Shown piece after piece: positions 1-64,000 of a stretch of 64,000 nucleotides of DNA. Under the pieces are notes generated by a model. The model worked only from the letters and a program-made list of their open reading frames with translations. It was not told the origin of the DNA and made no database searches. Origin of the DNA: Cafeteria roenbergensis (Eukaryota; Sar; Bigyra; Bicosoecida; Cafeteriaceae); assembly GCA_008330645.1 (NCBI GenBank), contig VLTN01000091.1:1-64000 (forward strand), read 5' to 3'. Each line of letters starts with the position of its first letter. The first letter of the stretch is position 1. The translations under genes and the position numbers were made by a program.

Positions 1-3000
1 GGCGATTCAGTCGATGCCGCACAAGAAGGCCGTGGGCCCGGACGGCATGGTCGCGAAGCAGCTGGAGAACATCGCCGAGAAGGACCTGGAGGCGCTCGTG
101 TCATTTGTCCGAAGGGCGTTGAGGAACGACCTCTCTGCCGAGGAGCGCAGGGTCCTCGGGTCGTCAACCCTGATGGCGATCCCCAAGGGCAACGGCAAGA
201 TCAGGCCGGTGGCCATGGTCTCGGGCCTGGGCAAGCTGGTGGGCAAGGTGGTGAACACCATCCTGGAAAGCACGGACTGCTGGACCAGCTGCGCTTCCAG
301 TTCCTGGGCTGCCGAGACGGGTCGTGCAGGCTGGTCCATGCTGTCCGTACCGCGTTCGAGGAGGGAGGAGCCAAAACGGTGGTGGTAGCGTTGGACATGG
401 CCAACGCCTACAACTCCGTCTCCAGACGCGCGATGATCGAGGAGGTGCGGCGGTTGGACGAGAAGCTCGTGCCGGCGGTGCTGGCGCTGTACGGCTCGTC
501 GAGTCCAACAGGGGCGTGCGTCAAGGCGACCCGGCAGCGGGCGCACTGTTTGCGATCGCAGTGCACCCCCTGGTGGACGAGGTGAGGCGCGCCTTCCCAG
601 ATGTGCTCATCTTGCAGATGGCCGACGACACGACGCTGGTGGGCCCGAGGAGGAGCGCCTTCAAGGCAGCCCAGATGCTGGCCGAGCGGCTCAGCACGGT
701 GGGGCTGCGGATGAAACGCCGACAAGACCCAGGTGCTGTGCAAACGTGGACAGCGCGAGGAAACCAAAGCCAGAATTCAGCGGGTGATGAAGCGGAGTAG
801 GGACGATCCAGGGTCCCCACCCTCGGTGCTGGCGGGGTGCCACCTCACCGAACGGAGCGTGGCGGTGCTGCAGTGTCCTGTGGGGGAGGACCTCTCACCG
901 GAGGTGGCCCTAGAGCAGTCGATGAAGCGACTAGAGAAGGAGTTCGGGCCGGCGGCGGAGCGCCTGCTCGCGGGCATCGAGGTCTGCGGGCTCAAGCGGG
1001 CGCACCACCTGCTGCTGTCAGTGCTCGGACAGAAGTTCAGCTACCTGCACAGAGCAGCGGGTGCGGCGGCGGGCCAGGAGCTGGCGGTGTTCCATGCGGC
1101 GCTGCTGACCAACCGGGCGGCAGTGGCGCACAAGACGGAGCTGGATGCGATCGGCCACGCGCTCTCGGACGAGATGTGCACGGTGACCGAGGACGGCTTC
1201 CGTGAGGCCATGTCCAAGGCCATCGAGGCGCTTGTTCGGGGGCTGCCGGACGAGCACGCAAGGCGGGAGGCGTGGTGGGCGCTCCTGGGCCGGGAAGCCG
1301 ACGGTGTGACTCGGCTCGCATCGGCAGCGTCCAACCCGGCCTTGAAGAAGGGAGGCTACGCTCAGATGAGGCTGGCAAAGATGCTGAGCAAGGGCTGCAA
1401 AGCCGGGGGCATGGGCCTGCCTGGCGTGGCGCAGTTCCGCTTCGAAGCGGCAGCGGGCTTCATCGAGGCCGTTCGGGACATGCGGAAAGGGCGGTTCGAG
1501 ATGGCACCACCGCCGGAGGAGGCCCTCGACGGACCCGGCACTGGTGGAGGCGGAGGAGAGCCAGCGTCGGGGAGTGGTGCCGGAGCGGGACCAGCCAACG
1601 CCGGCGAGGCGGAAGCGGAGGATGAGTCGGGTGCGGCGGCTGCTGCAGCGGGCGGCACGCCGTGGGTGGACCACCCGGCGGTCGGAGAGAGCGAGTCCAA
1701 GGAGGACTGCGAGGAGGGACCGGCGCACGGGCAGCAGCTTGCAGGTACGCTGGACGGCTGGCTCGTCAGCGGTACGGGGGGAGCGGCTGAACCGGAGCAT
1801 CAGCCAACACCGACAAGCGGAGGCCAGACGGTCGGCGGAGGTGCGGCTGCCGCCAGCGCGGCGGGAGCGGCGACCGAGATGACGACGGGCGGCGGCGGCG
1901 CAGCGGCAGCTAGTGCGGCTGGCGCTCCAACCGGCCACGAGACATCTGATGCCGCACAGCCGAGAGCGGATGCGGCACAGGTCTACTCGGTCAGGCGAAC
2001 GCCGGCGATCGGGTTGGCCAGGGACGGACCCGACGCGGACGCGGACGGCAACGACCCCAACTGGAAGGGCATCTCGCTCAAGAAACTCGTGATGCGGGCG
2101 CTGAGGCGCTCAGACCGCAGCGGTGCGACCAAGGAGGTGGGCGACATCCTGCTGCGATGCGAGGAGGTCGCCAAGGGAGCCTACCGGGACTACGAGCGGG
2201 ACAGCAAGGAGTACAAGGACGCCTGCACCGAGGCACGGTACTTCAGGCCGGACAAGGACTGCGTCGTGGGCAAGGAGGCCGACCTTCATGCCGCCAGGGT
2301 GAAGAAGCGCTACCAGCTGGCGCATGTGTGGAGGTCTGACATCGCGGGGGCTGTCGAGGGCCTGGAAGAGCTGCGCGCCGAGATCGAGGAGCTGGCGCTG
2401 GAGGCGATGATGGAGCTCAGATCTGACGACGAGTCGTCGGATGACATGGAGGCAGCGGCAAACCTGGTGGAGGAGTTCATCAGGGCCTGCAAGGGAGCCC
2501 GCTGCCTGGCCGCAGCGACAGGGTTCGAGGGCTTCTTGCCCGACACCCTGGGTAAGCTGCCGGGCGAGCTGAAGGCCAAGCTCCGCAAGTGCCTGTACGG
2601 CGACGGGGTGACAGCGCGGGCGAACGAGCAGACCGAGGCGCCCTGGCAGCGCAAGATGGTGCTGCACCACGACGACATGCTGCGCATCAAGCACGAGTGT
2701 GTCTTCCTGCGCCGTCTGGCCAAGGCGCGCAGGGCCTGCACAGCACGCTGCAGGGCCGAGGCGCTGGCCAAGGGCACGCCGGAGAAGCGTGTCGCCAACA
2801 TCGACGACCCGGCCATGCTACGCGTCATGAGCGACCTGGTCGCGTTCCGAGAGGCGTGCGTGCCGGGAACGCACTACTGGCTCCGCAACACGATGATGGG
2901 ACCCCGCGGGCTCACAGACGAGGAGTTCGCGGTGGTCACCCGCTACCGCATCGGAGCCTCCGAGGCTGACCACGTGGTGCCAGACGGCGTGTCGATCAAC

Positions 3001-3858
3001 TGCGCGTGCGTGCAGCGAGATACCACCGCGAGAGGCACCGTCCACATCGGCGGGGTCTCGGGCGTGGCACATCACCTGGCGCGCTGCCGCTGCGGCAAGG
3101 GCTCCACCATCCGGGCGCACAACGACGTTCGCGACGTCCTGCACGCGGCGGTGCGCTCGGCGGGGCTACAGTCGGTGGTGGAGCCCTCCAGCTGGCAGGA
3201 CGGGCAGACGCGCTTCGGGTCCCAGCCGGGGTCCAGCGAGGCCGCGCGCAAGCGACCGGACCTGCGGGTGCACGTCGACTTCGAGACCACCTGTCTCGTC
3301 GACGTGCAGATCACCTCGGCGGTGAGCAAGTCCTACGTGACGCAGGGCCTGCAGAACATGGACGCCTTTCTCGAGCGCCGTGAGAATGACAAGATGAGGG
3401 AGTACAAGAAGAGCTCAGCTACAAAGGACAACTTGAGCTCCATTGTGCCCTTCGTCATCACGACCACGGGACGCATGGGACCGGCGGCCTTCGCCTTCCT
3501 CAAGAAGGTGGCGGACACGGCCTTCGGTGACCGGCCGAGGGAGCGTGCGCGCTGGGCCTTTCGCTGGCTGTCGAGGCTGAACGAGGTCATCGCCAAGGGA
3601 CTGGCGACCCAGCTGATCGGGCAGACGCAGTACCTGCGACAGCAGGTGGAGCGTATGCGGTGAGCAGGGGCGGCTGAGTGGCGACTCGTGGCAGTGTGAT
3701 GGGAGTGATCTGGGACTTGAGACTTGGGATTGTGGGTTTGGCGCGGTTTGTGACTCATTGGTGATGGAGTTGCTGGATTGGTGATTGGTGAGTCTGTGAA
3801 TCGAGTGTGTGGCATGGTTACGCGAGTTTTCGACCCCCCCCAACGATGTTCATTCATT
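1..3858 (+). mobile_element. LINE copy 1 (RT + restriction-like endonuclease), runs off left edge
   Basis: Non-LTR retrotransposon copy whose 5' part lies outside the window. RT motifs are visible in order: GPDG near 40-60, GNGKIRPVAMVS near 190, ALDMANAYNSVSR near 390 (motif A), RGVRQGDP near 515 (motif B), MADDTTLVG near 620 (motif C). Compared with copy 2 it has a frame change near 275, a 46-nt deletion near 500 and one extra A near 714; the last two together restore the frame. From 733 the frame is open to 3663. It ends in a 3' UTR of about 195 nt closing with CCCCCAACGATGTTCAT. The rest of the body is almost identical to copy 2, so both are young. The position of the true 5' end is unknown. 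Confidence 0.9.
733..3663 (+). CDS. LINE ORF, 3' part: post-RT region and C-terminal endonuclease
   Basis: Open frame of 976 residues after the RT palm. It contains a Gly/Ala-rich linker (about residues 260-440), an acidic helical region, then a zinc-finger-like cluster (CAC, HHLARC) around 3000-3090. This is followed by the HNDVRD, EPSSW, RPDLRV and DVQIT blocks around 3120-3315, the order expected for the PD-(D/E)XK-like endonuclease of early-branching LINEs (R2/NeSL/Dualen type). The family match is from motif memory, not a search. The protein would nick target DNA and prime reverse transcription. RT motifs A-C lie upstream in other frames, so this copy cannot encode an intact polyprotein. 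Confidence 0.8.
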   Translation: MLCKRGQREETKARIQRVMKRSRDDPGSPPSVLAGCHLTERSVAVLQCPVGEDLSPEVALEQSMKRLEKEFGPAAERLLAGIEVCGLKRAHHLLLSVLGQKFSYLHRAAGAAAGQELAVFHAALLTNRAAVAHKTELDAIGHALSDEMCTVTEDGFREAMSKAIEALVRGLPDEHARREAWWALLGREADGVTRLASAASNPALKKGGYAQMRLAKMLSKGCKAGGMGLPGVAQFRFEAAAGFIEAVRDMRKGRFEMAPPPEEALDGPGTGGGGGEPASGSGAGAGPANAGEAEAEDESGAAAAAAGGTPWVDHPAVGESESKEDCEEGPAHGQQLAGTLDGWLVSGTGGAAEPEHQPTPTSGGQTVGGGAAAASAAGAATEMTTGGGGAAAASAAGAPTGHETSDAAQPRADAAQVYSVRRTPAIGLARDGPDADADGNDPNWKGISLKKLVMRALRRSDRSGATKEVGDILLRCEEVAKGAYRDYERDSKEYKDACTEARYFRPDKDCVVGKEADLHAARVKKRYQLAHVWRSDIAGAVEGLEELRAEIEELALEAMMELRSDDESSDDMEAAANLVEEFIRACKGARCLAAATGFEGFLPDTLGKLPGELKAKLRKCLYGDGVTARANEQTEAPWQRKMVLHHDDMLRIKHECVFLRRLAKARRACTARCRAEALAKGTPEKRVANIDDPAMLRVMSDLVAFREACVPGTHYWLRNTMMGPRGLTDEEFAVVTRYRIGASEADHVVPDGVSINCACVQRDTTARGTVHIGGVSGVAHHLARCRCGKGSTIRAHNDVRDVLHAAVRSAGLQSVVEPSSWQDGQTRFGSQPGSSEAARKRPDLRVHVDFETTCLVDVQITSAVSKSYVTQGLQNMDAFLERRENDKMREYKKSSATKDNLSSIVPFVITTTGRMGPAAFAFLKKVADTAFGDRPRERARWAFRWLSRLNEVIAKGLATQLIGQTQYLRQQVERMR

Positions 3859-4346
3859 CTCGAGCGCCGTGAGAATGACAAGATGAGGGAGTACAAGAAG
3901 AGCTCAGCTACAAAGGACAACTTGAGCTCCATTGTGCCCTTCGTCATCACGACCACGGGACGCATGGGACCGGCGGCCTTCGCCTTCCTCAAGAAGGTGG
4001 CGGACACGGCCTTCGGTGATCGGCCGAGGGAGCGTGCGCGCTGGGCCTTCCGCTGGCTGTCGAGGCTGAACGAGGTCATCGCCAAGGGACTGGCGACCCA
4101 GCTGATCGGGCAGACGCAGTACCTGCGGCAGCAGGTGGAGCGTATGCGGTGAGCAGGGGCGGCTGTGTGGTGACTCGAGGCAGTGTGATGGCAGGGATCT
4201 GGGATTTGAGACTTGGGATTGTGGGTTTGGCGCGGTTTGTGATTCATCGGTGATGGCGTTGCTGGATTGGTGATTGGTGAGTCTGTGAATCGAGTGTGTG
4301 GCATGGTTTTGCGAGCTTTTGACCCCCCCCAACGATGTTCATCCAA
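3857..4346 (+). mobile_element. LINE copy 1b, 5'-truncated (about 0.49 kb)
   Basis: It starts inside the endonuclease-distal coding region at CTCGAGCGCCGTGAGAATG, directly abutting the 3' end of copy 1. It carries the ORF end (stop near 4152) and the full 3' UTR, ending again at CCCCCAACGATGTTCAT. Its coding part and the first part of its UTR match copy 2 more closely than copy 1 (for example GGTGATCGGCCG and CTGCGGCAGCAGG). Its tail variant (TTTTGCGAGCTTTTGAC) is shared with the fragment at 8775-8862. Confidence 0.88.
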
Positions 4347-4428
4347 CTTGGATTGGTGATTGGTGAGTCTGTGAATCGAGTGTGTGGTATGGTGACGCGA
4401 GTTTTCGACCCCCCCCAACGATGTTCAT
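4347..4428 (+). mobile_element. LINE copy 1c, tail-only fragment (about 80 bp)
   Basis: Only the last part of the LINE 3' UTR is present (GGATTGGTGATTGGTGAGTC to AACGATGTTCAT). It sits head-to-tail between two other truncated copies. The tail variant is GGTATGGTGACGCGAG, the same as copy 2. It is consistent with a severely 5'-truncated insertion. Confidence 0.8.
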
Positions 4429-5330
4429 CAGCCTCCGAGGCCGACCACGTGGTGCCAGACGGCGTGTCGATCAACTGCGCGTGCGTGCAGGGGGACACCA
4501 CGGCGAGAGGCACCGTCCACATCGGCGGGGTCTCCGGCGTGGCACATCACCTGGCGCGTTGCCGCTGCGGCAAGGGCTCCACCATTCGGGCGCACAACGA
4601 CGTCCGCGACGTCCTGCACGCGGCGGTGCGCTCGGCGGGGCTGCAGTCGGTGGTGGAGCCCTCCAGCTGGCAGGACGGGCAGACGCGCTTCGGGTCCCAG
4701 CCGGGGTCCAGCGAGGCCGCGCGCAAGCGACCGGACCTGCGGGTGCACGTCGACTTCGAGACCACCTGTCTTGTCGACGTGCAGATCACCTCGGCGGTGA
4801 GCAAGTCCTACGTGACGCAGGGCCTGCAGAGCATGGACGCCTTTCTCGAGCGCCGTGAGAATGACAAGATGAGGGAGTACAAGAAGAGCTCAGCTACAAA
4901 GGACAACTTGAGCTCCATTGTGCCCTTCGTCATCACGACCACGGACGCATGGGACCGGCGGCCTTCGCCTTCCTCAAGAAGGTGGCGGACACGGCCTTCG
5001 GCGACCGGCCGAGGGAGCGTGCGCGCTGGGCCTTCCGCTGGCTGTCGAGGCTGAACGAGGTCATCGCCAAGGGACTGGCGACCCAGCTGATCGGGCAGAC
5101 GCAGTACCTGCGACAGCAGGTGGAGCGTATGCGGTGAGCAGGGGCGGCTGATTGGCGACTCGTGGCAGTGTGATGGGAGTGATCTGGGCTTGGGACTTGG
5201 GATTGTGGGTTTGGCGCGGTTTGTGACTCATCGGTGATGGAGTTGCTGGATTGGTGATTGGTGAGTCTGTAAATCGAGTGTGTGGCATGGTTACGCGAGT
5301 TTTCGACCCCCCCCAACGATGTTCATTCAT
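4429..5330 (+). mobile_element. LINE copy 1d, 5'-truncated (about 0.9 kb)
   Basis: It begins at the equivalent of position 2953 of copy 1 (GCCTCCGAGGCCGACCACG) and includes the zinc-finger-like and endonuclease blocks. One base is missing near 4945 relative to the other copies (ACCACGGACGC versus ACCACGGGACGC), which shifts the frame before the C-terminus. It ends with the standard UTR at ATGTTCATTCATT. A short filler (AGTCATAA) separates it from copy 2. Confidence 0.88.
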
Positions 5331-5338
5331 TAGTCATA

Positions 5339-8300
5339 AGTGCCGGCGGTGCTGGCGCTGTACGGCTCGTCCAGCCCGCTCCTCTTTGCCACGGACGAGG
5401 GCGAGGTCTTTGAGCTGAAGTCCAACAGGGGCGTGCGTCAAGGCGACCCGGCAGCGGGCGCACTGTTTGCGATCGCAGTGCACCCCCTGGTGGACGAGGT
5501 GAGGCGCGCCTTCCCAGATGTGCTCATCTTGCAGATGGCCGACGACACGACGCTGGTGGGCCCGAGGAGGAGCGCCTTCAAGGCAGCCCAGATGCTGGCC
5601 GAGCGGCTCAGCACGGTGGGGCTGCGGATGAACGCCGACAAGACCCAGGTGCTGTGCAAACGTGGACAGCGCGAGGAAACCAAAGCCAGAATTCAGCGGG
5701 TGATGAAGCGGAGTAGGGACGATCCAGGGTCCCCACCCTCGGTGCTGGCGGGGTGCCACCTCACCGAACGGAGCGTGGCGGTGCTGCAGTGTCCTGTGGG
5801 GGAGGACCTCTCACCGGAGGTGGCCCTAGAGCAGTCGATGAAGCGACTAGAGAAGGAGTTCGGGCCGGCGGCGGAGCGCCTGCTCGCGGGCATCGAGGTC
5901 TGCGGGCTCAAGCGGGCGCACCACCTACTGCTGTCAGTGCTCGGACAGAAGTTCAGCTACCTGCACAGAGCAGCGGGTGCGGCGGCGGGCCAGGAGCTGG
6001 CGGTGTTCCATGCGGCGCTGCTGGCCAACCTGGCGGCAGTGGCGCACAAGACGGAGCTGGATGCGATCGGCCACGCGCTCTCGGACGAGATGTGCACGGT
6101 GACCGAGGACGGCTTCCGTGAGGCCATGTCCAAGGCCATCGAGGCGCTTGTTCGGGGGCTGCCGGACGAGCACGCAAGGCGGGAGGCGTGGTGGGCGCTC
6201 CTGGGCCGGGAAGCCGACGGTGTGACTCGGCTCGCATCGGCAGCGTCCAACCCGGCCTTGAAGAAGGGAGGCTACGCTCAGATGAGGCTGGCAAAGATGC
6301 TGAGCAAGGGCTGCAAAGCCGGGGGCATGGGCCTGCCTGGCGTGGCGCAGTTCCGCTTCGAAGCGGCAGCGGGCTTCATCGAGGCCGTTCGGGACATGCG
6401 GAAAGGGCGGTTCGAGATGGCACCACCGCCGGAGGAGGCCCTCGACGGACCCGGCACTGGTGGAGGCGGAGGAGAGCCAGCGTCGGGGAGTGGTGCCGGA
6501 GCGGGACCAGCCAACGCCGGCGAGGCGGAAGCGGAGGATGAGTCGGGTGCGGCGGCTGCTGCAGCGGGCGGCACGCCGTGGGTGGACCACCCGGCGGTCG
6601 GAGAGAGCGAGTCCAAGGAGGACTGCGAGGAGGGGCCGGCGCACGGGCAGCAGCTTGCAGGTACGCTGGACGGCTGGCTCGTCAGCGGTACGGGGGGAGC
6701 GGCTGAACCGGAGCATCAGCCAACACCGACAAGCGGAGGCCAGACGGTCGGCGGAGGTGCGGCTGCCGCCAGCGCGGCGGGAGCGGCGACCGAGATGACG
6801 ACGGGCGGCGGCGGCGCAGCGGCAGCTAGTGCGGCTGGCGCTCCAACCGGCCACGAGACATCTGATGCCGCACAGCCGAGAGCGGATGCGGCACAGGTCT
6901 ACTCGGTCAGGCGAACGCCGGCGATCGGGTTGGCCAGGGACGGACCCGACGCGGACGCGGACGGCAACGACCCCAACTGGAAGGGCATCTCGCTCAAGAA
7001 ACTCGTGATGCGGGCGCTGAGGCGCTCAGACCGCAGCGGTGCGACCAAGGAGGTGGGCGACATCCTGCTGCGATGCGAGGAGGTCGCCAAGGGAGCCTAC
7101 CGGGACTACGAGCGGGACAGCAAGGAGTACAAGGACGCCTGCACCGAGGCACGGTACTTCAGGCCGGACAAGGACTGCGTCGTGGGCAAGGAGGCCGACC
7201 TTCATGCCGCCAGGGTGAAGAAGCGCTACCAGCTGGCGCATGTGTGGAGGTCTGACATCGCGGGGGCTGTCGAGGGCCTGGAAGAGCTGCGCGCCGAGAT
7301 CGAGGAGCTGGCGCTGGAGGCGATGATGGAGCTCAGATCTGACGACGAGTCGTCGGATGACATGGAGGCAGCGGCAAACCTGGTGGAGGAGTTCATCAGG
7401 GCCTGCAAGGGAGCCCGCTGCCTGGCCGCAGCGACAGGGTTCGAGGGCTTCTTGCCCGACACCCTGGGTAAGCTGCCGGGCGAGCTGAAGGCCAAGCTCC
7501 GCAAGTGCCTGTACGGCGACGGGGTGACAGCGCGGGCGAACGAGCAGACCGAGGCGCCCTGGCAGCGCAAGATGGTGCTGCACCACGACGACATGCTGCG
7601 CATCAAGCACGAGTGTGTCTTCCTGCGCCGTCTGGCCAAGGCGCGCAGGGCCTGCTGCACAGCACGCTGCAGGGCCGAGGCGCTGGCCAAGGGCACGCCG
7701 GAGAAGCGTGTCGCCAACATCGACGACCCGGCCATGCTACGCGTCATGAGCGACCTGGTCGCGTTCCGAGAGGCGTGCGTGCCGGGAACGCACTACTGGC
7801 TCCGCAACACGATGATGGGACCCCGCGGGCTCACAGACGAGGAGTTCGCGGTGGTCACCCGCTACCGCATCGGAGCCTCCGAGGCTGACCACGTGGTGCC
7901 AGACGGCGTGTCGATCAACTGCGCGTGCGTGCAGCGAGATACCACCGCGAGAGGCACCGTCCACATCGGCGGGGTCTCGGGCGTGGCACATCACCTGGCG
8001 CGCTGCCGCTGCGGCAAGGGCTCCACCATCCGGGCGCACAACGACGTTCGCGACGTCCTGCACGCGGCGGTGCGCTCGGCGGGGCTACAGTCGGTGGTGG
8101 AGCCCTCCAGCTGGCAGGACGGGCAGACGCGCTTCGGGTCCCAGCCGGGGTCCAGCGAGGCCGCGCGCAAGCGACCGGACCTGCGGGTGCACGTCGACTT
8201 CGAGACCACCTGTCTCGTCGACGTGCAGATCACCTCGGCGGTGAGCAAGTCCTACGTGACGCAGGGCCTGCAGAACATGGACGCCTTTCTCGAGCGCCGT

Positions 8301-8772
8301 GAGAATGACAAGATGAGGGAGTACAAGAAGAGCTCAGCTACAAAGGACAACTTGAGCTCCATTGTGCCCTTCGTCATCACGACCACGGGACGCATGGGAC
8401 CGGCGGCCTTCGCCTTCCTCAAGAAGGTGGCGGACACGGCCTTCGGTGATCGGCCGAGGGAGCGTGCGCGCTGGGCCTTCCGCTGGCTGTCGAGGCTGAA
8501 CGAGGTCATCGCCAAGGGACTGGCGACCCAGCTGATCGGGCAGACGCAGTACCTGCGGCAGCAGGTGGAGCGTATGCGGTGAGCAGGGGCGGCTGTGTGG
8601 TGACTCGAGGCAGTGTGATGGCAGGGATCTGGGATTTGAGACTTGGGATTGTGGGTTTGGCGCGGTTTGTGACTCATTGGTGATGGAGTTGCTGGATTGG
8701 TGATTGGTGAGTCTGTGAATCGAGTGTGTGGTATGGTGACGCGAGTTTTCGACCCCCCCCAACGATGTTCAC
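5339..8772 (+). mobile_element. LINE copy 2, longest uninterrupted copy, 5'-truncated in RT
   Basis: It starts at the equivalent of copy 1 position about 470, inside the RT between motifs A and B, and runs through to the shared 3' end. About 3.43 kb. It is nearly identical to copy 1 over 3.2 kb, apart from isolated substitutions, a 3-nt insertion near 7653 (an extra Cys codon) and the indels noted for copy 1. The UTR has tail variant GGTATGGTGACGCGAG. Near-identity of two copies 5 kb apart implies very recent retrotransposition or tandem duplication/conversion. Confidence 0.9.
5340..8582 (+). CDS. LINE polyprotein fragment: RT motifs B-D, linker, endonuclease
   Basis: 1080 residues, open throughout, but without the RT N-terminus and motif A, so non-autonomous. 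Visible: RGVRQGDPAAGALFA (motif B, about residues 30-45), MADDTTLVG (motif C, about 67-75; Met in place of the usual first residue of the xADD box), NADKTQVL (motif D). A GGMGLPGVAQFRF block follows. Next come a Gly/Ala/Glu-rich linker of roughly 190 residues, the charged helical part and the C-terminal CAC...HHLARC cluster with RPDLRV and DVQIT of a restriction-like endonuclease. The initiating Met is an artefact of truncation. LINE identity is sure; clade assignment is tentative. Confidence 0.85.
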   Translation: MPAVLALYGSSSPLLFATDEGEVFELKSNRGVRQGDPAAGALFAIAVHPLVDEVRRAFPDVLILQMADDTTLVGPRRSAFKAAQMLAERLSTVGLRMNADKTQVLCKRGQREETKARIQRVMKRSRDDPGSPPSVLAGCHLTERSVAVLQCPVGEDLSPEVALEQSMKRLEKEFGPAAERLLAGIEVCGLKRAHHLLLSVLGQKFSYLHRAAGAAAGQELAVFHAALLANLAAVAHKTELDAIGHALSDEMCTVTEDGFREAMSKAIEALVRGLPDEHARREAWWALLGREADGVTRLASAASNPALKKGGYAQMRLAKMLSKGCKAGGMGLPGVAQFRFEAAAGFIEAVRDMRKGRFEMAPPPEEALDGPGTGGGGGEPASGSGAGAGPANAGEAEAEDESGAAAAAAGGTPWVDHPAVGESESKEDCEEGPAHGQQLAGTLDGWLVSGTGGAAEPEHQPTPTSGGQTVGGGAAAASAAGAATEMTTGGGGAAAASAAGAPTGHETSDAAQPRADAAQVYSVRRTPAIGLARDGPDADADGNDPNWKGISLKKLVMRALRRSDRSGATKEVGDILLRCEEVAKGAYRDYERDSKEYKDACTEARYFRPDKDCVVGKEADLHAARVKKRYQLAHVWRSDIAGAVEGLEELRAEIEELALEAMMELRSDDESSDDMEAAANLVEEFIRACKGARCLAAATGFEGFLPDTLGKLPGELKAKLRKCLYGDGVTARANEQTEAPWQRKMVLHHDDMLRIKHECVFLRRLAKARRACCTARCRAEALAKGTPEKRVANIDDPAMLRVMSDLVAFREACVPGTHYWLRNTMMGPRGLTDEEFAVVTRYRIGASEADHVVPDGVSINCACVQRDTTARGTVHIGGVSGVAHHLARCRCGKGSTIRAHNDVRDVLHAAVRSAGLQSVVEPSSWQDGQTRFGSQPGSSEAARKRPDLRVHVDFETTCLVDVQITSAVSKSYVTQGLQNMDAFLERRENDKMREYKKSSATKDNLSSIVPFVITTTGRMGPAAFAFLKKVADTAFGDRPRERARWAFRWLSRLNEVIAKGLATQLIGQTQYLRQQVERMR

Positions 8773-8774
8773 TT

Positions 8775-8862
8775 TGGCGTTGCTGGATTGGTGATTGGTG
8801 AGTCTGTGAATCGAGTGTGTGGCATGGTTTTGCGAGCTTTTGACCCCCCCCAACGATGTTCA
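8775..8862 (+). mobile_element. LINE tail fragment (copy 3)
   Basis: 88-bp 5'-truncated tail beginning GGCGTTGCTGGATTGG and ending AACGATGTTCAT, with the TTTTGCGAGCTTTTGAC variant also seen in copy 1b. It follows copy 2 with only 2-3 nt between them. Confidence 0.8.
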
Positions 8863-8870
8863 TCAACCCT

Positions 8871-9037
8871 AGGCAGTGTGATGGGAGTGATCTGGGACTT
8901 GGGACTTGGGATTGTGGGTTTCGCACGGTTTGTGATTCATCGGTGATGGAGTTGCTGGATTGGTGATTGGTGAGTCTGTGAATCGAGTGTGTGGCATGGT
9001 TACGCGAGTTTTCGACCCCCCCCAACGATGTTCATTC
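8871..9037 (+). mobile_element. LINE tail fragment (copy 4)
   Basis: 167-bp fragment starting at GGCAGTGTGATGGGAG in the UTR and ending AACGATGTTCATTCA. It is the last member of the uninterrupted head-to-tail chain. Confidence 0.8.
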
Positions 9038-9330
9038 AATCTAACCCTCTTGGGCAACACCGCAGCGGATTGGGCAGCGTCCCGCACTGGAACAGCGAGG
9101 CCGCCGGCAGCGAAGCAGACTGCGGAACACCCGCCGCTTGGCCCAAGCACTGTTGCCGATAGGGCTGCGCAAGGAGCGAATCTGCGCCATCCTCTGCCGA
9201 ACGGAGGCAGCGAACCGCTGGGCCATCGCAACGAGGGGGTCGACGTTGCCTGAGAGCTGCGGGTGTCTGGCCTCCGCGGCGTTGTGAGGCGGGTGGTCAC
9301 CGTCATGAACCCGCAGTTCGCAACTCGTCC

Positions 9331-9790
9331 CAGGGTGATGGCGATGATGTGGGACGAGCACTGGGATGTGGGATTAGGACTTGGGACTGGGCTAGCGAGT
9401 TGGCGCGACCTGTGACACTGCTGGGGGGGGGGGGCGTGGACTTCCTGGACTAGCTTTGGTGAGGCTGTGAATCGTGTTTGTGACGACAATCTTGTGCTGC
9501 TGTCCCCTCGAGTTGAGCGGCCGCCGCCCTCAAGACAGGGCAACATCCCCGGGCCCGCTCTGCCACACGGCAGGCGCGGGCCATCCAACTCGTTCGCAAA
9601 CTCGCCCTCTGGGCGGGCACACCGGTTCGAGCCCACGTGGGGCTCACCGGCCGTCCCCCGTACCCGCCGCGCGCACGCGCCCCGAGTGGTGTGCATGTGC
9701 TCGATTCGATCGTTTGACCCCTCCCTCCCGTCTGGGGGGGGGAGGGCTTAAGCGCCCTGTTCGCTCTGCCCCCCAACAATGCTCATTATT
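9331..9790 (+). repeat. Diverged LINE 3' tail containing a SINE-like segment (S1)
   Basis: 9331-9480 is a diverged version of the LINE 3' UTR (alternating GGGACTTGGGA motifs, GCGACCTGTGAC, GTGAGGCTGTGAATCG) with a run of eleven G at about 9422-9433. From about 9491 it continues into a segment also found near 18137 and 54714: CTGTCCCCTCGAGTTGAG, CCCGGGCCCGCTCTGCC, then GGTTCGAGCCC, which matches the tRNA B-box consensus, and TGTGCTCGATTCGATCG. The end (CCCCCCAACAATGCTCATT) resembles the LINE terminus. This is consistent with a tRNA-derived SINE that shares its LINE partner's 3' end. No A-box could be fixed with confidence. Confidence 0.55.
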
Positions 9791-10342
9791 CGTTTGCGGA
9801 CAAATAGTAACCATAGCGATTGTCGGATGACCTGGCACGTCGCCGACTTGGCACAGGCTCGCGCGCGCGCCAAGCAGCCCGGATCCGCAGTCTCGTCGGC
9901 TGGGGACAACAAGTTGAGCACTCGCTACGCCTGAGCCATGCTACAGGTGCGGGCCGGCCTCATGGTGCCGACCCGGCGGCTGGCAGTCCGCGCCCTTGCT
10001 GCAGCTCAGGCGGCTGAAGTGGAGCAAATGCTCGCCGCGTGCTGGCGCGGCGCAAACTGGCAAGCCGAGCCGGTTGTCTTCGGTCCTCACCGTCTCGGCC
10101 ACGCCCCACGCCCGAGCATTCGTGTCAACTGGCCTGGCTTTGCCCCGCAAGGTCCAAGGCTCCGCAACCTGCTCGCCGATGCCCGCTTGTCGCGAACTTC
10201 TCGCGCCGTTGCCGGAGCTCTGCATTGCTGCTGGCACCGTCATGCGCGGCAACCGTGCGGCCCACTTTTCCAGGCAGGAGCGCCCAGCTGGGGCGCGTTC
10301 GGGCTTCCCAGGCCTCCACTCATCACCCCGCAGCCACGGGGC
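9791..10342. other. Intergenic region upstream of ankyrin gene A
   Basis: About 550 bp between the repeat-rich zone and the first coding exon of gene A. Several frames are open by GC bias, but none shows a domain or convincing splice context. It presumably holds the promoter and 5' UTR of gene A; no TATA box or other element stands out. Confidence 0.4.
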
Positions 10343-13300
10343 ATGGCCGCTGCTGCCGTGACTGAGGACAGGCTGCTGCTGGCCCTGGTGAATGCCAGCG
10401 ACAGCGGCAACACTGCCGAAGTCAGCAGGCTGCTGGACGCAGGAGCGTCAGTGAACGGGATGTGGCCACCAGCCGTGAGCGCGGTTCCTGACGAGCTTAA
10501 TGTCGTGCCTAGGCGCCACGATCAAGGAGGCTGCTGACGCGGCGCTTGGAGCCAACATGAGGCTAGCCGACAGCATCCCAAATCACAATGCTTGCTGCAG
10601 GGAGCCCGGCACAGCGGCCTGGGCAGGGCAGACAATTTGGGCCACTTTGTGCTCTCTTGGTGAATATCGTTGTCGACGACCAGAGATTTCCTCTTGCTCG
10701 GGCTGCGAGTCTCCGCAGGATGGGAACACGGCGCTGATTCGCGCATCCGAGAACGGCCACATGGACATCGTGCGGATGCTGCTCGACCGTGGCGCCAGTA
10801 TGGATGCCACCGATTATGTGAGCCAGCCCGCGTGCCTCGCCGCGCCGCCGCCGTCCCTGCACGGAGCAGCCGGGCCCAGGCCGCAGCGGGTGGAGCGTGG
10901 CCGGGTCAAGTGGCCCGCCGGGAGGGTGGCGAGGGCAAGGCGACCTGGTGTGCGGAGGGTCGCTGTGCGGCGAACGCGCGCCTGGCTGGGGATGTGTGTC
11001 GCCGCAGAATGAGGGACCAGCGCTGCTGTGGGCCGCTCGCAACGGTCACGCGGACATCGTGCGGATGCTGCTCGAGCATGGCGCCAGCGTGGATGCCGCT
11101 GATCGCGTGAGTCAGCCCGAGTGCCTCGCCGCGCCGCCGCCGTCCCTGCACGGGGCAGCCGGGCCCAGGCCGCAGCGGGTGGAGCGTGGCCGGGTCAAGT
11201 GGCCCGCCGGGAGGGTGGCGAGGGCAAGGCGACCTGGTGTGCGGAGGGTCGCTGTGCGGCGAACGCGCGCCTGGCTGGGGATGCGTGTCTCCGCAGCTTG
11301 GAAGACCGGCGCTGCGGTGGGCCGCTCGCAACGGTCACGCGGACATCGTGCGGATGCTGCTCGAGCATGGCGCCAGCGTGGATGCCGCTGATCGCGTGAG
11401 TCAGCCCGCGCGCCTCGCCGCGCCGCCGCCGTCCCTGCACGGAGCAGCCGGGCCCAGGCCGCAGCGGGTGGAGCGTGGCCGGGTCAAGTGGCCCGCCGGG
11501 AGGGTGGCGAGGGCAAGGCGACCTGGTGTGCGGAGGGTCGCTGTGCGGCGAACGCGCGCCTGGCTGGGGATGCGTGTCTCCGCAGCTTGGAAGACCGGCG
11601 CTGCGGTGGGCCGCTCGCAACGGTCACGCGGACATCGTGCGGATGCTGCTCGAGCATGGCGCCAGCGTGGATGCCGCTGATCGCGTGAGTCAGCCCGCGC
11701 GCCTCGCCGCGCCGCCGCCGTCCCTGCACGGAGCAGCCGGGCCCAGGCCGCAGCGGGTGGAGCGTGGCCGGGTCAAGTGGCCCGCCGGGAGGGTGGCGAG
11801 GGCAAGGCGACCTGGTGTGCGGAGGGTCGCTGTGCGGCGAACGCGCGCCTGGCTGGGGATGCGTGTCTCCGCAGCTTGGAAGACCGGCGCTGCGGTGGGC
11901 CGCTCGCAACGGTCACGCGGACATCGTGCGGATGCTGCTCGAGCATGGCGCCAGCGTGGATGCCGCTGATCGCGTGAGTCAGCCCGCGCGCCTCGCCGCG
12001 CCGCCGCCGTCCCTGCACGGAGCAGCCGGGCCCAGGCCGCAGCGGGTGGAGCGTGGCCGGGTCAAGTGGCCCGCCGGGAGGGTGGCGAGGGCAAGGCGAC
12101 CTGGTGTGCGGAGGGTCGCTGTGCGGCGAACGCGCGCCTGGCTGGGGATGTGTGTCTCCGCAGGATGGGGGCACAGCGCTGATTCGCGCATCTGAGAACG
12201 GCCACATGGACATCGTGCGGATGCTGCTCGAGCATGGCGCCAGCGTGGATGCCACTGATCGCGTGAGTCAGCCCGCGTGCCTCGCCGCGCCGCCGCCGTC
12301 CCTGCACGGAGCAGCCGGGCCCAGGCCGCAGCGGGTGGAGCGTGGCCGGGTCAAGTGGCCCGCCGGGAGGGTGGCGAGGGCAAGGCGACCTGGTGTGCGG
12401 AGGGTCGCTGTGCGGCGAACGCGCGCCTGGCTGGGGATGCGTGTCTCCGCAGCTTGGAAGACCGGCGCTGCGGTGGGCCGCTCGCAACGGTCACGCGGAC
12501 ATCGTGCGGATGCTGCTCGAGCATGGCGCCAGCGTGGATGCCGCTGATCGCGTGAGTCAGCCCGCGCGCCTCGCCGCGCCGCCGCCGTCCCTGCACGGAG
12601 CAGCCGGGCCCAGGCCGCAGCGGGTGGAGCGTGGCCGGGTCAAGTGGCCCGCCGGGAGGGTGGCGAGGGCAAGGCGACCTGGTGTGCGGAGGGTCGCTGT
12701 GCGGCGAACGCGCGCCTGGCTGGGGATGTGTGTCTCCGCAGCTTGGAAGACCGGCGCTGCTGTCGGCCGCTCGCAACGGCCACGTGGACATCGTGCGGAT
12801 GCTGGTCGAGCATGGCGCCAGGGTGGATGCCGCTGATGGTGTGAGTCAGCCCGCGTGCCTCGCTACGCCGCCGCCGTCCCTGCACGGAGCAGCCGGGCCC
12901 AGGCCGCAGCGGACGGAGCGAGGCGTGGCAAGATGGCCATTTAAGCATGTCACTCGGTCAAGGCAGCGAGTGTTGGTGTGCAGAGAGTGGACATGCGTTG
13001 ACCAAGGGAATGTCTTTTTGCGTGCCTTGTGACTTCTCGGCATGGCAGTACCGCCTGACTTCACTGATGTGGGCCGCTTTCAACGGCCACGTGGACATCG
13101 TGCGGATGCTGCTCGAGCATGGCGCCAGCGTGGATGCCGCTGATCGGGTAAGCCAGCCCGCGTGCCTCGCCGCGCCGCCGCCGTCCCTGCACGGAGCAGC
13201 CGGTCCCAGGCCGCAGCGGGTGGAGCGTGGCCGGGTCAAGTGGCCCGCCGGGAGGGTGGCGAGGGCAAGGCGACCTGGTGTGCGGAGGGTCGCTGTGCGG

Positions 13301-16300
13301 CGAACGCGCGCCTGGCTGAGGATGTGTGTCTCCGCAGCATGGGAGCACGGCGCTGCTGTCGGCCGCTCGCAACGACCACGTGGACATCGTGCGGATGCTG
13401 CTCGAGCATGGCGCCAGTATGGATGCCACCGATTATGTGAGCCAGCCCGCGCGCCTCGCCGCGCCGCCGCCGTCCCTGCACGGAGCAGCCGGGCCCAGGC
13501 CGCAGCGGGTGGAGCGTGGCCGGGTCAAGTGGCCCGCCGGGAGGGTGGCGAGGGCAAGGCGACCTGGTGTGCGGAGGGTCGCTGTGCGGCGAACGCGCGC
13601 CTGGCTGGGGATGTGTGTCTCCGCAGGATGGGGGCACAGCGCTGATTCGCGCATCCGAGAACGGCTACGCGGACATCGTGCGGATGCTGCTCGAGCATGG
13701 CGCCAGCGTGGATGCCGCTGATGGTGTGAGCCAGCCCGCGCGCCTCGCCGCGCCGCCGCCGTCCCTGCACGGAGCAGCCGGGCCCAGGCCGCAGCGGGTG
13801 GAGCGTGGCCGGGTCAAGTGGCCCGCCGGGAGGGCGGCGAGGGCAAGGCGACCTGGTGTGCGGAGGGTCGCTGTGCAGCGAACGCGCGCCTGGCTGGAGA
13901 TGTGTGTCTCCGCAGCATGGGAGCACGGCGCTGCTGTGGGCCGCTCGCACCGGCCACGTGGACATCGTGCGGATGCTGCTCGAGCATGGCGCCAGGGTGG
14001 ATGCCGCTGATGGTGTGAGTCAGCTCGCGTGCCTCGCCGCGCCGCCGCCGTCCCTGCACGGAGCAGCCGGGCCCAGGCCGCAGCGGGTGGAGCGTGGCCG
14101 GGTCAAGTGGCCCGCCGGGAGGGTGGCGAGGGCAAGGCGACCTGGTGTGCGGAGGGTCGCTGTGCGGCGAACGCGCGCCTGGCTGAGGATGTGTGTCTCC
14201 GCAGTATGGGAGCACGGCGCTGCTGTCGGCCGCTCGCAACGGCCACGTGGACATCGTGCGGATGCTGCTCGAGCATGGCGCCACCGTGGATGCTACCGAT
14301 CGCGTGAGCCAGCCCGCGTGCCTCGCCGCGCCGCCGCCGTCCCTGCACGGAGCAGCCGGGCCCAGGCCGCAGCGGGTGGAGCGTGGCCGGGTCAAGTGGC
14401 CCGCCGGGAGGGTGGCGAGGGCAAGGCGACCTGGTGTGCGGAGGGTCGCTGTGCGGCGAACGCGCGCCTGGCTGAGGATGCGTGTCCCCGCAGAACGGGA
14501 AAACGGCGTTGATTCGCGCATCTGAGAACGGCCACATGGACATCGTGCGGATGCTGCTCGAGCATGGCGCCAGCGTGGATGCCGCTGATGGTGTGAGCCA
14601 GCCCGCGTGCCTCGCCGCGCCGCCGCCGTCCCTGCACGGAGCAGCCGGGCCCAGGCCGCAGCGGGTGGAGCGTGGCCGGGTCAAGTGGCCCGCCGGGAGG
14701 GTGGCGAGGGCAAGGCGACCTGGTGTGCGGAGGGTCGCTGTGCGGCGAACGCGCGCCTGGCTGGGGATGTGTGTCTCCGCAGGATGGGGGCACAGCGCTG
14801 ATTCGCGCATCTGAGAACGGCTACGCGGACATCGTGCGGATGCTGCTCGAGCATGGCGCCAGCGTGGATGCCACTGATCGCGTGAGTCAGCCCGCGTGCC
14901 TCGCCGCGCCGCCGCCGTCCCTGCACGGAGCAGCCGGGCCCAGGCCGCAGCGGGTGGAGCGTGGCCGGGTCAAGTGGCCCGCCGGGAGGGTGGCGAGGGC
15001 AAGGCGACCTGGTGTGCGGAGGGTCGCTGTGCGGCGAACGCGCGCCTGGCTGGGGATGCGTGTCTCCGCAGCTTGGAAGACCGGCGCTGCGGTGGGCCGC
15101 TCGCAACGACCACGTGGACATCGTGCGGATGCTGCTCGAGCATGGCGCCAGTATGGATGCCACCGATTATGTGAGCCAGCCCGCGTGCCTCGCCGCGCCG
15201 CCGCCGTCCCTGCACGGAGCAGCCGGGCCCAGGCCGCAGCGGGTGGAGCGTGGCCGGGTCAAGTGGCCCGCCGGGAGGGTGGCGAGGGCAAGGCGACCTG
15301 GTGTGCGGAGGGTCGCTGTGCGGCGAACGCGCGCCTGGCTGGGGATGTGTGTCTCCGCAGAACGGGAGCACGGCGCTGCAGTCAGCATCTTGCTACGGCT
15401 ACGTGGACATCGTGCGGATGCTGCTCGAGCATGGCGCCAGCGTGGATGCCGCTGATGGTGTGAGTCAGCCCGCGTGCCTCGCCGCGCCGCCGCCGTCCCT
15501 GCACGGAGCAGCCGGGCCCAGGCCGCAGCGGGTGGAGCGTGGCCGGGTCAAGTGGCCCGCCGGGAGGGTGGCGAGGGCAAGGCGACCTGGTGTGCGGAGG
15601 GTCGCTGTGCGGCGAACGCGCGCCTGGCTGGGGATGTGTGTCTCCGCAGAACGGGAGCACGGCGCTGCAGTCAGCATCTTGCTACGGCTACGTGGACATC
15701 GTGCGGATGCTGCTCGAGCATGGCGCCAGCGTGGATGCCGCTGATGGTGTGAGTCAGCCCGCGTGCCTCGCCGCGCCGCCGCCGTCCCTGCACGGAGCAG
15801 CCGGCCCAGGCCGCAGCGGGTGGAGCGTGGCCGGGTCAAGTGGCCCGCCGGGAGGGTGGCGAGGGCAAGGCGACCTGGTGTGCGGAGGGTCGCTGTGCGG
15901 CGAACGCGCGCCTGGCTGGGGATGTGTGTCTCCGCAGAACGGGAGCACGGCGCTGCAGTCAGCATCTTGCTACGGCTACGTGGACATCGTGCGGATGCTG
16001 CTCGAGCATGGCGCCAGCGTGGATGCCGCTGATGGTGTGAGTCAGCCCGCGTGCCTCGCCGCGCCGCCGCCGTCCCTGCACGGAGCAGCCGGGCCCAGGC
16101 CGCAGCGGGTGGAGCGTGGCCGGGTCAAGTGGCCCGCCGGGAGGGTGGCGAGGGCAAGGCGACCTGGTGTGCGGAGGGTCGCTGTGCGGCGAACGCGCGC
16201 CTGGCTGGGGATGTGTGTCTTCGCAGTATGGAAGACCGGCGCTGCTGTGGGCCGCTCGCAACGGCCACGTGGACATCGTGCGGATGCTGCTTGAGCATGG

Positions 16301-18074
16301 CGCCAGTATGGATGCCGCTGATGCCTTCGATCGCGTGAGTCAGCCCGCGTGCCTCGCTACGCCGCCGCCGTCCCTGCACGGGGCAGCCAGGCCCAGGCCG
16401 CAGCGGACGGAGCGAGGCGTGGCAAGATGGCCATTTAAGCATGTCACTCGGTCAAGGCAGCGAGTGTTGGTGTGCAGAGAGTGGACATGCGTTGACCAAG
16501 GGAATGTCTTTTTGCGTGCCTTGTGACTTCTCGGCATGGCAGTACCGCCTGACTTCACTGATGTGGGCCGCTTTCAACGGCCACGTGGACATCGTGCGGA
16601 TGCTGCTCGAGCATGGCGCCAGTATGGATGCCGCTGATCGGGTAAGCCAGCCCGCGTGCCTCGCCGCGCCGCCGCCGTCCCTGCACGGAGCAGCCGGTCC
16701 CAGGCCGCAGCGGGTGGAGCGTGGCCGGGTCAAGTGGCCCGCCGGGAGGGTGGCGAGGGCAAGGCGACCTGGTGTGCGGAGGGTCGCTGTGCGGCGAACG
16801 CGCGCCTGGCTGGGGATGTGTGTCTCCGCAGGATGGGGGCACAGCGCTGATTCGCGCATCTGAGAACGGCTACGCGGACATCGTGCGGATGCTGCTCGAG
16901 CATGGCGCCAGCGTGGATGCCGCTGATCGGGTAAGCCAGCCCGCGTGCCTCGCCGCGCCGCCGCCGTCCCTGCACGGGGCAGCCGGGCCCAGGCCGCAGC
17001 GGGTGGAGCGTGGCCGGGTCAAGTGGCCCGCCGGGAGGGTGGCGAGGGCAAGGCGACCTGGTGTGCGGAGGGTCGCTGTGCGGCGAACGCGCGCCTGGCT
17101 GGGGATGTGTGTCGCCGCAGAATGAGGGACCAGCGCTGCTGTGGGCCGCTCGCAACGACCACGTGGACATCGTGCGGATGCTGCTCGAGCATGGCGCCAG
17201 TATGGATGCCACCGATTATGTGAGCCAGCCCGCGCGCCTCGCCGCGCCGCCGCCGTCCCTGCACGGAGCAGCCGGGCCCAGGCCGCAGCGGGTGGAGCGT
17301 GGCCGGGTCAAGTGGCCCGCCGGGAGGGTGGCGAGGGCAAGGCGACCTGGTGTGCGGAGGGTCGCTGTGCGGCGAACGCGCGCCTGGCTGGGGATGTGTG
17401 TCTCCGCAGGATGGGGGCACAGCGCTGATTCGCGCATCTGAGAACGGCCGCATGGATATCGTGCGGACGCTGCTCGAGCATGGCGCCAGCGTGGATGCCG
17501 CTGAACGCGTGAGCCAGCCCGAGTGCCTCGCCGCGCCGCCGCCGTCCCTGCACGGGGCAGCCGGGCCCAGGCCGCAGCGGGTGGAGCGTGGCCGGGTCAA
17601 GTGGCCCGCCGGGAGGGTGGCGAGGGCAAGGCGACCTGGTGTGCGGAGGGTCGCTGTGCGGCGAACGCGCGCCTGGCTGGGGATGCGTGTCTCCGCAGGA
17701 TGGGGGCACAGCGCTGATTCGCGCATCTGAGAACGGCCATATGGACATCGTGCGGATGCTGGTCGAGCATGGGGCCACCGTGGATGCTACCGATCGCGTG
17801 AGCAATCAAGGTGCCTCCCCGCACTGCCGCAGGACGGCCAGCCCTTTGCTCGCAGCCGCGCGTTCCCCAGCCCCAGGGCACGCTTTCATCTCGCACTGAG
17901 CTGTCCGTTCATCAACTGAGACTTCCCCGCGTCGCAGGACGGATGAACGCCCTCGCGTCATGCTCTTGCCACGAGTGCCAGATCCTGCTCCGCGCCACTG
18001 AGCGACTTAAGCGGTGGCACCGACGCCAATCCCTTGCTACATGGCGACACGCGGCCGACAAGCTGAGAGACTGA
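10343..18074 (+). CDS. Ankyrin gene A: 27 exons, one ankyrin repeat per exon
   Basis: Exon 1 is 10343-10474 (44 codons; LLDAGASVN is a half-repeat cap). Exons 2-26 each carry one ankyrin repeat in phase 0: 10719-10817, 11008-11106, 11297, 11586, 11875, 12164, 12453, 12742, 13049, 13338, 13627, 13916, 14205, 14494, 14783, 15072, 15361, 15650, 15938, 16227-16334 (108 nt), 16543, 16832, 17121, 17410 and 17699-17797. All are 99 nt except the one marked. Most introns are 190 nt (GTGAGT...CTCCGCAG) and nearly identical. Repeats follow xGxTALxxAxxNG..DIVRMLLEHGA. The terminal exon (probably 17938-18074) encodes a Cys-containing tail with KRWHRR and TWRH. Using donor 17811 the frame stays open and the protein is about 921 aa. 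Ankyrin stacks bind proteins; the partner is unknown. Splice structure is inferred from signals and repeat register only. Confidence 0.82.
10719..17797 (+). repeat. Tandem array of 25 exon-intron units (289-bp period)
   Basis: The period is 289 bp (99-bp exon + 190-bp intron), with exceptions. Two units carry a different 208-nt intron (12841-13048 and 16335-16542), which ends CATGGCAG and precedes the same YRLTSLMWAAFNG exon. One intron (15749-15937) has lost one base. Exon 21 has three extra codons (DAF). Intron copies differ at only a few sites, whereas exons fall into several distinct types in their first half (DGGTALIRASENG, LGRPALRWAARNG, NGSTALQSASCYG, HGSTALLSAARND, NEGPALLWAARNG). The array arose by unit duplication with ongoing homogenisation. 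Confidence 0.9.
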
Positions 18075-18136
18075 GGTAGCCCCAGGACAGCGATGCGTCA
18101 CGCTGCTAAACGTTGCAGTACCGCTGGTGCAGCCTC

Positions 18137-18345
18137 AGACACGGTAAACTCCCCGGGCCCGCTCCCCACGGCAAGCGCGGGCCACCCGACCCCATAGCAA
18201 GCCCGCCCCCTGGGAGGGCACACTGGTTCGAGCCCGCGTGTGGCTCACCGGCCGCACCCGTACCCGCCGCACGCACGCGCCCCTAGTGGTGTGTGTGTGC
18301 CCGATTCGATCGTTTGATCCCTCCCTCCCGTCCGGAGCAGCAGTG
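18137..18345 (+). repeat. SINE-like repeat copy S2
   Basis: Second copy of the segment described at 9491-9790: CCCGGGCCCGCTCCCCACGG, a B-box-like GGTTCGAGCCC, CACCGGCCGCACCCGTACCC and CGATTCGATCGTTTGATCCC. It lacks the CTGTCCCCTCGAGTTGAG start and the LINE-like terminus. It lies in the 3' flank shared by the convergent ankyrin genes A and B. Confidence 0.6.
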
Positions 18346-18770
18346 CCTTGCTCGGAGTCTGCAACCGCAGGGGCACTACAACCTCGCAAGCCACCTCCCA
18401 GCCTGCCGCGGGATGGGCGGGCGGGTCACGAATGCGGCTTTGCTCTCACACAACCTCAAAGCCGACCGCAACGGGCCCTGGAGTGCTATGCGAGCGTTCG
18501 CACGGCACGGAAGGCAAAGCGGGGCGCACGATGCGCGCGCCTTGCCGGAGAGCTGCTTGTCTTGGTCGCCGACGCAGGCGGGTAAACAAGAGCTCGGGAC
18601 CCTCAGAGTCACGCCGGGGGCACCCCCAGCACGCTGTGGGGAAGCCGCGTGGCCCAAGAGAGTGTCGTGACGATGCCAGATGGCTTGTCTGTTTTGTCGG
18701 GGTAGAATCTACGTCTGCGGACAAATATGAACCCAACCGGTTACCGAACGAACTCAGCCGGTTACCGAAC
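18346..18770. other. Intergenic, no gene recognised
   Basis: No domain, splice-consistent exon or repeat was recognised. Near 18733-18772 there is a short direct repeat of CCGGTTACCGAAC immediately before the solitary LINE tail. Confidence 0.35.
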
Positions 18771-18774
18771 TGAT

Positions 18775-18838
18775 GAGTCTGTGAATCGAGTGTGTGGTAT
18801 GGTGACGCGAGTTCTCGCCCCCCTCCAACGATGTTCCT
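18775..18838 (+). mobile_element. Solitary LINE 3' tail
   Basis: About 64 bp matching only the LINE terminus (GAGTCTGTGAATCGAGTG, GGTATGGTGACGCGAG, CCAACGATGTTC) with a few substitutions. It is an extremely 5'-truncated insertion outside the main chain and close to the 3' end of gene B. Confidence 0.7.
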
Positions 18839-18936
18839 TCCCAGAGATGTTGAGGATGCCACACCTCTTTTTAACCTCCAAACCAATCAGTCCGTCAATC
18901 GCACGCAGCTTCCGAACGTCCGAGGGGGGCAGTGCC

Positions 18937-21900
18937 TCAGTGTCTCCACTTTACCAGGCGTTCACGCCGGTGCCAGCGTTGGCACTGCTCGGACTGCGCG
19001 ATTATGGTTCTGCATCGTTCGTCAAACAGCCGCCAAGACGGAGCACTCCCATCCTGCAGCTCAGTGGCTCGCAAGCAGCGCATGGAACGTCGTACTGTCG
19101 GTGCGTTGTGCGAAGTGAATATGTCGAAGGAGACTTGGATGGCATGGAAGAGAGGGGCAATGCAGGGTGCCAGGAATGCGTGGCTGCTCGCCAAGCATGA
19201 AAAATTGCTCAGTGAGCGTGAACTTGGAGACTCTGCCCTGAAGGGGTGGCTGACTTGATGAGTCAACGAAAACAACAAGGCAAGGTACGCAAGCCTACAG
19301 CGGGCTAAGCATGGCGCAAGGCTCACGTCAGCTCTTCCCTCCACGAAGGCGCCACGGTCCAGCAGCAGCTTCACGGTGTCCGCTTTGCCTGCCTTTGCCG
19401 CAGCTGTCAGCGCCGTGTCGCCGTCCTGCTAAAACACCGACCATGCTCGCAACGGCGCCCCATCGCGCTCCCAGTCAGCGCCGCTTCCCACTCCAGCTCG
19501 GACACCGCCCCGCTCCGCAGCGATCGGACGCTCATCACGGACTGCGGCCCGCCGGCGAGGCCCGAGCACGGACCGGTGCGCAGCAGTCCCGTCTCCAGAC
19601 TCACGCGGCTCTTCGCCTCCAGGTCGGCGCCACGGTCCAGCAGCAGCTTCACGGTGTCCGTTTCGCCTTCCTCTGCCGCCATGATCAGCGCCGTCTCGCC
19701 GGCCTGCGAAGACACCGACCATGCTCGCAACGGCGCCCCATCGCGCTCCCAGTCAGCGCCGCTTCTCACTCCAGCCCGGACACCACCCTGCTCCGCAGCG
19801 ATCGGACGCTCATCACGGACTGCGGCCCGCCGGCGAGGCCCGAGCACGGACCGGTGCGCAGCAGTCCCGTCTCCAGACTCACGCGGCTCTTCGCCTCCAG
19901 GTCGGCGCCACGGTCCAGCAGCAGCTTCACGGTGTCCGTTGCTCTTGCCCCGACCGCCACGATCAGCGCCGTCTCGCCGTCCTGCGAAGACACCGACCAT
20001 GCTCGCAACGGCGCCCCATCGCGCTCCCAGTCAGCGCCGCTTCCCACTCCAGCTCGGACACCGCCCCGCTCCGCAGCGATCGGACGCTCATCACGGACTG
20101 CGGCCCGCCGGCGAGGCCCGGGCACGGACCGGTGCGCAGCAGTCCCGTCTCCAGACTCACGCGGCTCTTCGCCTCCAGGTCGGCGCCACGGTCCAGCAGC
20201 AGCTTCACGGTTTCCGTTTCGCCTTCCTCTGCCGCCATGATCAGCGCCGTCTCGCCGTCCTGCGAAGACACCGACCATGCTCGCAACGGCGCCCCATCGC
20301 GCTCCCAGTCAGCGCCGCTTCTCACTCCAGCTCGGACACCGCCCCGCTCCGCAGCGATCGGACGCTCATCACGGACTGCGGCCCGCCGGCGAGGCCCGAG
20401 CACGGACCGGTGCGCAGCAGTCCCGTCTCCAGACTCACGCGGCTCTTCGCCTCCAGGTCGGCGCCACGGTCCAGCAGCAGCTTCACGGTGTGCGTTGCTC
20501 TTGCCCTGATCATCAAGATCAGCGCCGTCTCGCCGTCCTGCGAAGACACCGACCATGCTCGCAACGGCGCCTCATCGCGCTCCCAGTCAGCGCCGCTTCC
20601 CACTCCAGCTCGGACACCGCCCCGCTCCGCGGCGATCGGACGGTCATCACGGACTGCGGCCCGCCGGCGAGGCCCGAGCACGGACCGGTGCGCAGCAGTC
20701 CCGTCTCCAGACTCACGCGGCTCTTCGCCTCCAGGTCGGCGCCACGGTCCAGCAGCAGCTTCACGGTGTCCGTTGCTCTTGCCCTGATCATCAAGATCAG
20801 CGCCGTCTCGCCGTCCTGCGAAGACACCGACCATGCTCGCAACGGCGCCCCATCGCGCTCCCAGTCAGCGCCGCTTCCCACTCCAGCTCGGACACCGCCC
20901 CGCTCCGCAGCGATCGGACGCTCATCACGGACTGCGGCCCGCCGGCGAGGCCCGAGCACGGACCGGTGCGCAGCAGTCCCGTCTCCAGACTCACGCGGCT
21001 CTTCGCCTCCAGGTCGGCGCCACGGTCCAGCAGCAGCTTCACGGTGTCCGTTTCGCCTGCCCTGATCATCATGATCAGCGCCGTCTCGCCGTCCTGCGAA
21101 GACACCGACCATGCTCGCAACGGCGCCCCATCGCGCTCCCAGTCAGCGCCGCTTCCCACTCCAGCTCGGACACCGCCCCGCTCCGCAGCGATCGGACGCT
21201 CATCACGGACTGCGGCCCGCCGGCGAGGCCCGAGCACGGACCGGTGCGCAGCAGTCCCGTCTCCAGACTCACGCGGCTCTTCGCCTCCAGGTCGGCGCCA
21301 CGGTCCAGCAGCAGCTTCACGGTTTCCGTTTCGCCTGCCCCGACCGCCATGATCAGCGCCGTCTCGCCGTCCTGCGAAGACACCGACCATGCTCGCAACG
21401 GCGCCCCATCGCGCTCCCAGTCAGCGCCGCTTCCCACTCCAGCTCGGACACCGCCCCGCTCCGCAGCGATCGGACGCTCATCACGGACTGCGGCCCGCCG
21501 GCGAGGCCCGAGCACGGACCGGTGCGCAGCAGTCCCGTCTCCAGACTCACGCGGCTCTTCGCCTCCAGGTCGGCGCCACGGTCCAGCAGCAGCTTCACGT
21601 TTCCGTTGCTCTGCCCTGACCGCCATGATCAGCGCCGTCTCGCCGTCCTGCGAAGACACCGACCATGCTCGCAACGGCGCCCCATCGCGCTCCCAGTCAG
21701 CGCCGCTTCCCACTCCAGCTCGGACACCGCCCCGCTCCGCAGCGATCGGACGCTCATCACGGACTGCGGCCCGCCGGCGAGGCCCGAGCACGGACCGGTG
21801 CGCAGCAGTCCCGTCTCCAGACTCACGCGGCTCTTCGCCTCCAGGTCGGCGCCACGGTCCAGCAGCAGCTTTACCGTGTCCGTGTGTCCAGCCTTGACCG

Positions 21901-24900
21901 CCAGGATCAGCGCCGTCTCGCCGTCCTGCGAAGACACCGACCATGCTCGCAACGGCGCCCCATCGCGCTCCCAGTCAGCGCCGCTTCCCACTCCAGCTCG
22001 GACACCGCCCCGCTCCGCAGCGATCGGACGCTCATCACGGACTGCGGCCCGCCGGCGAGGCCCGAGCACGGACCGGTGCGCAGCAGTCCCGTCTCCAGAC
22101 TCACGCGGCTCTTCGCCTCCAGGTCGGCGCCACGGTCCAGCAGCAGGTTCACGGTGTCCGTTTCGCCTTCCCCGACCGCCATGATCAGCGCCGTCTCGCC
22201 GTCCTGCGAAGACACCGACCATGCTCGCAACGGCGCCCCATCGCGCTCCCAGTCAGCGCCGCTTCCCACTCCAGCTCGGACACCGCCCCGCTCCGCAGCG
22301 ATCGGACGCTCATCACGGACTGCGGCCCGCCGGCGAGGCCCGAGCACGGACCGGTGCGCAGCAGTCCCGTCTCCAGACTCACGCGGCTCTTCGCCTCCAG
22401 GTCGGCGCCACGGTCCAGCAGCAGCTTCACGGTTTCCGTTTCGCCTGCCCTGATCATCAAGATCAGCGCCGTCTCGCCGTCCTGCGAAGACACCGACCAC
22501 GCTCGCAACGGCGCCCCATCGCGCTCCCCGTCAGCGCCGCTTCTCACTCCAGCTCGGACACCACCCCGCTCCGCAGCGATCGGACGCTCATCACGGACTG
22601 CGGCCCGCCGGCGAGGCCCGAGCACGGACCGGTGCGCAGCAGTCCCGTCTCCAGACTCACGCGGCTCTTCGCCTCCAGGTCGGCGCCACGGTCCAGCAGC
22701 AGCTTCACGGTGTCCGTTTCGCCTGCCCTGATCATCAAGATCAGCGCCGTCTCGCCGTCCTGCGAAGACACCGACCATGCTCGCAACGGCGCCCCATCGC
22801 GCTCCCAGTCAGCGCCACTTCCCACTCCAGCTCGGACACCGCCCCGCTCCGCAGCGATCGGACGCTCATCACGGACTGCGGCCCGCCGGCGAGGCCCGAG
22901 CACGGACCGGTGCGCAGCAGTCCCGTCTCCAGACTCACGCGGCTCTTCGCCTCCAGGTCGGCGCCACGGTCCAGCAGCAGGTTCACGGTGTCCGTTGCTC
23001 TTGCCCTGATCATCATGATCAGCGCCGTCTCGCCGGCCTGCGAAGACACCGACCATGCTCGCAACGGCGCCCCACCGCGCTCCCAGTCAGCGCCGCTTCC
23101 CACTCCAGCTCGGACACCGCCCCGCTCCGCAGCGATCGGACGCTCATCACGGACTGCGGCCCGCCGGCGAGGCCCGAGCACGGACCGGTGCGCAGCAGTC
23201 CCGTCTCCAGACTCACGCGGCTCTTCGCCTCCAGGTCGGCGCCACGGTCCAGCAGCAGCTTTACCGTGTCCGTGTGGCCAGCCTTGACCGCTGCTGTCAG
23301 CGCCGTGTCGCCAAACTGCGACTCCCAACAACGTGCTCGCATCGTCGCTCCATTGCACGCCTCCCCAAGAACAAACCGTTGCCGCCTTCCTGGCTGGCCC
23401 AAGGCACCAGCCCGCCATGACACGGTATGGCTGTCATGTCGACCCAAGGCCCACCCGTGACGGCATATCCCAACCGATTCGCAGAAGCGCCGTCTCCAGA
23501 CTCACGCGGCTCTTCGCCTCCAGGTCGGCGCCACGGTCCAGCAGCAGCTTCACGGTGTCCGTTTCGCCTTCCCCGACCGCCATGATCAGCGCCGTGTCAC
23601 AGACCTGCGAAGACACCGACCATGCTTGCAACGGCGCCCCATCGCGCTCCCAGTCAGCGCCGCTTCTCACTCCAGCTCGGACACCACCCCGCTCCGCAGC
23701 GATCGGACGCTCATCACGGACTGCGGCCCGCCGGCGAGGCCCGAGCACGGACCGGTGCGCAGCAGTCCCGTCTCCAGACTCACGCGGCTCTTCGCCTCCA
23801 GGTCGGCGCCACGGTCCAGCAGCAGGTTCACGGTTTCCGTTTCGCCTGCCCTGACCGCCACGATCAGCGCCGTCTCGCCGGCCTGCGAAGACACCGACCA
23901 TGCTCGCAACGGCGCCCCATCGCGCTCCCAGTCAGCGCCGCTTCTCACTCCAGCTCGGACACCGCCCCGCTCCGCAGCGATCGGACGGTCATCACGGACT
24001 GCGGCCCGCCGGCGAGGCCCGAGCACGGACCGGTGCGCAGCAGTCCCGTCTCCAGACTCACGCGGCTCTTCGCCTCCAGGTCGGCGCCACGGTCCAGCAG
24101 CAGCTTCACGGTGTGCGTTGCTCTTGCCCTGACCGTCGTGATCAGCGCCGTCTCGCCGGCCTGCGAAGACACCGACCATGCTCGCAACGGCGCCCCATCG
24201 CGCTCCCAGTCAGCGCCGCTTCCCACTCCAGCTCGGACACCACCCCGCTCCGCAGCGATCGGACGCTCATCACGGACTGCGGCCCGCCGGCGAGGCCCGA
24301 GCACGGACCGGTGCGCAGCAGTCCCGTCTCCAGACTCACGCGGCTCTTCGCCTCCAGGTCGGCGCCACGGTCCAGCAGCAGCTTCACGGTTTCCGCTTCG
24401 CCTGCTTTGACCGCTGCGACCAGCGCCGTCTCGCCGTCCTGCGAAGACACCGACCATGCTCGCAACGGCGCCCCATCGCGCTCCCCGTCAGCGCCGCTTC
24501 TCACTCCAGCTCGGACACCACCTCGCTCCGCAGCGATCGGACGCTCATCACGGACTGCGGCCCGCCGGCGAGGCCCGAGCACGGACCGGTGCGCAGCAGT
24601 CCCGTCTCCAGACTCACGCGGCTCTTCGCCTCCAGGTCGGCGCCACGGTCCAGCAGCAGCTTCACGGTGTCCGTTTCGCCTGCCCTGATCATCATGATCA
24701 GCGCCGCGTCGCCGGCCTGCGAAGACACCGACCATGCACGCAACGGCGCCTCATCGCGCTCCCCGTCAGCGCCGCTTCTCACTCCAGCTCGGACACCACC
24801 CCGCTCCGCAGCGATCGGACGCTCATCACGGACTGCGGCCCGCCGGCGAGGCCCGAGCACGGACCGGTGCGCAGCAGTCCCGTCTCCAGACTCACGCGGC

Positions 24901-25977
24901 TCTTCGCCTCCAGGTCGGCGCCACGGTCCAGCAGCAGCTTTACCGTGTCCGTGTGGCCAGCCTTGACCGCTGCTGTCAGCGCCGTGTCGCCAAACTGCGA
25001 CTCCCAACAACGTGCTCGCATCGTCGCTCCATTGCACGCCTCCCCAAGAACAAACCGTTGCCGCCTTCCTGGCTGGCCCAAGGCACCAGCCCGCCATGAC
25101 ACGGTATGGCTGTCATGTCGACCCAAGGCCCACCCGTGACGGCATGTCCCATCCGATTCGCAGAAGCGCCGTCTCCAGACTCACGCCATTGATCGCGTTC
25201 AGGTCGGCTTCCCGGTCCACCAGGAGCTCCACCATGTCCGTGTGTCCTGCTCTGGCCATCATGATCAGCGCCGTGTCGCTAACCTGCGAAGATACCGACC
25301 ATGCATGCATTGTCGCTCCATCACACGCCTCCCAGACTTTCATGCGCTGCCGGCTCCCTCGGCGCCTCGCGAAGGACCCCCGCCGTGTCCTGAGCTGCCC
25401 CGCAATCGCGGCTTGCGCCCCCGGCAGCGCACCCCCGGACACGGTCCGCCGCGCAGCGGCACCGTCTCCAGGCTCACGCGGCTCCTCGCCTCCAAGTTGG
25501 CGCCACGGTCCACAAGCAGCTTCAACAAGTCTTTGTGGCCCGATTTCGCCGCCATGATCAGCGCCGTCTCGCCATACTGCGATCCAACGTACCCTCGTGA
25601 CACTGGACTCGTCACCACGTAGAACGCGTCACGTCGTGCAGCCAGCGTTACTTCCCACGCCGGCCCCGCTACCAGCGCGCCTTGCAAGAATTGAGAGGCA
25701 AGTGCAGAACGGCGCCAGTCCATGTCGCCTGGCGCGGTCCGTCGCGCAGCGGGCAATGCCGCGGGTTGGGCACTTTTGCCTTGCGTTCTCGCGTCCCCTG
25801 CTCTCGACGACGGGCGGGCAGCAGGCCAGCAATCCCTGAGCTCACCTTCAGAACATCACTCCAGTTGACTCGTGCGCCCGCGTCGAGGAGCCTGCGGGCT
25901 TCAGCAGTGTTCCCGTCTCTTGCTGCCTCCCAGAGAGCTAGTGCCTGTGCGCCGGCGCTCGCCGGAGTGAGGGCCAT
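18937..25977 (-). CDS. Ankyrin gene B: 25 exons, one ankyrin repeat per exon
   Basis: Complement strand. Exon 1 is 25977-25846 (44 codons, LLDAGARVN cap, same length as in gene A). Ankyrin exons of 99 nt in phase 0 begin at 25576, 25283, 24994, 24716, 24438, 24160, 23882, 23604, 23315, 23037, 22759, 22481, 22203, 21925, 21647 (97 nt only), 21371, 21093, 20815, 20537, 20259, 19981, 19703 and 19425. The terminal exon 19053-18937 encodes 38 residues with QRWHRR and KWRH. Most introns are 179 nt and nearly identical. Repeats follow xGETALI...TVKLLLDRGADLEAKSR. The 97-nt exon breaks the frame unless it is skipped (then about 808 aa), corrected in the real sequence, or the gene is dying. The role is presumably protein binding, as for gene A. 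Confidence 0.78.
19327..25185 (-). repeat. Tandem array of 22 exon-intron units (278-bp period)
   Basis: The period is 278 bp (99-bp exon + 179-bp intron). Two units (exons at 24994 and 23315) encode FGDTALTAAVKAGHTDTVK and have a different 190-nt upstream intron. They lie 1679 bp apart, which shows block duplication of six units. Introns and the second half of each exon are almost invariant. Differences cluster in about 40 nt encoding residues 8-20 of the repeat. The intron sequence is unrelated to that of gene A, so the two arrays expanded independently. Confidence 0.88.
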
Positions 25978-26514
25978 GTCGGTCGCTGCGCGGGGTGAGG
26001 GGTGATTGCTGGACGGATGAGTCACCAGCCGCCCGGAAGCCGATCCCCCCTGCAGAGCTTCCCCGGGCAAGGCGCAACGAGCCGCAGAAATGGCCCAAGG
26101 CCCAGCCCTCGTTGCAGCCCGTGCCGAGCAGGCGCGGGGTCAGGCTCGGCGTAGCAGCCTTGGTGTTGGGCTCTCCAGACCTGCTGATGGCGAGGCCGCC
26201 GCACGTGCCTCGGGCTCCTGCCCTCCGGCAACGCGACCGCACCGGGCCCTGGCTGCGGCCTGCAGCCACGCGCCCAAGGCGTTCCGAAACTGTGCGCTAG
26301 CTGTGGACGCATGGCCTTCGGCGACCTTTCCAGGCTTGCGTGCATGTGCAGATCGACTCCAAGATTGTCTCGCCCGGGTCTGGCCCAAGACCGAGCGGGG
26401 GTCGGGACATTGGTGCTGTTGGGCGTTAGGGGTTCGATTGCGCTGCTGCGTGGTGTTTTTTGCGCCTGCTCGGACGTGCCTCTCGGCTGCACTCTGCCCG
26501 CGAGCAGCGGACAT
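25978..26514. promoter_or_regulatory. Divergent intergenic region between gene B and the secreted-protein gene
   Basis: 537 bp between the start codons of gene B (minus) and the 26515 gene (plus), so it should contain both promoters. No TATA box, repeat or small gene could be recognised. The assignment rests on gene orientation only. Confidence 0.35.
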
Positions 26515-27866
26515 ATGCGCCTCATCCTCGCGGCCCTGGCTGCATTGCTTTGCGCTAGTGCGACTGCCGCTGGCCTCAGGGGCGTTGCGGGAGCGGGTGA
26601 GCCAGCTGGCCGCGCTGCGTTGCCTCATGCGGCGGCTGCCTGTTGTTCCTTCGTCGACGCGCTTGGCTCAGATTCGTCCCCGGCTACTCCTTGGAGCTGG
26701 CTCGCTGTTTGCTTGTGTGCCTTGTTGCAGGGGCGGGGGGGCGTCCAAAGGAGCGTCCGGCGAGCGCGGCGGCGCGGAATCTGGTCCTGTCAGCCGCGCA
26801 AGCGAGCATCGCTCTCGCAGCACGAGAGGCGTCTGTGCCTGCTGTGGCCCGGCCAGACGGCGGCACCGAGCGGGGTTGCCAGTCAGACTTCGCCTCGCCT
26901 TCTGGCCTGCTTGCTCGCTCGGCCATCGGTGGGCACAAAGCGCCGGAGCTCGGTGGCACGCTCTTGAATGCGGCGGAATGCCGCTCCGGTGCTCGTTTCC
27001 GCTCGGCGTGCGGCATGGACCCTCCCAGCGGAGGCCCGGCTGGCCTTGGGTCGCAAGAAGGCAGCGGGGGAGGCTTGCCAGCAAGCCCTGACTCCAATCA
27101 AGGCTCCGAACATGACGACGATGAGGCAGACGGTTCCGACGGGGCGCCCAGTGGCGGCGACGGCAGCCAAGCGGAGGAGGACCGCGACGACGAGGCAGAC
27201 GGTTCCGACGGGGCGCCCAGTGGCGGCGACGGCAGCCAAGCGGAGGAGGGCCACGATGAAGAAGGAGAAGGTGGTGGCTGGGCAGCTGCCCCGTCGACGG
27301 ACTCAGGTCTGTTCCACAGCGAGTCTGCCGGTTCTGCACCGACCACTGCTCCCCAGGAGGACGTCCAAGCACTGCCTGCTGGCTTCTTTGGCCCGCCCGC
27401 CGGCGCCCACGCCGGGGACGGCGCCGGTGCTGTTCTAGGCGACGAAGCACCGTTTGCTCAGTGCGGCCCTCCGGCAGATCAAGAGTCTGTTGCTTCCACA
27501 GACCCTGGGTCCCAGGCGACACTGCCGGAGGCACGGGCAACCCGCGACAGTGAGTCGTCGGCTGCTGCTGCTGCTTCAAGCTGTGCTGCAGCGCGCAGCA
27601 TGGGCCCAGGTCGAAGATCGTCTAGTGATGCTGACTGCAAGACGACTGATGCTGCTGCAGCTGTGCGCGCCCCTGCGGGTTCTTCCATGCCGGCGGCCGC
27701 TTGTGCTCCCGCGAGTGACGCTGGAAGCGCTCACGTCTCCACGGGGTCAGCAAGCTCAGGAGGCTCCTCGAGACAACCTTCGACGGCGGCGCCCAGCGCG
27801 GCTGATCACAGGCACGGCGGTGGCTTTGGCGGAGCCGGCGGCACTGGCTTTGGCAGGCGAGAGTGA
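26515..27866 (+). CDS. Predicted secreted acidic Ser/Gly/Ala-rich protein (2 exons)
   Basis: Exon 1, 26515-26596, starts MRLILAALAALLCASATAAG, a textbook signal peptide (basic n-region, hydrophobic core, small residues at the cleavage site). A GTGAGC donor at 26597 and a TTGTTGCAG acceptor ending at 26730 remove 134 nt and join, in phase 1, to an open frame that ends at 27866. The predicted product is 405 aa. The mature part is low complexity with a 23-residue acidic duplication (DDEADGSDGAPSGGDGSQAE) at about 27114-27250 and a Gly-rich end (GGGFGGAGGTGFGRRE). No domain was recognised. It could be a cell-wall, scale or extracellular matrix protein; that is a guess from composition. Confidence 0.55.
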
Positions 27867-28162
27867 GAGATTTGGTCTTTCTGCTCAGCTGTGATTGCAC
27901 TGCCGCCTCTGCCAGGCTCGACTCTGATGGCCTTGGCCCGGCACACGGGCGGCCCGAAGCTGAGGGAGCGAAACGTGCAATGGGCGAAGCACACGTTCTC
28001 GCAGCCGCGCAGACTTTTTCTTTCGTTCCAATTGGAAGCGGGAATGTACCATGTGCATTTCAGGCACCGGCATCCTTACACTCGTGTACAAACAATGGGG
28101 TCCAGTCCCGCATGCAAGCCCGAGCCCGAGGGCTCGAAACATTTGCAGACGAATTCGAGTGC

Positions 28163-31100
28163 TCATGAAACCTGAGCCTGAACCTCGGCTCTGGCCAGTG
28201 CCCGCGCGACTTCCATGACGCGCGAGTCCATCTCGAAGTCAAGCGCGTCAGGCAGACCCTGAGCGTCTGCGGTTCGCCGCGCCCAAACTCGGCGACTCCT
28301 GCGCACAGGAGTTGCGCTCATTGGGGCATCAGCATGAGTCCGCACCACATGCAGTGCTGTGAAGCTTCCCCCCAACGAGTCTGACTCAGTCTCCGGGCAC
28401 ACCTGCGCCTCCGAAGCCACTGCGCGGTTGTTGGCGCGAGAACTTTCCGGACTCGGAGGCGGGTGGCCCGCAAAAGCGACCGCACGCTCGCCAGGCGTTG
28501 ACCAGTCGCGAGCCAGAACATACAAGCCTGCCGCCAAGAGAGCAATCGAAGACACGAAGGCGTTCGCAGCCGTCGGCGCCGGGCCCTGGCCAGCGACACG
28601 TGGCTCGCCCAGGGATGCCCGCTGTGGCCAGCGGTTCAGCTCCAGCTGCGCATCTGCTGACGTGTCGCAGCCCGCGGGAGCCTGCGCGGAATCAGCTTCC
28701 AAGCCAGTGGGCTTGGGCGAGCCGTCCACCTCGTGCTGGGCATCGGGCAGCGCGGGTACCTTCGCGCTGCGCTGGGGCTGGACCTCGACTGCGTTCGCTG
28801 CCTGGGCCAGAGGAGCCAGGCACCACGCGGTGGCGTTGCCGTCGCGAGCCACGGGCTCTGCCTCGTGGGGCACCCTGCTCAGGTGACTGGGATGCAGGCT
28901 GCCGGCTGGCAGCAGGCCCGCAGAGTCGACCGTCCGTGGCTGCCCTCCGGTCGAAGGCCAATCCGCAACACCCGACAGCGTCTCGCGACCGCTGCCGGAC
29001 GCTTCAGCTGCTTGTGAGCCTGTCTTCATCGCTCCTGCAATGCCCCGTTGCTGCGGCAGAGTCTCGGACTTCTGACGATGAAGCACCTCACCCCAGTGAG
29101 GAGCCTTGCAAACAGACGCAACGTGCTCCTGTGTCGTCGCAGAATGCGCGGCCACTGCCACTTCTTGCGCCCGTTCATCCAATGGGCTCTCGGTGGATGC
29201 CACCGCCACATGCGGCGCTGTCAGCCCCGCAAAGCGAGGCACGGAGTGGGCCAAGAGCGCGAGGAGCAGAGCAACCAGCACAGCGCTCAGGCTGCCCCGC
29301 AGCCACCGCACCCCCTCGGCCGACTCGGTAGCGGCGGGGCACGGCACTCCCCAGGGGGAGCGCTCGCGAGAGGCTCCAGCTTCTGGTTCTTGAGCCTGCT
29401 TCGGCGTTGGCTCCTCGCTGCTGAGCATGAGGGACGTGCCGCGGCAAACAACAGACGGCCGCTGGTGCCGGACGTCGGGGTCTTCATTGCCTGCCCTGGC
29501 CCCCGTAGATGCAGCCTCAGCCACGGCGGCCTCCAGCGGCGACTCCTCCGCACCGGCAGCCTCAGCCACGGCGGCCTCCGTCGGCGACTCCTCCACACCG
29601 GCAGCCCCAGCAGCGGCGGCCTCCGTCGGCGACTCCTCCGCACCGGCGGCCCCAGCAGCGGCGGCCTCAGTCGGCGACTCCTCCGCACCGGCGGCCCCAG
29701 CAGCGGCGGCCTCCAGCGGCGACTCCTCCGCACCAGCGGCCCCAGCAGCGGCGGCCTCCAGCGGCGACTCCTCCGCACCGGCGGCCCCAGCAGCGGCGGC
29801 GGCGACTCCTCCGCACCGGCGGCCCCAGCAGCGGCGACTCCTCCGCACCGGCGGCCCCAGCAGCGGCGGCCTCCGTCGGCGACTCCTCCGCACCGGCGGC
29901 CCCAGCAGCGGCGGCCTCCAGCGGCGACTCCTCCGCACCGGCGGCCCCAGCAGCGGCGGCCTCCAGCGGTGACTCCTCCGCACCGGCGGCCCCAGCAGCA
30001 GCGGCCTCCAGCGGCGACTCCTCCGCACCAGCGGCCCCAGCAGCGGCGGCCTCCAGCGGCGACTCCTCCGCACGAGCAACAGTAGCGGCCACGGTGTCAC
30101 CGCTGCGGGCTCCCACCGGCACACAATCTGCACTCAGGGCCGGCACAGAGCTTGCACCGAGACGCTGCTCTTGGCTGCACCCTGCATCGACTCCGGAGAT
30201 TTCCTGCCCTGGGGCCGCCCCGCCTGCCTTTGGGGCAGGCCCGTCGTTGAGTTGGGCTGCGTCGGCGGCTGTCTGTGGGCATGCCTGCCGCTCACCCGCC
30301 GCGCAGGTTGCGCGCTTGCCAAGCCCGTGGTGCAGAGGAGAGCCAGACTCATCCTGCGTGAACCCAAGGGTTCTTGCTGTGGGGCTCGATTTCCTTGCTT
30401 CGTCTGCCTGGCCATGCGGCGTCGTCGTGCGTTGCAGCTGCCGTTGCTGCTGCTGCTCCTGCTGCTGCTTGGGCCGAGCTGGTGTGGCCTGGAACAAGGC
30501 GGTTTGCACTGACACACCTTGCTGCGCTGCCCACTCGCGGCGAGCGATTGCTGCCGCCTTGGCAACTGACCTGGAGAGAGCTGGGGTGAACCCGGTGCGC
30601 TTGGGCGAGGGGGGCGACGGCCAAGCAAGGTCCGCAGTGTCGGCCGGAGACGGAGCCTGTGGCTCAGCCTCTTTTGTTGAAGCCTCAGGCTTGCTTGCAC
30701 CCTGCTGGCTTCCCGCCTTGGGTACGGCTGCACGGCCATGCTGTTCCGGTTCAGATCCGGCCGGCCGAGGCATGCCGCCTCCAGCCTCAAGCGTGCCAGC
30801 CGTTTCCCCCTCGCGAGGGCTGGACTGCGAGGGCCGAACCGAGCTCTGACTCGCGCGGGCTGTCGGGAGCGGGTGGTATGGGCTCTTGCTTGCCGCATGC
30901 GGAGTGGAGTGCGCCTTGAGGGTGCGGGATCGTGGGAGCGCCCGCGACGCGCTTGGCAAGCCAAGCCGAGCCGATGTCGCGCCCGCTCGGGTTCGGCTCA
31001 TCAACACCGGCAGCTGACTGACTGACCCATGGGTGGGGGACTGTAGGAGCCGAAGAGGTCTCCCGTTGGGGTCAAACGCAAGGGAAGACCCAGCGGGCGT

Positions 31101-31721
31101 TGCCAGGGGGGTCAAAGCTGAAACGGTGGTTGCCAACCTGCTTGGCGTCGCGGCTCCCAGCCTGCTGCCCGCTGCTGCGCGCCCCGCCGCGCGGCCCGCA
31201 CGCACTGTGCGAATCGGCGTCTTCCGCGAGCTGGCGGCATTGGCCATCGCGCCTGCAAGCCCGAGGGGCTTGCGGGCGGCGTCTTTGGCATCCGCCTTGC
31301 GAGCAGACAGGCCCGCGCCGGCGCCCGGCGTGGCGTGCCCCCTGCGGCGCGGCGATCGGGGCGGCACGGCCCCTGGCGTTCTGTGCATGGCGCTCCAGCC
31401 ACAGCAACGTTGCAATGGAGGCAGCGGCGTGGTCCGCGAGCGTCGAGCGGAGGCGGTGGCGCGGCGCTCCTTGGGGAGCCGACGCGCAATGGCCTGCAGA
31501 GCCCCCCCGCCCCGAGAAGCAGCGTACGCCATTGCATGGCCGCCTGGCGCAGGCTCTGCGCGCGGCTCCCGACGCCGCCCTGAGGCCCCGCGGCGCCGGC
31601 ACCCCACTCGCTGGAGTTTGAAGTGGTCCCAGCAGGTGGCCTGCTGGGGCCCGGTGTTCCGTTTTGAGCTGAGCGCCTTGGCCTGCGTCTCCGAAGCTGC
31701 ACGGCTGCATGGGCGGGTCAT
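28163..31721 (-). CDS. Ala/Glu-repeat protein with two hydrophobic segments; frame broken inside the repeat
   Basis: Two long open frames on the complement strand (31721 to 29667 and, in another frame, from the repeat to 28163) encode the two halves of what looks like one protein. The N-terminal half is basic and Ser/Pro/Arg-rich with a poly-Gln stretch. The centre is a 14-residue repeat (AEESPLEAAAAGAAG register, 42 bp, about 15 units, 29510-30075). The C-terminal half has hydrophobic stretches LSAVLVALLLALLAH and FVSSIALLAAGLYVLA, then a charged tail. Two shortened units (29793-29830, 38 bp; 29831-29862, 32 bp) put the halves in different frames. This could be a repeat assembly error, splicing within the repeat, or a real frameshift. 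Possible membrane protein; function unknown. Confidence 0.5.
29510..30075 (-). repeat. 42-bp coding minisatellite (AEESP[L/T]EAAAAG)
   Basis: About 14-15 tandem units of 42 bp with few substitutions (Leu/Thr alternation after Pro). Two adjacent units near 29793-29862 are shortened by 4 and 10 bp. It lies in the middle of the Ala/Glu-repeat gene. Confidence 0.85.
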
Positions 31722-34700
31722 GGCAGCCAGAGGCGCAGGCGATAGTCAACGGCATGCGCGGTCCGGGCGCAACCATTCCTGCAGTCCTTGTTGCCAGCAT
31801 CGACTCTTTGTGCGCAATTTTCTCGCGGATGAGCGTTGAGGAGCTGGAACTGGTTGCCAGAGCGGCTCGTTTGGACCGATGGGCTGCAACCATTCGCTCA
31901 GCGGCGCAGCAGCTCGTTCAGGCAGACCCGGGAGTGCCCACGCAGCCCACATCGGAGCTATGGGACCCATCAGCGCAACGTGGCTGCGCCTTGTCGCCCG
32001 CGTTTTGGACCGGGCCGTGCCCTGTCGGGAAGGCGTTCCGTCTGCTCGCGGTGGTGGACGACGGCCCGATGCCGGAGCTCAGGCGCGAGTACCGGCGTCT
32101 CAGGCGTCGAGCAAGGCTGGCTGCTGGGCAGAGTGCCAGTCAGGTCGTCGAGGAAGAGCCGTCGTCGGACAGTGACAGAGCGCTGATGCGCGAGACTGGC
32201 TTGGAGCGGCGCCGCTGGAGGCCTCCGACTGCCGTGACTTTGGAGGCTCGGAGCTCCGGATCAAGGACTCGCTCGGCCCGGCCCGGCAGCGCCGCGCGGC
32301 CCTCTCGGCAGAGCTCTCGTCACCGCTGCGGCGCAGCCTTGAGCCCGCGCGAGGCCGCCGCGAGGCCGTCTGATGGCTCCCGCCGCTGTGGGTCGGCCGC
32401 TCGGTCAAGGCAGCGGCGCCAGAGCAGCCTTGACCCCGTGGCTGTTCCTGTTGCCGGCCAGCCCGTCAGGGCGCGCCGCCGGCGCGTCGGGGAACCCGCC
32501 AGCTCGCGGTCTCGGCCCGGCCGCCACACGTCTGCCCCGCCGCCCGCAGCGCGCACGGCGGCGGCAGCGGGCCCTGGCGCCCCCAGCTGCAGCGCCGCGA
32601 GACGCGCGTGGGAGCGATTCAGCGCAGCGCTGCCCAGCAGCGCCGCCCCCCGCCTCCTCGCCGGCCCCGGCTCCACAGTCCTCCTTGCGCCGGACGGCTC
32701 GTCGGCGCGCGTGGACTGCGCGCTGTTGATGCCAGATGGCGTGCCGGTGGTTCGCATGGGGTCGGTGTTTTCGGTCAGCTGGGTCCCCGCCGGGACGGGC
32801 CGTTCGACGACCTCGCTCGGTGCTCCGCCGTCTGCCAGGGATGGGCCACAGGGCGGCACCGGCGCTCGCCAGCGGGAACTGCCAAGCAGCGGCCAACGGC
32901 GCGCTCGGCAACGCAGCGGCAGCCGGCGCGGGCGGCCGCGCCGCCGCCGCATCCGCCGGCGCCGCAGCGCTGACCCGACGGCCTCTGCGGGACCCGTGGC
33001 GGCCGAAGCAAGCGCCTCCCGCTCCACCGAGGGCGGCCGCCAGCCGGACGCGCTGCGGATGCTGCTCGGTCCGTTGCCATCGCAGCGCGCGCCGCCTGCA
33101 TCAGCCGTGGCTGCGCGGCCGGACCAGTTGGCTCTGCCCAATTCGCGCCCCGGCGGCGCTTCTGCCTTCGCCGAGGCCGCCACGGACCACGACAACGGCC
33201 GCAACCGCAACTGCCTTCACAGCGGCGACTGCAGCTGCGACCGTAACTCCGCCCGCGAGCGCGACGCAGGGGCGGACTGGGCGGGAGGCACCGTGGCTGG
33301 CGCGCCCGCCCGCGCGCTGCGGGCTGCGCGGCAGGACTCTCGCGCCAGGGCTGTTGGGGTCGAGGCCGGGGCCGGCCATCAGGCGCCGTCGCCTGCCGCA
33401 GAGCAGGGCGTGGCTGCAGGAACGGTCGCCCTGCCCGACGCCGCGCAGGCCGGCGACGGAGCGTCCGGCGACGGCTCGTCCGGCGACGAGTCCTACTCCT
33501 CCTTCGAGGCGTCTGACTCTCTGACCGAAGGCGGGGGAGGCGAGCCGCGGGGCGGCCAGGGCCAGGGCCCGGCTCTGACGAGCGCGAGAGGGGGCCAGGC
33601 TCGGGGTGCAGCGGCGGCTGGGGGCGGCCTCGCGCGCGCAGACAGCCCGTCTGTGGGCGACCCCGAGGCCGTCACCGAAGGGGGCAGCGAGCCTGATGCC
33701 GACCCGCGGCCGGCCTCGCCTCGGCCCCGGGCCGCGGCCAGCGGGCTTGTTGTGGCCCCGCCGGCAAGCCCCATCGTCCCGGCTGCCTCCTCGCCCCGGG
33801 TCCAGACTCCCGCCCCGGGGGCCGCATTTGGCGGACTCGGCTCGCTGGGCAGCGCGGCAGCTGGGCCCTCGTCCGCCTTCGCAGGTCCTCAGTCCAGCTC
33901 GCGCGGCAGCGCCGCTGTGGCAGGTGCAAGCCGCCGACGTCGCTCCTCGACAGGCAGGCCTCGCAGCGCCCTCTCCGCCAACAGGGCAGAGCCGTTGCCG
34001 CAGAGCTGTGCGCCGTCCCTGCCCGTGCCTGGCATCCGGTTCGTGACGCTCACGGACTGGCACCTTGGGCGGGAGCGAGCAAAGCGGGCGAGCGCTGCCC
34101 CAGCGCGGCTCGGGCCTTGCGTCAGCGCGGCGGGACAGGTCGCGGCGCAGGAGGCGGCGGCTGCCGGGCAGGAAGGCCGAGCGGTTCCTCCGGGCGGCCC
34201 CACCGGGCTGTGGATCTTCGAGCGGGTGGCTGCCGCCCTCGGAGGAGGCGCGGATGCGGCCGAGGCTGCGTGCGCCGCTGCTGGCCGGTCCAGGGCGGCT
34301 GTGGCCGCGCGTCGACTGGCGGCCCCTCCCGCCCCGCTAGGCGATGCCGCCCCCGCTGGCGAAGATGGAGAAGTGGTTCAGCTTGACAGGCGAGAGCTCG
34401 TGGGCCCGCCGCCGCCTTCGCTGCTGCCTCCGCACCCCGGACGTGGCGACAGGCCGGCCGGCTTGTCGGCATCCGTGCCTGTCATGGCGCGCGCGCGCGG
34501 GGGCGCTGCGGCCAGCCCCACCGCGGACGCGGCCGCCGCCCGGCAGCTGCTCCGGCGGCTCAGCAGGCAGTCGCTGCGCGCTGCTGCCTCGCTGCCCCCA
34601 GCGGCCGGGCCCGTGCTCGTGCGGCCCATCGCGCAGCCCGGCGCGCGGGCTCGGCAGGAGGGCGCCGAGCCGCGCAGCGCCGCGTCCACACCGGCCCTCG

Positions 34701-35143
34701 CCCCTCTGCGCGAGCGACCGGCCACTGCGGCCTCGCGGCGCGCACGCCCGCAGAGCGCAGCCAAGCGGCCCTCGGAAGCCATTCGGCTCGCCCGACAGGC
34801 CTACGGCGCAGAGCCACTCGCCCGCGCTCAGACGCCGGGCTCGGGGCCGGCTGGCCCGCGCCCGGCCACTGCGCGCCCGGCATCGGCATCCGCCCGTGCG
34901 GCTCGCCCGCGGCAGGCCGCGTCCCCATCCGGGCCGTCGCGCGGGAGAAACTCGGCTCGCAGCGCCGCGGATGGCGCACTGGCGGGGCCGCCGGCCCCTA
35001 GCGCGCTTCCTGCAGTGCGGCCCCGCACCGCGCGGCCGCGGTCCTCAGCTGGAGCCCGCCCTGCTACGACGTCCGCGGCGCGAGTGTCTGAGCTGGACGA
35101 CTTCCTGGCGCTGGCAGACGCCGCGATCGCCATGGCGCAGTAG
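31709..35143 (+). CDS. Large Arg/Pro/Ala/Ser-rich protein, function unknown
   Basis: An open frame of 1144 codons, the longest in this stretch. The N-terminus looks like ordinary globular protein (VLVASIDSLCAIFSRMSVEE, ELVARAARLDRW). The rest is mostly disordered, with acidic and Ser-rich patches. The C-terminus has repeated Arg-Pro motifs (RPATARPASASAR, RPRTARPRSSAGARP) and ends RVSELDDFLALADAAIAMAQ. RPxTAR-type motifs are frequent in ciliary and cytoskeletal proteins, but this is only suggestive. The first ATG overlaps the first codons of the gene on the other strand by 13 bp, so one start is probably further in (for example Met at 31754 or 31829). Long opposite-strand frames exist by GC bias. 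Confidence 0.5.
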   Translation: MGGSWQPEAQAIVNGMRGPGATIPAVLVASIDSLCAIFSRMSVEELELVARAARLDRWAATIRSAAQQLVQADPGVPTQPTSELWDPSAQRGCALSPAFWTGPCPVGKAFRLLAVVDDGPMPELRREYRRLRRRARLAAGQSASQVVEEEPSSDSDRALMRETGLERRRWRPPTAVTLEARSSGSRTRSARPGSAARPSRQSSRHRCGAALSPREAAARPSDGSRRCGSAARSRQRRQSSLDPVAVPVAGQPVRARRRRVGEPASSRSRPGRHTSAPPPAARTAAAAGPGAPSCSAARRAWERFSAALPSSAAPRLLAGPGSTVLLAPDGSSARVDCALLMPDGVPVVRMGSVFSVSWVPAGTGRSTTSLGAPPSARDGPQGGTGARQRELPSSGQRRARQRSGSRRGRPRRRRIRRRRSADPTASAGPVAAEASASRSTEGGRQPDALRMLLGPLPSQRAPPASAVAARPDQLALPNSRPGGASAFAEAATDHDNGRNRNCLHSGDCSCDRNSARERDAGADWAGGTVAGAPARALRAARQDSRARAVGVEAGAGHQAPSPAAEQGVAAGTVALPDAAQAGDGASGDGSSGDESYSSFEASDSLTEGGGGEPRGGQGQGPALTSARGGQARGAAAAGGGLARADSPSVGDPEAVTEGGSEPDADPRPASPRPRAAASGLVVAPPASPIVPAASSPRVQTPAPGAAFGGLGSLGSAAAGPSSAFAGPQSSSRGSAAVAGASRRRRSSTGRPRSALSANRAEPLPQSCAPSLPVPGIRFVTLTDWHLGRERAKRASAAPARLGPCVSAAGQVAAQEAAAAGQEGRAVPPGGPTGLWIFERVAAALGGGADAAEAACAAAGRSRAAVAARRLAAPPAPLGDAAPAGEDGEVVQLDRRELVGPPPPSLLPPHPGRGDRPAGLSASVPVMARARGGAAASPTADAAAARQLLRRLSRQSLRAAASLPPAAGPVLVRPIAQPGARARQEGAEPRSAASTPALAPLRERPATAASRRARPQSAAKRPSEAIRLARQAYGAEPLARAQTPGSGPAGPRPATARPASASARAARPRQAASPSGPSRGRNSARSAADGALAGPPAPSALPAVRPRTARPRSSAGARPATTSAARVSELDDFLALADAAIAMAQ

Positions 35144-35219
35144 CCTCACTCCGCGCCGCGCCGATTGCGACCTTTGCGCAGCGGCCGGGGCGGGCCTGTG
35201 CCTTGCACGGCAGCCACGC

Positions 35220-35365
35220 AGGAGAGAGGGAGGGAGAGAGAACGGGAGAGAGAGCGCGTGGGAGGGAGGGTGTGAGAGAGAGAGCGTGTGAGAGAGAGAG
35301 CGTGTGAGAGAGAGAGCGTGTGAGAGAGAGGGTGTGAGAGGGAGAGAGGGTGTGTATTTGGCGCG
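35220..35365 (+). repeat. GA-rich micro/minisatellite
   Basis: Purine-rich (GA)n tract with an embedded imperfect 18-bp unit (AGAGAGAGCGTGTGAG core) repeated about four times. It lies in the 3' flank between the convergent genes ending at 35143 and 35586. The remainder of 35144-35585 shows no gene. Confidence 0.85.
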
Positions 35366-35585
35366 GGATGGGGGGGGGTAGGGTGGGGAAGGCCGAGAGG
35401 GCGGCGCCACTGGGCCGCCCCCAGGCGCCCCGACAAGCGGCGACCGCGCGTCGCGTTGCGGAATCAGACACCAGTGCAAAACTGCAGCGTGATCGCATTG
35501 GCCCCTCTTTCATCCCCACGCTGCGTGTTGAGGATTCGCGGCTGAAATCACGGACACACAAACACCGGCTGAAGAATCGACCAGC

Positions 35586-37310
35586 CTAAGCAGCTGTGGC
35601 AAGCATCGACACGAACTCGGACATGGAAAGCGTGCCGTCGCCCGAGCGGTCGAATCGCGCCACGAGATCGTCCGCCGCGGCGGGGTCAAGCGAGCACCCG
35701 AACCTGGTCATCCGCGCCACGAGGTCCGCGCCGCTCACGCGCCCGGCGCTGTTGCGGTCGCACGCGGCGAACACGTGCCGGGCCCCCCTGCTCGCAGTCG
35801 CGACGGCGTCGGCCAGCTGACGCAGCGCCACGTGCCACTGGCCGTCGTCGGCCCGCTTGCGCCCAGCTGCCGCGTCCCCCGGCGGCCCTTCCGCCCGGCC
35901 CCGGGACGGGGTTCCGCCCGCCGCCGTGCCCGGCTCGCCAGAGCGGGCAGGGGCGAAGCCAGCCGCAGCCTGGGCCGGGTCCCCCCCACCCGCCGGCTGG
36001 CGGGCGCCGCCGGAGGGAGCGTGGAGGACTGGAGACGAGCGGGGCGGCGTTCCGCGAGCCGGCGAGCCGACAGCCGCCGCCGCCTGCCGCAGGCCTCTGA
36101 CAGCCACGCCCCCCACGGGCGACGACGCAACGTGGCCGGCGGCGCCCGGCGTCCTGACAGGCGACGAGCGGGGCGCCCCCTGCCCGTGGGAGTGGCCCTC
36201 TTGCTCCGCCCGCTGCCGCTGGCGGGGCTGCGGCCCCAGCCGCGGGGAGGCGGACGGCGGCGAGCGCCACCCTGCCTCAGGGTGCCCAGCCGCGCCGGGC
36301 GCCGGGCCGCCGGCCGCTTCAGCGGGTGCTCGTGAGGCCGCCTTGGCGCGTGATGCTCCCGGCAGCCGGGCCCGCGGGCCCCTGGCTCGAGCCGCCGCCG
36401 CGGCCGGCTGGCCGGCAATGATGGCTGAGAGAGACGCGGCGTCGATGGCGCCGCCGTCGCCCCGCGCGCGCACCAGAGCCTCGCACTCTGCCAGGCAGAC
36501 GCGGCCCAGCGGGCCCGCCTCGGCGCCCATGGCCGCAGCCACCCGCATGAGCGCGGCGTGCAGCTGCAAGCCGGTGAGACGGCCGCTGCCAGTCACGTCC
36601 TGCTGCTTCAGCGCGCGCCGCAGCACCGGCAGCCGCGCCGACCGCATCGCCCCGCCCACCGACCGGGCCACGACCTCGTCAGAGGCCAGCGCCGCGCTCG
36701 CGCGCTCCGCCTGCGCGCGGGCAGCCTCCAGTTCCCTGTCGTCCTTGGCCGTGCGGCCGGCCACGCGGCTCTGCCGCTGCCTCGCCGCCGCCGGCGGGGC
36801 AGCGGCCACCGCAGGCGGAGCCCCGGCCCCCGACGCGCTGCGTTGCGAGGCCGCAGGGCTCACACTCGCGGCCTCGAAGCTAGTGGCCTGCCGTGCGCCG
36901 CCTGACACCACGCGGGCCAGAGCAGGCCGATCGACCGACAGGCCGGCGGCACTCTCGAGGCCGACGTCGGCGGCAGTTCCGCGAGCGCCGGCCTCGTCCG
37001 CGGCCAGGAACGACGCCAGGCCGCGCATGGACAGCGATGCAGCGCCGGGGGTCAAGAAGGGCGCGATGGCGGCGGAGAGCGTTTCCGAGGCGCAGTCCAT
37101 CCCCTCGCTGCGGAGGCAGCGGTCGGGCCGGAACGCGCCAAGGGTCGGGTCGAGACACGACGAAGCGTGGGCGGGGCGCGGCGAAGCGTGGGCGGGGCGC
37201 GGCGAGGCGAGGGCGGGGAAGGGGAGGAGGAGCGGCAGTGGAGCCAGCTGCATGCTGGAGTGATGCCCACCGGGCCCGGCGGCCGCGTGCTGAACCCGAA
37301 TGAGCGACAT
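35586..37310 (-). CDS. EF-hand calcium-binding protein with long disordered region
   Basis: 574 codons from Met at 37310; the frame stays open to 37898, so the start could be further upstream. The C-terminal end has two EF-hand loops: DRNSAGRVSGAD (position 12 Asp instead of Glu, Ala at position 5, so possibly weak) and DRSGDGTLSMSE (fully canonical D-x-S-x-D-G-x-L-x-x-x-E). They are spaced as a normal pair (helix LVARMTRFG between). A third, degenerate hand (QDVTGSGRLTGLQ) occurs about 250 residues earlier. The middle is Ala/Pro/Gly/Arg-rich and likely disordered. Probable calcium sensor or calcium-regulated scaffold; targets are not deducible. Confidence 0.65.
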   Translation of the reverse strand: MSLIRVQHAAAGPGGHHSSMQLAPLPLLLPFPALASPRPAHASPRPAHASSCLDPTLGAFRPDRCLRSEGMDCASETLSAAIAPFLTPGAASLSMRGLASFLAADEAGARGTAADVGLESAAGLSVDRPALARVVSGGARQATSFEAASVSPAASQRSASGAGAPPAVAAAPPAAARQRQSRVAGRTAKDDRELEAARAQAERASAALASDEVVARSVGGAMRSARLPVLRRALKQQDVTGSGRLTGLQLHAALMRVAAAMGAEAGPLGRVCLAECEALVRARGDGGAIDAASLSAIIAGQPAAAAARARGPRARLPGASRAKAASRAPAEAAGGPAPGAAGHPEAGWRSPPSASPRLGPQPRQRQRAEQEGHSHGQGAPRSSPVRTPGAAGHVASSPVGGVAVRGLRQAAAAVGSPARGTPPRSSPVLHAPSGGARQPAGGGDPAQAAAGFAPARSGEPGTAAGGTPSRGRAEGPPGDAAAGRKRADDGQWHVALRQLADAVATASRGARHVFAACDRNSAGRVSGADLVARMTRFGCSLDPAAADDLVARFDRSGDGTLSMSEFVSMLATAA

Positions 37311-37429
37311 TGAGTTCGGACAGCGCCGCTCCCGCCTGCGCGGCGGCTGGCTGGCGGCGCGACGCTGGACAGCGCTCCGCGAGCGGGCCTCAAGACTGCT
37401 TGGGCGCCGTGACATCACTGCTGTGGGAC

Positions 37430-37921
37430 TCACACGTGGAGGAGCTCGAGCAGAGCGTGGGCCGTCACGCCAGCTTGCCGCCGCTTGCTCCCGCCCGAAG
37501 CGTGCGACGCAGGCGCGGCGCGGTGAGCAGCGCGCCACACTGCCGACACGGAGCCGTGCCGCCGGAGCAGCTTGGAAGCCGCCGCCTGCCGCAGCCGGCT
37601 GGCATGGCCCGGCGATGCGGCAGTTGCATCTTCCGCAGCGTCCTGATTCGGCATGCGGCTCGCGCTCGAGGAGTCTGAGCCAGGCCGGGCCACACCGGCC
37701 GCGCTGCCCGATAGCCTCGGCCCAACGGGCTGAACTGGCGACGGGGCGGCACGGGGCGCGGGTGCGGGCGCAGCCTGAGGCGGTGCGGCCAGCTCGTCCA
37801 GAATCCGATCGAGCGCGTCTGCGACCCGTTCCCCCAGCGCCTCGCGCTCCGCCTCGGTGAGCCGCAGCTGAGACACCTGGGTCCGAAAGGACGACCACGC
37901 GGCTTCCATGACCGCTGCCAT
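37430..37921 (-). CDS. Small predicted helical protein, function unknown
   Basis: 163 codons from Met at 37921 (MAAVMEAAWSSF) on the complement strand. The first 50 residues look like a genuine amphipathic helix (QLRLTEAEREALGERVADAL, DRILDEL), followed by a Pro/Ala-rich and a basic Ala-rich part. The frame remains open upstream (through SSSELCRRRLALRAARRA near 37990), so the N-terminus may extend and may include a spliced exon around 38100-38340. It ends 119 bp before the start chosen for the EF-hand gene on the same strand. No family recognised. Confidence 0.4.
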   Translation of the reverse strand: MAAVMEAAWSSFRTQVSQLRLTEAEREALGERVADALDRILDELAAPPQAAPAPAPRAAPSPVQPVGPRLSGSAAGVARPGSDSSSASRMPNQDAAEDATAASPGHASRLRQAAASKLLRRHGSVSAVWRAAHRAAPASHASGGSKRRQAGVTAHALLELLHV

Positions 37922-38499
37922 CTCGGGATCGACCCGGGTCCTGGCACGTGCTCGCCGCGCGGCGCGGAGGGCCAACCGTCGCCGGCAGAGCTCGGAGCTG
38001 CTCGCCAACGGAGGGTCAGCCACCGTAGCCTCGCCTCCCGCCTCAGCCACGGAGGAACCAACAGCGGCAGCCTTGGCCGCTCGAGCAGGGGAGGCGCTCA
38101 AAGGCGGAGCTTCTCGTCGGCGCCCTCCTCCAGCACAAAAAGGTCCGAGCTCCGTCGCGCACAGCCATTCGTCGACTTGTGGTAGTGTGTGTTTCTGTGC
38201 CGAGGGTCGGCCTGGCCAGCAGCGTCCGTGAGCGCCGCCAAGAGAGGGCGTCCGTCTCCGCACAGCTGCACCCGGCCAGCGTGAGAGTTTCCGTTCCCGT
38301 CGCCGTCTTGCTCGGCCGGCCGCGCAGCAGTAGGCACTTGTCCCGCCGGCGCGAGCGGCGGTCAGCGGGCAAGCTCTGCCAAGCAACGGAGTTGGGACCG
38401 CTCGGGCCTGCGTTCCACAGCAACGCCTCCGTGCTCCGTCCCGGACAGCCCCACCCGCGCTGCCAGGCGCTCCCCGACGGCCACTGGCCTGCACGCGTG
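37922..38499. promoter_or_regulatory. Region between the small minus-strand gene and the kinase-phosphatase gene
   Basis: Presumed divergent promoter zone. The minus strand holds a short open frame (38337-38098, ending SSDLFVLEEGADEKLRL) that could be an exon of the neighbouring minus gene or an unrelated small gene. No splice path could be settled. No regulatory motif was recognised. Confidence 0.3.
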
Positions 38500-41400
38500 A
38501 TGGGGACTTGCGCGTCGGCAGAGGCAGTGCACCCGTCCAAGGTAAGGCGCGCCGGTCGAGATTGACAAGCCAACGCGCCGCACCAGACCTTGACAGGCCT
38601 GCATCCCCGCCCCGGCACGGTGGGGGGGTGGGGGGGGGCGCAGCAGCGGGCCATCTGCAAAAGGCCGCGCGGGGCACCCACCCACAGCAGGCGCGTGGGC
38701 GCCCTGCTTGTCTTCCGCTTGCCCGGCTGGCGCTGGCGCCCAAGCGGGCCATTGTCAGCCGACTGCGCGCGCCAGCCAGACTGGCGCGGCGTCGGGAGCG
38801 GCACCGAGCGACCCCCCCTGGGTGATGCACGGGGCGCCTGGGCTGGCCGCCGCGCCACGCACCATCGCGCCGGGCTGTCATGAGTGTGACACAACGGGTC
38901 TGCTTGTTTGCGTCGCTGCGCGCCTGCCGCCCTGTGTTCCGCAGCTCGACGTTCACCCAGAGCAGGGCCGGCCCGCGAGCAGCAGCTCCAACGACAAGCC
39001 AGCCGCTGAGGCGCACGCGCCGGCCCCCAAGCAGCAGCCCGGGGCCTCGGCGCCAGAGACCGCGGCAGAGGGGTCAGGCGGCAACCGCGATTCTCGATCG
39101 CGAAGCGTCCAGTCGGACACCAAGGCGGCGGCCAGGCAGCCTGGGACTGCCGCGGCGCCAAAGGGCGCCAAGACTGTGGACGATGCCGTGGCGGGCGCGG
39201 TGCTGGAGTCAGCGGACCGCGAGGCGGTTGTGCAGGGCATTCTTGCCGGGGACTTTGACGGCGTCATGACCAGGGACAAGCTCCGCGGGCTCCGGCTCAA
39301 GCCCGAGGTGGCCAAGTCGGCGCGCGTGGACACGGACGGCTCTGACGACGAAGGCGTCATGCCGTCGGTCAAGACTGCGGGCGCCTCGACCGGCGTCCCG
39401 GCTTCCGACTGGCTGGCCGACGACCACGTGCCGGTGGACGACCTGCGGCGGGAGTTCGGCGAGTCGGGCGTGCTCCAGACGGCCAACCTCGACGACCACT
39501 TCGAGCACCGCGGCCTGCGGGGCCTCAAGCTCAAGGCGCCAGTGCCGGCCCCCGGAAACGCGGGGCGGCGGTCGTCGGCGCACGCCTCCAGCGGCGGCGG
39601 CGCGGGGCTGGCAGAGGACCAGGCCAAGGACTGGACGCTCGAGGAGGGCCCGCCGGACAAGGACTTCCCGGAGTCCCGCGTGCTCCAGACGGCCAACCTC
39701 GACGACCACTTCGAGCACCGCGGCGTGAGGGGCCTCAAGCTAAGGGGCGCCCCTCGGGCTCCCCGCTCCTCGGCCAACAGGAAGAGGGGCGACCGCCCCG
39801 GACCCAGCCGCCGCGAGGACGTCGGCGCCGGCAAGGACGATGTGGCGGTGCCGTCGAGCGACCTCACAGCAGGCGTCTCCCCCGTGTCAGGGGGCTTGCA
39901 GGGCGACACCAAGGCGTTCGGTGACGACACAGCCCCGAGCCGCCCTGGCGCGGAAGCCAGCGGCGAGGGCGCCCCGGCGGCTGCGGAGCCGGGGTCCGGC
40001 ACCGCTGTGACAGGCAGCCAGGGGGCGCCCGCGGGCAGCACGCAGCCCTCTGCCGTCACGGGGGGCGCGTCGGCGTCCTCGCTGGGCTCGAGCAGGGTGG
40101 CCGGCCCGTCGCGGCCCTCCCGTGCCGGGGCGCTGCCGATGGCCCAGCCAGCGTCCCAAGGGCGCCGCGCCTCGGAGAGCAGCGGCGCGAGCGCGGACAT
40201 TGATGACCTAAGCAGCGACGACGACACCGACGGCAGCGCCGTGATGGACGACTGGCTGGCTGAGCCGGACAAGCCGGAGCAGATCGGGGACGTGTCTGCA
40301 GAGTCTTCCGACGACGACGACGATGACGACGACGACGTGGTGGACGACTGGCTGAAGCCAGCGTCGGCCAGAGGCCGCGAGGGCCCCCCTGCGCCGCTGC
40401 GGATCTCAAAGGGCAAAGCCGTCGACTCGGCTGCGCCGTCGCCGGCGTCCGGGGCAACCTCGGCGTCGGGCATGTTCGAGGCGCAAGGCGACATCAGCGG
40501 CGGCACCGTGGTGGAGCGGGGCATCGAGGCCAAGGGCCGCGCTCTGTCCAAGTCCGACTCTGCCACCTCGCGGAGTCAGGGGTCCGCCTCCGCGGCGCCC
40601 AACTACGCGGACTTTGACGAGGAGTGGGAGCACCTCAAGACGCTCAAGCTGGTGTTCCAGCGGGCGGGGCTGGAGCGGCGGCAGCAGCAGCGCTTCCTCG
40701 AGGCGCTGGTGGCGGAGCGGTTCAGCGAGGGCGAGTACATCGTGGCGCAGGGGGACGTTGGCGACAAGTTCTACATCATCACCGAGGGCGAGGTGATGGT
40801 GACCCGCACGCTGGCCGAGGCGGACGCCGAAAAGGTTCCCAAGTCGAAGCTCCGTCGCTCGCCCGCAGGCGCCTCGGAGATGCGCATCACGTACCTGTAC
40901 GACGGGCACTTCTTCGGGGAAACGTCGCTGTTCAAGGAGGAGCCTCGCAACGCCAACGTTATTGTGTCGAGCAACGAGGCCGCGGTGATGTCCATGGCCA
41001 AGTCCAAGTTCAAGCCCTTCCTGGACGAAGACGCCAAGTTCCGCGAGCTCATCGAGCAGCTCATCCTGCGCAAGGAGGAGGCGGCGCGCAAGCGGGACGA
41101 GTACCTGAGCAAGCAGTCGGCGGAGGCGCAGGCCTCGCTGCTGACGGAGCGCGAGCACGTCAAGGTGAGCAAGGTGCGCGTCAAGCGCAAGACGGACGAC
41201 GGCAAGGTAATCCTCAACGACTACGTCCTGCAGACCAAGGTGGGCCAGGGCAGCTACGGCACCGTGTGGCTGGCCATGGCGGTGACGGACGCGAAAAAGT
41301 ACGCCATCAAGATGGTCAACCGCGAGAAGCTGCGCCGAAAGGGCCGCTTTGCGCGCGGCGCCGGGGAGGGCGACGAGGAGCTGCTGAACGAGGTGGCAGC

Positions 41401-44400
41401 CATGAAGAAGCTCTCCCACCCCAACCTGGTCAAGCTGTACGAGGTCATCGACGAGCCCCAGCGTGGCAAGTTCTACATGGTGCAGGAGTACATGGCGCTC
41501 GGGGCCATCATGGACGAGGTCGAGTACTGCGACCCGCTGGACCCCGAGGTGGCCAGGGCATTCTTCCGGCAGGTGGTGGCGGGCCTGGCCTACATGCACT
41601 TCCAGGGCGTCATCCACCGGGACCTCAAGCCCAGCAACTGCCTTGTGGGCGAGGGCGGCGTGTGCAAGATCGCCGACTTTGGCACGGTGGCCATCGTCGG
41701 GGACGAGCCCCAGGAGGGCGGCAAGCCGGCCGACTGGCTCACGGGCGTGCGCGGGACGGCCGCCTTCCAGCCGCCCGAGGTGTTCCTGCTGGAGCCGGGG
41801 GGCGGCTACGGAGGCCGCGCCGTGGACATGTGGGCCCTGGGCGCGACGCTCCACAACATGGTGGTGGGCTCCCCGCCCTTCATGGGCAAGAACGAGTTCG
41901 AGCTGGTGGAGAAGCTCAAGCGAGGCGAGTTCCGCGTGGCCATCGAGGTGCAGCTGGACCCGCACCTCAAGAACCTCCTCCAGGGCCTCCTCGAGGTGGA
42001 CGTCGACCGCCGCTTCACCATGGAGCAGGTGGCGGAGCACGACTGGGTCACGGCAGAGGGGACGGAGCCGCTGCCCTTCCGCAACTTCCGCAAGGTGGCC
42101 CTCAAGGACACGCCCTCGACCTCGCCGCGCTCGTCGGCGGCCGACGGCCAGGCCTTCCCCCTGCCTGAAGGCAGCCCCAGCGTGCTGGGCAACGTAAGCT
42201 CGGAGAACGCCGCGCTTAGCCACCGCAGCAAGATGCGGCGCAGAGACGCGCGGGACAAGGCCCTGTCCAGGGCGGGCTCCGAGGTCGGGTCGAAGGATGC
42301 GGTTCACGGCAGCCAGGGCGGCAGCGAGTCAAGCCGCCCCGCCGTGGTCGGGGGCGGCCCCGCGCGGCCCATGGTCGGCGCAGCTGTGGCCGCCGCGGTC
42401 AGCGCCTTTGCCGACGGCCAGTCCAGCTGGTCGCAGCGCTCGCCGTCGTGGGTGGCCGCCTCCGAGGCGCTGGACGAGGGCGCCGCCGACGCCGCCGTCA
42501 GGCGCGCATCGGCCATGCATACCACCCCCACCCCGACGGCGGAGGCCCTCAAGAAGGCGCGGGCCGGCCTGCTGAGCAAGGAGACGCTGGCCGAGCAGGT
42601 GGAGACTCGCCAGCGCGTCCTGCTGGCCGGCGTCAAGGCCAAGGCGCTCCTTCGCGCGATGCGCAACCGGCAGCTGCGGCTGATCAAGGAGCACAGCACG
42701 CTCACGGACAAGGACCGCGACATCCTGCTCGACCAGCAGAGGTTCGCCATCTCCAGCACGCGCGCCGACATTGAGGTCATGGCCGTTCGCATGGACGCCA
42801 AGGGGCGCTTCTCGGACGAGGCGCCCCGCTCCAGCCGCTACGGCGCGCCCGGCGCCATGAAGTCGATGCACGTGATGCGCGCGCCGGGCCGGGCCGCCGC
42901 CGACGTCACCAAGCCGCCGCGCCACTCCCAGGACCTGGGCATCGGCGCTGCGGCTGAGGCAGAGCGCCGCGCGCTCAGGCTGTCTGAGGGCACAACTGAC
43001 GCGACGGACCACTCCCCCGGCCGCTCGGGGCCCAGCCACGTCGGCGGAGCAGGCGAGCTCTCCGGGTTCGACCACATGGTGGACGACCTGGTGTCCGAGC
43101 AGGGCACCACCTCGCGGAAGAACTCGAGCAGCCGCGCAGGGTCCTTCCGGGGCATGCACCCGCCCGGGCACGCCTCCTCGCCGAGCCGCAGCGACGACAC
43201 GGCCGGCCACTCCACGCTCTCGCGGCTCGAGTCGGAGCGCCGCATCGGCAGCCTGCAGCGCAAGAAGGACTTCGTCATGGTCACCTCCACGGTGGAGGGC
43301 GACGAGGACGGCGGCAAGGTGCACAAGAAGGTCATCTTCCGGGCCAAGGACCCGTCCCTCTCGCTCTTCTCGGGGCGGGCGGGGACGGCGGCAAGCCTCA
43401 GCAAGCGGCGGTCCAAGGCGGGCTCCGGCGTGGCGAGCGGCAGGCACTCCAGCACGAGGCTGCCCGGGTCCGTCTTGGGCAACGCGAGCGACACAGGCGA
43501 CGACAGCGACGACGATGTGGGCGACGGGGACGAGCAGGTGCAGCCGCTGCACGAGAACCTGGACCTCGACTCGTACAAGCGGCGCGCGCGCCCCCCGGGC
43601 CACGCTGCCGGTCCCAGCGTGGAGGAGGGGGAGGAGGACGAGGAGTCGGGGGGCTCCTCCACGCACTCCAGCCTGATGGAGGAGGAGGAGGACGACGACG
43701 ACGACGAGAGCGACTACGGCGACGTTGCGACCGTGGACGACATGACCACGTCCGTGGTGGGCGGCAACCTCAAGAGCATGTTCGACGAGATCACGGCGCA
43801 GCCCAAGCAGGACGACTCCGACCTCGAGGACCTCACGCCCGAGGAGGTGAGCGCCTTCCAGCGCCAGATGAACGCGGGCCTCCTCCCTGCCACGACGGCG
43901 GGGCCGGGCGACGTCAAGCCCTCGGGCTCCGACAGCGCTCGCGACCGCGCGCCCCGCCTGTCGGGCGAGAGCAAGCCGTCCCCCGAGCAGGCGAAGCGGT
44001 TCGCGCCGCAGGCGACGCCCGCCTCCGTTGACCTCACTGCGGAGTCCGGGGCCGGCGGCGCGTCCGCAGATGCCGCCGCGACCGAGGCCGGGTCGGGGCC
44101 GGGGTCCGCAAGGAGCGGCGCCTTGCGATCGGGCTCGTCGTCGCCCCGTGCTGCGGGGGCGTCGCCTCGCGAGGCCGGCACTTCTGCCGGGGCCTCCGCT
44201 GCCGCCGCGGCCGCAGCCAGCTCGCATGCCGCGGGGGCTTTGGCCTCGGTTCACTCGCTGGCAGTGTCGGCGTCGCCCGCCCCCACCCCCACGGGCCCGT
44301 CGCTGTCTCACCAGTCGCTCCAGCCCTGGGAGCTGCCCCAGTCCCGCGATCCCGAGATGGAGGCCAAGATGGCCGCGCTTGCCGGCCGCAAGTCGCCGCT

Positions 44401-45448
44401 GCGGCACGCGGCCGGGGGCTGCTTCCCCTCCATGGGGATCATGTTTGCGGTGGCGGACGCGGTGGGCCGGCGCAGCGCCATGGAGGACAGGCACATCGCG
44501 GTGCCGAACCTGACTGCGCAGCTGGCAGCGGACGTCGCAGCCGGGGAGCTCGGCGTCGGCGGCGACGCGGAGGCTGCCTCCAAGGCGCTGGAGGCCCGCA
44601 GCGGCGCGCAGACGGCCATGTTTGGCGTGTTCGACGGCCACAACGGCAGCGGGGCCTCCGAGTTCCTCGCCCAGCGCATGCCCGGCGCGCTGGCAATGCA
44701 CCCCGAGTTCGGGACCGACCTGCAGGCCGCCATGCGCGACGCGGCCGACCGCGTGGACAACGAGTACATGGACTACGCGCAGGAGAACCAGGTCTACGAC
44801 GGCGCGACGGGGGTCATGGTCGCGCTGCGCATGCCCCGGCTGGAGCCGGGGGCGACGGGGCTGCAAAAGGCGGAGCTGCTGTGCGCCAACGTGGGGGACT
44901 CCCGCGCGGTTCTCAGCAAGCGCGGCGAGGCGATCGAGCTGAGCAGCGACCACAAGGTCACGCGGGAGGACGAGCTCGAGCGGATCACGCGCGCCGGGGG
45001 GTGGGTCACCAAGGACCGGCTCTGCGGCGTGATTGCCGTCAGCCGCGCGTTTGGCGACATTGAGCACAAGCGCCTCAAGACGGAGTGCTGGGGCATCGAC
45101 TTCACGGGGGACACGCTCATCTCCGAGCCGGAGTTCCAGTCCTGCCGCGTGTCCCTCCCCGCGGTGGCGCCGGGCGGGGCAGCGGGCCGCCGGCCGTCTG
45201 GGGCGGGCGACGAGTTCATCATCGTGGCCTGCGACGGCGTGTGGGACGTGATGACCAGCCAGCAGGCGGTCAACTTTGTGCGGAGGCGCATTGCCGCGCA
45301 TGGCGACGCCGGCCGAGCTGTGTTCGACCTGATCCAGAAGGCGCTGGACCTCAACACAATCGACAACTGCACTGCGTGCCTGGTGCTCTTCGCCCAGGAG
45401 CGCGACCCGGCGGCGGGCTCCCCACGCAGCAGCGTCGGTCGCCCCTGA
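38500..45448 (+). CDS. cNMP-binding / CaMKK-like kinase / PP2C phosphatase fusion
   Basis: Two exons: 38500-38541 (MGTCASAEAVHPSK, phase 0, donor GTAAGG) and 38945-45448 (acceptor TTCCGCAG); about 2181 aa. The N-terminus MGTCAS fits N-myristoylation plus Cys palmitoylation, so the protein is probably membrane-tethered. A cNMP-binding domain lies at about residues 571-730 (FFGETSL...PRNAN cassette). The kinase domain is at about 774-1053: GQGSYG, AIK, HRDLKPSN, DFG, QPPEV in place of APE. It resembles CaMKK (RKGRF insert, GAIMDEV, HDWVTAEGTEPLP). The PP2C domain at about 1845-2170 has MEDR, FGVFDGHNG, ANVGDSRAV, SSDHK, VSRAFGD, CDGVWDV and DNCTACLV. All catalytic motifs look intact in both enzymes. 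Long acidic/Ser-rich linkers lie between them. It should couple second-messenger binding to opposing phosphorylation and dephosphorylation at a membrane. Confidence 0.88.
39205..39760 (+). repeat. Three RGL(K/R)L sequence repeats in the kinase-phosphatase N-terminus
   Basis: Within the coding sequence three related segments end in LRGLRLK, LRGLKLK and VRGLKLR. The second and third are nearly identical (VLQTANLDDHFEHRG). DDWL motifs recur in the same region (DWLADD, DDWLAEP, DDWLKP). They could be docking or pseudosubstrate-like elements; no known domain was recognised. Confidence 0.7.
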
Positions 45449-45943
45449 GCACCCGGGCGCTCAGTGGGACCCTTTGCAACGCAATGGCTGTCTGCGCTTC
45501 CAGGCCAGCGGCTTTGCTCGAGAAGCCTTCGTTGGAGCGCCAGGCGCTCGGCTTCCCTTTGACAGACTGCTACGCGCTCCTGCTGCAACTCGAGGCTTCG
45601 CCTCGCGCAGCCCGCGCCTCGGCGATATTTCGGCACTGCGTGGCGAGCCTTGGCTCCGCTTGGCGCGGGCTTTGTGTTTGTTTCCTTGCAAGATGATGAG
45701 TCCTCGCCCCGAGTGCGTGTGTGCATGTGCGTGTCCGGGTGGGCACCTGAAGCCGTGCGGCGTGGACGGTGTTGTTCCCCCGCGGTTTGCTCACTGCGGC
45801 AAGCGGCTGCAGGCCTGGGCTTGTTGGGGGCTCGGGCCAAACCTGGACGCGTCACGCAAGCACTTAAGAACTGAGGCAGCAGCGAGAGCAAGCGAGCAAA
45901 CGCAGGCGGCAGCACCAGCGCGTCGCGAAGGCTAGCAACACAA
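45449..45943. other. Convergent 3' intergenic region
   Basis: 495 bp between the kinase-phosphatase stop and the ferlin stop. It should contain both 3' UTRs. No gene, repeat or clear polyadenylation signal was recognised. Confidence 0.4.
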
Positions 45944-48900
45944 TCAGTTGGAGGCCGCCTTGGCATCAGCAGCGGCCTGCGCGTCGGTGGCGGGGCTTGC
46001 CGCAGCCGCAGGCAGGTCCTGTGCCGGCGTGGGGGCAGCCGACACAGCTGAAACGGCTCCCGGGGACGCTGCTGAGGCCGCACTCGCCGCCGCGGGGCTG
46101 TCGGCCGGGGCGGCCGCGGCGGCGCCAGCGCCCGCGGCGGCACCAGCGCCCGCGGCGGCGGCTGCAGTTGGGGGCGCGGGGAGCTGCTTGGCGTCGCCAG
46201 CCGCCGCGGCCGGCGCTGGGTCCGCTGCGAGGGGCTCTGGGTCCGCGATGAAGCCCATTTGCTTGACACGTTTCATTCCCCGCTGGCGGGAAATGATGGC
46301 GGCGTCCCGGAGGAACATCAGCTCCTCCTCGTCCTCTGCGTAGCCGTAGTCGGGCTTGTTCGGGTCCGACGTTGGCTCTGCAGCGCTGCGGCCAAAGTTG
46401 CCGCCGGGGCCCGCCTCGGCCCCCACGGCGTCTTGCACGCCTCCCTTCTCGATGCCGCGCTCCTCGTCCTTGTCGCCCAGCACGGAGTGGTCGTCCGGGC
46501 CGTCAGGGCGGGACTCGATGGCCGCAAGCACCGCCTGCCGAATGCACGAGCGAACGCACAGCAGCACGGTGGGCCCGCAGAGGCAGACGAAGACGATGGC
46601 AAAGATGATCAGGTTGGCTGGCCACGGGATGATGTTGTACATGTCCACCAGCACCTGGATGGCTGGCCCGCCGAGCGCGAAGACCAGGATGATGATGAGC
46701 AAGCAGAAGCAAATGAGGCACTGCTGGAACAGCCGCGGGCCGCAGATGGCGTTGCCGAGGTAGAAGGGGTTGAGCGAGAAGCGAAGGCGGCCCGCGGGCG
46801 GCGGCAGGATGGGGTTCATGTTCGGCTGCGAGCGGCCGCGGCCGGCCGGCACCGCCTGCACCAGCTCCTCGGGGACGAGCTCCGCGGACACGAGGAGCTC
46901 GCCCCGCTTCGTTGGGAAGTACTTGCCGTTGCGGTAGTTGCACGTGCACGGCAGCCACTTGGCGTGCTCGGCCTTGGGATGCTGCGGGAAGCCCATGAGC
47001 GACTTGACGGTGCTGATCGTCTCCTTCGCCTCGTTGGCCTTCTCCTCGTCGTCCGCCAGCGTGACGGCCATGGTGTCCAGCTCCGTCTGCTGGCGGTCCG
47101 GGTCGCGGTCCTGCAGCAGGCGCTCTCGCTCCTCCCGCGTGACCAGGTCCAGGGCGATGTTCTCGGCGTCCTCGGTGGGCGACCGCTTGATCCGGCCGCG
47201 CGCCTCCGCCCGCTGCTTCCGCCGCTTCTTCTCTGCCTTGCGCCGCGCCTTTTCCATGGCCTTGACCATGCGCTCGTGGCGGCGCTTCGCGGCCACCTCG
47301 TCGTCCACGGCCTCGTGCGGGTCGCCCGCGCTGCCCTCGTCCCAGTCGTCGTCGCCGGGGCCGATGGCCCCGCCTGGGGCCGCCATGGCGGGCCGCGGGC
47401 TGGTGAGGGCTGCGGCGGTGGACTTGAGCTTGGCCGCCTTGCTCCAGCGCTTGTCGGCAGCGGCCATCGCCGACACTGCCGCGTCGTCGGCCTGAGGCAC
47501 CGGGGCCGAGTCCTCGCCGTACACGGAGGGGGCCTTGCCGTCGGAGCGGACCGTGACAGACCCTTGGCGCGAGGACTGCGAGCGCGAGCCGCGGCTGCGC
47601 GACCCGGCCACGCTGGCTGCAGCAGCGCCGCCGCCAACGCCCGCCGCTGCGCTGTGGCTGTCGCTGTGGCTGTGGCTGTGGCCGTGGCCCTGCGCGGCGT
47701 CCTTGTCCGAGTCAGAGCCAGTTCCGGAGTCGGAGTCAGAGTCGGAGTCCGAGGATGACCCGCCCGCCGCCGCTGCGGCAGCAGCAGTCGCGCCCGCCGC
47801 CGTGGAGGGGTCCGGGTCGACCTCGTCGGGGTCCACGCCGCCGTTCTTGTGCCGCCTGGCGTCGTCGAAGATGCGGTACACGGAGTCCTGGAACTGCGCT
47901 CGCTTGAACAGGGCGGACAGGTCCACCTGCACCTCGGCGATGCAGTCGTTCCACTTGAGGATGTCCCTGTCCCAGAGCTGCACGTTGAGGTAGGCGAACT
48001 TGTAGGGCAGCTCGATGTCCCAGAGGAAGCGCCAGTTGAAGGAGGCCTTGCCTCCCTTGGCGCGCCAGTGGGTGTCCGTCTCCATGGGCCGCATGCCCTC
48101 GAGCCAGACGCGGGCGTACATGTCGTTCATGTTGGTCAGCTTGTCGTTGGTGGCCACGCCGCGGGCCCGCCACACCACCACGCGGAACTGGAACTTGCGG
48201 GGGGGCGGCGGCGTGATGTCGATCATGGGGTACTTGGCGGCGTCGCCGGGCCGCAGGATGTCCACCCACATGCGCAGCTGCCCGCAGGAGCCGAAGAAGG
48301 TGGGCGAGAAGAGCGTGCGGTCCTCCACCGGCCGCGTGGCGAGGCGCTCGTCCGTCTGCTGCGCCAGGCCGAAGGACTGCCAGCGCTTGTCGAACCAGCG
48401 GTCCTCGAGGTCCACGATGGTCTCCCCGATGAAGTCGTCGAACGTCACGTAGTCGTAGTCCCACGCGGCGATGTGCAGCCGGGACGGGCCGGGCAGGTTG
48501 GCCTTGATCTCGAGGCAGCGATAGAACTGCGGCGAGAGGGTCTTGGGGATGTACCGCTTGCGGTCGGACACCTTTTCGTCCCCCAGAGTCAGGACCAAAT
48601 AGGGGTCGCCAGAGTTGCCGTCGGTCGGGATGAAGTCGCGCCCGTCCATGACGTAGACGCGCACGAGGTACTGCTCCGGGCGCAGCAGCGACTCGAGCGC
48701 GACGGGCGGCGGCGTCTTGCGCGGGTCCCTGATGATGCGGATGATACCCTTGAACACGCCAACGCGCCGGTTGGACGAGCGCAGGCGAAACCCGAAGATG
48801 CTGCCGCGCGGCAGGGCGGAGCCGCGGCGCACGTCGTACGTCTCGAACGGGGCCGTGACCAGCGCCTCCTCCAGCCCGCACTCGTACTCCCGCCGCTGCG

Positions 48901-51900
48901 AGAGGTACCCCACGGCCTTGTCCTCCTCAGGCATGCCTTCCGCCGCGTCGGCGCGCTTCAGGTGCCGGTAGAGCCAGGACAGGTCCCCGTCCACCGCAGC
49001 CTCTGACGCAGCAGCCTCGGCCGCCGTGTCGCGGGACGACCTGGCGACGGCGGCGAGACCGCCGCCGTCCTCGGCGGCGCCGAACACGCTAAAGTCCACG
49101 TCCGCGGCCTCGTCGCCAAGCACGCCCTCCTCGACCACCTTCACGCCGCCCTCCTGCCCCGCGGCGGCAGCGGCGGCGGCGGCGGCGGCGGGGCCGGGCT
49201 GCGCGAGGCCGCGCTTGCCCCCGCCGGCCGACTTGGCGGCGGCGGGCGTGGCGGCAAGCGCCGAGCGCTTCACGGACCGCCGGCCCTGGGACCTGGCAGA
49301 GCCTGCCGCCCCAACGCGGTGGCGGTTGAGCAGGAGCGCCGCCTCGTCCGCCACGCTGCCGGCAGCCCGCTTCTTCACCTTGCCCGTGCGCCGCGACCGC
49401 AGGTGCTGCTGGCTCCGTAGCCCGCCCTCGTCCTCCTCGGAGCTCACGTCGTCCACGTCGCTGGAGAGCTCGCCGGCGTCGGGCTGCAAGAACACGGACT
49501 TCTCCTCGGCGCTCACCGAGTACGCGTCGTGCGCGCCCACGGGCCGCACCTGGCTGGACCGCGCGGCGCCGGACGCGCCGCCAGCAGCAGACCCGCCCAG
49601 GCGTCGCGAGCGCGTGCGGCGGCTGCCGCGGGACCTGCTCCCGCGCCGCCGGCCGCGAGTGCTGCTGGAGGCCAGCGACGCCGTGCCAGCGGGCCCGTTG
49701 TCAGCGGTGCCGGGGTCGGAGCTGCCGCCGTCGTGGTCGCCGTCGCCGTCGCGGCCGGAGAGCAGCTTGGCGCTCTCGCTGTGCTCGCCAGCGAAGCTGT
49801 CCGTGTCGTCGTCGAACTCGCCGGACTCGTCGTCGTCGTACTCGGAGTCGTACTCGTCAGTGTCGTCCTCGTCCTCCTCGTCGACGTCGTCGAGTCCGGC
49901 GCTGGTGGGATCCCCGGCGCCGCTGCCGCCGCCGACGGACGCGTTGCCTCCCAGGCCCTCGCCGTCCTGTCCGCCCGCCGCGGCCGCGGCCGCCGCCGCC
50001 TTGTGCCGCCTCGCCGCCTTCTTCCGCAGCTTGCTGCGAAGCTTGGCCTCTGCCGAGCGCTGCTGCCGCTTGGCGGCCGCCTTGACCGCCATGCGCGCCG
50101 GGTCCGGGCCCGTCTCGCCCTCCTCCAGCTCGTTCAGGTGCGGGTTCTCCGTGATGATGGAGCCCTCCACGCCCACGGGGCGGCCGTCGGGGCGCGGGTA
50201 CTTGTTGGCGAGGGGGATGGACGTCGTGCCCACGATGGGCGTGGACCAGCCGCCGAGGCGCCGGTCGCGGATGGTGATGTTGAGGGAGGGGGCGTAGATG
50301 GGGTTGATGGGCAGCTTGATGGGCAGGAGGATGCGCTCGCCGAAGTTGGGGTTGGTCCCCGAGGGCTGCTTGGAGTGCTTGGTGGCCTTGATGCCGCCGC
50401 TGTCCTTGCGGTCGCCCACGTCGAACTCCACGCAGGGGTCGTAGATGGGGAAGCCCATGTAGGGCTTGAGGTCCCGCATGCCCAGGGCAACGATCTCGAC
50501 AAAGTAGTCCTCGCACCGTGGCCGGAGGCTGGCCACGGGCGGCAGCACCGCGTCTAGCCGGTCCAGGGCGATGAGCTGCACCCCGATGAGCAGCTCGCCC
50601 TGCGCGCCCTCCGACTCGCGGTTGCGCGCCCAGAGCTCCCGCCACTTGGGGCGCGGCAGCTCGTCGGGGAGGTCGGTGGCCCCGTTGGAGGCGAAGCGGT
50701 GCTTGGGCACGCCGGCGTCGCTGAGCGGGATGCGCAGCTGGCTCACCTTGACGTTGCTGAAGAGGTTCTCGTCCCACAGCTGCACCAGCATCTCGGGGAA
50801 GAAGTCGGAGCGCTGCGGCAGGTCCAGCCGCAGCTCCAGGGGCTCGTACCAGAGCGGGCACGTGGTCCGCTTGAGGGCCGAGGTGCGCGCCGTCTGGCCG
50901 GCCACCTGCACCCTCGCCCACGGGTCCGTGCTTCCGTTGGAGTCCGTCGCAGGCAGGTTGCGGCCCTGGTACATGTTCACGCGCACGGCGTAGGGGGCGG
51001 TGAGCGACGCCTCTTCCGCCTCGCCCTCCCAGTCGTCCACGCCCGCGGCGGCGTCCACGGTGCCGAACCCGAGGCGGGCCAGGATCGAGCCCGGCTGCTC
51101 GTCCGCAGGCACCGCGTGGATGGACGCGTCCTCGTCCAGGTGCAGCCACGCCGCCGGCTGCGTGAAGCCGCGCTCCAGCATCTCCTTGGCGGTGAAGCGC
51201 GCGAAGCTGATGGGCACGCGGCGCGCCCCCTGGCCGCGGAAGAGGTACACGAAGATGTCGGGAATCTGGTCCACGTCCGACGGGAGCTCCACCTGCTGGC
51301 CCACGCCCAGCAGCTCGCCCCAGTTGGCGGAGCGCTGCCTGGGGGTCTTGCTCGTGGTCATGAGCACGTAGGAGCCCACCCGCAGCTCCACGCCCACGTC
51401 CCGGGCAGAGAGGCCGAGCCCCTCCGCGATGGCGCCCAGCAGGGCCGTGCGCTGCGGGAGCTCCGACCCCGAGACGATGAGCGCGCGCAGCTCGTAGCGC
51501 GTGGTGGGGGGCCGCAGCGCGCGCATCACGCGCGCGGCGTCGAGGGCGTGGATCGCCTCGTCGTGGCCGGCCATCTCCTTCTCGTCCGTCACCACCCGGG
51601 CGGAGAGCAGGAGGCGGCCGCGGTAGGTGGAGGCCACGTCGGGGTACTCGTTCATGCGGTCCGCCTGCTGGCCCGCCGCGAAGACCGGTGCGCCGTAGAG
51701 GTTGAACCACTTGCGGACCACGGCGCGGCGGCGCACCCGCGCGTAGTCGAGGAAGATGGTGGAGCAGAGCTGGTTCCCGAAGAGGGCGAAGTCCTCGTCC
51801 CACAGCGTGACGCGCACGCGGGTGCTCATGGTGGGCGTGAGCACCGGGATCCACAGCTCGTTCTGCTTGGACCACGACGGGTCGAGCTCCCCGGAGGGCC

Positions 51901-54629
51901 CCTTGCGCGTCACGCGCAGCGTCCGCGCGGGGACGCCGCCGCCAAAGTCCACCTGCACAAAGGCGTCGATGCCGCCCTGGATGAGGCCGAACAGCTGGGG
52001 GGCGTCCAGCGCGGGCAGGTGCTCCGCCAGGTGGGCCGAGACGACGAGGTACTCGAGGCGGCGGTCTACGGCGGGGGGCATGAGCAGCTTGGCGGTGACG
52101 CCCTTGTCCGCGTCCTCCGCGGCCTCGCGCTCCTCGTCGCGCGGGTCCCACGCGTAGCGCTTGTCGTGCGGGCCCATCACCGCGACGCTGATCTTGAGGA
52201 AGCCCTGCACGCCCTCCTTGTCCGCGTTGGAGGGGTCGGAGATGCCGATCCACTGGTTGTGGATCTCGTGGTGCTCCCGGAAGTACACGAAGCCGGCGTC
52301 GAGGCTGTACTCCCCGATCAGGTCGTTGGAGGTGATCATGTCCACGTCGTACACCGCCAGCCGGATCGTCGCCGTCTCCACCTCCTGCTTGGTCAGGCCC
52401 TTGAAGTCGAACCACATCACGTGGTCGAACACGCACGACGTCCGGCCCCACATGGTGCGCGTGTGCTGCTTCTTGCCCAGCACCTCGGCGAAGACGCACG
52501 GGTCCGCGGTGCCGTTGGGGTCCTCCGGGTGGAGGTCCTTGGCCTGGATAACGTGCACGAGTATCCTGTAGTCGCCGTCCACGAGCTCCATGTCGTCCAG
52601 CATCGCCTTGGTCTTGTCCTCCGCGTCCTTCTTCTCCTGCTCCTCCTCCGGGAGCATCTCGCCCGTCTCGCGGCCGCCCACCCGGCCCATGTCGCCGTCC
52701 TGCGTGCCGCCGGGGCGCATGTCTCCGGGGTCGCTCTCGCCGTCGTAGGCCACGCGCCGCGCCGCCGACGGCGGCCCCACGGCCCCCTCGCCGGGCAGCT
52801 CCCAGCTGACCGCCAGCTGCACCTCCCCCCTGTACTCCCCGTCGTCCTCCCCGCCGGCCCCGCGCAGCGCGAACCAGGTCTCGACGGGAGCGGTGTACAC
52901 CGGCAGCCCGTCCACCACGCCGTCCGCGCTGGGCACCCCCACGGCGCCGAGCGCCGACAGCGGGGCCACGCGCGAAACGGTGGGGTCCGGCTCCCCGTCG
53001 GCGAGCCCGCTGCCGGAGCTGGCCCCGCGGCCGCCGGGCCGGCCGTGGCGGCCGCGGACGGCCGCGGGCGAGCCCGCGGCGCTGGCACCCCCCTTGGCAG
53101 CAGCAGCAGCAGCAGCCGACGACGACGACGACCCGGCGGCGGACCCTGACGGTGGCGCCGAGGCCCCGGCCTTGGCCGCCCGGGCCGCCTCGATCCGCGC
53201 CGCGGTGGCCGCCTTGTGGCGCATCACGTCCGCCTGCGCCTCCAGGCGGGAGTGCAGCAGCAGCCCTGGCAGCATCATGAAGTACTTGGCCTCCAGGGAC
53301 AGGGTGCCCATCACGCGCGTGCCCGACAGGCCCTGGGCCGTCTCAACCTGCAGCAGCACCTTGGAGTTCTCCGAGGGCGCCGGGAACAAAAACTCCTCCC
53401 TGTTGCCCCACTCCGGCTCGGCCGTGCGCTGCAGCGTGCGCGTGCTCAGCTGCTGCCCGCTGGGCGCCATGAGCCGCACGAGAGGGTTCACCTCGCTGTC
53501 CGCGCGCCCCGACGCAGCTGCGGCGCTGGCGCTCGACACCAGGCCGCGCCCGCGCAGCACCTTGACGCGCAGCTGCACCGGCCTCAGCTGGTCGTTGCCC
53601 ATGTTGGGGCCATTGTAGTCCACCATCTGCATGCACATGCGCAGCCGGCCCAGGTACCGGGGCTTGGGCTTGTCGCTGCCCTCGAGAGCAGCCTCCGCCG
53701 CAGCGGCGGCCGCGGCCGCGCCCATCGTGGACGCGGTGCTCGCGGACGAATCCCGCCGCGCAGCCTCGCGCTCGGACACGGGCTCCTCCGGCGCCGTGAG
53801 CTCGACCCAGCTTGCGATGCCCTTGAGCCGGCCAGACACCAAGTCTGCGCGGGGAATCAGCGAGGCGCACCAGGTCGCGGCAGATGGACCGGGCACGGGG
53901 AGAAGCGGCGGGGAAGGAGCAGCACCGCGAGCCAGGGCTCCGACTTGGCCGCGCACGCGGGACGCTGCGGCTGCACGCTCGCGTGCGGCCGGGAACTCTC
54001 GCAGCCCGGCGGGCCGGATTGCGCAGTGCCCTCATCCGCACACGCTCCCCTCGGGCCCGGCACGCCGCCGGCCCCGCGCGGGCCGCTCGCCCCAGTGGCG
54101 GATGACCTAGGCAGGGGGAGAGGAGGGCGGGGAGGCTCCGGCAAAGCGGCAAGTCAGCGGCGAACAGCTGTTCTCCGGCTTTTTTTTTGCTTTTTTGGTC
54201 TGGCTGGCGTTGTTGGTGCCCCTTGTTCAACCAAGGCGCGCACTCACCGTGGTAGGGGATCCGCGCCCGGCCGATTTCCCTGGGCCGAAGCACACCTGAG
54301 CTGAAGACCACACACTCTACCACGTGCTGGCCGTCGTCGTCGGGCTCGAGCGGCTCGTGCTCGCCGTCGCCGCCAAAGAAGAAAGAAGCGTCGGGCCACA
54401 CCGGGTCGATGTCGTGCGACTGGCGCGAGGTGCGGAAGGTCTGCCCCGCGCACCGCAGCTCGACGAACGGCGAGATGGCGGCCTTGGCCTTGTCCTCCGC
54501 GTTGCGACGAAGGCGCGGGTCCCGCTCGCGGCACTGGTGCATGAGCCCGCCCAGATCATCGCCCTCGATTCCGAACACGTGCAGCTTGGGCTTGGGAGGC
54601 TCCTCCTCCTGGACGCGGCGCGAAAACAT
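45944..54629 (-). CDS. Ferlin-like multi-C2 membrane protein
   Basis: Two exons on the complement strand: 54629-54248 (MFSRRVQEEE start, phase 1, donor GTGAGTG) and 53844-45944 (acceptor CCGCGCAG). The join gives RIPYHDLVSGRLKGIASWVEL. About 2760 aa. C2-like domains lie at about residues 30-150, 217-315, 553-680, 722-852, 909-1012, 1079-1179, 1239-1342, 1850-1952 and 2007-2109. Ca-binding loops look complete in the eighth (PTDGNSGDPY, WDYDYVTFDD) and near-complete in the third (DPNGTADP, YDVDMITSND); others have lost Asp residues. Acidic and basic disordered linkers separate the blocks. The end has a ferlin-like LNPF motif before two hydrophobic segments (about 2495-2522 and 2534-2560) and a tail of about 200 residues. 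Ferlins drive Ca-dependent vesicle fusion. The length is above the usual 1600-2100 aa. Confidence 0.87.
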
Positions 54630-54713
54630 GTCTGCGGGCCTCCTGGGGCTGGTCGCAGCGCAGCGCGCCGCCGCCCGCGAGCCCTCGAGCGCCGGCAAAG
54701 TGTTTGTGATGTA

Positions 54714-55165
54714 AATCTTGTGCTGCTGTCCCCTCGAGTTGAGAGGCCGCCTTCAGACGCGACAACAACACCGGGCCCGCTCTGCCCCACGGCAGGCGCG
54801 GGCCATCCCGACCCGCTCGCAAGCCCGCCCTCTGGGCGAGCACTCCGACCCGAGCCCGCGTGGGGGCTCGCCGGCCGTATCCCGCTCCCGCCGCGCGCAT
54901 GCGTTCCGACTAGCGCGTGAGCGGTCTCGATCACATGACCCCGGCTCTGCCTCACGGCAAGCGCGGGCCATCCGACCCGCTCGCAAGCCCGCCCTTTGGG
55001 CGGGCACACCGGTTCGAGCCCGCGTGGGCTCACCGGCCGCACCCGCACCCGTACCCGCCGTACGCGCGCGCCCCGAGTGGTGTGCGTGTGCTCGATTCGA
55101 TCGTTTGACCCCTCCCTCCCGTCCCTCGGGCGACCCCGTGCGGTCCCCGCCGCGCCAAACTTAAG
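54714..55165 (+). repeat. SINE-like repeat copy S3 (internally duplicated)
   Basis: Third copy of the B-box-bearing repeat, starting CTTGTGCTGCTGTCCCCTCG. The central part (CGGCAGGCGCGGGCCATCC... through the GAGCCCGCGTGGGCTC hairpin) occurs twice, about 180 bp apart; the GGTTCGAGCCC box is intact only in the second unit. It lies just upstream of the ferlin start codon, so it may sit in that gene's promoter or 5' UTR. Confidence 0.65.
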
Positions 55166-56055
55166 CCATTTGAGTCAACACCAATCCTCCACCAACAAGC
55201 AGCCTCTCAACGCCCACTCAGGTCAGCAGTGGCGTTGCTGCTCTCGCTGACAACGCCCAAAATGCCAACACGAAAGCACGTCGGCAGAGCCCGGAACGGT
55301 CGGTTTGCGCCGCGGCGCCGGCGCCCGGGCCGAAGCGGAGCGGCCCCGCAACTCGGCTGCGCTCTCGCTACCGGTTCGGCGCGGCCTCCAACGCCCGCCG
55401 CGGACGCTCTGGCGCGCTGGCAACGGCGTGCGCAGCATTCAGCGACTCTGGCCAGCGACCCCAATAGCCAGCAGCCTCGTGCGCCTCGGCCAATCAGTGC
55501 GCTCCCAGCCGGGCTGCGCGAGAGCCGCCTGCTGGCGGCGAGCTACCGCTGCGCGGGTCAAATCGGCGCGCGATTGAGTCGCGCCCCAGTCTGCTGAGCT
55601 GCCAGCCGAGCTGCGCGACCAGACGGAACCGGGTTGCACCCCGGAGGAACCCCTGAGCAAACCAGGCAAATCGCAACAACAGCGATGGCCGATTCCGGTC
55701 CAAGAGGCTCTCGACGCCCAACGCTGCTCGAGAGCGGGAGGGCGGGCGGGCAGGCGTCAATGGCAGCCTGCAGAGCCGATCGCGGAACGCAACCATGCAA
55801 TCGGCGGCGGAACCCCGTAGCGCGCACCGGTGAAGCCCGGCGGCCCGCCACCCCTCTGGGCCTTTGTAGTTCCGCACTGTGCGTACTGGCTGGGGCGTAG
55901 CGCCGGCTGCCTTGTTGACTGGGGGCCTTGCTGAGACGGCTCGGGGCTGCGGGTTGGCAACGTTTTTGCTGCTCGCGACGGTCACAGCGGCCGCTCATCA
56001 GCGGGCTCCTGCGCCGAGCCAACGCCTGGACGTTCCGTCCAGCAAGTAGCCGAGC
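55166..56055. other. Intergenic upstream of the IQ-WW-SAM-FKBP gene
   Basis: About 890 bp with open frames on both strands but no recognisable domain or supported exon. It presumably holds the 5' regions of the divergent ferlin and IQ-WW-SAM-FKBP genes. It is slightly less GC-rich than the coding parts. Confidence 0.35.
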
Positions 56056-58032
56056 ATGGATGCGCCTGTGGATAGTCGCCGACGGCATGCGGCGGCCGTG
56101 CGCATCCAAGCGGCGGTGCGCCGCCTGATTGCGCGCGGCCCGCTCATCGACCTTGTCAACGCTGTCTACGAGAAGGCCTACGACGAGTCGTCGGGGCACT
56201 TCTTCTACTTCAACCGCAAAACCGGCGAGAGCACGTGTGAGCAGGCTCCCTTCCCCCCCCCCCCCCCCACCCGCGTTTTTCTGCCCCGGCCCGCCGCACT
56301 TGCCTTTCGCGCCCCTGTGACCGCGACCGCGGCCGGTGCTCGCGCCCCATGCTCCCCGCGCCGCACCCTTGTCGACCCGGCTCTCGCAGGGGAGCGTCCC
56401 AAGTTTCTCAGGGGCGAGGAGGACGTGGAGCTGACGCCCCGGAGCCGCGCGAGGTTCGCCGCGACGGCGGATCCGGCGCCGGAGTGGCCCGACGACGCTG
56501 CGCCCGGGAGCAGCGACGGGGACAGGGCGGCTGCTTCAGCCGGCGAGGACAACGCCAGTGAGACGGCGGGCGGGGCTGGCGACGACGCCGGCGGGTCCGC
56601 GTCCGGGGCAGCCAGCGGGCACCTGGGCGCGACGGCCGGGGGGCGCGCGCTCGCTGCGTTCCGCCTGAGCTTCGACATGGGGGCGTTCCTTGAGGAACAC
56701 GGGCTGGAGCGGTTCCAGGAGGCGCTCGAGGAGGAGGGGTTCGAGGACGCGGAGGCGCTGCTGGAGGCGACGTCGGACGACCTGGAGGCCGTTGGACTCC
56801 GCACCGGTCACCGGCGGGTCATGGCGAGGGCCGTTGATGCGCTTCGGGAGCGCATGCACGCGGCAGGGGTGCCCATCGCGGCGGACGGCGGCGTTGACGT
56901 CGCCGCGCTTGGCGGGAGCGAGCCTGAGGACCCGCCGCCGGCGCAGGTTGCGGGCGGGGCAGCAGCGGCAGACCTGCCGATGGCGGGGGCTGGAGGCACG
57001 CCGCGGTCCGGTAGGCGTAGCGCGCTGCGTTCCGCCAGCCCGGGGTCGCCGTCCGCTGGCGGCCACGCCGACTCGTGGGGCTTCGCGTCGCCGCAAGCCG
57101 GGCAGACCACGTACACCGTCGCGGCAGCTCCAGGCGGGGCGGTGAAGCTGGGCGGCCTGGTGGACGTCGCGGCGCGCGAGGGCCGCGCGGCCATGGCTGC
57201 GCAGCGAGTGGCGGAGCGGGAAGGCAGGCTGAGCGGCTCGCGCGGCGGCGTCAGCCGCTCCGGCTCGGAGCGCGGGGACAGCCGCGACGGGCGCCGCTTT
57301 ACCGAGGCCGAGCACGCGATGTCGAGCGAAATAGTGCTGGAGGTGCTGCTCCCAGGGTGAGAGTGGCGCGCCGCGGCCTGCTGCCCCCGGCGTTGCGGCG
57401 TCGCCAGCCGCTGGCACGGGCGCCACCGACTGCCCGCGCTGCCTGGCGATTGGTTTTGCGCGGCCGCGATCGTGGCCGCGCGCGCGCCGCTTGAGGTTGT
57501 TTGCTTGTATTTGCGCCCCTCTCATCCTGGCTCGCGCGCAGGCACGACCCGGAGGCGCCGCGCGAGGGGCAAATCGTGCGGTTGCACTACGAGGGCCGGC
57601 TGCCGTCCGGGCACGTGTTCGAGAGCTCTCGCGACCGCGGCCGCGCCTTTCAGTTCCGCCTGGGAGCGGGGCAGGTCATCCGTGGGATGGAGTTCGCTGT
57701 GGCACAGCTCACTCGCGGGTGCCGGGCGCGGTTCAGAGTGCCGCCAGAGCTTGCCTACGGCGCTGCCGGAAGGCTCCCAAAGGTCCCGCCGAACACGCCC
57801 CTCGAGTTCGAGGTCCAAATCATCGACTTCTTCTCCCCGGACGGTGAGTGCGGCGCCTGGTATCGTTGCGCGCGCCGCGGCGCGCGCGCGGGCCCCTCGC
57901 TCCGCCACTCGCGCAATCGAGCTGCTGTCGGCCAGTCGCCAACCGTCCGTGCCCGAGCGCGCTCTCCCCGCAACGCCCCCCGCCGGCGCAGTGGACTTGA
58001 CGCCTCGTGACGAGTTCGAGGACGACGGCTGA
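56056..58032 (+). CDS. IQ-WW-SAM-FKBP peptidyl-prolyl isomerase (4 exons)
   Basis: Exons 56056-56236, 56390-57356, 57542-57843 and 57992-58032; phases 1, 2, 1; 496 aa. Domains: IQ motif at about 16-27 (VRIQAAVRRLIAR), which should bind calmodulin. WW domain at about 37-66 (VYEKAYDESSGHFFYFN, TGESTWERP), with Tyr at the first Trp position. SAM domain at about 154-218 (MGAFLEEHGLERF, GLRTGHRRVMARAV). FKBP domain at about 383-483 (GQIVRLHYEGRLPSG, RGMEFAVAQL, PPELAYG, LEFEVQIIDFF), then an acidic tail, EFEDDG. FKBP catalyses Xaa-Pro isomerisation; WW binds Pro-rich ligands and SAM oligomerises, suggesting a Ca/calmodulin-linked scaffolded foldase. Each junction preserves frame and domain, which supports one gene. 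A shorter product ending at a stop at 57358-57360 is the alternative if intron 2 is retained. Confidence 0.8.
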
Positions 58033-58436
58033 GCGCCGCGGCGCAGCAGGAGCAGCCGCAGCGGGCGTGACAAGCGCTTGACGTGATTGTTTCCTCCCCT
58101 CCCAGTTCAGCCGTGAACATGACCGACTCGTCACCAGATTCAAGTCCGCACACGCTGCATCGCGCGCCACAGCCCGCGCACGGCGCCCACGCAACCCGGC
58201 GCGCCCGCAGCCGTGGCCTGCTTGCACAGCCGCCCCCGCCGCCCGCCCCTCTGAGTGCCGCGGGGCGCCGCGGGCCTGGGGCTGCAGCGCGCGTTGTGGA
58301 CAAAGCCGAGTCGCTCTCGCCCATTTGGCAGCCTGACTCGCACGCTCGAACTCTGCCCTGTCGAAGGTTTGACGCCCAGCACTCTGGTCGCTGACCCCGC
58401 ACGCGAGGTGCGGCACCGCAGGCAAGATGGGTGAGA
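58033..58436. promoter_or_regulatory. Intergenic region before the CK1 gene
   Basis: 404 bp between two same-strand genes, taken as 3' UTR plus CK1 promoter/5' UTR. No gene, repeat or named promoter element was recognised. Confidence 0.35.
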
Positions 58437-60567
58437 ACGCGCAAGCTGGAGCCAGCCAAGGCCTAGGGTGTCCGGCCTGCTGCTGGGGGGCGCGGGGGAG
58501 GCGCGGGCGCGCGCCCAGCGATTGTCGCGGTCCCCGGCGCCAGGCGTTGCCGAGCCAACCCCCTTATTTTGTTCCCCTCCCCCCCCGCTCCCGCCGCCGC
58601 AGCCTCGTCGTCCTCGACGTACCCCAAGAGGTACCGGCTCGGCCGGCGCATCGGAAAGGGGTCCTTCGGAAGCATCTGTGAGCGGCATGGGCGCGCCCGG
58701 TGCCCAGCGGGCCGACCGCAGACGATGCGCTGCTGAGCTTTCGGCCGTCGGAGGTGCAAGCGCCTTGCCGCTGCTGCTCCTCTCCCGGCGCCTTGCGGCT
58801 GGCCGGGCCCATGCCCGCCGCCCCCTCCGCCCCGTGTCCCTTGTTCCCGCGCAGACCTCGCCGTTGACGCCGAAGAGGGCAAGCAGTATGCGGCCAAGCT
58901 CGAGCGCGGTGAGCTCAAACCTGAACCTGAACCCCTCGCGTCCACCTGTCTTTCGGCGCCGGCCCGCTGCGCCGCCCCCCCGCCCGCTGCGCCGCGATCT
59001 TCCGCCCGCCGCGGCCCCGTGCTGAATCGCGCGTGCTCCCGGTGACACCATGCTTGCCCCTCGCAGCGGACTCTCCCGCCGCCCAGCTGCCGTACGAGGC
59101 GCGTGTCTACCGCGTTCTTGAGGTAAGCCGCGCTCGGCCCCGACCGCCTGCCCGCCGCCCCCGCCGCCCCCGCCCCGCCCCGGCCCTCCACCGCGCGGCA
59201 GGAGCGCCGCGGCTTGGCCTGCTCGCACGGCCACCGGCGGCTCGGCGCGCGCCCTGCGAGCCGGTGCAGGCCTCGGAAGCTGCCGCAGCAGATGCTTCGA
59301 GCTGAACCGTTTGCGGTCCGACTGCCTCTCCCGGCCAGGATCAGGGCCCGAACCAGCGCTGCTGCGCGCCCCGCCTCCCCGGAACTTTCGCGCATGTGCC
59401 TGCCCTTTCCACTTCCCGCTTCGCGGCGCCCTTGGCTCGCTCGTTGCGCAGGGCATGCGCGGCGCGCCCAAGCTGCACTGGTGCGGCCGCGAATCGGGCT
59501 ACAACGTGCTGGTCGTGGACCTCCTTGGCCCGTCCCTGGAGGACATGTTCAACTTTTGCGGGCGCAAGTTCTCGGTCAAGACCGTGTGCGAGGTCGGGCT
59601 GCAGATGATCGACCTGCTCGAGGAGGTGCACAACCGCGGCGTGATGCACCGCGACATCAAGCCGGACAACTTCCTGCTCGGCCTCGGGTCGGCCGCGGAC
59701 CAGCTTCACATTATCGACTTTGGCCTCGCCAAGGGCTGGCGTGACAGCCGCGGCAAGCACATCCCGTTCCGCGACGGCAAGAGCCTCACCGGCACCGCCC
59801 GGTACTGCTCCATCCCCACGCACAAGGGCCACGAGCAGGGACGCCGCGACGACATGGAGAGCGTCGCCTACGTGATGCTCTACTTCCTCAAGGGCCGCCT
59901 GCCGTGGCAGGGAATCAAGGTGACGTCGAAGCGCCGCAAGTACGCCGAGATCCTGCGGCGCAAGGAGAGCATCCCCCCCGCCGAGCTCTGCGCCGGCCTC
60001 CCCGACGAGTTCCGCCAGGTGCTCGTGTACACGCGCGAGCTCGGGTTCGACGAGAAGCCGGACTACGACTGGATGCGCAAGCGCCTCGAGGGCGTGATGG
60101 AGCAGAACAAGTGGGAGCGCGACGGCCTCTGCGACTGGGTCGTCAAGAACATGGGCGACTCGGGCCGCATCGGCGAGGCAATGGACGCGCAGCTGCTGGC
60201 CGCCCACATCCGCCGCGCTCGCCGGCGCCGCCTCGCCGAGGCGGAGGCCGCCAAGAAGGCCGACGACGACAAGGACTCCGACACCGGCGCTGCCGCCGGC
60301 GACGACGGCCCTGCCGCGGCCGGCGCGGCAGACGAGGGCAGGGGCGCCTCCATGGCCGCCATGGCGGGATCGGCCGGCCGCGCCTCTGGAGCCGGAGTCC
60401 CCTCCTCCCCCAACGAGGCCATGGCGGGCTCCCGCGTGGCCGGGAGCTCCGTTGCTGTGGCTGCTGCCAGCTCCCGCGCAGGCGCGGCGAGCCCCGCGGC
60501 GGGCGCTCCGGACGTGGGCGGCTTCTCCGGCAAGGCCGCCGGCGAGGTGGGGGACAGGACGGCCTGA
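58437..60567 (+). CDS. Casein kinase 1 family Ser/Thr kinase (5 exons)
   Basis: Coding exons 58437-58440 (only ATGG), 58603-58677, 58855-58908, 59067-59122 and 59452-60567; 434 aa. All junction phases agree (1, 1, 1, 0). The spliced start reads MASSSSTYPKRYRLGRRIGK followed by GSFGSIYLAV. Visible are GKGSFG, the ATP-binding Lys in YAAKLER, LLGPSLEDMFNFC, HRDIKPDNFL, IDFGLAK, LTGTARYCSIPTHKGHEQ, RRDDMES and LPWQGIK. These are diagnostic for CK1, which uses SIN in place of the usual APE; here it is SIP. The kinase domain ends around residue 300. The tail is Ala/Gly/Ser-rich without a recognised targeting motif. CK1 is normally constitutively active on acidic or primed Ser/Thr sites. Transcript support is needed only for the 4-nt exon. 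Confidence 0.9.
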
Positions 60568-61064
60568 GCCCCCCGAGCGGGCGCCTGCCAACCCGACTGC
60601 CCCCGCCCCCGCCCCCTCTCGCCCCGGCTGCGGCTACTGCGGCTGCCCGCGTCATGCGGGTCTGCGGCTCGCCTCGCAACAGAGCCCGCCCCCCAGCTTT
60701 CGCCTTCGGAGCCCCGCGCACTCGCGCCGAGGCTCTCGTGGGGCTGCCTAAGCCCCACCCCACCCCTGTGCCTCCCACCCTCCCTGCCTGCCTGCCCGCC
60801 AATTCTTCTCGCCTGGCATTGTCTGTGCGTGGAAGTTGGTGCTGCGTTCCATCCGACCTGCCCTCGCGATTCGAGCGAGCCATCAACTACGAGTTACCAC
60901 ACGGCCGCACCCCCGCTGCCCCCAACCCGTCGTAGCTCGGGCCACGGCAAACCGCGCAGCTAGTCCCAGCGCAATGGCCAAGCCGGTTGAGGCTGGCGGG
61001 AGGGCGCAGCTCGCTTCAGAGCGGCGCAGCGGCCGGCCTGTAGCTCGCCTCAGATCGGCGCAGC
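60568..61064. other. Convergent 3' intergenic region
   Basis: About 500 bp, C-rich near 60600 and 60770, between the CK1 stop and the stop of the minus-strand ankyrin gene. No gene or repeat family was recognised; presumably both 3' UTRs. Confidence 0.35.
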
Positions 61065-61915
61065 TCACTCCCGGTCCAGCATCACGTCCAGCAGCATGTC
61101 GTACATGGCCTCGCGGCGCTCCTCGGACGGGTGCACCCCCTGCCGCGCCGCGTCGAAGGCGAGCGACGTGGTCTGGTCCTCACTCTCGAAGAAGTTCGCG
61201 CCCGCCCGGGCCAGCACCTCGGCGGCGCGCAGCGACCCCAGCCGCGCAGCAATCAGCAGCGCGGTGTCCTTGTGGTCGCCCTCGTCCGCCACCTCCAGGT
61301 CTGCGCCGCCACCCAGCAGGGCCTCGCACGCCGCTGCCGCGTCCCCCTGCGCCGCCAGCATCAGCGGCGTGCGGCCGTCCTTGTCCCGGGCGTTCAGCGC
61401 CTCGCTGGCATCGCTGGCCCCCAGCACTGCAGTGACCACATCTGCGTAGTCGCGCTCGGCCGCGGCGTGCAACGGGTTGCGCCCGCCCTTGGAGGTCTTG
61501 CAGGCCAGCGCCCCAGCAGCAAGCAGCGCCTCAACTGCAGCAAGCTGGCCCTTGGCCGCGGCGTGGAGCAGTGCCGAGCCGCCAAACTGCGGGGGCCACA
61601 GGGACGGCCAACGCGCCAGCCGGGGTGACAGTTCGGGCGCGGTTGCCGCTGCGCTCGCGCCCGGACACTGGCGGAATTGCTCACGTCTGCCTCCCCGTTG
61701 ACGTCCACACGCGCGGCAAGGTGCTCGGCTATGGCGTCCGTGTCCCCAGCCATTGCAGCGGCGGCCAGCGTTGTCGGGTTCCTGGCAACAGACTTGTTGA
61801 GCTTGGCGTGCTCCATGGTCGATGTGGACGGCTCGCGGTGGGCCTGCTCCAGGGCCCGCTTGCGCTCCTCCAGCGTCGCGATACCTGCCTCCAGTCCGCC
61901 GGCGGCCGCTGCCAT
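61065..61915 (-). CDS. Small ankyrin-repeat protein, gene C (2 exons)
   Basis: Complement strand exons 61915-61685 (77 codons, donor GTGAGC) and 61586-61065 (acceptor CCCCCGCAG), phase 0; 250 aa. A short predicted coiled-coil-like N-terminus (GIATLEERKRALEQAHRE) precedes about five ankyrin repeats: NPTTLAAAAMAGDTDAI, FGGSALLHAAAKGQLAAV, GGRNPLHAAAERDYADV, KDGRTPLMLAAQGDAAA and KDTALLIAARLGSLRAA. The single intron falls at a repeat boundary in phase 0, as in genes A and B. The repeats are diverged and not split one per exon, and the RWHRR tail is absent (it ends MYDMLLDVMLDRE). Protein-interaction adaptor; partner unknown. It is divergently arranged with the sugar kinase gene. Confidence 0.85.
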
Positions 61916-62126
61916 GTCGAGTCGGCGCACGCCCGCTGTCGGCCGCGGGTGGGAGTGGTGACGGGAGGGGTTGCAGCGGGGACACCTGTCAGGCGCTCTG
62001 CCGGCCACGGCGAGCAGGCGGCCAAGCCCCCGACTCCGCACGCAAAGGACGGCCCGGGCACGAGGCACCGGCAAGGGCTTGCAAGGGGGGCGATTCGGAC
62101 GCGGCTGGCGCTGCTCTTGCGGTCCG
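61916..62126. promoter_or_regulatory. Putative bidirectional promoter, ankyrin gene C / sugar kinase
   Basis: Only 211 bp separate the two divergent start codons, so both promoters must share or interleave in it (or lie inside coding sequence). No TATA box or named element was recognised. Confidence 0.4.
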
Positions 62127-63344
62127 ATGGCCGAGGCCGTTTTCGTCGGGACTGCGTGCGTCGATATTCTGCTGGCTGTCGACGCCATGCCGCCCGAGGA
62201 CACAGAGACGCGCGTTGCGGAGCGAACCACGCGTGCTGGCGGCAACTCCTGCAACGCCGCCGTGGTTGCGGTATCCCTTGGCCTGGCCAGCGCCTGGATT
62301 GGCGCCAGCGTCGACCCGAGCGTCGACGCCGGCGCTGCCGTGTGCCTGGACGCGATGGGCGGCGCCGGGGTCGACACTGCTGGAGCAGCCTTGCGTGCCG
62401 AAGGCGCAGTTCCCACGTCGTACATCGTGAGCGTCCGCGGGGGCAGTCGCACGATCTTGCACCACCGGCAGCTGGCGGAGCTCACCGCCGCCGAGCTGGA
62501 AGCCGGCCTGGACAGGGTGCAGCGTGCGTCGGCAGCGCCCGCGGCGGCGGCGGCGGCGGCGGCTGGGTTGCGGTGGGCGTACTTTGAGTGTCGTGGCGAC
62601 GTTCGAGGCGAGCTGGTGCCGATGCTTCGCGAGTGCGCCTCGGGGCGGTGGGCCGCTTGCGGGGAGCGCACCCTAGTTGGGCTGGAGCTGGAGAAACCGC
62701 GGCGGGGGGAGCGAGAGGCCGTCGGGCTTGCGGACGTGGTCGTGGTGGCCGCGGAGTGGGAGCGGCAAGCGGGGAAGGGCCTCGCCGCGACTGACCCGCT
62801 CGCGGCAGCTCGCGAACTAGTGTGCGGGCAGGACGCCCTGCCCCTGCGAGGTGATGCCGGCATGATCCTGACCTGCGGTGCCGCTGGGTGCGTGGTAGTT
62901 CCTTGCGCTGGAGCCCTTCGCGCCTGTCCCACAGCGCCCGCCGCCGTGGCGCGGCGTCCGGCTGCAAGCGAGGCCCTGGCCTGGCTCGAAGGGCCGCAGG
63001 CAGCACCGCCAGCAACGGGGGAAGCGCAATCAACGGAGCCGACGGCCGTGGCTTCCCCCGCGGCAGCGCGCGCATCAAGTGCTGCGCCGCTGGTCCACGT
63101 GCCTGCTCTCAGCCTTCCTGGCGGCTGGCTCGAGCGCGGCGACTCGGTAGGAGCAGGCGATGCGTTCGCGGGAGGGCTTGCCTTGCGGGTGGTGCGGAGA
63201 GGCGCTGCGGACCTCGTTGAGGCCGCCAGGTTTGCCTCAGCTGTCGCGGCAGCCAAGCTAGGGAGCGCTGGTTTGAGCGGAGTGAAGTCGGCGCTGCGAG
63301 AGCTGGCGGCCCACAGCACAAAAGTCACAGCGCGCAGTGCTTGA
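62127..63344 (+). CDS. Ketohexokinase-like PfkB sugar kinase
   Basis: 405 aa, single exon, start chosen at MAEAVFVGTACVDILLAVD because the PfkB fold begins there; the upstream in-frame Met adds non-homologous sequence. N-terminal signature RAGGNSCNAAVVAVSLG; ketohexokinase-like middle (GAVPTSYIVS, GGSRTILHHRQL, LRWAYFECRG); C-terminal GDSVGAGDAFAGGL with the catalytic Asp and anion hole. Expected reaction: ATP-dependent phosphorylation of a ketose such as fructose at C1; substrate not proven. It is longer than the usual 300 aa, with an Ala-rich insert near residues 133-142 and a low-complexity insert of about 65 residues just before the GAGD motif. Confidence 0.87.
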   Translation: MAEAVFVGTACVDILLAVDAMPPEDTETRVAERTTRAGGNSCNAAVVAVSLGLASAWIGASVDPSVDAGAAVCLDAMGGAGVDTAGAALRAEGAVPTSYIVSVRGGSRTILHHRQLAELTAAELEAGLDRVQRASAAPAAAAAAAAGLRWAYFECRGDVRGELVPMLRECASGRWAACGERTLVGLELEKPRRGEREAVGLADVVVVAAEWERQAGKGLAATDPLAAARELVCGQDALPLRGDAGMILTCGAAGCVVVPCAGALRACPTAPAAVARRPAASEALAWLEGPQAAPPATGEAQSTEPTAVASPAAARASSAAPLVHVPALSLPGGWLERGDSVGAGDAFAGGLALRVVRRGAADLVEAARFASAVAAAKLGSAGLSGVKSALRELAAHSTKVTARSA

Positions 63345-63636
63345 TGCTACGCCCCCGCCCTTGTTCGACCAAGACCGCGACGACGGCTGGCGGCCGGCGT
63401 CAATGCACCGCGCAGGCTGCGAGATCAGCTTGTGTTAACAGCTTGGAGACAACTCCCAGCGCCGTCGCTGCTGGAAGCAACGACCCTCGCAAGCTCGCCT
63501 TTTGCTGCCCGACGACGCTTGCAGAAAAGGGCGTCAATGTTGTGCTGAAGATTGATCCGCTTGGTCCTTTGCGAAGCGGTCGGCAATGTGGCACAGATGT
63601 TCCGCGGGTGCAACGTTCTGAATAGTCGCGCACACA
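63345..63636. other. 3' intergenic region
   Basis: Between the convergent sugar kinase stop and the terminal exon of ankyrin-family gene D. It is less GC-rich than its neighbours. No gene seen. Confidence 0.35.
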
Positions 63637-63753
63637 CTACGCACGCCAAAGCGTGAGAAGTCGCCGCCGATACCACCTCTGGAATGGCTCTGGGTGGGCA
63701 AGCAGTCGGCGGCAGGCGTCATCTGTGCACATGGCCAAGGCAGTGGGACCAGC
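63637..63753 (-). CDS. Terminal exon of a third RWHRR-tail gene (gene D), gene runs off right edge
   Basis: 117-nt exon on the complement strand following an acceptor (CCTGCGCAG) in phase 0. It encodes 38 residues plus stop, exactly as long as the terminal exon of ankyrin gene B and alignable to it without gaps. Shared positions: Cys14, Glu22, then QRWYRR versus QRWHRR, Leu33 and WRA/WRH at the end. It begins AGPTALAM, like the start of an ankyrin repeat. Upstream exons must lie beyond 64000 or in unrecognised sequence. Call based on similarity to genes A and B only. Confidence 0.6.
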   Translation of the reverse strand, partial: AGPTALAMCTDDACRRLLAHPEPFQRWYRRRLLTLWRA

Positions 63754-64000
63754 CTGCGCAGGGGTTGGCGTTGGGATCGGCGGCGCACCGTGCGATCTTT
63801 TCGGCCGCCAGGACCGCACGCGCGCGGCTTCTCAGCATCGTTGCGGGGTTAAGGGCCGCAGGTTGGCAAAAGTTGACTCCTCGGCGGCGTTTGCGAGGCG
63901 ATCGCTAGCGCAGAATGCACTCCATTGCAGCCGGCCAGCCAAAGCAACAATCCACTCGACGGCCAGCGCCACCTCAAATGCAAGCATGGGCAAAATTGTA
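63754..64000 (-). other. Probable intron or upstream part of gene D
   Basis: No ankyrin exon was found in these last 247 bp; if the exon at 63637-63753 is real, this is intron sequence of the same gene. Confidence 0.35.

Follow-up and report, generated by a model that had tools for sequence, protein, structure and literature searches.

A tandem array of ankyrin exons with a narrow variable segment in Cafeteria roenbergensis, and the gene family to which it belongs

Why should a gene composed of nearly identical ankyrin exons vary from one exon to the next mostly within a single short segment? This question is raised by a minus-strand array in a stretch of Cafeteria roenbergensis DNA of 64,000 nucleotides (the window), which an initial annotation had described as the second of its ankyrin arrays. 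The array is indeed present, and it is longer than was claimed there, extending over 25576..19327 with an N-cap exon at 25977..25846. It is here called array 2 and has the following parts.

25846..25977, minus strand: N-cap exon of array 2; 132 nt, 44 aa, Met start, phase-0 end at a GTGAG donor
19327..25576, minus strand: repeat exons of array 2; 22 of 99 nt and one of 97 nt, with mostly 179-nt, phase-0 introns; Pfam Ank
21551..21647, minus strand: exon 15 of array 2; 97 nt, frame lost via two single-base deletions relative to its neighbours
21037..21075, minus strand: example of the variable segment, from unit 17; exon nt 19-57, residues 7-19
18937..19326, minus strand: 3' end of array 2; the frame of exon 23 stays open as far as the stop codon at 18939..18937

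There are 23 ankyrin exons in array 2, each encoding one repeat, and 22 of them have both a length of 99 nt and phase-0 borders. The exception is exon 15, whose 97 nt represent either a residual assembly error or a broken exon. Nineteen of the 22 introns are 179 nt long, and the remaining three measure 190, 190 and 194 nt. Because 179 is not a multiple of three, splicing is required to produce a joined protein. Exons of 99 nt in phase 0 are frame-neutral, and thus the reading frame survives when a unit is gained, lost, fused or skipped. The offsets of the variable segment in unit 17 are valid for the other 99-nt units. Units 3 and 9 have identical exons, and each is preceded by a 190-nt intron, these two introns differing at 2 sites. 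The N-cap and the first five repeats together match Pfam Ank with an E value of 3.5e-40. The 3' end closes with QRWHRR..L..W, whose likeness to the C-tail of the wider family was judged by eye, and this end is absent from the 65 C-tail matches found genome-wide (E up to 0.01). We read array 2 as the repeat region of a host gene that has an unvarying N-cap exon, then 23 ankyrin exons in phase 0 that can stand in for one another, and probably a short tail.

The location of the variation was established with a core set of 16 units (units 4-22 minus 8, 9 and 15), scanned in 9-nt bins. Diversity per bin is 0.199-0.269 over exon nt 19-45 and 0.036-0.105 over nt 46-63, and there are zero polymorphic sites over the 81 nt from nt 58 to nt 138. 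Mean intron diversity is 0.0156 in the core set and 0.053 in the 20 units 3-22, the latter value being higher because variant introns are included. Per-base diversity over the aligned units, which the initial annotation had proposed as a check, therefore peaks at exon nt 19-57 and is followed by the invariant nt 58-138. The accompanying claim that variation is confined to about 40 nt describes this sharp peak well but is too strict, since residue 1 (D/A/V/F) and residue 3 (E/D) are also variable. Among the 19 exons of 99 nt in units 3-22, 27 of the 39 sites in codons 7-19 segregate. In the same units, codons 1-6 contain 7 nonsynonymous and 0 synonymous segregating sites, and none of the 42 sites in codons 20-33 segregates.

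One possibility is that this pattern arose by neutral concerted evolution, wherein unequal crossing over multiplied and shuffled a small number of ancient unit types and the variable segment marks the differences among these founders. Copied segments do exist, as the identical exons of units 3 and 9 attest, and the variable segment carries synonymous as well as nonsynonymous differences when the KAGH/KAGE units are retained. However, a neutral process gives no reason for old variation to persist over 39 nt only, next to 81 nt and introns that were homogenised.

The position of the segment within the protein was considered by using a fold model of the family protein P0354, aligned with 19 other ankyrin proteins. 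The repeats of this model have pLDDT values of ~91-98, the mean of the whole model being 71.3, and the model is poor past residue 150. In the modelled repeat, helix 1 is formed by residues 5-12, the turn by 13-14 and helix 2 by 15-23. The Pfam Ank match and this 33-residue helix-turn-helix repeat both place the family among the ankyrins. According to the model, the variable segment takes in the greater part of helix 1 together with the turn and the first residues of helix 2. Its earlier placement on helix 1 is thus right for most of that helix but leaves out the turn and the beginning of the second helix. Residues 9 and 10 of ankyrin repeats are expected to be buried, and so part of the variation in array 2 may tune packing rather than contacts.

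The case for selection is weaker when array 2 is taken alone. There are 21 nonsynonymous and 6 synonymous segregating sites in codons 7-19 of units 3-22, for opportunities of 29.7 and 9.3, and this represents no nonsynonymous excess. When all 30 exons of 99 nt from array 2 and a second locus on the contig designated C15 are combined, the segment has 26 nonsynonymous and 8 synonymous sites. An excess emerges only without the KAGH/KAGE unit type. A reduced set from both loci, which drops 9 of 31 units (end units, u3, u5, u9, u14 (KAGH/KAGE types) and exon 15), retains 17 nonsynonymous sites in codons 7-19 and 0 synonymous ones, where the opportunities are 31 and 8 (Fisher p 0.006). Because this set was picked after seeing the data, the 17:0 pattern is not used as a basis for the selection argument.

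Searches with three block patterns of array 2 (1, 1 and 2 mismatches allowed) over the whole assembly, which comprises 36.3 Mb in 167 contigs, returned matches only in array 2 and on C15. The C15 locus has 8 units of array-2 type (seven plus a last exon with one residue different), compared with 23 in array 2. Upstream, they adjoin units of a different type with GTTTG donors, the junction falling at an exon start, and the units with GTTTG donors start with their own N-cap. Leaving the last exon aside, two of the four types of variable segment at C15 match array 2 exactly and two are absent there. The 3' flanks of the two loci are 99% identical over 471 nt, and 98% identical over 557 nt in a longer alignment with 4 gap positions. 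The units differ and the flanks are ~99% identical, which indicates that array composition changed while the flank changed by ~1%. The locus was also considered as a simple allele of array 2, and this was rejected: a 1.1-kb piece of the 5' flank has 1 match, the 3' flank has 2 matches, and the 5' part of the C15 locus differs. The gene at this site (L037/L038, contig C15:594300-607669) is composite, with several ankyrin unit types in a row, the last of which is the array-2 type.

Exchange among units was analysed in 25 units of 278 nt, 18 from array 2 and 7 from the C15 locus, which exhibit 18 distinct combinations in the variable segment. Multi-base blocks such as GGCGAA/AGAGCA are found again beside different neighbours, and recurrent point mutation explains such blocks poorly. 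Association between blocks is highest for neighbours, namely residues 9-10 with 11-12 (MI 1.3, p 0.0005), followed by residues 11-12 with 13-14 (p 0.003). It is weak for residues 13-14 with 16 (p 0.04) and absent for residues 16 with 19 in the 25 units. Residue 1 is weakly associated with residue 8 and with residues 13-14 (p 0.036 each, uncorrected, 36 tests), and hence not all pairs follow a simple decay. Within the segment, all four gametes are present for 57 of 253 pairs of informative sites in array 2 and for 64 of 276 in the 25 units, corresponding in each case to at least 6 recombination events. Among intron sites, the same holds for 6 of 10 pairs in array 2 and 12 of 15 in the 25 units (at least 5 recombination events in the latter), and thus exchange is not peculiar to the variable segment. 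No association was detected between the blocks of the segment and two common intron variant sites. In array 2, differences in the segment show no clear trend with unit distance up to ~10 units apart, and intron differences increase at larger distances. Short-tract exchange between the units of array 2 is well supported. The mosaic exchange that the initial annotation had read from the shuffled blocks is upheld by the neighbour-strongest association, by the four-gamete pairs and by the new combinations at the C15 locus.

Short exchange tracts would also be produced by directed or biased conversion, in which tracts from donor exons raise the diversity of the variable segment irrespective of selection. 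The KAGH type, which carries its own synonymous changes, is in keeping with such a process. However, no outside donor for the three block patterns was found in the assembly beyond array 2 and C15, and we regard conversion of this kind as quite improbable.

There are at least 87 N-cap matches in the genome, including that of array 2, and at least 65 C-tail matches (E up to 0.01 for both). A stop codon is located inside 31 of the 65 C-tail matches, where the tail may consequently end earlier or be degenerate. For 40 of the 87 N-caps a C-tail follows on the same strand at a distance of no more than 20 kb, as compared with 13 that have one upstream and 3 that have one on the other strand, with two tails counted twice in this pairing. 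A protein-pattern search of 20 family loci, chosen by similarity to array 2, yielded 193 exons, of which all 193 are preceded by AG and 191 are followed by GT after exactly 99 nt. Another member of this family is array 1, which is convergent with array 2 and has the following parts.

10343..10474, plus strand: N-cap exon of array 1; 44 codons and then a GTGAG donor; N-cap match at 10367-10456
10719..17797, plus strand: repeat exons of array 1; 25 ankyrin exons, 24 of 99 nt and one of 108 nt
17938..18074, plus strand: probable C-tail of array 1; contains ERLKRWHRRQSLATWRH; stop at 18074

The phase of the probable C-tail of array 1 does not agree with that of the last repeat exon at its GTGAG donor, and this C-tail matches the tail of another locus at 34% over 56 aa (E 6e-9). 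A further C-tail match of the ankyrin family is located at 63643-63732 on the minus strand (E 2.9e-4), and another family gene may therefore begin outside the 64-kb window. Many family arrays lie near contig ends. A subtelomeric location was considered and rejected, as nine contig ends, inspected over their outer 1000 bases, contain no repeat of the TTAGGG or TTTAGGG type. Four of these nine ends fall in ankyrin sequence as judged by eye, and assembly breaks can thus account for arrays near ends.

Perhaps the variants themselves were made or blended during assembly or polishing, by short reads mis-mapped among near-identical units. The assembly is described in the available text of its report as a PacBio RSII assembly polished with PacBio and Illumina reads via Racon (Hackl 2020, PMC6972860), and both the two single-base deletions in exon 15 and the contig ends in ankyrin sequence are compatible with errors of this sort. 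However, mis-mapping should blend the variable segment no less than the rest of the unit. Furthermore, the variants are in-frame multi-base blocks that are seen again on C15, and the family-wide pattern described below is present in 20 of 20 measurable arrays. We consider an artefact to be very improbable.

Evidence for selection on the binding face comes from the family as a whole. We take DARPin libraries to randomise the positions equal to repeat residues 33, 1, 3, 11, 12 and 24, with the register taken from alignments to solved DARPins. The most variable of the 33 residues in the 215 exons outside array 2 are 8, 11, 33, 3, 12 and 1, and five of these six are positions randomised in DARPins. 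When array 2 is included (237 exons), the random-set p for the six DARPin positions is 0.0006. Diversity at first plus second codon positions of these six residues exceeds both intron diversity and fourfold diversity in all 20 arrays for which intron diversity could be estimated (another 2 of the 22 have too few introns), where the arrays are not independent in that L013, L020 and L022 carry near-identical exons and are recent copies of each other. The means over the 20 arrays are 0.356 for the DARPin positions, 0.126 for introns and 0.154 for fourfold sites, and the other 27 residues have diversity above that of introns in 8 of 20 arrays.

At the positions other than the nine most variable, pN averages 0.067 and pS 0.160, which indicates that the protein is under constraint. 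At those nine positions the NG86 pS is also raised (0.312 versus 0.160), and pN exceeds pS in only 13 of 20 arrays. Replacement excess on the concave face is seen in 20 of 20 arrays by the diversity measure at the DARPin positions, versus 13 of 20 by pN > pS at the variable codons. The nine positions were picked from the same data, a bias from which the test of the six DARPin positions is free. When only codons with identical first two bases are compared, mean fourfold diversity over 22 arrays is 0.19 for the variable positions and 0.17 for the remainder. Codon bias at 70% GC may depress fourfold diversity, and splicing may constrain introns.

These observations bear on the diversified recognition repertoire that the initial annotation had proposed. 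The family's most variable residues do match the binding face, but array 2 itself varies much at residues 9, 10, 13 and 14, which are near-constant elsewhere in the family, rather than in the loop: in units 4-22, residue 3 is hardly variable and residues 32 and 33 are invariant. A role in recognition gains support from the family pattern, and it is treated below as conditional.

In ankyrins, variability is generally higher at surface residues. The arrays might thus be ordinary ankyrin scaffolds with constant partners for each repeat position, wherein the variation reflects relaxed constraint at the surface. However, relaxed constraint alone cannot raise replacement diversity above that of introns and fourfold sites, as is observed in 20 of 20 arrays, unless those sites are themselves constrained, and we find this reading improbable. 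Neutral concerted evolution likewise gives no reason for an excess at identical binding-face residues in 20 of 20 arrays, and we consider it unlikely.

The best overall explanation, which we favour with moderate confidence, is concerted evolution combined with diversifying selection on the binding face. The evolutionary mechanism taken by itself, diversifying selection plus homogenising recombination, is probable. Units and introns are near-identical and recombine, sometimes between loci; recombination would keep them alike, and diversifying selection would maintain many variants of the binding face. A renewable set of protein-binding surfaces would then be offered by every single gene and by the whole family with its 87 or more N-caps. 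Whether the ankyrin arrays function in recognition is, in our estimation, evenly balanced. The likeliest use would be in recognising variable partners in the cell, such as viral or bacterial proteins or non-self, on the assumption that the proteins are intracellular. A bolder and rather doubtful proposal is that Cafeteria possesses a natural counterpart of a DARPin library, consisting of tens of ankyrin-only genes that recognise viral or bacterial proteins and whose faces are re-sorted by recombination among interchangeable exons, rapidly enough for strains or even clonal lines to differ.

Several known systems are built on similar principles. The available text on brown algae describes ROCO LRR and NB-ARC-TPR genes with tandem fixed-length exons, shuffling and diversifying selection on the concave face as candidate receptors, the LRR exons being 72 nt in phase 2 (Teng 2024, PMC11378527, where Zambounis 2012 is cited on the same system). 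As there described, these arrays and those of Cafeteria share a stramenopile host, one repeat per exon, a constant length and phase, shuffling of the units and, in the reading favoured here, diversifying selection on the binding face of candidate receptors. They differ in that the algal repeats are LRR or TPR rather than ankyrin and the exons are 72-nt phase-2 rather than 99-nt phase-0, and in that Cafeteria is a unicellular bicosoecid. Fungal NLRs, as far as the available text covers them, have ankyrin, TPR or WD repeats with high internal conservation, concerted evolution and concave-face selection, and their repeat number varies among strains (Dyrka 2014, PMC4986451). The near-identical repeats, ankyrin among them, the concerted evolution and the replacement excess on concave-face residues are shared with Cafeteria, in which the variation in number (23 versus 8 units of array-2 type) is between array 2 and the C15 locus of the same genome. 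A structure with one exon for each repeat is a Cafeteria feature that the same text does not describe for fungal NLRs. Fungal NLR repeats, moreover, follow a NACHT or NB-ARC domain, together with an effector domain. No ROC-COR, NB-ARC, NACHT or effector domain was found in the array 2 gene model from the Met of the N-cap to the short tail, and therefore the Cafeteria family is not classed as a member of the NLR or ROCO systems.

The 90-bp-exon LRR genes of Tetrahymena form a large family with uniform tandem exons and a single intron phase, for which ectopic recombination has been proposed in the portion of the source available (PMC6564038). Uniform tandem exons and a nearby retroelement are common to both systems, and the Tetrahymena genes are unlike those of Cafeteria in being LRR genes with 90-nt, phase-2 exons in a ciliate. 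DARPins are designed ankyrin binders with 33-residue modules and a fixed framework, according to the available parts of four reports (PMC8683736, PMC8229355, PMC6796971, PMC3366976). In contrast to the Cafeteria repeats they are artificial, and in Cafeteria DARPin position 26 varies little and DARPin position 10 most. No description of ankyrin exon arrays or of an ankyrin family in Cafeteria was found among the papers listed from the openly licensed literature (CC0, CC BY, CC BY-SA). If the favoured explanation of concerted evolution with diversifying selection is true, the combination of alike units and diverse faces known from fungal NLRs and brown-algal exons would extend to ankyrins that lack a known receptor domain. 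The setting would be a unicellular stramenopile that is used in the laboratory as host for a giant virus and a virophage; C. roenbergensis is a flagellate of the sea that feeds on bacteria and is infected by the giant virus CroV.

When a protein database was searched with the spliced model of 770 aa and with a piece of 231 aa, the matches listed were for the most part unrelated ankyrins. Only one Cafeteria-named protein, P0354 (FNF31_07052), is among the 240 matches listed, most of which are nameless, with 8000 candidates scored per search. The genes of this family may be largely absent from protein databases. P0354 combines a family-type N-cap, three repeats and, after these, a CobW C-terminal match, an arrangement that is either a fusion or a misprediction.

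A retroelement with a reverse transcriptase domain (RVT_1) is located at 5340-8582 on the plus strand of the window, with a related copy at 1232-3859 and a further copy, ~97% alike, on C15. Its end repeat lies within 5 kb of an ankyrin N-cap or C-tail at 11 of 37 merged loci, where ~0.9 would be expected, as counted with 40 of 290 candidates scored and with the first 38 of the 65 C-tails. The retroelement and the ankyrin family may simply share repeat-rich regions. A tandem repeat of 45 and 90 bp at 29511-30073 is GCGGC-rich and overlaps long open frames. Finally, a single open frame at 38708-45448 on the plus strand, 100% identical to a Cafeteria roenbergensis protein over the 491 residues compared, encodes cyclic-nucleotide-binding, protein kinase and PP2C phosphatase domains.
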